From positions 1 through 37,446 of the IMG/VR virus record IMGVR_UViG_3300049489_000326: a DNA stretch of 37,446 nucleotides. One strand, given 5' to 3'. Positions 1-37,446 of the stretch are shown here, piece by piece. Position numbers and translations under genes: made by a program. How positions within the stretch are numbered: position 1 is the first letter of the stretch; every line of letters starts with the position of its first letter. This DNA comes from a virus. Below the pieces are notes generated by a model, which saw nothing but the letters and a program-made list of their open reading frames with translations, ran no database searches and was not told the origin of the DNA.

Positions 1-2
1 GG

Positions 3-650
3 TCAAGCCGGCACGGCCGAGCGCGCGCTCCCGTTTGCACCGGTGGTCAGGGATCCTGTACCACCAGCCGCGCCGGCTTGACCATCCCAGCGCCCGCTGT
101 TTGAACCAGCCGTGCCGCCAGTGCCACCCGATGAGCCCACGACGCCGTTGCCGCCGTTACTACCGTTGGCCGTAATCGCGCCCGCGCCCGCGCCCGTCAG
201 GTCAAGCGTGCCGGTCACGATCAGGTGCCCGTCCACGCGCAGACTACCCGCGCCCGAGATGGTCAAGTTTCGGTAAATCGCCGGACGGGTTGCCGTCACG
301 GAGGTCGTGATCGTCGCGTCGGTGGTGTTCTGGACCGAGAGCCAGCGATCCGGGACCGCGTCGGTTCCGTCCTGCACGACGAAGACGCGCTTCTGCCCTG
401 CACCGAAGTTCACTAGCGCGTTGGCGTTGCTGCTCCGCAGTACGCTGTGGCGAACCAGATCGGTGCCGTTGAGGTAGCCGATCCCGATCTCCCACGCGTC
501 CGCGGACGCGTGATCGACCATGTAGGTGAACTGTGTGAACAATGACGCCCCAAGCGCGATGTCGCGCCACCCGTCGCCAGTCCCGCTCAGCGCGAGCGAA
601 CCCGTCCCGGTCGTGGTCGTGAAATTCATTTGGCGGTTCGCGCTCATCAT
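3..650 (-). CDS. Glycine-rich tail fibre-like structural protein
   Basis: This 215-residue protein is the last gene of the baseplate block in the window. The start ATG at 650 overlaps the stop of the preceding wedge gene (ATGA), which favours it over an upstream in-frame start. The first part, residues 1-130, looks like a globular beta-rich domain. The C-terminal ~60 residues are low-complexity Gly/Ser/Thr/Ala sequence, as in glycine-rich fibre tips and collar proteins. The stop codon lies at positions 3-5, so the gene appears complete. However, ending inside a Gly-rich tract at the window edge leaves open a frameshift or a split fibre that continues outside. The fibre role is inferred from position and composition. 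Confidence 0.6.
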   Translation of the reverse strand: MMSANRQMNFTTTTGTGSLALSGTGDGWRDIALGASLFTQFTYMVDHASADAWEIGIGYLNGTDLVRHSVLRSSNANALVNFGAGQKRVFVVQDGTDAVPDRWLSVQNTTDATITTSVTATRPAIYRNLTISGAGSLRVDGHLIVTGTLDLTGAGAGAITANGSNGGNGVVGSSGGTGGTAGSNSGRWDGQAGAAGGTGSLTTGANGSARSAVPA

Positions 651-1594
651 GGCAGCACCCCGAATGGCAGAATGTCGAACTGGACACCCGCCATCTTGCG
701 CGCGGCAAGTTCGCGGTAGAGTTCGAGGATGCACTCCGGGACGGTCACGAGCCCGATCTCAACCGCGAAGTACCGGCGGGACGTGCGCGAACTCAGGATT
801 ACGCGCCCCGGTCGCGTGTCGCCCACGAACCCGACAGCGCTGCTGTTCCCGGTCGCGTCCGCGGTCACGAATATGCCGGACAGGCGCGGATCGCGTGGCT
901 CGATCAGGGTTGCGGACACGCCCCAGAACGCTGCGAGTTCCTGAATGGTCTCGTTGATGGCGTCCGGCGTGATCGCAAGTCGGCGGTTTTGAATCCGCCA
1001 CCGGAAGTGTTCGGTCGGTTCCGTCACGCTTGTGCGCTGCACCCCGTACCGCTCCCCCGCCAGCGCGAGTGTGTCGGCTGTCCCACCGTTCGCGGCCGAC
1101 ACGTTCGTGACCCGCAGGGTCTCGTCGAACGTCGGGGTCGCGGTCACGATTCGCCACACCTCCGAGATGTCGCCCGGTATTGTCTCGCCTGCCGCCGTCA
1201 CGGTCTCGCCCGCGAGGTTGTACTCGTACCCAACCGCGACCGCGCTGGCGGGTATGACTAGTTGCCCTGGCCCCGAGAATGCCGCATTCGCCAACGTGCT
1301 CAGGAGGAGCCCTTGCGAGTTCCCGACAAGCGTACCCGCCTGAAGCGTGTACGCGGTCGGGGTCGAGGTCGTAAACGTGACCTGCACGGACGCGGTTGAG
1401 CCTGGCAGCGCCCCAACGGTGATGTTCTCGGTATCGACGTGATCGATTGCGGTACTGACACGCTCACCGACAGCCGCACACGCGCGCAGGATTTCGTAAC
1501 CACCATCCGGGCGTTGTTGTAACTCCTGGATGTACTCCTCTGGCAGGATCGCGTTGAACAGCCGGAGGAAGTAGGCCGTGTCCTTCGTGGCCAT
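647..1594 (-). CDS. Baseplate wedge / gpI-like tail protein
   Basis: This 315-residue protein is encoded directly after the baseplate J gene, with a TGATG junction at 1592-1596. In P2- and Mu-type tails this slot holds gpI or YmfQ-like proteins that join the wedge to the fibres. Visible features are an N-terminal helical start (AYFLRLFNAILPEEYIQEL), a Thr/Ala/Gly-rich beta middle, and a C-terminal segment with RWRIQNRRLAITPDAI, which resembles the alpha/beta insertion of baseplate proteins. No catalytic motif is visible. The family is assigned mainly from gene order. A tail tip or fibre-attachment protein is the main alternative. Confidence 0.6.
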   Translation of the reverse strand: MATKDTAYFLRLFNAILPEEYIQELQQRPDGGYEILRACAAVGERVSTAIDHVDTENITVGALPGSTASVQVTFTTSTPTAYTLQAGTLVGNSQGLLLSTLANAAFSGPGQLVIPASAVAVGYEYNLAGETVTAAGETIPGDISEVWRIVTATPTFDETLRVTNVSAANGGTADTLALAGERYGVQRTSVTEPTEHFRWRIQNRRLAITPDAINETIQELAAFWGVSATLIEPRDPRLSGIFVTADATGNSSAVGFVGDTRPGRVILSSRTSRRYFAVEIGLVTVPECILELYRELAARKMAGVQFDILPFGVLP

Positions 1595-2745
1595 CAGAGC
1601 ACCTGCACCATGTCGGCGGTCGTGCGGATTACCTGCGTGGCGGTCGGGATCGTGTCACCCACCGGCGCGATCACGTTCGATCCGTCGCTCGCGACGACCA
1701 ACCCCGGCACGCGCCGGAGCGCCCGCACGATGTCGGCCACATACAAGGTCGCGCCGGGTGCGAGACTGTTCACGGCCGCGGTCACGACCGCGATAGCCTG
1801 ATCCGCCACCGCGACGGTATCGACGTTCGCGCGGAAGCGCAGCGCCAACGTGACCGGCACGAGCGCGACGTTGGCGACCAGGACATCGACGGTCATGCCG
1901 GCGCCGCGATACGGGCGCAGGGCCGTGTTGACGTCTGCCACGATCGCGCTCGCGCGCGCGGGATAGGTCGGCGGGACGGTCGTGAAGTCGATCAACTGCG
2001 ACGTCACCTCGTCCGAGATGATCAACTGAAGCGGACCCGCGAGCGTGCCGTCGCTATTCTGAACCTCCACCAGTTTCGCCATCACGACGCCATCGACGTC
2101 CAGCGCGGCCGACTCGATCGCGGGAATGCCGCCAGGCCCGTTCGCGACGTCCCGCAGGGACGCGCGCGTCCGAAATGCGTCGTCGAGTTCTCGGTCATCG
2201 CCCCCGAACGACGCGAGCGTGTTCGTGCAGGTTAGGTCGGTCGGGCTCCCGGCGGGTGGGTTCGTGATCGACGTCAACATGCCGGGCCCAATCCGCTGAC
2301 CCGAGCCGGCCAAAATCGACCGCACCGGAACATTGACGGGCCCACTCGTCCCGCCCGGAAACACAACCGCGCCCGTACTGGCGTACTCAACACCCGTCGA
2401 GGTGCGGAACTTCGTCCCCTTCGGGATCGTCAAGTCGCCCCCGATCGCCACGCCGGTCCTGACCTCGACCGTACAGGTCGCCGTCGAGGCAGAATTGCGG
2501 CGCACGTTCGACCGATCCCAAGCCAGTTCGTCTAACCGGGGGCCACGCGCGTTCGCCCACACGGTCCCGCTCTGGAGTTCCACGAGTGCGCCCACGCATT
2601 CATCCCCAACCGCCGTTGCGGCTGACAGGAACGCGTTGACGTCGCTTCCGGGGTTTTCCGCGACGGATCTGCTGATCAGCGGGTTCTGCTGAAGCGCGGC
2701 CGATTCGGCGATCCTGAATAGCGCGGTCGAGCTGGGAAAGTCCAT
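1594..2745 (-). CDS. Baseplate J / gp47-like wedge protein
   Basis: This 383-residue protein matches the length and architecture of the baseplate J family (P2 gpJ, Mu gp47, T4 gp6 C-terminal region). The N-terminus has a helix with NPGSDVNAFLSAATAVGDE, followed by LDELAWDRSNVRRNSASTA, where J proteins state their length-dependent 'L-D-A-x-A' segment. A beta region with LTIPKGTKFRTSTGVEY and VPVRSILAGSGQRIGPG is typical of the family. The ELDDAFRTRASLR segment matches the conserved E-(S/T/L)-D-(E/D)-x-(F/L)-R-x-R motif. The protein forms the wedge ring around the hub. The stop overlaps the next start, so expression is coupled. Confidence 0.85.
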   Translation of the reverse strand: MDFPSSTALFRIAESAALQQNPLISRSVAENPGSDVNAFLSAATAVGDECVGALVELQSGTVWANARGPRLDELAWDRSNVRRNSASTATCTVEVRTGVAIGGDLTIPKGTKFRTSTGVEYASTGAVVFPGGTSGPVNVPVRSILAGSGQRIGPGMLTSITNPPAGSPTDLTCTNTLASFGGDDRELDDAFRTRASLRDVANGPGGIPAIESAALDVDGVVMAKLVEVQNSDGTLAGPLQLIISDEVTSQLIDFTTVPPTYPARASAIVADVNTALRPYRGAGMTVDVLVANVALVPVTLALRFRANVDTVAVADQAIAVVTAAVNSLAPGATLYVADIVRALRRVPGLVVASDGSNVIAPVGDTIPTATQVIRTTADMVQVL

Positions 2746-3548
2746 CAGGTTCGCCCTTGTTGGTAGGTGGCCGATACGGTCGTGCCGGCGCGAAGCCGCA
2801 CCGTCACGACGCAGGTTAGCATGCCCTCCGAAAGGGTGATCTGCACGTTCGTGACGGTCATGTCTTGCTCACGCGAGACCGCCGCGGCGATCTGGCGCTT
2901 CAGCGCGGGGAGTTCCGACTCCCGGTACTGCCGTTTTTCGATCAGGCCGACGCCGTAGTCGGGTGCGTACTTGAGCGACCCTGGTCGGTAACTGAGAATG
3001 CGCAGAATGCGCTTCCGCGCGTAATCGACGACGGTCCCGCGCGCATAGTCGCCCGAGTTCGACATCTCGACCGCACCCGTCGGGCTCGAGTACAGGTCGG
3101 TTGCCTGCCTGGCCTCAAGCGCGGGCGCGATCACGCCGACGCAGTACACGGTCCTGGAACTGGAGTCGAGCGGACGCCCAACCGCGCTCCAGATCCCTGT
3201 CGTCCCGTCCGCTCCGATTGATGGCGCCGTCGCGACGATCGTGTACTGCACAGGCTCGAGCGCGCGCGACAGGCACAACCGCACGACCGTCAACTCGTCC
3301 GTGGTCTCGATCGCGAGTACGCGCGGGTTCACGCTCCCGCCGGTAATGGACCAGTAACTAGGCACGCGCGCGGATCCTGGCGCCAAGTACCTGGCCTGCA
3401 TGGGAGGCTCGCTGAAGCGCACCAGCACGGTCTGCTCCGACTCGACTTCCGCAGACACGAGCGTGAATAGGGTCGCGACCACGGACGTGGCCGACTCCGG
3501 AAAACTGGCGAACGGCAAAGCCGCGAACGTGTCAGCGCCGTAAGTCAT
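2745..3548 (-). CDS. gp25-like wedge protein with N-terminal Ig-like extension
   Basis: This protein is 267 residues, about twice the usual gp25/gpW wedge length. Residues ~30-130 look like an Ig-like or SbsA-like beta-sandwich (VLVRFSEPPMQARYL, VQYTIVATAPSIGADGT). Residues ~170-265 resemble the gp25 fold, with LKYAPDYGVGL, then a helix ESELPALKRQIAAAVSREQ and a terminal beta-hairpin ITLSEGMLTCVVTVRLRAG. In gp25 proteins this part connects wedges to the sheath and nucleates its assembly. The start overlaps the stop of the preceding spike gene (ATGA). The gene sits between spike and J genes, exactly where gp25 is expected. The N-terminal extension is unusual. Confidence 0.72.
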   Translation of the reverse strand: MTYGADTFAALPFASFPESATSVVATLFTLVSAEVESEQTVLVRFSEPPMQARYLAPGSARVPSYWSITGGSVNPRVLAIETTDELTVVRLCLSRALEPVQYTIVATAPSIGADGTTGIWSAVGRPLDSSSRTVYCVGVIAPALEARQATDLYSSPTGAVEMSNSGDYARGTVVDYARKRILRILSYRPGSLKYAPDYGVGLIEKRQYRESELPALKRQIAAAVSREQDMTVTNVQITLSEGMLTCVVTVRLRAGTTVSATYQQGRT

Positions 3549-4159
3549 TCTGCCTTGACCTTACTGGCCGCAATCGTGGCCGGAGGCAACATGGGAACGT
3601 TCGCGCAGGGTTGCCCGAGCGCGGCCAACTTGGCGCAAATCTCCGTCAGGAGCAGTTGCGTACTGTTGAGGTGTGACAGCAGATCCGGCGCAAGCGCGAC
3701 CGGCGCAGCCGCACTCACGGACCCGAGGCACACCTGCGGGGCCGTCACGGTCACGCGCAGGGCCGACTCGAGCGCGACATCGGCCGCCTCGGCCAGCACC
3801 CGAAACGCGTTCCGGCCCGTCACCTTGATGATCCGATCATGCGTAGTCGCGCTGCCGGAAATCGGCGCCTGCCCGTACCCCCAAAATCGCGAGATAATGA
3901 CGGGGCCGTGGTCCGAATCCCCATACGGGACCGCCACAACGACGACCTCCCCAACCGCAAGCGCGCACCAATCGCCTCCGGCGGGCCCGGCCGCGTTCGT
4001 GCCCACGTAGGCGGTATCGACGACGGCGGTCTTCAAGCACTGCACGTCCGCGAACACGCCGTACTGGTCCTGCGCGACCTTGAGCACACGTGCGAGCATG
4101 ATCCACGTCCTCGGATCAATACCCGGTGCCGATGCGGCTTGTGACAGGTTACCGAACAT
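3545..4159 (-). CDS. Baseplate assembly protein V / OB-fold spike base
   Basis: This 204-residue protein has an OB-fold-like core typical of gpV/gp45 spike proteins. IDPRTWIMLARVLKVAQDQ opens the barrel, and VGEVVVVAVPYGDSDHGPVI continues it with the common 'G-x-x-V-x-V-x-x-P' strand. A region rich in V/A/T (residues ~105-150) could be the spike helix. The C-terminal stretch LNSTQLLLTEICAKLAALG is predicted helical. No lysozyme domain or metal-binding HxH tip is obvious. It lies between the hub gene and the gp25-like gene. The protein should sit at the tail tip and start membrane penetration. Confidence 0.78.
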   Translation of the reverse strand: MFGNLSQAASAPGIDPRTWIMLARVLKVAQDQYGVFADVQCLKTAVVDTAYVGTNAAGPAGGDWCALAVGEVVVVAVPYGDSDHGPVIISRFWGYGQAPISGSATTHDRIIKVTGRNAFRVLAEAADVALESALRVTVTAPQVCLGSVSAAAPVALAPDLLSHLNSTQLLLTEICAKLAALGQPCANVPMLPPATIAASKVKAE

Positions 4160-6039
4160 CAGATACTCCCCACGGTTGGGTCGAACCAGGTGTTGTCGTC
4201 TTCGGACGTGTTGGCATCCCCAACCTGGCGCACTTCGGCACCCTCGCTTGCGAGGTCTGACGCAATCGAGCCAGTGATTCTTGCCTGCACGGATGCGGGA
4301 TCGTTTGCGGTCACTTCAGACCTGGCCACGACGTAGTTCTGCACCTTCGCGTCCACCTTTAGGCCCGACTGGCTAGACCAATCAAACTGGACGGATTCGA
4401 CACGGAAGTACCGCTGCGCTTGCGCGAGCCTGCCGTGCGATGTCGCGGCGATCACGGCCGCCAAATTGGCGTCCCCGAGAACGTCCGTCAGGGCGGCCGT
4501 GTACGCCTCGTAACTCATCTGCTGTGACGCATTCAGGGTACTGACGAGCGGACTACCGGCGCGGAGCGCCCGCGCGTCCACGAGGATCTCGATTCCGTCG
4601 CCCGGACGCAGGCGCAGCATGTCGCAGTCTTCAGGCCCACCCGCGAACGAGGCTAAACGGGTCGTCGAAATCGACCCGGAGATTTCACCGCGCCCGAGTT
4701 CTTCGTAGACCGCACGGGCGATTTCGGTCAAGCGCGCCGGATCAGAGATACCCGGCACCGGAATCGTGACCGTGTCCTCACGAGTCTTCCCGCCCGCTGT
4801 TGAGGTTGTGGCATTTTGGGGCTGAAGCGCGTCGCTGTTCGGCGGCCACACACCCGAAATCGACACCCCTGCCAGGCTGGTCGTATCGCCAACGTCACCC
4901 AGTTCGCGGCGGATCTCGCCCACGAGCGGGTTCGTCGAAATCGCCCGAACGGTTCTGGGGCGACGAAAACCGGAATACTTCCGGCTGAACTGCAAACTCT
5001 TGAGCGTGCGCCCGTAAACGACTTGCCGCCAGCGTAGCGGTGGGATCCCCACACCGGCTTCTTCGTCCCGCACGCGCTCACGCCGAGACCTGAACGGCGT
5101 CGGGATTCTGGCCCCCGACGTCACGAGCGGCTCGGTCAACTGGTCGTACAAGGTCCTGGACGGGCGGATGTATAGCGTGTTCCCTTGGAAGTACGGGATC
5201 GCGCCCACGAGAAAGCACAACTTCGTGATCAGGTCCCAGAACGACATCGAGCCCGAGTCCCCGCCCGCGCCCACGCGGGCGGTGTCGCCGTCCGCGCCCT
5301 GGCGGTGTCGCGGTACAATGTTCGTGAAGGCGGGCTTGGGGATCTTGTAGTCCGGCCAGTCCATCGCGTTCGCGGCCACCCGCATGGTGTCGAAGGCGGG
5401 GCACCACGTCAGGAGGTCCTCAACCACCTTCGTGATGGGCTGATCCGTGTTGAGGGAATCCAGGATGGTCTGTTCGGTGTTGTCGCCCACACCGGCGCTC
5501 AAGGGGATGTCGATCAGGAAGCCGCGCAGGTCGCGCCCGCTCAGCGTGACGGTCGAGGTCCCGGCATGGTCAACCGTCCACTCGTCTACGCCACCCGTCA
5601 GGACGGTCGTCTCCTCATCCTGCTTTGACACGTCCAGAACGCTCTTGAGCGTTCCCTTCGGGTTCGCGCCGTGGCGCTGCCCCCGAATCCCATCGGCGAA
5701 GTCCTGGTCCGAAACCGCGCCCATGTGGATCTCGACCGACGCCGCCCTGACGGTCCTGGGGTCAATCGGGAGGTCACGAAAGTCGAACGTGACCGAGAAC
5801 GTGCCAGCCTGCCGGTACTGCGGAAGCGACACGGAGCAACTCTTCGGTACGCGTCCAACGATGTAGGACGAATCCGCGACGTCGGGTTCGGACAAGATCG
5901 GGATCGGGGCCGGTAGTGGCGCTGCATCACCCGGACCAAATCGGATCGGCGCCCGTTCGGGCTCGAGCGTGAGCGCGGGGTCGAACCGGAGCGTGATGTT
6001 GACCACGCAGGATGGGCGCCACACATACGCGACGGTCAT
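4159..6039 (-). CDS. Baseplate hub protein (gp27/gpD-like)
   Basis: This 626-residue protein occupies the hub slot, between the LysM tail protein and the spike protein. The N-terminal half begins with beta strands (VVNITLRFDPALTLEP), and the segment AASVEIHMGAVSDQDFADG is like tail-tube-fold hub domains. VTLSGRDLRGFLIDIPLS carries the 'GRD' turn seen in gpD/gp44 hub proteins. TKLCFLVGAIPYFQGNTLYI matches the domain that reads as 'G...y..g..L.i' in hub families. The C-terminal region has LRPGDGIEILVDARALRAG, followed by a helix. The trimeric hub closes the tube and carries the spike. A TGATG junction links it to the spike gene. Confidence 0.72.
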   Translation of the reverse strand: MTVAYVWRPSCVVNITLRFDPALTLEPERAPIRFGPGDAAPLPAPIPILSEPDVADSSYIVGRVPKSCSVSLPQYRQAGTFSVTFDFRDLPIDPRTVRAASVEIHMGAVSDQDFADGIRGQRHGANPKGTLKSVLDVSKQDEETTVLTGGVDEWTVDHAGTSTVTLSGRDLRGFLIDIPLSAGVGDNTEQTILDSLNTDQPITKVVEDLLTWCPAFDTMRVAANAMDWPDYKIPKPAFTNIVPRHRQGADGDTARVGAGGDSGSMSFWDLITKLCFLVGAIPYFQGNTLYIRPSRTLYDQLTEPLVTSGARIPTPFRSRRERVRDEEAGVGIPPLRWRQVVYGRTLKSLQFSRKYSGFRRPRTVRAISTNPLVGEIRRELGDVGDTTSLAGVSISGVWPPNSDALQPQNATTSTAGGKTREDTVTIPVPGISDPARLTEIARAVYEELGRGEISGSISTTRLASFAGGPEDCDMLRLRPGDGIEILVDARALRAGSPLVSTLNASQQMSYEAYTAALTDVLGDANLAAVIAATSHGRLAQAQRYFRVESVQFDWSSQSGLKVDAKVQNYVVARSEVTANDPASVQARITGSIASDLASEGAEVRQVGDANTSEDDNTWFDPTVGSI

Positions 6040-7361
6040 GCGCGTGGGCCCTTTCCGGCGTCGATCGCCTCAAGTCGGGCCGGGATGACGATCAACTGCC
6101 CCGCGTACAACTCCGACGAGTTCAGGTTGTTGTGAACCAGCAGGGCCCGCCAGAGCGACGCGTCCCCGTAATATCGCTCGGCCAAGTCGCGCAAGTTCTC
6201 GCCCGCACGAGCAACGTGCATGCGCGTGTCCGTATTGCCGAGTTGCACCACGAAGGCGTCGCGCTGCTCCTGAAGGGTCGCCACCATCGTGCGGGCTCGG
6301 CGTGCGATGTCGCGCCGGGCGCGTTCGGAATCGATCAACTCCGAGGGGGCAGGTGTCGGAGACGACACGGACGCGGGGCGGGCGGTCGTGTTGGCCTCGC
6401 TGGTCAGGGTCGCCTCGAGTTCGGTCTGGTTCTGCACGTCGTACTGGGCTGCCTCGTCCGTGCTCATGTTGGCGGCACGCTCACGCGCCTCGGCGCGACG
6501 AAGCCGCGCCGTATTGTCGTTCGGGGGGTTCACCAAGTCCGATATAGCGTCCCCGACCCACAAGCCGTAATCGCTCGGGTTCTCGGCGCCCGCCGCCGCG
6601 GCCCGCATGACGCGGGATTCTACCGCTTGCAGGAGGTACTTGTACTCATCCTCGAGGGACGAAATTGTCGTGATGAGGCCGATCAGGGTCTCGTATGGGC
6701 GCAAGACCGACTCGGTCGAGTTTAGGACGAGTTGCTGTGCGCTCAGGATCGCCTCCGCGCTGACGCGCTGGACCGACTGTACCGCCGATAGGATGTCATC
6801 TGCGTGTGGAATCCGGGCCGCCGACACGCGCGAAATTGCCCGACGGGCTTGCTCGAGTAGGCTCAGTGCTGACGCTGGGCTCTGCGTCCCGCTCGCCACC
6901 ACAAGCGTGCCTGGACGTTCGTCGCGCCCGGTCCAGGTGAAGTCGATCGCCCATTCCAGGAACGTGTTGTCGTACCACGTTGGCGCCCACTTGGATAAAA
7001 ACCCGACGCGCGTGACCACGTGCCACGTCACCTTCAGGAGTTGACCCTCACGACAAAGACTATCGAAAAGGTCCACCGCGTCCTCGAGCGTGGGCACGGG
7101 CGAGTTATTGACCTGGATCGCCGGCACCTGTGTGTCTTCGACGAGGTACTTTGCGCGCCAGCCCCCCTGAAGTGATGTCGCAACGTCGCGCGGTCCCAAA
7201 ACGGTCGGGACCGCGTGCGGGCTTCCGGGCAGCCAGTCAACTTCGACGCGCTGCTCAGTCGTGACCTCGAGCGGACGATAGGGCAGCCCGCGCCCGGTCA
7301 GCACAACTGTGCGGCGCTGCCCGGACAACTCCTCGATCTTGAATGCGGGCGTGTCCAGCAT
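6036..7361 (-). CDS. LysM-domain tail/baseplate protein
   Basis: This 441-residue protein ends in a clear LysM domain at about residues 381-428: a start like ARAGENLRDLAERYYGD, then SLWRALLVHNN, and ending YAGQLIVIPA. LysM binds peptidoglycan sugars. In contractile tails it is found in gp53-, gpX- and XkdP-like proteins near the hub. The N-terminal ~150 residues form a beta-rich domain (LSGQRRTVVLTGRGLPYRPL) similar in style to circularisation/inhibitor N-domains of tail proteins. The middle ~170-370 is helical with long Ala/Arg/Glu stretches. The ATG overlaps the downstream hub gene by ATGA. It likely contacts the cell wall or anchors wedges. Confidence 0.72.
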   Translation of the reverse strand: MLDTPAFKIEELSGQRRTVVLTGRGLPYRPLEVTTEQRVEVDWLPGSPHAVPTVLGPRDVATSLQGGWRAKYLVEDTQVPAIQVNNSPVPTLEDAVDLFDSLCREGQLLKVTWHVVTRVGFLSKWAPTWYDNTFLEWAIDFTWTGRDERPGTLVVASGTQSPASALSLLEQARRAISRVSAARIPHADDILSAVQSVQRVSAEAILSAQQLVLNSTESVLRPYETLIGLITTISSLEDEYKYLLQAVESRVMRAAAAGAENPSDYGLWVGDAISDLVNPPNDNTARLRRAEARERAANMSTDEAAQYDVQNQTELEATLTSEANTTARPASVSSPTPAPSELIDSERARRDIARRARTMVATLQEQRDAFVVQLGNTDTRMHVARAGENLRDLAERYYGDASLWRALLVHNNLNSSELYAGQLIVIPARLEAIDAGKGPRA

Positions 7362-7365
7362 GCCG

Positions 7366-9519
7366 TCACCTCACCGCGAACATGGGGGCGAGCCCGGACT
7401 GAAGCCGATGCTCCGAAATTCTGCCAAAGCGATCCGCCATCACGGTCGCGATCCGGTCCGGGTCAAAACCCTCCTCGAACTTCTGGCTAATCTCAAACCT
7501 GGAATACCGGAAATCTTGCACGTTCCCACCACGCTCAGGCGGCACACCAGCATCGTTGCCCCGGCGTGCTGTCTCGACATCCTTATCGATACCGCCGGAC
7601 GTGAGCGACTTGAGGAATTTCGTAACCGCGCTCATGTCCATCAGTTCCGTGTTGGCGCCGGTCCACTCGTTGATCTTCGTGATCACGGCGTTGACGAGTT
7701 CCATAATGGCGCCAACAATGCCGCCCGTTGAAGCCAGGTAGGCCGAGATAAGATCGGCGTACTTCAGCAGTTCGACAATCACGCCCGTGACCTGATTCGC
7801 GAAGTCGTTGAGTTTCTGCACCACCCAATTGATGGTACGCCAGAAGACCTTGAACATCCCAAGCAGGACCCAAATGGCACCGACGAACATCGGCACCGCC
7901 CACGTGTACGCGAGCGTGAACCATCGCAGCAAGTACACCATGGCGGTACTGATGTCACCACCGACAGACACGAAGGTTTCGTTCAGCATCAGGGTCAGGG
8001 CTTCGTAACCCTTGATCGACGTCCCCACGATCACGTTCAGGTACTCCATCACGAGCCCGAATTTGACCGTATCGGCCAGGACGCCGTAGATCCCGGCGAT
8101 GAAGCCGTAGATCCCCGTAAACACGGTCGTGAACGTCACGATCGCGGACACGATACCGGCAACGGCGCCCCACAAGGTCCCGACTGCGGAGAACAGTGGC
8201 ATGACGTAGGCGGCAAGTGGTCCAGCCCCGAGCGCGACGAACAACCCCGCGACAGCAGCACCGAGCCCAAGTGTAAGTGTCTGCACCAACCCGACCACAC
8301 TCGCGCCCACGACCGCGGCCGTACTTCCCGCAATACCGGCCGACACCGCCATCCCGCCTTGCGATGCCGCCATCGCGCCGGCGCCACCCGGCGCATTCGA
8401 GACCGCGCGCCCGAGCCGCGCCACGCCGGACCCGATCGTGTTCGCGATCATGCCGATCGGGGCTGCGATCTTCTGCAAGTACGCCAGCACCTTGTCGAGC
8501 GCGGTCGGGAGTTTCGTCTTGAACGCGGACGTGATCTTGTCCGTCACGCCCAGCATGTGCTCGAGCGCTTGCCCGATCCCATCCCAGAGTAGGTTCGACG
8601 CCGTCGTGAGGGTGGCCAGCCACGGGCGCATCTTCCCCGCGCTGTCGTACATGAGCGAGTTGATCTGCTTGAACCCATCCTTGATGCGGGAAAACAACGA
8701 ACTCGTCATGTCCCGGAACGCCAGTCTGGCGTTCGACTTGAACGTACCCCAAATCGCATCCCACGTGTTCGCGGACGCGTCGATCATGGGCTTAGTCAGG
8801 TCAAGGCCGCTCATCACCAGTTTGGCGCGATCAACCTGTGACATTACGTTCACTTGGTCGGTCGTGAGCGAGCGCCCCTGCGCCTTTTCGATAAAGGGCA
8901 AGAGTTGCTTCCACGTCCGAACGGCCGCGCCTGCACGGCCGCGCCCAGGGCTCAAGATCAACTGCATGTCGCGGCCGATCTGCCGTGCGTCCACACCCAT
9001 GATCTTCCCGAACGCGGTAAAGCGCGTCGAGAAGTCCATCATCTGGTCGAGACTCCCCCCAAACGCCCCCACCATTGGGGCCAGACCGGCCTGGTAGACC
9101 TCGACGTAATCCCCAACCTCACCAGGCAGACGCGCCGCCGCGAGCACGAGTTTGTCGAGTTCGCGCGTGGCCGCGCGTGTTCCGGTCGCGAAGTCTTCGG
9201 TCACGCCCAACGCGGTAAAGACACCGCCGAGCTTCATCACGGTGTTTTCGAGTTCGGAGTTCAGCTCGACCACCTGACTGATCAGCGTCCCGATCCCGAC
9301 TCCGGCCAGGATCGGCCCAAGCGGCCCCAACGCCTGCGCGAACCTGTGACCGATGTCGATCACGCCGCGAAGGCGCTGGGCCAACTGAACCATCTGCATA
9401 CCCATCAGGACGGCCGCCCGCGACGCGCGATCGAACGACCGAACGACGATCGACAACGGCTTGGTCGCCATGTCGTTCACGCTGAAGTTCGCGTTGAAGG
9501 TCGTTCCCGCAATCGACAT
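7366..9519 (-). CDS. Tail tape measure protein
   Basis: This 717-residue protein lies directly after the frameshifted tail chaperone pair, the standard place for the tape measure. Residues ~1-370 are mainly helical and Ala-rich. Residues ~375-490 contain several long hydrophobic segments (such as VVGASVVGLVQTLTLGLGAA), and another lies near ~540-560 (WAVPMFVGAIWVLLGMFKVFW region). These are typical of tape measures that insert into the inner membrane during ejection. At about 0.15 nm per residue the tail would be roughly 105-110 nm (inference). An AGGAAG Shine-Dalgarno precedes the ATG. No lytic domain is visible. Confidence 0.88.
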   Translation of the reverse strand: MSIAGTTFNANFSVNDMATKPLSIVVRSFDRASRAAVLMGMQMVQLAQRLRGVIDIGHRFAQALGPLGPILAGVGIGTLISQVVELNSELENTVMKLGGVFTALGVTEDFATGTRAATRELDKLVLAAARLPGEVGDYVEVYQAGLAPMVGAFGGSLDQMMDFSTRFTAFGKIMGVDARQIGRDMQLILSPGRGRAGAAVRTWKQLLPFIEKAQGRSLTTDQVNVMSQVDRAKLVMSGLDLTKPMIDASANTWDAIWGTFKSNARLAFRDMTSSLFSRIKDGFKQINSLMYDSAGKMRPWLATLTTASNLLWDGIGQALEHMLGVTDKITSAFKTKLPTALDKVLAYLQKIAAPIGMIANTIGSGVARLGRAVSNAPGGAGAMAASQGGMAVSAGIAGSTAAVVGASVVGLVQTLTLGLGAAVAGLFVALGAGPLAAYVMPLFSAVGTLWGAVAGIVSAIVTFTTVFTGIYGFIAGIYGVLADTVKFGLVMEYLNVIVGTSIKGYEALTLMLNETFVSVGGDISTAMVYLLRWFTLAYTWAVPMFVGAIWVLLGMFKVFWRTINWVVQKLNDFANQVTGVIVELLKYADLISAYLASTGGIVGAIMELVNAVITKINEWTGANTELMDMSAVTKFLKSLTSGGIDKDVETARRGNDAGVPPERGGNVQDFRYSRFEISQKFEEGFDPDRIATVMADRFGRISEHRLQSGLAPMFAVR

Positions 9520-9525
9520 GGCGTC

Positions 9526-9756
9526 TCACTTCCTGGGCGTGTTCTCTTCCTTCAAGATTTCGCCGAGCTGCTTCGCAAAGGCGACCAAATCCGAAACCTC
9601 AAGGTCGAGCAATTCCGATAACGGCTGATTTCCGTACCGGGCCGTAAAGGCCAGCAGTTTCCACATATTGTCGGGCGTGCGCTCCCAGGCACACTGGTAG
9701 TCATACGCCCACGCGAGCGCCGAACCGATTAGACAACGGCGCGGCGCGTCTGGAGA
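9526..9756 (-). CDS. Tail assembly chaperone, frameshift-extended part (gpT-like)
   Basis: This reading frame has no good start of its own and continues the upstream chaperone gene after a -1 slip at the TTTT tract (positions 9756-9759 on the plus strand as AAAA). The fusion would be 126 residues from the first frame plus 76 from this one, about 202 residues. The unique part contains SALAWAYDYQCAWERTPDNM and SELLDLEVSDLVAFAKQLG, typical helices of gpGT/P2 gpE'-like chaperones. It lies just before the tape measure gene, as in lambda and P2. The extended form is expected to bind the tape measure and recruit tube subunits. The conserved gene arrangement makes this a strong call; the exact slip site is inferred. 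Confidence 0.8.
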   Translation of the reverse strand, partial: SPDAPRRCLIGSALAWAYDYQCAWERTPDNMWKLLAFTARYGNQPLSELLDLEVSDLVAFAKQLGEILKEENTPRK

Positions 9757-10133
9757 AAAGCCTCGGCCTCGTCCTCCTCGACGTGCGTGATGTCCGCGTA
9801 AGCATTGGCGACCATCGTCCTGGCATTCGGTGGAGCGTCCTCCCACCAGCGGTCCACGGTCCCGTTGAGCGTAGACAGGGGCTTCTCGACCCCGTCCTTA
9901 TCCACCACCGCACGCAGACTCTCCTTGGCGAGTTCCCACGCCATCAGGAGCCCGGCCGTGACCTGGGCTGACCCAGCACCGCTCTTGATGCGCTTCGATG
10001 CCCGGACCTCCTCCGATGACTTCAACACCACGAGCCCGATCGACTTCCCGACCGAGTCGTGCAAGCGCTCCGGCAGGTCGAACCAGTACATCACGCGCGC
10101 AGATTCTTTGATCCCAAGTGCTGATTTTTCCAT
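9729..10133 (-). CDS. Tail assembly chaperone (gpG-like)
   Basis: This 134-residue protein lies between the tube and tape measure genes. It is basic to mildly acidic and mostly helical, and ends with the acidic EEDEAEAFLQTRRAVV segment just before TAA. A short form of this kind coats the tape measure during tail assembly, and a -1 frameshift near its 3' end makes the longer form. The Walker-less, all-helix content and size fit lambda gpG and P2 gpE. No independent enzymatic motif is seen. The ATG at 10133 lies 18 nt downstream of the tube stop. Confidence 0.8.
   Translation of the reverse strand: MEKSALGIKESARVMYWFDLPERLHDSVGKSIGLVVLKSSEEVRASKRIKSGAGSAQVTAGLLMAWELAKESLRAVVDKDGVEKPLSTLNGTVDRWWEDAPPNARTMVANAYADITHVEEDEAEAFLQTRRAVV
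9753..9762 (-). promoter_or_regulatory. Probable -1 ribosomal frameshift site
   Basis: Minus-strand sequence reads GAG GCT TTT CTC in the first frame. Four consecutive T residues allow the Phe tRNA on TTT to re-pair one base back, after which TCT CCA GAC is read in the gpT-like frame. It is the only homopolymer of four or more in the overlap of the two frames. It is not a canonical X XXY YYZ heptamer, so efficiency may be low, as expected for chaperones. Confidence 0.55.
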
Positions 10134-10151
10134 GTGATCCCCGTTGCGTTA

Positions 10152-10580
10152 TCACCCGATGGCCGGGTTGGTGCATTTCCACGAGAGTGAAATCTCGCTG
10201 TAGTCTTCGCGCCCGCTCGTCTTGAGCGTGACGTTCCCGAAGCTCACGTCCGGGAGCGTGATGCGGCGAGTCGTGCCGTCGCTAAACCGGATCGTCGTCA
10301 GGAACGTGAACAAGGTGTCGGGCGTTTGGCGGGACGCCTTGTCGAGAATCCGACGAAGAACGTCGAACGGGCCAGCGCTCTCAAAGTGCAGGTTGGCCGA
10401 GCCGGAGACGCCCTTGAAGACCGCGTCCACCCGGTTGGCGGTCTCGCCCAGGTAACCCTGCTCGGGGTTGTCGATCTCGAACTCGAGTTCCATGTCTTTG
10501 ACCAGGGCCATGGACTCCTGATCGACACCGTCGATCGAGAGCGTCAGCTCGGTCTCTTGCCCTTTTACGCGCTGCGCCAT
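10152..10580 (-). CDS. Tail tube protein
   Basis: This 142-residue protein follows the sheath gene and precedes the tail chaperones, the usual tube position. Its pattern is that of a tube beta-barrel: LTLSIDGVDQ, ELEFEIDNPEQGYLGE (loop and 'Y-L-G-E' element), a central segment VFKGVSGSANLHFES, and FLTTIRFSDGTTRRITLPDV. The last strand, SEISLSWKCTNPAIG, is typical of tail-tube-fold C-termini. An AGGAGA Shine-Dalgarno lies 8 nt before the ATG. Upstream is a structured leader with a promoter and hairpins (see those entries). Hexameric rings of this protein line the sheath. Confidence 0.82.
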   Translation of the reverse strand: MAQRVKGQETELTLSIDGVDQESMALVKDMELEFEIDNPEQGYLGETANRVDAVFKGVSGSANLHFESAGPFDVLRRILDKASRQTPDTLFTFLTTIRFSDGTTRRITLPDVSFGNVTLKTSGREDYSEISLSWKCTNPAIG

Positions 10581-10600
10581 GTGACGTTCTCCTAACAGAA

Positions 10601-10636
10601 AGGGCTCGAGGTGACTTTCGTCGTTCCCCGAGCCCT
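10601..10636 (-). terminator. Hairpin with T-rich tail between sheath and tube genes
   Basis: Arms AGGGCTCG (minus strand 10636-10629) and CGAGCCCT (10608-10601) pair perfectly. A further two G-C pairs extend the stem beyond a mismatch, around a loop of ~20 nt. The minus strand continues TTTCTGTT, so it resembles an intrinsic terminator. It lies upstream of the tube Shine-Dalgarno, so it may be an attenuator or a partial terminator balancing sheath and tube expression. Confidence 0.6.
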
Positions 10637-10662
10637 ATCCCCGTTGCGGGTGCGGCCCGATC

Positions 10663-10678
10663 CCAGGTTACAACCTGG
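10663..10678. promoter_or_regulatory. 16-bp palindrome near the predicted transcription start
   Basis: CCAGGTT and AACCTGG are perfect complements separated by 2 nt. The centre lies about 10 nt downstream of the expected start site of the promoter at 10687-10715. It could be an operator or an RNA hairpin in the leader. A similar AACCTGG string follows the capsid stop near 15426-15432. A protein-binding role is inferred. Confidence 0.35.
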
Positions 10679-10686
10679 TAGTCAAG

Positions 10687-10715
10687 ATCGTACCAGCGCG
10701 CCTGTGCGCTGTCAA
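10687..10715 (-). promoter_or_regulatory. Sigma70-like promoter for the tube gene
   Basis: A perfect -35 TTGACA (10715-10710, overlapping the sheath stop codon) is followed by exactly 17 nt and a -10 TACGAT (10692-10687, four of six consensus bases). The predicted start is near 10680, leaving a leader of ~100 nt before the tube ATG. The placement after the sheath gene supports separate high-level tube expression. Confidence 0.55.
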
Positions 10716-12775
10716 CCAACCACGGACGTGCGAACCAAAGACTGCCCGACCTCGGTCTGGAGCACGATCGTGCGCGCGATCGGGATCATCTTCCACCGCG
10801 TGATCACGACGTAGATCCCCTGCGCGAGCGAGGCGGCCGTGTTGCCCGACTTCTCGTCGATCTCGTACCACTCGATGCGGGCCGCCGCCTTGTTATTAGG
10901 CGACAGCAACTCGGTCCCGAACGCGGTGATCTCCGAGATGACAGAATCCTTCCAGGGCTCCGTCATGGGCAACTTCGAGTAGCTGTTCAGGCGCTCAGCC
11001 ATGCTGTCTTGGACGAAGTCGGCGAAGCGACGCCGATTGATGTCGGTCTGGCCCGACGTCAGGGACGTCGTCACGCTGGACTGGAACACCGCCCCGCTGG
11101 TGCGGTCAATCCGAAGTCCGACAATCCCGAGCGCCTTCATGCGGATGTACTCCGCCATCGTGAGCGTGGGGGCGTTCCGCTGAAGCCCAAGCACGCTCGC
11201 CATGACGGTCGGGATCGGCTCTACAGCCTGCCCGACGTCAAGTTCGGGGCGCAGCACCGACTCGACCGACGCCAGAAGGGCATCCGCGGTCATGTCGAGG
11301 CGCCCGTCCTGCACGTAGTCGCCTGACGCGGTCTTGATCGTGTACCCGACCGCCTCCGGGATGTAGGTCGTGTAGCCCGGCCAGGCATAATCGACGCGCT
11401 CGTTCCGGTTCGCACCAACACCCGGCGCCGAGTTCCCGAACGCGGTCGCGGTCGAGACCGTCGTCAGGAGCGGCGAGATGATCGTTCGGCGCCCGCGCCC
11501 GTTTGCCGAACTGGTCAAGACGTGCTGGCGCAGGTACGACCGGATTGTATCGCTGGACCGCGCCGACAGGATGATGTTGACTTCGCTGACGGGCGCCTGA
11601 TCGCTCAGGAAGGCGTCGATCGCGGTCGCGTAGAGGGCATCCACGGTCGCGCTCGAGACCACGTTCGCGGCCTGAATCGCGGCCGTGAAGGCGGTCGTGG
11701 AGCCCACGATCGTTCGTGCGCCCAACCCCGAAAGCGGATCCCAGGTCGAACCCGTCAGGGCAGTCGGGACCGTCAGGGGGGTCAGGACCGTACCGGCCGA
11801 ATACGCGGTCGAGCCTGAAGCGCTCCCGGTCGAGTCCGTCAGGGGTCGAATCGGGACAGTGTAGCCGCCCACGTCCGCAGCGGCGTACCCGCCAGGTCCC
11901 GCAGTACCGCGCACGACCGTCAGGGCCGAGTCCGCATCCGAACTCGAGTGCAACCGCCACGGCACGTTCGACTGAAGCGTCCACGCGAAATTGGCACCGT
12001 CGAGGCGCTCCACGACCAAGTTCGACGACGCCGCCACCGGATCCGTCGCGACCCGGTACGTGCCGGCCTCACCCGCAGGCGCGACCGCGCCGGCGTTGTT
12101 GTACCCGATCACGATGATGTCGCCCTTCTTGGCGCCAATACCGGACCCGTCCGCGCGCACGACAGCGTCCCACGCGCTTCCGCCCGTGAAAGTCTGCGTG
12201 GCCGCGCTAGCGCCGCTCGTGGTGGCACCGCCAGTACCGTCAGCCAGGATCGTCTTCGCGGTGAAGTCCACCCGCGTGCCGATCCGAATCCGAGCAGCAC
12301 CGACCCGGAACTCACGCCCGGCCGCGATCGAGGCGCCTTGAACCTGCACGACCGGGGCCGCATTGGTCGAACCGACGCACATCGGGAGACTACGGAAGAA
12401 CCGCGCCCCCTTCGCGCTACAGAGGTTCACGGGCGCGAGAATGAGTCGGCTGTACGACTTCCCCCGAATGGCTGCGAAGCCGTTGCCGTTCGAGACGCCA
12501 AAATCGCCGATCGTCTCATCCCAGCCGCCGAACTTGTCAACCATGTCGGCCGCGGTCGTGACTTCCTGCGGGAGCGTGTAGGTCGTGATGTTGCCCGACC
12601 CGTCCGCGGTCGTGCAGTAGCGCATGTCCGCGAACTCGCCCACCATCCCGACCACGCCGGTACCCACGCCCGCAATTGAGCCGGGGGGCGGCAGGTCGAT
12701 GATGGCGACGCCTTCGATTTGCCGCAACACATCAGCACCGGGGAAGTACCCGAACCGACGAATGAATCCTGCCAT
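10712..12775 (-). CDS. Tail sheath protein
   Basis: This 687-residue protein has the sheath position, right before the tube gene, and a typical sheath sequence. The N-terminus carries RRFGYFPGADVLRQIEGVAI and the proline-rich LPPPGSIAGVGTGVVG arm. A long central beta domain is rich in G, T, A and V. The C-terminal domain has ERLNSYSKLPMTEPWKDSVI and EITAFGTELLSPNN, and ends in ARTIVLQTEVGQSLVRTSVVG-like strands (written here in part) that build the inter-subunit mesh. An AGGAGA Shine-Dalgarno precedes ATG 12775. It should drive contraction. Confidence 0.87.
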   Translation of the reverse strand: MAGFIRRFGYFPGADVLRQIEGVAIIDLPPPGSIAGVGTGVVGMVGEFADMRYCTTADGSGNITTYTLPQEVTTAADMVDKFGGWDETIGDFGVSNGNGFAAIRGKSYSRLILAPVNLCSAKGARFFRSLPMCVGSTNAAPVVQVQGASIAAGREFRVGAARIRIGTRVDFTAKTILADGTGGATTSGASAATQTFTGGSAWDAVVRADGSGIGAKKGDIIVIGYNNAGAVAPAGEAGTYRVATDPVAASSNLVVERLDGANFAWTLQSNVPWRLHSSSDADSALTVVRGTAGPGGYAAADVGGYTVPIRPLTDSTGSASGSTAYSAGTVLTPLTVPTALTGSTWDPLSGLGARTIVGSTTAFTAAIQAANVVSSATVDALYATAIDAFLSDQAPVSEVNIILSARSSDTIRSYLRQHVLTSSANGRGRRTIISPLLTTVSTATAFGNSAPGVGANRNERVDYAWPGYTTYIPEAVGYTIKTASGDYVQDGRLDMTADALLASVESVLRPELDVGQAVEPIPTVMASVLGLQRNAPTLTMAEYIRMKALGIVGLRIDRTSGAVFQSSVTTSLTSGQTDINRRRFADFVQDSMAERLNSYSKLPMTEPWKDSVISEITAFGTELLSPNNKAAARIEWYEIDEKSGNTAASLAQGIYVVITRWKMIPIARTIVLQTEVGQSLVRTSVVG

Positions 12776-12817
12776 GATGGTATTTCTCCTGCTGTGAGTT
12801 GTGACAGTACGCCGGGC

Positions 12818-13447
12818 CTATTCAACTTCGACCTCGACGGTGAACTGCACGATGCCGGTCGGGACCTCTCCACGATACCGGTAAAGCGTCGTCTCTCCGC
12901 TGATCTCCATGTTGAGCCGGCGAAATCCACGATTCGCGTCGTCGGTGTTGTCCTCGTAGGAGCACGTCCGAAGCTGGTACGTCGCGACCGCGTTGTGGTA
13001 GTAGGGCAGCACCATGCGGCAGCCGCACATCCAATCCACGGGCGACATGGCGGCCTCGATGGCCATACAGGCGAGTTCGCGCTCGGGACCGTCACGCAAG
13101 ATCGCTGAGACGATCAGTGGCGACGAAACCTGACCGACGTCCTGAAGCAGATGCAGACTCCCGCCCACGCGCGTGAACGACCGAGACGTCATCTCGTCCA
13201 GGCTGTACGAGGTCTGCTCGTTCGCGAGCACGACCGCAGCCGGAAAGTCTGACACCTGATCCACTGTGGGCCACTCGTCCAGGACGTACCGGAACTGGAA
13301 CACGCGGTCTTCGACGCTGACGCGGACACGCCGCAGATAGTCCGCAAGCCCGCGCGCGAGCGCCTTCTTGGCGCTGCACTGGCGCGTCAGCGACAGCGGC
13401 GTCACGGCATCCCGACTCGTGACCAGGGTAGCGAATAGGTCAGCCAC
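12818..13447 (-). CDS. Probable tail terminator / neck protein
   Basis: This 209-residue protein is not matched to a family by sequence alone. It lies directly upstream of the sheath gene, the usual location of the tail terminator protein (gpU/gp37-like). Visible features: an N-terminal helix with VTSRDAVTPLSLTRQCSAKK, a middle beta segment FQFRYVLDEWPTVDQVSDF, and a C-terminal beta run ending EVPTGIVQFTVEVEVE. There are cysteine residues at the GCR segment. The GTG start overlaps the preceding gene by 8 nt. An AAGGTG Shine-Dalgarno lies just before it. It could instead be a neck or head-completion protein. Confidence 0.5.
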   Translation of the reverse strand: MADLFATLVTSRDAVTPLSLTRQCSAKKALARGLADYLRRVRVSVEDRVFQFRYVLDEWPTVDQVSDFPAAVVLANEQTSYSLDEMTSRSFTRVGGSLHLLQDVGQVSSPLIVSAILRDGPERELACMAIEAAMSPVDWMCGCRMVLPYYHNAVATYQLRTCSYEDNTDDANRGFRRLNMEISGETTLYRYRGEVPTGIVQFTVEVEVE

Positions 13448-13970
13448 TCAGCACCTTCACGGTGAGTTTCTTCCGCATCCCCGTGTCCTCAACCGACGCG
13501 CGCAACAACTTCGTGAACCGCCGCGCAAGCCAGATGTACGTCTTCGACTCGTCGAACAGGACCGGCCGCGCCGGAATGACGTCACGAGCAATCTTGCGTG
13601 CAATCGGGTACGCGGCCCTGGGGTCGATTCCACGAATCTCGCACCACTGTCGAATCCGCGCCAACGGGGGCATGGGAGCGCCTGCACGGCGTCCGAACTC
13701 AACAGCAGCGAAGTGCGCCGCCGTGTTGTAGACCCGCACGGCCGTCCAACCGGTGCTCTGTCGATACGCGTCTGCGGTCCAACCACGCTGATACGCCCGT
13801 GTGGCCGGGCGCACGACCTTGTTACCGGCCGTGCGGGCCGTCTTGGCGAACAGTTGCGTACTCGCGTGTACGCGCTTGCGAAAATCCTTCTGGATCGTCT
13901 TGATCGCGTCGGGCTCAAAAATGGCCCCCTTCGCGACCTTGATGCGGATGCGGACTAGGTGCTCGGCCAC
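13440..13970 (-). CDS. HK97 gp10-like tail-completion/neck protein
   Basis: This 176-residue protein resembles the HK97 gp10 / SPP1 gp16-17 group. Its middle has AAHFAAVEFGRRAGAPMPPL, followed by IRQWCEIRGIDPRAAYPIAR, the family's 'FGr..G...p....i..W....gi....ay.ia..i' pattern. The basic N-terminus (RKRVHASTQLFAKTARTAG) and C-terminus (TKLLRASVEDTGMRKKLTV) suit DNA or head contact. A GGAGG Shine-Dalgarno lies 7 nt before the GTG start (MAEHLV). The gene overlaps its neighbours on both sides. The likely role is in the head-tail joint. Confidence 0.65.
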   Translation of the reverse strand: MAEHLVRIRIKVAKGAIFEPDAIKTIQKDFRKRVHASTQLFAKTARTAGNKVVRPATRAYQRGWTADAYRQSTGWTAVRVYNTAAHFAAVEFGRRAGAPMPPLARIRQWCEIRGIDPRAAYPIARKIARDVIPARPVLFDESKTYIWLARRFTKLLRASVEDTGMRKKLTVKVLSG

Positions 13971-14554
13971 GAGATACCTCCGTCACGCGTTCGGTCACCC
14001 GTGTGACGCACCAGAGCAACGCGCCACTCGATGTCTTCGGCGCGGTAGGCCGGGATCGTCTTCACGACGAACCGGCGGCGCTTCATCGGCGCCGCACCCG
14101 GTACACCACCTGGCGGGAGGAACTGAACCTCCCAGAAGAAATCGATGTCGTCGCCCAGGAGCCCCGCATCATCACGTCCGACGAGGAAATCCTCCGAGTA
14201 CCGCCCAGAGATTTGTTGAACCTGCACGGTCCCGACTTCGGTCGCACCAACCTCCCAGAGGTCACGCTCGAGCGGGCCGTCGAACCAGCGCACCAGCGGG
14301 GTCGGCAGGATCGTCTCCTCGCGGGCGATTTCCTCAACCCCAACACCGCGGCGCCCACCGCTCCAGCGCACCCAAACGAGTGTGACCCGGTACGGGCGCG
14401 TGCCCAAACACACAGCGATCTGCCGCGCCTGGTCGGCGACGTGAATCAGTCCTGCGGCCAGGCTGTTCTGAATCGTCCCTTCATCCTGAAGGGCAAATTC
14501 ACAACCGCCTTGCAGGCCGCACGAGCACGGGGTCAACCCGCACACGCAAAGCAT
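13955..14554 (-). CDS. Putative head-tail joining protein with Cys-rich N-terminus
   Basis: This 199-residue protein is not confidently matched to a family. The ATG at 14554 shares a base with the TAA stop of the upstream gene (TAATG), so it is preferred over a GTG at 14563. The first 17 residues contain five cysteines in a C-x-C-x4-C-x-C-x4-C spacing. The rest is beta-rich, with TRPYRVTLVWVRWSGG and LVGRDDAGLLGDDIDFFWEV. It lies among connector genes between capsid and tail. It may be a head-completion or connector protein; a metal-binding or disulfide role for the N-terminus is speculative. Confidence 0.45.
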   Translation of the reverse strand: MLCVCGLTPCSCGLQGGCEFALQDEGTIQNSLAAGLIHVADQARQIAVCLGTRPYRVTLVWVRWSGGRRGVGVEEIAREETILPTPLVRWFDGPLERDLWEVGATEVGTVQVQQISGRYSEDFLVGRDDAGLLGDDIDFFWEVQFLPPGGVPGAAPMKRRRFVVKTIPAYRAEDIEWRVALVRHTGDRTRDGGISWPST

Positions 14555-14973
14555 TACGAGCACCTGACCGGAATGATCGTGCCGGGGCCGCCCCCACCGC
14601 GCCGATTACGCTCACTGTAGCCGTACCGAGGCGCCCCGAGGATGTCGGCCAACCTGCCAGCCCACCGGAAATACTCGCGCTCGATCAGGTCTGGCGCGTC
14701 GCCGCGCAGATCAATTTGTCCGACCGCGCTCGCCTGAAGGGCGCACACGGACGACGCAAGCGCGCCCTCAATGCGGTCGAGTTGCCCCAGGATCGCCTGC
14801 ACCTTCGCGATTGCGGTCGCGCTGGTGAGTTTCTCCATGAGGGACTCCACGAGGAACAACGTCTCGACCGGGCGAGCCTGCCCGCCGAACGCGATCGCGC
14901 TCGTGCCGTCCGTCAGCATGTAGCCGAGGTGGTACTTGCAGCGCTCACGATCTTGTGCGGACAGGGTCGCCAT
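14554..14973 (-). CDS. Putative head-tail connector protein
   Basis: This 139-residue, mainly helical protein lies downstream of the capsid gene. It starts with LSAQDRERCKYHLGYM and contains helices around ILGQLDRIEGALASSV. REYFRWAGRLADILGAPRYG is a charged aromatic helix found in small connectors of contractile phages. The Gly-rich linker RRGGGGPG near the C-terminus could be flexible. Adjacent genes have neck and tail-terminator positions, so a gp6-like connector role is likely. The start ATG is 3 nt after the stop of the previous gene. No known catalytic motif is seen. Confidence 0.45.
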   Translation of the reverse strand: MATLSAQDRERCKYHLGYMLTDGTSAIAFGGQARPVETLFLVESLMEKLTSATAIAKVQAILGQLDRIEGALASSVCALQASAVGQIDLRGDAPDLIEREYFRWAGRLADILGAPRYGYSERNRRGGGGPGTIIPVRCS

Positions 14974-14976
14974 CGA

Positions 14977-15324
14977 TCAAAGCTCCTCTTCCAGCGCGGC
15001 ACCGTGCTCGCGAATGCGCGCAATGCCGGCCGGTCCGTAAGACTCCTCAGATACGATGTCGCCCGCCGCAAAGCGCCAGAACCCGCCACCGGGTGCGTTC
15101 ACGACGATCGGACGCAGGAATCGCCAGCGGGCGGACGAACACACCACCGGGTTGGACTGCACCGTTACGGCTTCGGTGGGTTCGATGGGCTCGTTGGCCT
15201 CTTCCACCTTCGCGACCGGGGTCGGGGCAGGTGCGAACACGTCCGACGCCGGAAGGCGCTTGGTGAGTTGCTCAGCCTGCGCGTCCACCCGCATGGCCGC
15301 GATCACGTCCGCTTTCTTGCTCAT
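14977..15324 (-). CDS. Small head-associated protein of unknown function
   Basis: This 115-residue protein has a basic helical start (MSKKADVIAAMRVDAQAEQ), a flexible Ala/Pro/Glu linker (APTPVAKVEEANEPIEPTEA), and a C-terminal domain with RWRFLRPIVVNAPGGGFWRF and GPAGIARIREHGAALEEEL. The C-terminal pattern, a short beta barrel followed by a helix, occurs in many small phage proteins encoded between capsid and connector genes. An AGGAG Shine-Dalgarno lies before ATG 15324. Two large hairpins lie directly upstream. A head accessory or packaging role is possible but not shown. Confidence 0.45.
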   Translation of the reverse strand: MSKKADVIAAMRVDAQAEQLTKRLPASDVFAPAPTPVAKVEEANEPIEPTEAVTVQSNPVVCSSARWRFLRPIVVNAPGGGFWRFAAGDIVSEESYGPAGIARIREHGAALEEEL

Positions 15325-15351
15325 GTCGATCTCCTGATCCTATCGGTAGGC

Positions 15352-15395
15352 GGACGGTCCAGGTGGTGTGGGATCAAGCACCACCGGGACCGCCC
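15352..15395. repeat. Long inverted repeat (17-bp arms, 15 matches)
   Basis: Plus-strand 15352-15368 and 15379-15395 are reverse complements at 15 of 17 positions, around a 10-nt loop. This lies between the capsid stop and the next gene's start. There is no T-run after it on either strand, so it is not a classical intrinsic terminator. It could stabilise capsid mRNA or stop transcription with a factor. Confidence 0.7.
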
Positions 15396-15398
15396 TAC

Positions 15399-15432
15399 TG
15401 GGCCACCCGCGCATTCCCGCACGGGCGGCCCA
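15399..15432. repeat. Second long inverted repeat, adjacent to the first
   Basis: Arms TGGGCCACCCG (15399-15409) and CGGGCGGCCCA (15422-15432) pair at 10 of 11 positions around 12 nt. It begins 5 nt downstream of the capsid stop codon on the minus strand and abuts the first inverted repeat after 3 nt. The pair forms tandem hairpins in the mRNA. Confidence 0.7.
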
Positions 15433-15437
15433 GGTTA

Positions 15438-16850
15438 TCACTCGCCGTGCTCGATGCAGCCGATGCGCTTGTAGCGCGCCGCGCTGCCCGTGGTGGCGTC
15501 GGTCCGCTTCGCGTAAGCGCCAACCCAGCGCCACGTGGTCGAGACCTGATCCATGTTGCGGTTCTGCGGGCCGCGGATGATCATCTTGATCCGGTCCGTG
15601 TTGACCTGGATCGAGTTCGCGGTGATGCGCGGGTCCACGACCTCGCCCGCCATCCCGACCGGGCTCTTGTACTGCGCGACGTCCTGGCTGTACTCGATGA
15701 GCCCGCCCACGCCGGAGAACAGGATGCGGTGGATCGGCGTACCGGTCGTGGTGCCGTTGTTATACAACTCACCCACGAACGGGTCCTGCTGGCTGTAGGT
15801 GGCGGTCAAGCCGCCCACAACCGTCTCGGTGTTGGGCGCCTCGGTATTCTTGATGAACGTGGTGCCCATCATGCGCCCGAGCGCGAACGCCTGCATGTAG
15901 TGCGAATCGGGCAGGCTCGTCATCATGCGCTGGAACTCCGTGTCGTTGAGGAGCTTCGCCTCGCTGATCGGGTCCATGTGTGCGTGATAGGTCCCATCCG
16001 CGAACGCGCGGACGTTGGACTGCCGGAAGCGCGCCACCATCGTGCGCACGTCTGCCAGGGTCGGGACGTCGGACGAGCCCACGTCATCGACCTTGTTGCC
16101 ACCACCGACGCGCACGAGCGCGGTACGGTCCTCCGCGATCACGTAGGCACGGTCCGAGACCGTCACGGCGCCACCCGCCAGCGTGAGCGTACCGGGACCG
16201 TACTCATCACCGGCCACGTCCGGGGTGAAGCCCGTCACGGTCCGGGACACCTCGGCCGGCGTGGTGTCGTAGATGCGAATCTTGAGCGGGTTCGACGCCG
16301 ACACGGTCTCGAACCGGACCTTCGCACCTGCGGGCAGGTCGGGGCGTCGCGCACGAGTGAACCCGTTGAGGCGCTTGACCCGAAGGGTGGTCACACCCGA
16401 CTGGGCCCCGTCCGCGACAGTGTGGCCCGAAAGCGCGATCGCGAACGCCTCATTACGGGCCAGACGGTTCATGGTCTGGCCGGCGTGCATACCGAGGATC
16501 TGCGCGTTCTGCATGAACAGAGACGCGATCGCGTTCGCGTCGGTGGGGAGGTCGGTGTCGATCGACTTCCCGAGTTGCCCCAGGGTAGCCTCCCACTGCT
16601 CGATCTGGTAGGTCGCGACGGTCGGGTCCGTGCGGGGCGCGACCGGGGTCAGGTCCACAGGGATCAGACCGGTCCCGGTGAAGATTTGCATGTCGCCGAC
16701 GACGCCGCCTGCCGGCCAGTTCTCCTTGGCCGTGCTCTCACGAAAGAGCTGCTCCGGGAACAGCGCGTCGTGAAACTGTCGCTCCAGGTAGTTGTCCTGG
16801 ACGATGCTGCGAACCTCGGGAGACTGAACGATAATCGAGAAATCGGCCAT
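15438..16850 (-). CDS. Major capsid protein (HK97 fold)
   Basis: This 470-residue protein directly follows the scaffold gene. The N-terminal ~40 residues form an arm (FSIIVQSPEVRSIVQDNYLE). E-loop-like and P-domain segments include NWPAGGVVGDMQIFTGTGLI and ATLGQLGKSIDTDLPTDANA. An A-domain region has MMTSLPDSHYMQAFALGRMM and the segment TFIKNTEAPNTETVVGG. The length and layout resemble N4 gp56-type capsid proteins. An AAGGAC Shine-Dalgarno precedes ATG 16850. No maturation protease gene is visible nearby. The HK97-type capsid assignment is good; the exact family is inferred. Confidence 0.82.
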   Translation of the reverse strand: MADFSIIVQSPEVRSIVQDNYLERQFHDALFPEQLFRESTAKENWPAGGVVGDMQIFTGTGLIPVDLTPVAPRTDPTVATYQIEQWEATLGQLGKSIDTDLPTDANAIASLFMQNAQILGMHAGQTMNRLARNEAFAIALSGHTVADGAQSGVTTLRVKRLNGFTRARRPDLPAGAKVRFETVSASNPLKIRIYDTTPAEVSRTVTGFTPDVAGDEYGPGTLTLAGGAVTVSDRAYVIAEDRTALVRVGGGNKVDDVGSSDVPTLADVRTMVARFRQSNVRAFADGTYHAHMDPISEAKLLNDTEFQRMMTSLPDSHYMQAFALGRMMGTTFIKNTEAPNTETVVGGLTATYSQQDPFVGELYNNGTTTGTPIHRILFSGVGGLIEYSQDVAQYKSPVGMAGEVVDPRITANSIQVNTDRIKMIIRGPQNRNMDQVSTTWRWVGAYAKRTDATTGSAARYKRIGCIEHGE

Positions 16851-16869
16851 TGGGCTACGTCCTTACCCC

Positions 16870-17610
16870 CTACGTTGGGGATCGAATGCCGAGTTCGCGC
16901 AACTTCGCGTGAAACTCGTCTTTGGTTAGTTCATAGGCGCTGCGCGACTGCGGTGCCGTAGTCGTGCTGTTGGGCGCCGGCGCCTGCACGACGGGCGCGG
17001 TCGTGGTCGCGGTGGTCGGGTACAGGTACGGCGCCGTCTTACGCAGGTCTTCGTCGAAGAACTTGGTGACGTCGAAGGACTGCAACTGCTCAGGGGTCAA
17101 GCCCAACTGCGCCTGTTGCAACTTCACGATCCCGAGTTCGGGATCAACAACTCCGGCCTTTTGGGCCGCCGCGAGGATTTTGACACGACCGACCTCGGCT
17201 TCCGCCTCAGCCCGAACTCGCTCACGCTCGGCTTCCGCCGCCGACGCACGCGCGTCACTGGCGGCCTTTTCGGCCCGCAGTTGCTCAAGTTCGGCTTTCA
17301 GGGTCTCGCTCACGGTATCGTCCTTTGGTTCCGTTTTCGGTGGGTCCTTCAACTTCGTGATCATGTCGGCGTAGTCGGTGAACCCAAGCGCTTGCGCGTC
17401 CTGGTCCGCCTTCGCGGCCGCTTCCGCCTGGGCGATTTTGGCGCCCTTCTGTCGTTCCTTCTCCTTGATCTCCTTCATCGCGCTGGCGGGGATGACCAGT
17501 TCGCGCGACTTAGGGGGATCGGGAACGACCGTGACGGTCTGATTTTCAGGAGGAGAAGTCGCCTGTTCGTTGCCGGAATTGCTGGGAATCTGCTCGGTCG
17601 TGATGGTCAT
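16870..17610 (-). CDS. Capsid scaffolding protein
   Basis: This 246-residue protein sits directly upstream of the capsid gene. It has a flexible Pro/Thr/Asn N-terminus, then a long charged helix: MKEIKEKERQKGAKIAQAEA, followed by a coiled coil around residues ~100-150 (LKAELEQLRAEKAASDARAS). The C-terminal region has LGLTPEQLQSFDVTKFFDED, which fits the capsid-binding tail of scaffolds. The last residues AYELTKDEFHAKLRELG form another helix. The composition (Ala/Glu/Lys/Arg) and position are typical of scaffolds that are removed before packaging. A fused protease is not visible. Confidence 0.82.
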   Translation of the reverse strand: MTITTEQIPSNSGNEQATSPPENQTVTVVPDPPKSRELVIPASAMKEIKEKERQKGAKIAQAEAAAKADQDAQALGFTDYADMITKLKDPPKTEPKDDTVSETLKAELEQLRAEKAASDARASAAEAERERVRAEAEAEVGRVKILAAAQKAGVVDPELGIVKLQQAQLGLTPEQLQSFDVTKFFDEDLRKTAPYLYPTTATTTAPVVQAPAPNSTTTAPQSRSAYELTKDEFHAKLRELGIRSPT

Positions 17611-17704
17611 AACGTCCGTTCTCTGGAGTTGCTGATTCCGACTGAGTTACCGCGTGTCGTGCGCGTATGTCTCACCGGAGTCAGGACGTTGGTTGCGGGT
17701 CAAA

Positions 17705-18181
17705 TCAGATCGAAGGCGCCAGATCGACCAGGAGGTTTTCGAGGCGGGGGAAGTAGACGATCGTGAAGCCCGTCACGGTGTTGGGGAACGTGAGGGTCTT
17801 GCCGTCGTCGCTCAACTTGGCGATCCCGACCGCCGCTGAAGCACCGCCAGGCGGCACGATCGCGGTACCGGAGTCGTCGGTCGCGATATAGGTCCCGACC
17901 GAGGCGGCCGTACCGGAGGTCGCGACGCGCAGGCTCACGATGTGGCCAATCGCAGGAAGGGTCTGCCCGGTCTTGAGGGTGATCCCAGAAATCACGGCAG
18001 CGGCCTTCACGGACGCGCTGGTGATGTCGGGAGTCGCGGTCGCGGTCAGGCTCGTCACGACCGCCTTCACGGGGCTCAGGGCGTTCCCGAGCTTGCCCTT
18101 TTGACAAGCTGACGCGAGATCCTGCGGGTTCGCGACGTTGAGTGCGCGCTGTACGGTCTGGGCCTCATTGGTGGTTGCCAT
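17705..18181 (-). CDS. Probable head decoration protein
   Basis: This 158-residue protein lies immediately upstream of the scaffold. It is beta-rich, with a Thr/Ala/Val/Gly composition like small capsid decoration proteins: VVTSLTATATPDITSASVKA, GHIVSLRVATSGTAASVGTY, and a last region VPPGGASAAVGIAKLSDDGK. Similar 'structural cement' proteins lie next to scaffold and capsid genes in other phages. An AGGAG Shine-Dalgarno precedes ATG 18181. A promoter candidate lies upstream (18230-18260). The decoration role is inferred from position and composition. Confidence 0.5.
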   Translation of the reverse strand: MATTNEAQTVQRALNVANPQDLASACQKGKLGNALSPVKAVVTSLTATATPDITSASVKAAAVISGITLKTGQTLPAIGHIVSLRVATSGTAASVGTYIATDDSGTAIVPPGGASAAVGIAKLSDDGKTLTFPNTVTGFTIVYFPRLENLLVDLAPSI

Positions 18182-18229
18182 GCTGGTACTCCTGTTGATG
18201 TGTGATCTGTCGCAAAACCGAGTTCAAGC

Positions 18230-18260
18230 AAAATAACGCACCGCTCTGGCGTCACGTCAA
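18230..18260 (-). promoter_or_regulatory. Candidate promoter upstream of the decoration/scaffold/capsid genes
   Basis: TTGACG (18260-18255, five of six consensus bases, overlapping the end of the upstream gene) is followed by 19 nt and TATTTT (18235-18230, four of six). The spacing is long, so confidence is low. The location is sensible, ahead of decoration, scaffold and capsid genes. Confidence 0.3.
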
Positions 18261-18632
18261 ATCCGCGAACGTATTTATGCTACCGCCGCGTGCGATCCAT
18301 TCTGCTTCGACCTGGTTGTGATACGCGTTCGTGCGCACGTTGGCGCCATCTGGACGTACAAGGCGCCGAATCCCGGCATTCCAGAGCGCGAGCGCGACGC
18401 GGGCGGTCGGGCGCGCACCCATGAAGGCGACCCGCTTGACCGACGACTGCGCGACGTAGGGAATCAGCGCCGTGATCTTCGCGTCCACGTCCGCGCTCGC
18501 GGCGTGAGCCAGAATTGACGTTCCCTGCTCCGTTTCGCGGTAGACGAGGATCGACCCCTTGTTCGCCGACACAAGCCCGGACGCGTAAGCCTCGGCCATG
18601 TCTTCGATGATTTCTTGCAACTCTGCCAACAT
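18252..18632 (-). CDS. Unknown small alpha/beta protein
   Basis: This 126-residue protein is not assigned to a family. An N-terminal acidic helix (MLAELQEIIEDMAEAYASGL) is followed by a beta-alpha unit. VAFMGARPTARVALAL, then WNAGIRRLV, recalls the second half of deaminase-like folds, but the catalytic Cys pair of real deaminases is absent. The gene lies 9 nt after the LamG-like gene, with a GAGGGGG ribosome site. It could be an inactive nucleotide-binding or head accessory protein. The deaminase resemblance is weak and is given only as a lead. Confidence 0.4.
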   Translation of the reverse strand: MLAELQEIIEDMAEAYASGLVSANKGSILVYRETEQGTSILAHAASADVDAKITALIPYVAQSSVKRVAFMGARPTARVALALWNAGIRRLVRPDGANVRTNAYHNQVEAEWIARGGSINTFADLT

Positions 18633-18641
18633 GGGGCCCCC

Positions 18642-19433
18642 TCATCCGGTGCGGGATTGGATCCACGCATCCAACACGGCAACGTCAGACGAACTAAGCG
18701 CGCCCGTCCCGACAGCGCAGCATGCAACCTCCATCGCACAGTACCCGCTTGCTGACGAGCCGAGTCGGCCCAGCGCGAACCTGATCGAACCTGTCGAGTA
18801 GGCGTTGTTCCATACTTCAGGATCGCCCGCACCAGCGACGCCATTGACGTACAGGCGATGCGCACCAGGCTCGTAAGTGTCGATCACGCGCGACGCTGCC
18901 GTCCCGACCGTCTCGGTGTACTCTTTTGCGTGCGACGTGGTCCCGTTGTTGCGGACACACCTGTACCGCTGGTACGGGGACACGTTCGTGAACGCGGTCC
19001 GCCACGCGACCGTGCCGGACGACGAACCCATGATGGTGGCGTTGTTCTGCGCCGCGTTCGTGGACCGAAATCCGAGTGCCATCCAGGCGGCCACGTTCGC
19101 GTCCATCCACAGTGCGTGGCTGATCACCAGCGTGGAGTTGTTCTCCAGAAACGAGTGTGTGGTCCCGTTCAGGGTCACGCCCCCGCGCGCGCCGAATAAC
19201 GCCGCCGAGTAGGGTGGAGCGGCCGACACGGTCAGGTCGTACCCCGAGCCAGTAGAGGCGAGGTTCGACCACGTCGTGATCGATGCGCCACCCACCATCG
19301 AACTTTGATCGTAGTAGGCCACGTTGGCCAAGTCGGCGATCGTTTTCGATACGCCTACCGGCATCAGGATTTGCTGAGAGATCAACCCCGGCACAAAGCC
19401 GTGGCGGCGTCCCGGCGGCGTCCACTTGCTCAC
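18642..19433 (-). CDS. LamG/concanavalin-like virion protein
   Basis: This 263-residue protein has a jelly-roll lectin-like layout. N-terminal segments YYDQSSMVGGASITTWSNLA and GYDLTVSAAPPYSAALFGAR match the usual 'W.D.s....' start. A strand with HRLYVNGVAGAGDP is the typical LamG 'lYvnG' element. RFALGRLGSSASGYCAMEVA, then SSSDVAVLDAWIQSRTG, is the common C-terminal 'G......f.G.i.e..i....ls..d...l..yl' pattern. Such domains bind sugars on virion fibres. The GTG start is adjacent to the upstream stop. It belongs to the adhesin-rich head block. Confidence 0.6.
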   Translation of the reverse strand: MSKWTPPGRRHGFVPGLISQQILMPVGVSKTIADLANVAYYDQSSMVGGASITTWSNLASTGSGYDLTVSAAPPYSAALFGARGGVTLNGTTHSFLENNSTLVISHALWMDANVAAWMALGFRSTNAAQNNATIMGSSSGTVAWRTAFTNVSPYQRYRCVRNNGTTSHAKEYTETVGTAASRVIDTYEPGAHRLYVNGVAGAGDPEVWNNAYSTGSIRFALGRLGSSASGYCAMEVACCAVGTGALSSSDVAVLDAWIQSRTG

Positions 19434-19434
19434 G

Positions 19435-19707
19435 TCACGCCTCCGCGTAGACGTGAACGTTCGCGGACCCGGCCGCGATCTTGAGCCACACCTTCAGCAT
19501 GTTCTGCTGAAACTGGTGCCCAGGGTTGATCGCTGGCGTCAGCGGTAGCGCATCCGTAGTGCCGTCAAATGACGGCGTCACCACGTTCGCGGCCGTCGTG
19601 GACGTGTTCACGATCGTGATCGTCTTCGGCTCGAACGGGATCACGACCTGCGCGGTCGTGGGGTAGGTCGTAGCCGAAAGCGCAACGGTGGCGTTGTAGG
19701 TTGCCAT
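19435..19707 (-). CDS. Small virion-associated beta protein
   Basis: This 90-residue protein is rich in T, A, V and N and looks like a single beta sandwich. AQVVIPFEPKTITIVNTSTT and LTPAINPGHQFQQN suggest surface strands. It is sandwiched between the LRR and LamG-like genes, so it is likely a virion component. No catalytic residues or known motif are visible. A GAGGTC ribosome site lies before ATG 19707. Confidence 0.4.
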   Translation of the reverse strand: MATYNATVALSATTYPTTAQVVIPFEPKTITIVNTSTTAANVVTPSFDGTTDALPLTPAINPGHQFQQNMLKVWLKIAAGSANVHVYAEA

Positions 19708-19716
19708 GAAGACCTC

Positions 19717-20808
19717 TCAGTTTGTCGTGACGGTCCAACCGCGCGCCTGAAGTGTCGCGACGGCGGCGGAACCGGTTGCGCTCGGGGCCGCGTTTCCGGT
19801 GCCTCCAATGTTGCACGTTCCGTTTGAAACTGCACCGCCTGCAAGATGCACCAGCACGGCGTCAACTTGCGCCTGCGAGAGCAAGTTGTTCTGGAGCGTG
19901 ATTTCCGAAATGACCGGACTGCCCGAAAGCGTCACGGTTGTGATTTCGTTGTCGTGCAGCAAGCATTGCGTGAAGTTCGGGCTGGTCCCGCTGTCGAACG
20001 AGGTCAGGTGGTTCTGCTGGAGCCACACCGACTCGAGCACGGGCGAGCGCAGCACCATCGCGCCTTGCCACTGGCACTCGTGCGTCCACAGTTCCTCGAG
20101 AGCGGTATAGGTCGAGAAATCGCGGTACTCGTTCAGGCCGTAGTTGACCCGGATGCAGATATGCCACAGCGCCGACGTATTCCCGATGTAGAGGTCCTGC
20201 AACCCACCAAAGGCGTTGCGGATGTCCTCGATCGCGGCAGCGGATCGGAAGTCCAGCACCGGGATCGGGCATGTCTCAAAGCAACTACGGCGCAGCCCGG
20301 TACAGCCGAACAACGTGACCGACGTCAACGTGTTGGTCCCGTAGGCTTCAATACGCCGTAGGCGCGACAGCCCCGTGCAGTCGATCGAGGTGATGTCAGT
20401 CTCGTTGAAGGCGAGGTGCTCCAAATTTGGCGCCGTCGTGAGCCCCGAAAGCGCTCGCACGCCCTGGTACGCGTAGAAGTCGAGGTCGTAATCACCGCCT
20501 AGTGAGCGTTCTTCCCCGCCGTCTTCCCCCTGATAGCCCAGGTTCAAGACCACCAGCGCGGTTGCGGGCTCGATCGTGAATACGTGAACGCGATCCTGCG
20601 TAGACCCGAACGTGCGTGAGAGGTTGTGCGCCCCTGCTGCAAGGCTCAGGTTCTCGGTCCCGTCCGACCACGCGATTGTGACTTCTGCGGGCTCGGCCAG
20701 GTACACGCGCGGCGCGAACGCGGCACCCGTGGACGTCATGGTGATCTCGGTCACGTCCGGAGGCGCAACCCGGCGCGCGGGCATGTGAGAGCAGATCGGG
20801 TAGTTCAT
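19717..20808 (-). CDS. Leucine-rich-repeat virion protein
   Basis: This 363-residue protein has an N-terminal beta domain (residues ~1-110, YLAEPAEVTIAWSDGTEN) and then repeats of the LRR type: NLEHLAFNETDITSIDCTG, RLRRIEAYGTNTLTSVTLFG, SALWHICIRVNYGLNEYRDF, LESVWLQQNHLTSFDSGTS, FTQCLLHDNEITTVTLSGS. Pattern 'L..L....N.i.si' repeats about every 20-24 residues. The C-terminal tail GTGNAAPSATGSAAVATLQA and GWTVTTN resembles the end of phage LRR proteins. The ATG overlaps the upstream gene's end region by ATGA. It may bind host proteins or polysaccharide. LRR proteins are rare on virions. Confidence 0.68.
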   Translation of the reverse strand: MNYPICSHMPARRVAPPDVTEITMTSTGAAFAPRVYLAEPAEVTIAWSDGTENLSLAAGAHNLSRTFGSTQDRVHVFTIEPATALVVLNLGYQGEDGGEERSLGGDYDLDFYAYQGVRALSGLTTAPNLEHLAFNETDITSIDCTGLSRLRRIEAYGTNTLTSVTLFGCTGLRRSCFETCPIPVLDFRSAAAIEDIRNAFGGLQDLYIGNTSALWHICIRVNYGLNEYRDFSTYTALEELWTHECQWQGAMVLRSPVLESVWLQQNHLTSFDSGTSPNFTQCLLHDNEITTVTLSGSPVISEITLQNNLLSQAQVDAVLVHLAGGAVSNGTCNIGGTGNAAPSATGSAAVATLQARGWTVTTN

Positions 20809-23003
20809 ACGGGCGCGATCGTGCAGCGGGCGTAGGTGGCGTTCCCGCCTTCACCCGTCAGGCCGGTGTAGAGGTCAGGCGTGTTCTGGTTCGTGGTCGA
20901 GGTGAACTGCCAAGCCAATTGCTCCTCCTCGTTGCCAGGGGTGCCGATCCAGACCGTGATGGTCGATCCGGAGCAGCGGATCCGGACCGTGTGGTCTTGG
21001 TTGACGCTCCACGACGCAGGGAAGCCGTTGCTGACAGACGGAGTGATGTTGTTGGTCGCTTCCGAGTACATCGACCCGTCCGACAACTGGATCACACCAG
21101 GCGTTGCCCAGAAGACCTGGATGCCGGAGCGGCTCCACCAATCGTTCGTGGTCCGGACCGCAAAGCCCTTGTAGCCCGCCGTCGCGACGTTGTGGCTGAT
21201 CACCCAGGTGACTTGGTAATCCGTGTCGGACTCGGGAACCTGGACGAACATGCCGCGGTAAGCAGAACCGTCCGTGCGGGTCATGAGCCCGCCGCTGACG
21301 GTCGCGCTCGCGCCGTTGTAGAACGACCAGGCCGGGTTTAGGGTTCCGCCGTCGAACGTGTCGTCGAACGTGGCCACATCCACGATCGTGACCGTTTGGG
21401 TCGAAGCGGCGGACACCAGCCCAGCGTTACTGATCGCGTAGGCCCGGAGCGTATGCGTCCCGAACGTCGAACAATCGACCGTTGCGGGCGCGGACGCCCA
21501 CGCGGCTCCAACACCCGGCACGGTCGCGGTATCGACTGTCACGAGGTAGCCGCGCACACCTGACGCACCAGCCGTTGCGGTTGGGGGCGTTGTCAAGGTC
21601 ACGATCGTGCTCGGGGGAGATGCCGGCGCCTCGAAAGCGGTCACGACGGGCACCTCGGTATCGACCACGCACACGTCCTCACTGGCGGACGAAATGTTCC
21701 CCGCAGCGTCACGCGCGTAAGCGCGCAGGGTCATGGATCCGTCCGCCAGTACGACAACGGTTGCGGGAGCGGCACCCCACGACGCACCCGCAACAGGTGC
21801 GACAGGATCGTTGACGGTCACGATGTAGCCCGTAACCCCCACCGCGTCAGTGGCGGACGGTGGCGTCGTGAGCGTGATCGTGCGTGAACTTGAGTACGCA
21901 GGCGCGTTGAACGCGGTCATGGTCGGGGGCGTACTGTCCGGCGGGGGCGTCCACCCCGACGCCGTGATCGTGCCCGACACGGCCGCGCTCGTGCCAATTT
22001 CGCCAAGGTTGTCGGTCACGCGAGCCCGCAGGGTGTGCGAACCCGCAGTCGCAACGGCTTGCCAATGCGCACCCCACGTTCCGTCACCCGCAAGCACGCC
22101 CGTGCCCACGACCGATCCAAGTTCATCCAACAACGAAAGTGTCCGCGGTACACCGTCGCCACGCGTGACCGTGCCTCCGCAGTACAGGTACGCCCCACGG
22201 GCGACCGACCACGAAGCAGACGGGGTCGTGATCGAACACGACGGGGGCGTGACATCCGGGAGCGGCGACACCGCGCCAGCGGTATCGCTCGCGATTACGT
22301 CGTCGATCCAGAAGCGCGCACGCCAGTAGGACGTACCAGTCCCGGCCGTGCAGTTCAGTCGTAACGCGTCGGACTGGACGACCGGCACGACCTCCCAGCC
22401 GTTCGGAAGTGTTCCCTGCACGCTGTAGGACAAAATCGACGGCACCGAAGACGCGACCTCGACCGTGCATATTACCTCGACCGATCCCGCGTCAGCGCTA
22501 TCCCAGAATGTCAGACGCGCACCGATGCTCTGCACGCCGTCCTGATCGACGTCAAGCGGGAACGCGTACACGCCCGCCAGGGTCGAGTTCCCCGGCAACG
22601 CGATCAGGGGCGAAGACACGTCCGCCACCGCCACCGCGCCCGCTTGTCCTGGTAGTCCTGTGATTCCCGGCACGGTGTCCTCCACGTAGATCGTAACGGA
22701 GTCACTGCTATCCCCAGCCGTGGCGGTGATGAGCAAGTCTCCTTCGTCAAATTGGCTCAACGCGACGTCGTGCGTCCACACCCCGGCCGTAACCGTTACG
22801 GTGTCGGTCACGTCGCCGCAGTCTAGCGTGATCGTGCTGACGCCGGTCGCCGTGCCCGAAACCGTGAGGGTGCTCAACTGGTCATGCACGGCCGCGTCAA
22901 GCGGGGCCGTGATCGCGACCGACGTCAGCACGGTTGCGGCGTCGTCCGCGGACAACACCCACCGCACCACCGGCCACGTCGGCATCACGAGCCTGGTCGG
23001 CAC
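20805..23003 (-). CDS. Multi-Ig/Fn3-like virion adhesin with C-terminal LamG-like domain
   Basis: This is the largest gene in the adhesin block: 732 residues. Visible segments, approximate: Ig-like 25-115 (TLTVSGTATGVSTITLDCGD), a beta-sandwich 116-248 (RLTFWDSADAGSVEVICTVE), an Ig-like domain 249-345 (SHTLRARVTDNLGEIG), then two Fn3/chitobiase-like repeats 346-445 and 446-537 (SMTLRAYARDAAGNISSAS; FGTHTLRAYAISNAGLVSAA), each starting with 'TPP' or 'VPVV'. Residues ~538-732 form a lectin-like domain (FDDTFDGGTLNPAWSFYNG). The start is GTG 23003; ATG 22985 is an alternative. It likely binds surface glycans. Confidence 0.65.
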   Translation of the reverse strand: MPTRLVMPTWPVVRWVLSADDAATVLTSVAITAPLDAAVHDQLSTLTVSGTATGVSTITLDCGDVTDTVTVTAGVWTHDVALSQFDEGDLLITATAGDSSDSVTIYVEDTVPGITGLPGQAGAVAVADVSSPLIALPGNSTLAGVYAFPLDVDQDGVQSIGARLTFWDSADAGSVEVICTVEVASSVPSILSYSVQGTLPNGWEVVPVVQSDALRLNCTAGTGTSYWRARFWIDDVIASDTAGAVSPLPDVTPPSCSITTPSASWSVARGAYLYCGGTVTRGDGVPRTLSLLDELGSVVGTGVLAGDGTWGAHWQAVATAGSHTLRARVTDNLGEIGTSAAVSGTITASGWTPPPDSTPPTMTAFNAPAYSSSRTITLTTPPSATDAVGVTGYIVTVNDPVAPVAGASWGAAPATVVVLADGSMTLRAYARDAAGNISSASEDVCVVDTEVPVVTAFEAPASPPSTIVTLTTPPTATAGASGVRGYLVTVDTATVPGVGAAWASAPATVDCSTFGTHTLRAYAISNAGLVSAASTQTVTIVDVATFDDTFDGGTLNPAWSFYNGASATVSGGLMTRTDGSAYRGMFVQVPESDTDYQVTWVISHNVATAGYKGFAVRTTNDWWSRSGIQVFWATPGVIQLSDGSMYSEATNNITPSVSNGFPASWSVNQDHTVRIRCSGSTITVWIGTPGNEEEQLAWQFTSTTNQNTPDLYTGLTGEGGNATYARCTIAPV

Positions 23004-23375
23004 TCACCACCCCCGGATCTGAATGGCTTGCGGCCCAACCTGCACAACCCCGTCTGAAAACGTCAGCGCCACCATGGCGTTGATGGTGGCGGGGTAGGTG
23101 GTTTCGGCAGCATCCCACACATGCCGCACCGTTATGGTAGATTCGGTCGCGGACAGGATGCTCAACGGCCACACCGCCGTTTCGGGTTGCGCAACAATCA
23201 GGCGGTCCCCGTAGGGTACGCCCACGCGGACGAACGTCTGATTCGTGCTGATATGAACCCGCAACTCCGCAGCCGTGCAGGTACGCAGGTCACGCCCAGA
23301 ACCACCCGACACGACTTCGACGTCGAAGTGCTCCGCAGAGCCCGCGCCCGTGTAGGTTCGAATGGTTGCGGCCAT
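23004..23375 (-). CDS. BppU-like beta-sandwich protein, paralogue 1
   Basis: This 123-residue protein is paralogous to the product of 27348-27668. Both carry a 'd.r.CTaaEL.vH' element near the centre (LRTCTAAELRVHI here), an aromatic 'HvWdaaET' strand, and a shared C-terminus LTFSDGVVQVGPQAIQIRGW, compared with LTFPDGVRRAGPVEIIVRGW. The fold looks like the N-terminal BppU domain of tail proteins, a small immunoglobulin-like beta sandwich. It starts with 'MAATIRTYTGAGSAEHF'. The two copies flank four genes, which suggests module duplication. The role is likely structural. Confidence 0.5.
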   Translation of the reverse strand: MAATIRTYTGAGSAEHFDVEVVSGGSGRDLRTCTAAELRVHISTNQTFVRVGVPYGDRLIVAQPETAVWPLSILSATESTITVRHVWDAAETTYPATINAMVALTFSDGVVQVGPQAIQIRGW

Positions 23376-23397
23376 GCCGGCACTGTAACACGGCGGG

Positions 23398-24060
23398 TCA
23401 CGAAATCACAACATCGCACGCGTTTACGACCAGTGCGATCGAGACGCTGGGGCGCTCGAGCACGAGCGCGCAGTAAAACCCAGACGGTAAAACCAGGTCG
23501 ATCGACGGCACGGAGATCGTCAAATCGGCGCGAGAAACCCGAAGCGTCAGGTCAACCGTGTCGGTTGGGTAAACCGGAGGCGGTATGTAGCCTGCGCCCG
23601 CGATCGAAAGCGCACGCGTGCTCGCCGACCCTGTACCCCCGAGCACGACTGCGGTCTCGGCCGAAACCAGGAACGCCGAGGATACCAGCGCGCCGGACCC
23701 CGCGCTCACCAAGGCGGTCGCGACCACGATCGTGAGCGGGGCCGTACTCGGCGCACCCGTGCCCGAAATCACGAGCGTGGTCGAGCCTGCTGCCTCGAGC
23801 GCGCCACCTGCCCCTGCGCCGGCCCCCGGTACCGCCAATGAAGTCGCGGTCGCGGTCGTGAATGCGCTAGCGCTACTCGAACCCGCACCGGGCGCGATCA
23901 CGGCCGTGTTGGTCGTGATCGCTTGCGCGGCCCCGATGCCGATCCCGGTGCCGGGGACCAGGAGAGCGCCCACGCCGCTGGCCACCAAGGCAGCCGTACT
24001 GGCCTGCCCGGTGCCCAAAACGGACGCGTCGGCGCCCCGGAGCAGCGTCAGTAACGTCAC
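23398..24060 (-). CDS. Protein with seven 21-residue Gly/Ala tandem repeats
   Basis: This 220-residue protein has residues 16-162 made of seven consecutive 21-residue units, each starting G-[TAS]-G and ending around [AV]-L-V-x-P (see the repeat entry). The C-terminal ~58 residues are a distinct beta domain (TVDLTLRVSRADLTISVPSI). The repeats are beta-prone, so a solenoid or fibre shaft is possible; this is inferred. The GTG start overlaps the upstream stop by GTGA. There are few charged residues. The gene belongs to the adhesin block. Confidence 0.6.
   Translation of the reverse strand: MTLLTLLRGADASVLGTGQASTAALVASGVGALLVPGTGIGIGAAQAITTNTAVIAPGAGSSSASAFTTATATSLAVPGAGAGAGGALEAAGSTTLVISGTGAPSTAPLTIVVATALVSAGSGALVSSAFLVSAETAVVLGGTGSASTRALSIAGAGYIPPPVYPTDTVDLTLRVSRADLTISVPSIDLVLPSGFYCALVLERPSVSIALVVNACDVVIS
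23575..24015 (-). repeat. Seven in-frame 63-bp repeats encoding 21-residue units
   Basis: Seven tandem protein repeats with exact 21-residue spacing: units begin GTGQAST, GTGIGIG, GAGSSSA, GAGAGAG, GTGAPST, GSGALVS and GTGSAST. DNA is conserved less than protein, so the array is old or under selection. Confidence 0.75.
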
Positions 24061-24467
24061 GGCGTTCCGTCAGGTTGCGTGAGCGTCAACGAGGTGATTC
24101 TGACGATCAGCCCAGTCACGAACGCGACCGTGACGAAGTTGATCTCCGACGTGCCCGGCACGGTCGGGCCGACCGTCACGTCCGCCACGACGGTCGTGCC
24201 GTCGCTCTCGAGCAAGCGCGCCCACGTGACCGTCGTGGTCGCGTTCGCGCTCGAGTCGTCCGTGATCGCGTTCGCGACCGCACTCCCGCCCGACGCTGCC
24301 GCGAATGCGGTTGCGCCGAAGCGCAACTCAGCCGCGAGCGTCTGCCCCGACAGCGCTGTGTCGGCCGTGGCGGGCTGGGCACCGTCGTAGATCCGAATGT
24401 AGCCGTTGTTGAGCCGCACCGTGACGGCGTCGAGGGCTCGGTTTCGTTGCGCAACTGCTGTGTGCAT
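24057..24467 (-). CDS. Conserved small phage beta protein
   Basis: This 136-residue protein has the pattern of a widely spread phage virion protein: VRLNNGYIRIYDGAQPATAD, then ALSGQTLAAELRFGATAF, then a central ANAITDDSSANATTTVTWAR and a C-terminal beta strand IVRITSLTLTQPDGTP. Such proteins are frequently encoded near phage structural genes and are small beta sandwiches of unknown function. The ATG shares a base with the stop of the kelch-like gene (TAATG). The last nucleotides overlap the following start (GTGA). It is likely structural. Confidence 0.5.
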   Translation of the reverse strand: MHTAVAQRNRALDAVTVRLNNGYIRIYDGAQPATADTALSGQTLAAELRFGATAFAAASGGSAVANAITDDSSANATTTVTWARLLESDGTTVVADVTVGPTVPGTSEINFVTVAFVTGLIVRITSLTLTQPDGTP

Positions 24468-25903
24468 TAGATCACCAACATGCGGAGGTTGACGGTTGAG
24501 GTGTTGAGAAGCATGTGGATGTAGGTCAGCGTGGTCGCACCGTCTCGGTATTGGACGTCAAACGCGGTGTCGCCCGCGACGGCGGCGCCCTGCGTGTAGA
24601 GGAACTGGGCCAGCGGATCGGTATTCTGCGTCACAGGGTCGAACCTGTACCAACGATTCGTTGCGTCCTTCTGCGCGCAAATGTACCGACCGTCCAAGAT
24701 TACGTACTTCGTCCCAGTCGTGAACGTGGTGGTCTTGGGCGCGTACAGGATGTCGTTCGTCCAAGCATTGCTGGGAACGTCGTAGTAGTCCACCAGGGCA
24801 CCACCGCCCGCCCGGAAGCTGTAAATGCGGCGACCAGCCAGGATCGCGTTCTCGGATGACCAGCCCGCATCCGTATTGGACCACACCCAATGCGCACTCA
24901 CGGCCGCACCGGGGGCGGCACCGCGAGCAACACCAGGAGCCAACGTTGACCACGTATTCGCCGCGATGTCGAGGCGGTACATGGCCACGTTGTTGTTCCC
25001 GAGGAGGTAGAGGTAGTTGTTGTTGCCCTCAATCACGTACTGCGACGTCGCATCCGGGTTGGTAGTCCAAGTCGCGACCGTCAGGGCCGTGCCGGTGTTG
25101 GACGTGATCTGCCGCACCTGCCCCGCGCCGGTGCCGGCCGTGATGCGGACCTGATACGCGTTCGCCCACTGATTTGACGCCCACGCTTTCGCGCTATTGA
25201 CGATCGTGGTAGCGGTCCCGCTTGTGGCCGTACCGGACGCGAAGACGACATCCGCATTATCGACAATCGACGGATGCCCAACAAGCCGCCCATCCGTACC
25301 CCATGAGGTTGCGTACCCAGGACCAGTCGCGACCGCGGTCCAGGTGTTGAGCGCGTAATCGTAATACTTGCACTGCCCAGCCGCCGCCACGGCCGTGTTG
25401 GCGTTGAAGACGTACCAGCGACCCGTGATCAGCTGGTACGTCGAAGACGTCGTGATGGTGGCCGAGAACGCGCTCGTGACCGTGATGACCGCATTGGCCC
25501 CGACCGTGTTGGACGCAATCGTGCGCTCGTCTCCAGCGCCAGGGCCGCCCGTGATCCTAATCTTGAACCCGCGCAAATCGCGCGCGAGCGTCAAGTTCGT
25601 CGTCAGGGTCGTGGTCGTGCCCGCCGTGGCGGTCCCGGTCGGCCCCATCGGCGTACAACAACCACAGCACCCCGCTGACGCGGCAGCGGTGCCGCCCATC
25701 GCGGCCGAGGGCAATTCGACCCAGGCGTCTTCTTCGGGCAAGTACATCCACTGCACGGTCGAGGACACGTAGTAATACTGAACCTGCCGGAACAACCGGC
25801 CGGAACTTACGAACATGCCAGCCGCGGTTGCGACTGGGGCAGGTGTGCAGAACTCCCAACCCTTGCGGTCGAGAACCTTCTGGAGCGTGTTGGTGGTCGT
25901 CAT
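24467..25903 (-). CDS. Kelch-like beta-propeller virion protein
   Basis: This 478-residue protein has repeated kelch-like blades with 'Y.(y/f/l)D...n.W..l' motifs: KYYDYALNTWTAVATGPGY, MYRLDIAANTWSTLAPGV, LVDYYDVPSNAWTN and RWYRFDPVTQNTD. The N-terminal ~70 residues are beta-rich, with WMYLPEEDAWVELP. A Cys-rich CCGCC motif (residues 79-83) is followed by a collagen-like GPTGTATAG. A repeated 'tg.GaG..r.i.sNt' element occurs twice (TGGPGAGDERTIASNT; TAGTGAGQVRQITSNT). Propellers on virions often bind glycans or metal. The role is inferred. Confidence 0.6.
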   Translation of the reverse strand: MTTTNTLQKVLDRKGWEFCTPAPVATAAGMFVSSGRLFRQVQYYYVSSTVQWMYLPEEDAWVELPSAAMGGTAAASAGCCGCCTPMGPTGTATAGTTTTLTTNLTLARDLRGFKIRITGGPGAGDERTIASNTVGANAVITVTSAFSATITTSSTYQLITGRWYVFNANTAVAAAGQCKYYDYALNTWTAVATGPGYATSWGTDGRLVGHPSIVDNADVVFASGTATSGTATTIVNSAKAWASNQWANAYQVRITAGTGAGQVRQITSNTGTALTVATWTTNPDATSQYVIEGNNNYLYLLGNNNVAMYRLDIAANTWSTLAPGVARGAAPGAAVSAHWVWSNTDAGWSSENAILAGRRIYSFRAGGGALVDYYDVPSNAWTNDILYAPKTTTFTTGTKYVILDGRYICAQKDATNRWYRFDPVTQNTDPLAQFLYTQGAAVAGDTAFDVQYRDGATTLTYIHMLLNTSTVNLRMLVI

Positions 25904-25912
25904 CCGTCAGCC

Positions 25913-27344
25913 TCACGGGGTGTAGGAAATCTTGTCGCGCAAAATCCCGTAGCGCAGGTTCATTAGCGCGGGCACCTGTTCCACCGCCGCGATCCCGCCG
26001 ACGTTCGTCTGGTTCGCCATAGTGGTGACGGTCCCGACAGTCGTGACCGTCGCGAGCGTCTGCGCCGCTGCAATTGAAGCCGTGACGGCGCCAGTTTCAA
26101 CGTTCACGCGTGCGCGCCCGCTGGTGTCGGGGAGCGGCGTGGACTTCACCATCGACTGAATCGCGATCCGCAATGACTGGAGCGCGCCCGTCAACTCGGT
26201 GAACTGCTCGCGCGTGACCGAGTCCGAATCGCTACCCGGCACGGTCGCGAGTCGGTTGAAGTTCGTCGTCATGTCGTACTGTACGACCACGACCGTGTCG
26301 TCCGTCGCGGCAGTGCTCAGATTCGTTGCTCGAATGACCGACGTCAGGACGTCGTTCGGACCCGGAATCGCGCGTTGGTGCTCCGCAACCTTGATGTCGT
26401 CCAGGTAGAACCGCGCACGATCGCCAAGACACTCGACGCGGTACTTGTGATCAACCGCGGTAGAGGTCTTGAGCGCGATCGTGGTGACCTCCTGTTCGGC
26501 CGATGACGGCGGACCGGCCAGGCCCGTGTACCCCGACACAGCCGCGATCGTGAGTTCATTCGTGCCCGAAATCTCAAACCAGGCGAACCACCTAGGCGTT
26601 GCGTGTTGGTCACAGAGTCCGATGTAGACCACCTGCGTGGACAACCGCTGTGACACCCGCAGGGCAACCTGCTTGCACACGGGGGCGTAATCGACCTCGC
26701 GCGACATCTCGACCGTCTCGCCTGCCGTCCCCCCCAGCGCCATGATGGCGCGTGCATTCGCGACCGTGAGGCTTTGTCCGGCGCCTGCTGAGATGTGCAG
26801 TTTCGAGAACGAAAACACGCCCGTCGCGGACGTGCCACCATAGGGTGCCGTCAGGATGATCTCGTCCGGGCGCAACTCGGAAATCTGCGCACACGCCCCC
26901 ATCGGATCGGCATCGAGTTTGACGTAATCGCCGATATGTAAGTCTTCATCAGCAAATGAACCGGTCGCGATCGTGACGATGTCGCTCCCGTTCGTGAACG
27001 TCGCAGTTGCGGTCGCGGTTACGGCGATTGATGTCCCGAAGAACCCAGCACGGTAGCCGCCTTCGTCGGTCAGGACCGGCCCGCGCGTCGCCACGCTACC
27101 CTCGGGATCGACCCCGATCGCGAGCGTCTCATACGCCTGCGGGTGGTAGCCCGGCGCGTAATCGACCGTCTTGGCGAACAACAACCCCGGCATCGGGTTC
27201 GTCTCGCTTACGTCGAGCGCGGTCCCGTCCGGCCCATGCACAGGCTTGACCCCGCTGAACCTGCACCGTTTGGGCGTTGATGACGCACTCGTCGGTCGCG
27301 ACCGTCGCGCCTGAACCCGGCGTGTAGCCTAAATTGTCAGCCAT
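25913..27344 (-). pseudogene. Virion protein interrupted by an apparent 1-nt frameshift
   Basis: The natural start appears to be ATG 27344 (MADNLGYTPGSGATVATD). The frame runs for 31 codons to ...VQVQR and then closes in a wrong frame. The adjacent frame continues as VKPVHGPDGTALDVSE. Deleting one G from the GGGG run at 27250-27253 restores a continuous ~476-residue protein with the sequence VQVQRVKPVHGPDG, the expected pattern for this family. The long part can start at GTG 27241 as a truncated 442-residue protein. Downstream features: a lectin-like region near residues ~190-320 of the long part (RVECLGDRARFYLDD) and a helix TREQFTELTGALQSLRIAI. A sequencing error, a real mutation or a programmed +1 shift are all possible. 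Confidence 0.65.
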
Positions 27345-27347
27345 GCG

Positions 27348-27668
27348 TCACCACCCCCTTACGATGATTTCAACAGGACCAGCGCGTCGCACGCCATCCG
27401 GGAACGTGAGGAGCACCATCGCGCGCAAACACGCCGCTGACGCGGTCTCGGTCGCGAGCCATTCATGCCGGAGAATGAGCAAGCGCGCCGTTGGGGTTCC
27501 GTAAATCGAAAGCGCCCAAGTCTCGTCGGCGCCGTTCCGATGCACGAGCAACTCCGCGCCCGTGCATAGCGTCAAGTCCAGACCGGTCTGCCCAGAACTC
27601 AAGCGCAACTCAAAGGAATCCGGGGCCGCCGTACCGGCGTAAACGTCGATGTTCGGGAATGTGCTCAT
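27348..27668 (-). CDS. BppU-like beta-sandwich protein, paralogue 2
   Basis: This 106-residue protein uses ATG 27668, which overlaps the upstream stop (ATGA); an in-frame upstream start is less likely. It is similar to the 23004-23375 product over its full length: LTLCTGAELLVHRNG, ILRHEWLATETASAACL and a near-identical last block LTFPDGVRRAGPVEIIVRGW. It has a BppU-like single beta sandwich. It may be a baseplate- or fibre-type attachment domain. It precedes the frameshifted gene by 3 nt. Confidence 0.5.
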   Translation of the reverse strand: MSTFPNIDVYAGTAAPDSFELRLSSGQTGLDLTLCTGAELLVHRNGADETWALSIYGTPTARLLILRHEWLATETASAACLRAMVLLTFPDGVRRAGPVEIIVRGW

Positions 27669-28540
27669 GCGACCTCGACTTTCGTACCCGTCTGATACGA
27701 CCACGCCGGAACGCCACAACCAGGTGTCCACGGGAGCAGGACAGCTCGGTCGTGCGGGCGGTTCGGCGGGTGTGTCCAGGCACCACCCTGAAGGGAAGGG
27801 CTCACCGGGGCACCAGCGGGCATGAAGAACAACCCGCCGGGCTGCGCGACCTGCCCGTGTAGGTGCATGGAGTCGATCCCAACGCGATTGTCCAACGGGG
27901 CCCCCGTCACGTCATCGACTAGTTCGGTCCAACGGTTCAGCAAGCCTGGCAAGACCGTCCTGGCAAGTTCGGTCTCGCCCATCGCCCCAACCGCGAACGC
28001 CTGCGCGGTCTCGGTCCGGCCCACGCGAGAAATCTGGTACTCGATACCGTCGATCGAACTTTCGAGCGTGGTCGCGACCACGGTGGCGGTGTCGCCGCGC
28101 ATAACGGAGCGCTCAAAGTCCGCAACGGCGCTTTGAGTTACGCGCCCGATCACGCGTGCGAACACGCCCTGCCGCTGCTGCTGCAACGTCGCCAACCGGA
28201 GCGCTTCCAGCACGGTGTTGCGTGGCTGCGCTGGTGCGCCCAGGCGCGTCAGTAGGCGGCGTGCAAATGCGGCCCCGCGCGCCATGTCGGACCCGGCTTG
28301 TGCCACTAGAGCATCTTGCACGCGCGCGAGCGCCTGCCCCATGATGGCACGGAGCCGAATCGCCGAGATTCCGATCACGCGCCCGGAGGGCAAAGTCGCG
28401 TCGGCGATCAACCCCCGCACGGCGCTCAGGATCCACGACCGCTCCCTTCGGAACACGTCCAGCAGGGCCAGCACCGCGATGGCTTCAAGCCACCGAATCG
28501 CGTCCTGGCTCTGTTCAGCGGCGTCGTCGCGATAACTCAC
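27665..28540 (-). CDS. Minor head protein, Mu gpF / SPP1 gp7-like
   Basis: This 291-residue protein is helical at the N-terminus. Its C-terminal half has the minor head pattern: SRVGRTETAQAFAVGAMGET (the 'R.E...a...g' helix), RWTELVDDVTGAPLDNRVGI, then DSMHLHGQVAQPGGLFFMPA, where the family has 'C..lhG.v....g.f..p'. The usual Cys before H is replaced by SM here. The last residues have PWTPGCGVPAW. Proteins of this family attach to the portal and help DNA entry. The start is GTG 28540, overlapping the upstream stop (GTGA). Confidence 0.68.
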   Translation of the reverse strand: MSYRDDAAEQSQDAIRWLEAIAVLALLDVFRRERSWILSAVRGLIADATLPSGRVIGISAIRLRAIMGQALARVQDALVAQAGSDMARGAAFARRLLTRLGAPAQPRNTVLEALRLATLQQQRQGVFARVIGRVTQSAVADFERSVMRGDTATVVATTLESSIDGIEYQISRVGRTETAQAFAVGAMGETELARTVLPGLLNRWTELVDDVTGAPLDNRVGIDSMHLHGQVAQPGGLFFMPAGAPVSPSLQGGAWTHPPNRPHDRAVLLPWTPGCGVPAWSYQTGTKVEVA

Positions 28541-28890
28541 CGGGCTAGTTTACGTGACCGCCAGAGTGAAGTCACGCGCGCTGGCGTGACCACCGTAGGT
28601 TGGGCTTCGGGGCGCCGTGCTTGCTGACGGAGCAAGCGATCAACCTCACGCGCACGGGCGCGCTCCCACAGCCACGTCCTGACGCCGAACCAGCACGATG
28701 TCACCCACCAGCGAATGAACCAGAACACGAAGCGCTTTGCAGCGTCGTGCTCGAGTTCGACCACCTTGACGGTGTCGTGGTCGGTCGCGACGAAGAGGTC
28801 GAACCCATCACGTCCGCCGAGCGCTCGACAGATTTTCACGGTTTCGCCCAGTACGACGATTTTGTCCTTACCCGGAGGATCTACAATCAC
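28537..28890 (-). CDS. Unknown small protein with an aromatic segment
   Basis: This 117-residue protein is not assigned. Its N-terminal part is a plausible small domain (PPGKDKIVVLGETVKICRAL). A Trp/Phe-rich stretch follows: FVFWFIRWWVTSCWFGVRT, about residues 54-72. The C-terminus is basic with many Arg. The aromatic stretch contains Arg residues, so it may be an amphipathic membrane-associated helix rather than a full transmembrane segment. It starts with GTG 28890, overlapping the upstream stop. It might be a small anchoring or regulatory factor. Confidence 0.35.
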   Translation of the reverse strand: MIVDPPGKDKIVVLGETVKICRALGGRDGFDLFVATDHDTVKVVELEHDAAKRFVFWFIRWWVTSCWFGVRTWLWERARAREVDRLLRQQARRPEAQPTVVTPARVTSLWRSRKLAR

Positions 28891-30233
28891 GCGTCAGTAT
28901 AGCGCAACCGTGTTCCGAAACGTACGATTCTGGCGTGCGTGTCCACGCTCACGAGCGAGAGGTTGGCGGCCGGCGTCCCGCCCCCGCCCGCGTCCGCTGC
29001 CGTGTAGGTGGTCAAGCCTGTGTTGACCTGGATCCAAACATGCAGGTGTGCGCTACCGGGTGACGCCTGCACCCATGCGGGTGGAGTGATCTCCGCAAGC
29101 GTGAGCACGAGTTCCTCGTTGATGTCCGCTGCCGTAATGGCCAGCGTGGCCACGTTCGTGGACCAACTCGCCCACGCCGGCATGGCCTGTCCGGTCCCGA
29201 TCTTCGTCCAACACCACCGCACATTGAAGGCGTAGTTGCCCGACCCATTACCCCGCGGGATTGCGTGCAGGTGCGGCTCCACGATGTAGCCATCCCAGCC
29301 GTGCGGGAACTGAAATCCAAACGAGATCGCGTCGGCCTGGTTGTATTGAAAGAACTTCTGGACGTACTGCCCGTCCTGCACGGTCTTGACCACCAAGGCG
29401 GACACGCCGAGCCCTGACTCAACAGGTGTCGGTAGCACGTCCGTCCAGACCCCAAGGTCCTGCACGCAGACGTCCCTGACCGACACAAGCATGTGCCCGT
29501 TGTTGTTGTGCTCATACGTGACCGTCCCGAGCATGACCGCGTGCTCGTTCGGGATCACGGTTGACCACGCGCCCGGCACGGACGCGGACAGGTACACACG
29601 CGTGCCTTCGGGGTATCCGTGTGTGTTGAGGTCGTGAACGGTCCCGAAGACCGTCACCATGCCGGACTGGTTGTTCAGGATGTCGGTCGTGGCCATCCCG
29701 ATCAGTTCGCCGCGGTGCCCCTCTTCCGCCACCGCGAGCGCGACGATGACGCGGTTCCCGGTCGATCCCGAAATATAGACCAGCGTCCCGTTTTGGATTG
29801 TGGTGCCGGTGTGGTTCCGCGCCACAAAGGTGAGTTCCTGCCCAAGCGCGTTCGTGGAGTTCGAGTACCCCGTCTGAAGCGCGACCGTCCCGAGTTCAGC
29901 ATCCCAGTACATCGTACCGGGGACGTGCGTGAGCGGAGGGTCTGCCAGCGTGCTGAAGCGTAGCCAATCCGTCGTGGCGAGTTCGCCGCCAGTTGACCCC
30001 AGGTATTCCTGGTCGTCATTCGGGATACCGTGCGGGGTGTAGCCGATCTGGAATGGCGATCGTGCGCCCAAGACACCGAAAATCACATCCGGCTCGGGAG
30101 ACAGGACAATCACCTGCCCGGCGCGAAGCGAACCCCGCATTGGGTACGACAACGTCAGCGGGCACGCATGCGGGTTCGTCAGGAGCGTCGGCATGCCCAA
30201 GTGTGCCCCGATTTGGGGCACCAGGCTACGCAC
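28887..30233 (-). CDS. Fibre-like virion structural protein
   Basis: This 448-residue protein has beta-rich sequence with fibre features: GTMYWDAELGTVALQTG (typical of fibre 'D.e.gtl.l...y' motifs), VARNHTGTTIQNGTLVYISG, which is the 'a.n.tG..i.nG..v...g..g' pattern of fibre domains, and HDLNTHGYPEGTRVYLSASV. The C-terminal ~180 residues form a further beta domain (WDGYIVEPHLHAIPRGNGSG), and Gly-rich AADAGGGGTPA lies near the end. The start could be GTG 30233 or ATG 30194 (MPTLLTNPHACP). No strong Shine-Dalgarno separates them. A head- or tail-fibre role is inferred. Confidence 0.55.
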   Translation of the reverse strand: MRSLVPQIGAHLGMPTLLTNPHACPLTLSYPMRGSLRAGQVIVLSPEPDVIFGVLGARSPFQIGYTPHGIPNDDQEYLGSTGGELATTDWLRFSTLADPPLTHVPGTMYWDAELGTVALQTGYSNSTNALGQELTFVARNHTGTTIQNGTLVYISGSTGNRVIVALAVAEEGHRGELIGMATTDILNNQSGMVTVFGTVHDLNTHGYPEGTRVYLSASVPGAWSTVIPNEHAVMLGTVTYEHNNNGHMLVSVRDVCVQDLGVWTDVLPTPVESGLGVSALVVKTVQDGQYVQKFFQYNQADAISFGFQFPHGWDGYIVEPHLHAIPRGNGSGNYAFNVRWCWTKIGTGQAMPAWASWSTNVATLAITAADINEELVLTLAEITPPAWVQASPGSAHLHVWIQVNTGLTTYTAADAGGGGTPAANLSLVSVDTHARIVRFGTRLRYTDA

Positions 30234-30960
30234 GGAACTGGTACGGTTCCGAATTTGAAATACTCGGCCAGCAGTACCGCCGCGGCGCCCCCGAGATAAA
30301 CACGCGCGCGTCTGGTTGTTGGCGCCCTGGGCACGCCCCCCAAGCCTGTACGCCGTCCTGATGCACCGGATGTGCGGTCAGGCTGAACCTGCTGAACCGC
30401 ACCGGCGTGACCGTGCTGGCGATCCCGAGCGCGGTCGCGATCCCGAACAGTTGATCGTTGTCGGGCGTTTCTGCCACGGCCGCGCACGCGCGTGCGTTCA
30501 TGGCGACCGGGCCAGTACCGACGAGCGGTCCTGTCGTGCTGACGCGCTCGAGGTCGCGCGTGCTAAAACTCGCGGCGGTTTCGTGCGCGCGCGAGACCGT
30601 CTTGACGCTGTACCCGACCGTCGTGGTCGTGCGGGCTGCCTCGAGCAACCCCGGCACGTTTGAGTACCGGGTCAGGACCATGTCGTCGTCGAGCACACAC
30701 GTCACGTCTGCGGGCCAGTTCGCCAGCCCGGCCCGCAAGGCGCCAAAGGGCCCGATGAGGTCTCGGAAGAACAAGCAATCCTGCACGCACGCGGTTGCGG
30801 GCGCGGACGCGAACGTGTCCGCCGCAGCCGCACCGTACCCGCACGCCACGACATGTACGGGGATGCGCCGTAGCGCGCGCTCCTGTTCGATCTGACGCAG
30901 GAGCGCGAACACGCGCGCGATCCGTCCGTAAATGGTCGTGACCAGAATCGCGGACGTCAC
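30226..30960 (-). CDS. GT-A-like glycosyltransferase family protein
   Basis: This 244-residue protein starts at GTG 30960, where its first bases overlap the upstream stop (GTGA). The N-terminal region has SAILVTTIYGRIARVFALLR and IPVHVVACGYG, beta-alpha units of nucleotide-sugar binding. ADVTCVLDDDMVLTRYS contains a D-D-D motif (residues 91-93), as used by GT-A enzymes to hold a metal and sugar nucleotide. A later AETPDNDQLFGIATALG could be an acceptor-site acidic motif. It may modify virion proteins or host surface sugars. The active-site assignment is a family inference. Confidence 0.55.
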   Translation of the reverse strand: MTSAILVTTIYGRIARVFALLRQIEQERALRRIPVHVVACGYGAAAADTFASAPATACVQDCLFFRDLIGPFGALRAGLANWPADVTCVLDDDMVLTRYSNVPGLLEAARTTTTVGYSVKTVSRAHETAASFSTRDLERVSTTGPLVGTGPVAMNARACAAVAETPDNDQLFGIATALGIASTVTPVRFSRFSLTAHPVHQDGVQAWGACPGRQQPDARVFISGAPRRYCWPSISNSEPYQFRA

Positions 30961-31355
30961 AGGACCGAGACGACCGGATCTACCGTGGGGGGCTTGATGA
31001 TGTCCACGTACACCCACGAAGGCGACTTCGCGAGCGCGCGTTCAAACACGGGCAAGCACTCACGACAACTGAACGTCTGCCCAATCCTGACGCACGACAC
31101 AGGGGGCTGTGTCCGCCCGTTCGCGTACAAGAGCGTCGATAGGTTCTGGACGAAGCTCTCCGGCAGGCACGCCATGTCGGGGTAGTGCGCGAGCGCGTCG
31201 GGCTTGGTCGCGTATGAAATTGCCTGCACGACCGGCGCGGCGCCGCAGCACGCGCACTTGGCGTCCTTCGGCAGCCCCAGCGCGGCAAGTTCGTCAGGCG
31301 AATACTTGTCGAACACGCGTTGCTGGCCCGTCTTCCCTACCTTGATCAGCGTCAT
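30957..31355 (-). CDS. Zinc-ribbon-like small protein
   Basis: This 132-residue protein contains several Cys residues: C34, C36 and C37 (KCACCGAAP), C63, C88, and C97 with C100 (SCREC). The spacing suggests two metal-binding knuckles. The C-terminal part SCRECLPVFERALAKSPSWV is helical. It lies between portal-side genes and the glycosyltransferase and is translationally coupled to both (ATGA and GTGA). The function is unknown; a metal-binding structural role is inferred. Confidence 0.45.
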   Translation of the reverse strand: MTLIKVGKTGQQRVFDKYSPDELAALGLPKDAKCACCGAAPVVQAISYATKPDALAHYPDMACLPESFVQNLSTLLYANGRTQPPVSCVRIGQTFSCRECLPVFERALAKSPSWVYVDIIKPPTVDPVVSVL

Positions 31356-31846
31356 CGAATTTCCTTTCCAGATTCCCAGCGAGACCGCGCGCGCGCGGTT
31401 GGTTCAACCCCAGTTTGCGGTGCTGGGCGCCGTGGCACGCCAGCACGGCGCAGTCGCGCCTCTTTGACGATCTGGCTCTCCAGCACGGAGGCTTCGTTCA
31501 GGCACCGGTACCGCTTTGCGGCCGACCCGTACTCGATTGCGGCGTCGAGGTATCCGAGTCGAACCAGCGCAAGAAACTCCGGCTTCACGAGTTTCCAGCG
31601 CGCGGTCCAGAAGGCCGCGCTGGCCCACCCGTCTGCGGGCTCGAGCGCGATCGACACCACACGGTACGTGGCGTGGTCAACCTCGTCCTCCCGCACGGTC
31701 CCGGCAGCGTACTTCTGCGCGACCGGGTCCTGCGGACAATCCCACGGGTCGAAGACCTCGCCGCGCTTGTTCCGGTACTCGACCGGCTTCTGGCGCGTCG
31801 TCGTATCCCAAATGACGCGCCCACCGATCGTCACGACCGTGCTCAT
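31352..31846 (-). CDS. Unknown phage protein downstream of portal
   Basis: This 164-residue protein is not identified. It contains VIWDTTTRQKPVEYRNKRGE and FDPWDCPQDPVAQKYAAGT, then a helix ARWKLVKPEFLALVRLGYLD and a basic C-terminal tail rich in Arg/Pro. It follows the portal gene by ATGA overlap and precedes the zinc-ribbon-like gene in the same way. A head-associated function is plausible by position. Confidence 0.35.
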   Translation of the reverse strand: MSTVVTIGGRVIWDTTTRQKPVEYRNKRGEVFDPWDCPQDPVAQKYAAGTVREDEVDHATYRVVSIALEPADGWASAAFWTARWKLVKPEFLALVRLGYLDAAIEYGSAAKRYRCLNEASVLESQIVKEARLRRAGVPRRPAPQTGVEPTARARSRWESGKEIR

Positions 31847-33552
31847 TCGTCCTTCTCCGCTGCCTCGTCCGCTTCAGCGTCATCGGCTTCGTCGGCTTCG
31901 TCGGCTTCGTCGGGCTTCGCTTGATCGGGCGGAACCGCCTGCACGCGGTTGCGTGCGTCAAGTTCGCGTTGGATCTGGTCATTCTTCTCGGCCAGTTCCT
32001 TCTCGGCCTTGAGCGATTCGAGCAAGAGCCCGACGTTCTCGACACCGAACATCTCGGCCACGAACGAAACGGCCGTGTTGGTATCGATCAACTGTCCCTT
32101 CGCCGCCAAGGCCGCGTTGGTGGCGATTTCGGTGCGTTCGATCGACGGCCGGAAGTACGGCGGCCACTTCAGCGTGACCTCCTCCCCCTTCCCGATCGTG
32201 ACTTCTCCGTACTCGATTCCACCACCGCCCGGCAAGACGGTCTCGCGCTTGGGGAGCTTGATCTTGACCTTCCGACCGATCTTGAGCGCCATTTCGAGTA
32301 GGGTCACGACGCCAGTCTCGCCGTACTGCTCACGGTACAGGTCGGCCTTGTCCATCATGGTCGAGAACTGGCGCTCCACCTCGGCGGCGGTCTTCTCCTT
32401 ACGCTTGGTCCCCTCTGCATCCAGAACGCACTGCGCCAGCGTGAGCGCGCGGTCCTCGAGCGCGGCCATCATCTGAAGACCGATGTCCATCGCGCGCCCG
32501 TTCGACTCCAGCAGGCTCGCACTGCCGCCGGTCTCGACCTGGATCGCACCAGAGCTTCCGCGCTTGATCTCGTCGAAATCGCGATTCGACTCCACGACGG
32601 CGGTCGGGTCCGCGTTTGCCAGCACGGCGTGAAATAGCTGCGACCGGAGCGCGTCGGCGCAAAAGATCATCTCGAACGCGCCGAAGCAATCCGGCTGCCC
32701 GTCCACCGCGTCGTCATTGGGAGTGTTCTGGATCCACACGACCGGACAGAAGCCCAGCCCGTGCGGGACCGACGTGGCGGGATACCGGGACCACTCAGGC
32801 TCTTGAAACTCGTCCGACTTCAAGTCCAACGGGTGCTTCTGCTGACGCTTCGGGTCGTTCACGGGCACGTCCTGCCAGACCGTGTCGGACGTCCCGTCGA
32901 TCACACGCCTGTACCAGAACTTCTCGTCGCGGACGACCTTGGTCTCGCGGTCCGTGACGCGCTTGGTGTACTGGTAGCGCTTGTCCAGCGCGAGCACGTC
33001 TCCTGTGACGGGGTCAAGCACTGGCGTACACCACCGCGCGTCGTGGATGACCAGTTTCGGGCACCCGTTCTGCACCGTGATCTGCACCGCGACGGACCCG
33101 AGCGCACCGCCGACCTGCCGCGCGTATCGCATCCGGGACCAGAAGCGCGTCTTCTTCGCGAACGCGGTCAACCAGTCCGCGGTCTCGTTGTCACCCGGCA
33201 CCAAAATCGTCGGACATCGCCCGCGCGAGAACAGCAGCGACGTGAAGCGATCCACCACCACCTTGGCGATGTAGTACGGAGCGGTCGGGCGCCGATCCAG
33301 AAGCGGGACCTGCCCGGACGCGTCCGTGATCCAGTACCCCGGCGGGAGGTAGTCGCCCAGCACGACGTGCGTGGCAGGCTCACCCGTCCACCCGGTCCTG
33401 CGCGCTTCATACTTGTCGCACGAGTAAAACTGCGCGTACCCGGACAAGGTCTTCTGTCGATCGGTCCCCCATGAGCCGCCGGCCAGTTGAGACGCCCACG
33501 CGGGGATCAGACTGCGCGCCAGGTCGGCGTCCGGGACCGTTCTGCTGCTCAT
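31843..33552 (-). CDS. Portal protein
   Basis: This ~569-residue protein is encoded downstream of the terminase. Portal-type features: an N-terminal region KYEARRTGWTGEPATHV, RPTAPYYIAKVVVDRFTSLL, the central RMRYARQVGGALGSVAVQIT (typical clip/wing region), DALRSQLFHAVLANADPTAV and LAQCVLDAEGTKRKEKTAAE, followed by the crown-like C-terminal helices (EREQF-like positions). The last ~22 residues are acidic and repetitive (DEADEADEADDAEADE). ATG 33552 is preferred over GTG 33588. It forms the dodecameric DNA channel at the capsid vertex. Confidence 0.82.
   Translation of the reverse strand: MSSRTVPDADLARSLIPAWASQLAGGSWGTDRQKTLSGYAQFYSCDKYEARRTGWTGEPATHVVLGDYLPPGYWITDASGQVPLLDRRPTAPYYIAKVVVDRFTSLLFSRGRCPTILVPGDNETADWLTAFAKKTRFWSRMRYARQVGGALGSVAVQITVQNGCPKLVIHDARWCTPVLDPVTGDVLALDKRYQYTKRVTDRETKVVRDEKFWYRRVIDGTSDTVWQDVPVNDPKRQQKHPLDLKSDEFQEPEWSRYPATSVPHGLGFCPVVWIQNTPNDDAVDGQPDCFGAFEMIFCADALRSQLFHAVLANADPTAVVESNRDFDEIKRGSSGAIQVETGGSASLLESNGRAMDIGLQMMAALEDRALTLAQCVLDAEGTKRKEKTAAEVERQFSTMMDKADLYREQYGETGVVTLLEMALKIGRKVKIKLPKRETVLPGGGGIEYGEVTIGKGEEVTLKWPPYFRPSIERTEIATNAALAAKGQLIDTNTAVSFVAEMFGVENVGLLLESLKAEKELAEKNDQIQRELDARNRVQAVPPDQAKPDEADEADEADDAEADEAAEKDE
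31883..31913. repeat. 9-bp tandem repeat in the portal 3' end
   Basis: A unit TCGGCTTCG is repeated about 3.4 times. On the coding strand it encodes (Asp-Glu-Ala) triplets in the acidic portal tail. Such repeats can change in copy number by slippage. Confidence 0.7.
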
Positions 33553-33559
33553 GTGCTCA

Positions 33560-33588
33560 ACTATACCGAAGCGCCGTGTCGGTGCCAC
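33560..33588 (-). promoter_or_regulatory. Candidate promoter just ahead of portal ATG
   Basis: TATAGT (33565-33560, five of six consensus bases) lies 7 nt before the ATG at 33552. A weak -35 GTGGCA lies 17 nt upstream (33588-33583). If active it would make a leaderless transcript, because the start site would be almost at the ATG. The portal gene has no clear Shine-Dalgarno sequence. Confidence 0.3.
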
Positions 33589-33597
33589 ATGGGCGCG

Positions 33598-33678
33598 TCA
33601 TCGCCTCTTGTCCAGCAAAGCCAGCACGGCCGGCGCAACGAACATGAGCGCCAGCACGACCGATCCGAACACGCTCAC
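33598..33678 (-). CDS. 26-residue membrane micro-ORF between terminase and portal
   Basis: A GTG at 33678 overlaps the terminase TGA (GTGA), matching the junction style of this phage. The ORF encodes 26 residues: hydrophobic VVLALMFVAPAVLALL, then basic DKRR. That is one predicted transmembrane helix with a positive-inside end. An ATG at 33696 in the same frame gives 32 residues. It may be a small holin-like or regulatory peptide; function is unknown. Support is from open frame, junction and composition only. Confidence 0.4.
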   Translation of the reverse strand: MSVFGSVVLALMFVAPAVLALLDKRR

Positions 33679-35138
33679 CTGCGCAACTTCGCCCATGACT
33701 TCACGCCGTGGTGGACCTTGGTCTGGCGCGCACCCTCGCGGGCGATCCAGAGCGCCATGAGGTGATCACCTGTATGGGTGCGGGGGTCGTAGTAGAGCGC
33801 CTGCGTCACGCACGCGTGAACCTCAGGGTGCAGGTGCCCCGCCGGATTGTTCGGGATGATCCACTTCCCCGCCTCCATCTCGGCCGCGATCGACTCGATA
33901 CCGAACTCGGGGGAGTGCTTGTTGTTGCCGGTGTTGAACGGCCGCACCGGCACGGCACTTCGTCCTCGCGTGAACTGAAGGATGAACGCCTGCGCGGCGT
34001 TGCTTTCGACGTACACGATCGAGTGAAACCGATCGTGTACGTCGATGATGCGGTCCACGATGTCGGGCCCGGACCACCGCCCCGAAACGACTTCGAGGAT
34101 CTCGCGCGTCTCGTCAGGGTGAATCAGCAGGGTCACGATCGCGGTGAAGTCGGCGCTGTCGCGCTGCGATACCGCCAAGTCCACGCCCGTGATGGTGCGA
34201 TAGCCTTCCGGGAGGGCCGACGTGTTGAGGCGAAGGCACGGATTTCGCCCCTCACCCGCCGCGAGGGCCTTGTCGATCCAGGCACGCTTGAAGCGCGAAT
34301 CTGCATCCGACCGGGCCGTACACATAAGCTGGCGGTTGAACTCCACCACCCCGAGCGCCTCTCTGCGGTCTTGAATGCGCTCGAGCGGCCACTTCGCCGG
34401 CCAGGTCGGCACCCCATCACGAATCACCGGATACCGGACCGCGTACCAGCGCGGCGACCGGGCCCAGTCGTGCATGATGTCGTCCTTATCCCAAGCCGTA
34501 CCGACGCACCACACGCGCGCGTTTTGGGTACAGCGCCCCTCGAGCGTGGACTTGTACCACGCCTTCGTGTCCTCCCGCAGGGCCGCCGACAAGGTGGACT
34601 CGTAGTCGAGGAAGTCATCCAGGATCAGGAGATCAATACGAGAGCCCAGGATGTTGCCGTGAAGGCCACACGTCTGCAAAGTCGGATCCTTCGCGCGCGA
34701 CTTGCGCTGCACGGACAACATCATGGCCGTCCAGGGCATATCCTCGGCGGGCTTGATGTCGGGAAATACCTTCTGGAACTCCGGGCTGTCCAGAATGTAC
34801 TTCGAGATCGCCATGCAGATTTTCTTCGCCATCCCGGCCGTATTGCTCACGATGGCGATACGGATTTCGGGATTGCGCCCAATCTCGTACAGGGCACGAC
34901 AGATCGAAATCTGCGACGTCTTGCCGGCTTCGATGTGGCTCCAAATCAGGACGTTTTTGTGCTGGTCCAGCAGGTCATGCCACTCGTAGTGCATGTCCTG
35001 AAGCACGACCGACGTATGGGTCTCGTCGTCCTTCATGACGTAGCTGGCGAACACGGCCGGGTCGTGCCGCGCGCGCACGATCACGTCCTGCTCGATTTGG
35101 TCCAGCGCCGAAAGGGTCGTGGGATCCAGGTCGTCCAT
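33675..35138 (-). CDS. Terminase large subunit
   Basis: This 487-residue protein has ATPase and nuclease domains. The Walker A region is WSHIEAGKTSQIS with Lys73, and the Walker B is DLLILDDFLDY around residue 169. SNTAGMAKKICMAISKYIL is motif-like coupling sequence. The nuclease domain has TGVDLAVSQRDSADFTAIVT near residue 316, with the first catalytic Asp, and YVESN near residue 376 with a second acidic residue. It cuts and translocates phage DNA into the prohead. A long inverted repeat lies inside the nuclease part (34006-34045). Confidence 0.88.
   Translation of the reverse strand: MDDLDPTTLSALDQIEQDVIVRARHDPAVFASYVMKDDETHTSVVLQDMHYEWHDLLDQHKNVLIWSHIEAGKTSQISICRALYEIGRNPEIRIAIVSNTAGMAKKICMAISKYILDSPEFQKVFPDIKPAEDMPWTAMMLSVQRKSRAKDPTLQTCGLHGNILGSRIDLLILDDFLDYESTLSAALREDTKAWYKSTLEGRCTQNARVWCVGTAWDKDDIMHDWARSPRWYAVRYPVIRDGVPTWPAKWPLERIQDRREALGVVEFNRQLMCTARSDADSRFKRAWIDKALAAGEGRNPCLRLNTSALPEGYRTITGVDLAVSQRDSADFTAIVTLLIHPDETREILEVVSGRWSGPDIVDRIIDVHDRFHSIVYVESNAAQAFILQFTRGRSAVPVRPFNTGNNKHSPEFGIESIAAEMEAGKWIIPNNPAGHLHPEVHACVTQALYYDPRTHTGDHLMALWIAREGARQTKVHHGVKSWAKLRR
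34006..34045. repeat. 15-bp perfect inverted repeat inside terminase gene
   Basis: TCGACGTACACGATC (34006-34020) and GATCGTGTACGTCGA (34031-34045) are exact complements around a 10-nt loop. It is within the coding region for DVHDRFHSIVYVE. A 15-bp perfect palindrome is unlikely by chance, so it may be a regulatory hairpin, a DNA-processing site or a terminator. Confidence 0.65.
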
Positions 35139-35140
35139 GC

Positions 35141-35926
35141 CTACACCGTATCGACCCGAACCCCGAACGTGGGTGCGGCCTTACCGCCTTCGACGACCCG
35201 CAGGGTTGTCTTGCCCTCGGCACGCTCGAGCGCCTTCGCGGCCGACGCGATCCTGATCTTGGCCTCGTTGACGTCGATGTCGCTCTGGGATGAGCCAACT
35301 TCCTTGATGATGTTGGTGGGCTCACCGAAGTGCAGACGCTCAAGCTCCATCACGCCCCGGACGGTCGCGGTCGTCTTGTTGAGCAACTCGTTCGCGGCCT
35401 TGAAGAACTGCATCGTCTCGCCGAGTTTCATCGGCGCCACCACGAGCGGGGGCTTCACGTCAGCCTCGCCGTTCAGGAGCGCGTCTTCGTACTTGGCCCA
35501 CTGCTCAGCCTTGTTGGCCTCGAGTTCGATCCGGTCCCGCATGGTCGCGCCGAGGCGGTCCAGATCCGACACCAGGCGGGTCGCCTGGTTGATCAACAAC
35601 GACGCCATCCCGCGCGCTTGCTTGACCGTCGCGAACTCTTGCGCGCGTGCCTGAACCGCATCCGCACGCGCGCGGGTGCTTTCGTCCTCGCGGGCGCGGC
35701 GCTTCTCCTGCTCGATCCTGGCCAGTTCGGCCCGGCTGGCCTCCTGAATGGCCTGCACTTCGAGCCGGATTGGGCGAAAGCCCTGCTTCGGCCACCCGTC
35801 TTCCCAGCCCGTCTTCGCGACCGCGGGCGTGACCGCAGCCGCGCGTGCGGCCTCACTGTAGCGCGCCGGCGCGGCCGTAAAGGCGTCCACGAGCGCGCGA
35901 TACTGAACGTCGTTGATCCTAGCCAC
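35141..35926 (-). CDS. Terminase small subunit-like protein
   Basis: This ~261-residue protein immediately precedes the large subunit gene. The N-terminus has a helix-turn-helix-like start (RINDVQYRALVDAFTAAPAR, then YSEAARAAAVTPAVAKTGWE), suited for DNA recognition. A long charged coiled region follows (RAELARIEQEKRRAREDEST), as in small terminase oligomers. The C-terminal part has AKIRIASAAKALERAEGKTT. GTG 35926 is preferred; a TTG at 35947 would add 7 residues. It should recognise the packaging site and regulate the large subunit. Confidence 0.65.
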   Translation of the reverse strand: MARINDVQYRALVDAFTAAPARYSEAARAAAVTPAVAKTGWEDGWPKQGFRPIRLEVQAIQEASRAELARIEQEKRRAREDESTRARADAVQARAQEFATVKQARGMASLLINQATRLVSDLDRLGATMRDRIELEANKAEQWAKYEDALLNGEADVKPPLVVAPMKLGETMQFFKAANELLNKTTATVRGVMELERLHFGEPTNIIKEVGSSQSDIDVNEAKIRIASAAKALERAEGKTTLRVVEGGKAAPTFGVRVDTV

Positions 35927-35960
35927 GATCGAAAGCGTGGGGAGCAATTCCGCTCATGTC

Positions 35961-36006
35961 AAACAGCAAAACCCGCCTACGACGGGGAGAACGTCGCGGG
36001 CGGGTT
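35961..36006 (-). terminator. Strong intrinsic terminator after the ferritin gene
   Basis: On the minus strand, AACCCGCC and GGCGGGTT pair (35999-36006 with 35970-35977), with an inner CGACG/CGTCG stem and a 7-nt loop. The stem is followed by TTTTGCTGTTT. It lies between the ferritin stop (36027) and the terminase small subunit start, so it separates two transcription units. Confidence 0.8.
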
Positions 36007-36026
36007 CGCAAACGCGCATGCGTGCG

Positions 36027-36497
36027 TCAGATCAATTGCTCGAACTCGGCCGCGCTCTTGCAAATCCGCGCCGTGCGGAGCAGGTCGAGCGCGCCCGCCT
36101 CCTCCTCGACCTGCTCGGCCAGTTGCAGGCGGGCCCAGATCGCACACGCGGGATCGCCTTCCCGGTCGGCCGTCTCGGCCACACTCGCGATCGTGCGCGT
36201 GACGAGTTTCTCGTGCTCCCAGATCATCTCGGCCAGTTTGACGTAGTCGCTCACGCCGGCGATGCGGTCTTGGGCTCGGTCCGGCATGGTCGCGCGCACG
36301 AGTGAACCGTCCCGGTCGGCGATGTGGGCGATCCACATACGCGCGTGGGCGTGCTCCTCGCTGGCGTGGCCGCGCAGGTCGGCGCCGTACCGGCGCCAGC
36401 CCATCAGGTCAGCCTGCAACGACGCCCAAAGGTACAACTCCGCGCTGAACAGCTCGAGTTCGACCTGCTTGTTGAGAAGATCATTCAGTGTCGCCAT
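36027..36497 (-). CDS. Non-heme ferritin (FtnA-like)
   Basis: This 156-residue protein is a complete ferritin. The first helix has LNKQVELELFSAELYLWAS. The second has HASEEHAHARMWIAHIADRD. The third has IWEHEKLVTRTIASVAE, and the last has WARLQLAEQVEEEAGALDLL. Aligned by eye to E. coli FtnA, the ferroxidase ligands are E15, E48, H51, E96 and E132, with E47, E128 and E131 as the third-site residues, all present. The heme-binding Met of bacterioferritins is absent from the expected position. ATG 36497 has a perfect AAGGAGGT ribosome site. It overlaps the upstream membrane gene by 17 nt. It should oxidise and store iron; ferritins are very unusual in phage genomes. Confidence 0.85.
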   Translation of the reverse strand: MATLNDLLNKQVELELFSAELYLWASLQADLMGWRRYGADLRGHASEEHAHARMWIAHIADRDGSLVRATMPDRAQDRIAGVSDYVKLAEMIWEHEKLVTRTIASVAETADREGDPACAIWARLQLAEQVEEEAGALDLLRTARICKSAAEFEQLI

Positions 36498-36807
36498 CTT
36501 GAACCTCCTTCGGGGGAGGCGGAACAGAGCCTCCCGGCAGTACCGACACGGGCGCGTGCGCGCCAGGCTGCGCCCCAACGAGGCACGTCCCGAGCGCCAA
36601 GATGACGACCAGCCCGAGGTCGCTCCAGTCCTGCACGCCACCAACCTGCTGCGCCACCACGCCCGCCACAGCCGCGATCGTGGCCGGCAACCACCGGTAT
36701 TGCAGCGGCAGAAACTCGTACAGGGGCGCGGCCACCTTCACGTACCGGAGCGCGATCAGGGCCGCCGACGACAGAAACGCCGTAATGACCACGATGTTGA
36801 TTTCCAT
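36481..36807 (-). CDS. Holin-like membrane protein
   Basis: This 108-residue protein has three predicted transmembrane helices: residues ~4-23 (VVITAFLSSAALIALRYV), ~42-57 (WLPATIAAVAGVVAQQV), and ~68-83 (LGLVVILALGTCLVGAQ). The C-terminus is Pro-rich and then acidic (SVPPPPKEVQDGDTE). The size and three-helix layout recall class I holins, but it lies upstream of ferritin and no endolysin is nearby. A transport or anchoring function for the ferritin cassette is an alternative. The ribosome site is weak (GCCGGC). Confidence 0.5.
   Translation of the reverse strand: MEINIVVITAFLSSAALIALRYVKVAAPLYEFLPLQYRWLPATIAAVAGVVAQQVGGVQDWSDLGLVVILALGTCLVGAQPGAHAPVSVLPGGSVPPPPKEVQDGDTE
36503..36519 (-). 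promoter_or_regulatory. Ferritin Shine-Dalgarno with a possible anti-SD hairpin
   Basis: AAGGAGGT (36510-36503) lies 5 nt before the ferritin ATG. CCTCC (minus 36519-36515) just upstream can pair with GGAGG of the SD across a 6-nt loop, hiding it. Translation of the upstream membrane gene could open this stem, which would couple the two genes. Confidence 0.5.
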
Positions 36808-36819
36808 GCCGGCACGTTA

Positions 36820-37059
36820 TCACTGCCGCCACGTCCCGTGAAGGCAAATAGGCGTACAGCCGGGCTCGCAGATCAACAATTTCCGACACGTCCCGCCGGC
36901 GCAGAACGGGCAGGATGGCTCTCGGTAGAGCCATGCCTGGTCGTCCGGAACAGGCACGATCGTCAGGCCCGCCTCCTCGACCTCGTGCGGCCACTGCGCC
37001 GCGTCGAATGCGTCCTCGTCCGGCACGCAGTGAACGGGGTCGAAGGGGAGTTGGATCAT
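36820..37059 (-). CDS. Cys-rich mini-protein (zinc-ribbon-like)
   Basis: This 79-residue protein starts at ATG 37059, which overlaps the upstream stop (ATGA). The first half is acidic and Pro/Asp-rich (VPDEDAFDAAQWPHEVEE). The C-terminal part has seven Cys in total in the protein; CPFCAGGTCRKLLICEPG is a knuckle-like run, followed by CTPIC. It could bind zinc or iron. Its neighbours are membrane proteins and ferritin, so a metal-handling role is possible but not proven. Confidence 0.5.
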   Translation of the reverse strand: MIQLPFDPVHCVPDEDAFDAAQWPHEVEEAGLTIVPVPDDQAWLYREPSCPFCAGGTCRKLLICEPGCTPICLHGTWRQ

Positions 37060-37283
37060 GAACCAGCACCGAACAGGTGATGCAGCATGGTCCCGACAAC
37101 GTACCAGAACGCCACCGAGACGGCCAGGTGCTCCACCATGCCGGTCCAGGCCCACATCTGCCGCGCCTGCCGCTCCAGCAGGTTCACGCGCGGCCACGAC
37201 GTGTGGACCAGCAACCAAACCAGACAACCCGGCGCAACCAAACAGAAAACCGCCACCTTCACGATCACGATTACGAACTTCAT
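37056..37283 (-). CDS. Small membrane protein
   Basis: This 75-residue protein has two hydrophobic segments: residues ~3-25 (FVIVIVKVAVFCLVAPGCL) and ~53-71 (LAVSVAFWYVVGTMLHHLFG). It is the first gene after the AT-richer leader. There is no clear Shine-Dalgarno; the -10-like TATAAG lies 8 nt before the ATG, suggesting a leaderless transcript. Function unknown. It may be a holin-type or anchoring protein. Confidence 0.5.
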   Translation of the reverse strand: MKFVIVIVKVAVFCLVAPGCLVWLLVHTSWPRVNLLERQARQMWAWTGMVEHLAVSVAFWYVVGTMLHHLFGAGS

Positions 37284-37291
37284 ATAGTGAA

Positions 37292-37318
37292 CTTATAAGA
37301 CACCGTGCCGCTTTGCAA
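37292..37318 (-). promoter_or_regulatory. Candidate promoter of the ferritin cassette
   Basis: TATAAG (37297-37292) and TTGCAA (37318-37313) form -10- and -35-like elements with a 15-nt spacer, shorter than optimal. The ATG follows 8 nt after the -10 box. Confidence 0.4.
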
Positions 37319-37446
37319 GGGGTAAAATGACAGCGTGTCGGACAACTCAACACGGCTTAGATAAGAAATCCGGCGTAGTTGCCGGGAAAATCAACAAATC
37401 GTCAGCGATGTTGAAGAAAATTTGAGCCGAACGATCGGTCATATAC
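37319..37446. other. AT-richer non-coding leader
   Basis: This stretch holds no convincing gene. It has a small CCGGC/GCCGG hairpin (37370-37374 with 37381-37385), which on the minus strand is followed by ATTTCTTAT and could be a weak terminator of an upstream unit. Composition is less GC-rich than the genes. It is likely regulatory. Confidence 0.4.

Follow-up and report, generated by a model that had tools for sequence, protein, structure and literature searches.

A divergent FtnA-type ferritin gene with a complete ferroxidase site, next to the packaging genes of a contractile-tailed phage

Iron has been proposed to shape phage infection, an idea known as the Ferrojan Horse hypothesis. What, then, is a ferritin gene doing beside the packaging genes of a phage, and does it belong to the phage at all? 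We address these questions for one locus in a 37,446-bp linear virus record from IMG/VR (IMGVR_UViG_3300049489_000326), referred to here in its entirety as the window.

36027 to 36497, minus strand (complement): FtnA-type ferritin gene with all ferroxidase ligands; ATG start, 156 aa; from family matches, alignment and predicted fold
36503 to 36510, minus strand: Shine-Dalgarno AAGGAGGT, a perfect match 5 nt before the ferritin ATG; read directly from the sequence

The initial annotation had described a complete 156-residue ferritin with a full set of FtnA-type ferroxidase ligands, and both parts of that description stand. The Pfam search that it had proposed gives a significant match to PF00210 (E 1.5e-16; 61 bits for a cut-off of 24.5), which places the product of this minus-strand ORF in the ferritin superfamily, and the top matches in a PDB sequence search are ferritins (E 1e-12); by these comparisons, the family match is far above chance. 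Against NF007638, the NCBIfam equivalog for non-heme ferritin (PRK10304), the protein scores 40.3 bits where the cut-off is 178, indicating a relative of that equivalog that lies outside its membership. A family without assigned function, phrog_16594, matches it weakly (E 1e-5) and matches other phage ferritins more strongly.

Alignments show that E15, Y22, E47, E48, H51, E96, E128, Q129, E131, E132 and E133 are all present, residues which correspond to the A, B and third sites known from bacterial FtnA. The A/B ferroxidase set (E, E, H, E, Q and E) is supplied by E15, E48, H51, E96, Q129 and E132, and the third (C) site glutamates by E47, E128, E131 and E132, following the established site roles in FtnA. 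In the main alignment, which comprises the window ferritin, 80 cellular ferritins and 11 other viral ferritins, every residue in this list apart from E131 (placed by a second alignment) is common to the window protein and 80/80 cellular sequences; the cellular set was chosen partly through its EQVEEE motif, so that the invariance of the motif there arises by construction; in the window ferritin, the ligands are present independently of that choice.

An AlphaFold2 monomer prediction made from an alignment of 73 natural sequences yields a confident ferritin fold (pLDDT 95.8, pTM 0.89), with predicted helices at residues 2-31, 35-61, 85-112, 116-145 and 149-155, that is, an A-D four-helix bundle followed by a short E helix. 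Foldseek searches of the PDB with this model return ferritins, the best with TM-scores of ~0.85-0.90. Structure prediction of the 24-mer had been suggested at the outset; the prediction covers the monomer, from which a 24-mer cage can be proposed with uncertainty, as the predicted C-terminal E helix spans only ~7 residues and leaves cage symmetry and stability uncertain. The protein thus has the four-helix fold, the ferroxidase ligands and the third-site ligands in common with bacterial and archaeal FtnA-type ferritins (E. coli, Campylobacter and Archaeoglobus structures), but differs from them in its low identity (at most 38%), a B-C region longer by a few residues, its short E helix and its phage gene context.

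That context consists of the following features, with all major genes of the window on the minus strand.

37056 to 37283, minus strand: 75-aa small hydrophobic (membrane-type) protein; ORF, no Pfam family match
36820 to 37080, minus strand: 86-aa ORF with a Cys-rich C-terminus; no Pfam family match
36481 to 36807, minus strand: 108-aa protein with about three hydrophobic segments, perhaps holin-like; ORF overlapping the ferritin start by 17 nt
35972 to 35986, minus strand: intrinsic-terminator-like hairpin, then TTTT, between ferritin and putative terS
35141 to 35929, minus strand: putative terminase small subunit (terS), from its position and from homologues preceding TerL in many related phages; no family match
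33675 to 35138, minus strand: terminase large subunit (TerL; phrog_38, E 4e-59), with 46 relatives in a search of viral contigs
31843 to 33588, minus strand: portal protein (phrog_145, E 8e-8)
15438 to 16850, minus strand: major head protein (phrog_1357, E 2.5e-7)
10712 to 12775, minus strand: tail sheath, contractile tail (phrog_23, E 2e-9)
1594 to 2745, minus strand: baseplate wedge (phrog_6, E 2e-33)

The family matches to TerL, portal, baseplate wedge, tail sheath and major head protein indicate a contractile-tailed phage. The ferritin had been placed upstream of terminase genes in a phage structural region, and so it is, with the refinement that a terminator-like hairpin precedes the putative terS. 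Since this hairpin separates the two genes, ferritin looks like the last gene of a unit upstream of the packaging genes; the hairpin (35986-35972) is weak on its own, because a terminator scan found 4 such sites where 2.4 were expected in the scanned region. Searches of Pfam, PHROG and phage sequences found no relative of the 108-aa protein. The 86-aa ORF, two genes upstream of ferritin, may bind metal through its Cys-rich C-terminus. Elsewhere in the structural region, the proteins at 23004-23375 and 27348-27731 appear by eye to be paralogues, with similar ends and motifs, and a DDD-motif protein in the head module (30226-31017) looks like a glycosyltransferase without matching a Pfam or PHROG family.

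Only 0.95 kb separates the ferritin gene from the end of the contig, its junction with the phage is known from one contig, and the genes beyond it are without known relatives. Such an arrangement could arise if the edge of the contig or of a provirus were host DNA, or if the assembly were chimeric, and an assembly error of this kind was a concern of the initial annotation. A scan of 2.9 million IMG/VR contigs for cellular-like ferritins indeed returned one locus (L153) in which the ferritin apparently sits in the host flank of a provirus, adjoining an integrase and an ispG-like gene, and which we rejected as a phage ferritin. For the window, however, we hold this explanation to be highly improbable. 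The composition of the gene (GC 0.66, GC3 0.87, codon usage z +1.5) fits the rest of the window, so that contamination with host DNA is not indicated and, on sequence grounds, is an unlikely source of the gene; the genes run on one strand throughout, with compact overlaps between the small ones, and the protein is extremely divergent from cellular ferritins. A TerL relative was found in none of 84,980 bacterial and archaeal genomes, and hence no prophage relative of this phage is seen.

A captured host gene had also been suggested. Recent capture, which would make the ferritin neutral cargo bordering the structural module, would suit a gene that the relatives lack and whose surroundings ahead of terS vary, but the distance to cellular ferritins argues strongly the other way. 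The best cellular match, from a genome scan and ~1,580 genomes, has at most 38% identity, and those ~1,580 genomes, taken from the phyla to which four reference loci belong, yielded no donor above 37% identity; a host that has been sampled is thus an unlikely source of a recent capture, and with phage-like codon usage added we give the cargo scenario hardly any credence. In the phylogeny, also proposed at the outset, the branch leading to the window ferritin measures 4.29 changes per site where the cellular median is 0.41 (~ten times); this very long branch is clear, but no sister is supported, and the tree position is unsure because the branches are long. Being so unlike cellular ferritins, the gene was probably acquired long ago, and the retention of all ligands of the A, B and third sites along such a branch argues for selection on the metal site. 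The sequence evidence confirms that 36027-36497 encodes an FtnA-type non-haem ferritin and supports its place in a phage.

Among the phage's relatives the gene stands alone. PF00210 matches in 0/45 related phage records, searched over their whole length, and the stretch upstream of terS varies from one relative to another, which together suggest that ferritin is an accessory gene; its absence from these records, many of them fragments, also suggests that the clade can do without it. In the phage whose TerL is nearest to that of the window, the protein upstream of terS (L002:2660-3325, 221 aa) carries repeated Cys-x-x-Cys motifs and is possibly metal-binding.

The explanation that we favor, and consider rather probable, is that of a phage-resident, catalytically competent classical non-haem ferritin that is expressed late and oxidizes iron. 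Its compact overlapping genes, strong Shine-Dalgarno and native codon usage count as support, as do the ferritin family matches, the ligands kept on a long branch, the predicted fold, the core ligands and purifying selection seen in other phage ferritins, and the published reading of phage Dps and bacterioferritin genes. The analysis establishes the identity of the protein, its ligands, its predicted subunit fold, its phage setting and its divergence, while the time of expression, assembly into a cage, oxidation of iron and any advantage for the phage are inferred. The gene would share a transcript with the small membrane genes, immediately before the packaging genes, probably late in infection, and its subunits would assemble into a cage. 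Fe(II) would be oxidized at the ferroxidase site and Fe(III) held in the cage, which would lower free Fe(II), lessen Fenton damage to phage DNA during replication or once packaged, and keep iron from the pool of the dying cell.

Phage ferritins had been called very rare, and our searches agree. Among 50,697 GenBank phage records, queried with the window ferritin and three other ferritins, there is no bona fide ligand-complete relative; the matches are confined to unverified records, namely fecal scaffolds and two Staphylococcus assemblies. Two of the fecal scaffolds, MT836766 and MT838721, which the window ferritin had matched, were rejected as bacterial chromosome pieces on reading, and the matches in Staphylococcus phage SA 1306/1298 Kay were left uncounted, these assemblies being unverified and unannotated. 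A scan of viral contigs with the window ferritin alone found no relative. Motif-guided scans of 2.9 million IMG/VR contigs recovered about a dozen with divergent ferritins, which is a lower bound because such scans depend on short peptide motifs. A match of the window ferritin in a defense library (E 0.0098) was judged to be chance. In the literature that could be searched, hardly any work addresses classical phage ferritins.

These other ferritins keep the core ferroxidase ligands in alignment, with E47 replaced in the L143-L149 group, and several lie near packaging or head genes. In L051 and L056, the ferritin is 1-2 kb upstream of TerL and portal. L144, L145 and L147 have the order TerL, portal, small gene, ferritin, one or more small genes, a protease-like gene and an MCP-like gene, the last two labels resting on order and appearance in L143-L149 and not on family matches; L143 and L146 are fragments showing the same order. 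In L149, another phage type, ferritin lies between TerL and portal. Two isolates, Enterocloster phage PMBT24 and Thomasclavelia phage TR-TP1, encode a ferritin-fold protein just after portal, in the portal-capsid slot, that has lost the ferroxidase ligands and whose Pfam match is absent or below cut-off. Other cases do not fit: ferritin is far from terL in L052 (~93 kb) and L054 (~15 kb), and in L053 no TerL was found. The gene orders are suggestive of a position that recurs across unrelated phages, close to terminase, portal or capsid genes, though the lineages are not all independent, as the ferritins of L149 and L143-L147 form one supported clade (SH-aLRT 98). Within L143-L147, dN/dS is ~0.09 for L143/L147 and 0.11 for L145/L146, the two closest pairs, which points to purifying selection on these ferritins.

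This positional pattern and the ligand-less versions make a serious rival of a different role, in which the protein belongs to the virion or to head assembly, its cage or fold lying in or on the capsid or neck, and any iron oxidation serves the particle or the injected DNA. In unrelated phages (the window, L051, L056, L143-L147 and L149), no more than a few genes lie between ferritin and a terL, portal or capsid gene, PMBT24 and TR-TP1 retain the fold in the portal-capsid slot despite ligand loss, 'Prohead protease' models in BFVD contain a ferritin/Dps-like part, and mass spectrometry of a Vi01-like phage detected, among other proteins, one that Phyre predicts to be a ferritin (PMC10892097). 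Set against this are the terminator-like hairpin between ferritin and terS in the window, the remote ferritins of L052 and L054, and the 45 relatives that have the same packaging genes and no ferritin. We judge a virion or head-assembly role unlikely overall, while virion association of the window ferritin is possible. A broader version, in which tailed phages without close kinship have recruited, or hold in common, a ferritin that is made late as part of the head/packaging module and travels in or on the virion, and in which the ligand-less Clostridia phage versions have a structural role, seems to us a shade more doubtful still; if true, it would mean an iron-handling cage inside the virus particle.

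How, then, does the window ferritin compare with its counterparts in viruses? The divergent IMG/VR ferritins L051/L056, L143-L147 and L149 (phrog_16594-type) resemble it as phage genes with core ferroxidase ligands and terminase, portal or capsid neighbors, but they come from different phage lineages and have ~20-26% identity to it. The PMBT24 and TR-TP1 proteins resemble it in ferritin annotation and in their slot in the portal-capsid region, and differ in their lost ligands. The best viral fold matches are A0A8D9C9X5 (Putative bacterial non-heme ferritin, uncultured marine phage; TM 0.89) and A0A8S5Q7U4 (Ferritin heavy chain, Siphoviridae sp. ctrzs15; TM 0.82), at 16-19% identity.

Two further ferritin subfamilies, the 12-mer Dps and the haem-containing Bfr, also occur in viruses. 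Dps of Gratiaviridae and Lactobacillus phages and bacterioferritin of a Bathyarchaeia virus and Flandersviridae belong to the same superfamily (PMC8008677, PMC6669764, PMC10904782, PMC11780533), whereas the window ferritin matches the FtnA type. Iron or oxidative-stress roles have been proposed for phage Dps (PMC8008677, PMC6669764), virus-encoded bacterioferritin is under purifying selection (PMC10904782), phage Dps and bacterioferritin genes have been read as acting on oxidative or iron stress (PMC8008677, PMC10904782), and bfr is present in Flandersviridae (PMC11780533). Infection by the Vi01-like phage was independent of TonB or FeoB in the strain tested (PMC10892097), and the PMBT24 ferritin is known by annotation only (PMC11035940). 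Phage genes of the ferritin superfamily are thus already known (PMC8008677, PMC6669764, PMC10904782, PMC11780533, PMC10892097, PMC11035940), and the window ferritin adds an unusually divergent one.

A divergent phage ferritin with all its ligands makes phage control of iron directly testable, and this one is a good test case because its active site is complete, its divergence extreme and its location packaging-side. Together with the ferritins beside packaging or head genes in unrelated phages, it offers concrete proteins with which to probe iron oxidation and storage by phages or carriage in the virion.

Several neighbors and relatives of these ferritins deserve mention in their own right. 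Between ferritin and portal in L149, a 118-aa protein (L149:5159-5515) shows a match to PF24729, the hairpin domain of Acb2/Tad1 (E 1.8e-8), suggesting from sequence a counter-defense (nucleotide sponge) gene in the ferritin's slot. The BFVD proteins with a part matching a ferritin/Dps-like fold are A0A6J7WIS1, A0A6J7WPK9 and A0A6J7XDU5, 'prohead protease' proteins of uncultured phages. In L054 (5572-7353), and also in L055, the ferritin domain is embedded in a 593-aa phage protein that has a weak zinc-ribbon match and a phrog_13953 C-terminus, and the neighboring proteins have common MNKIA.EL.RIAK-like N-termini.
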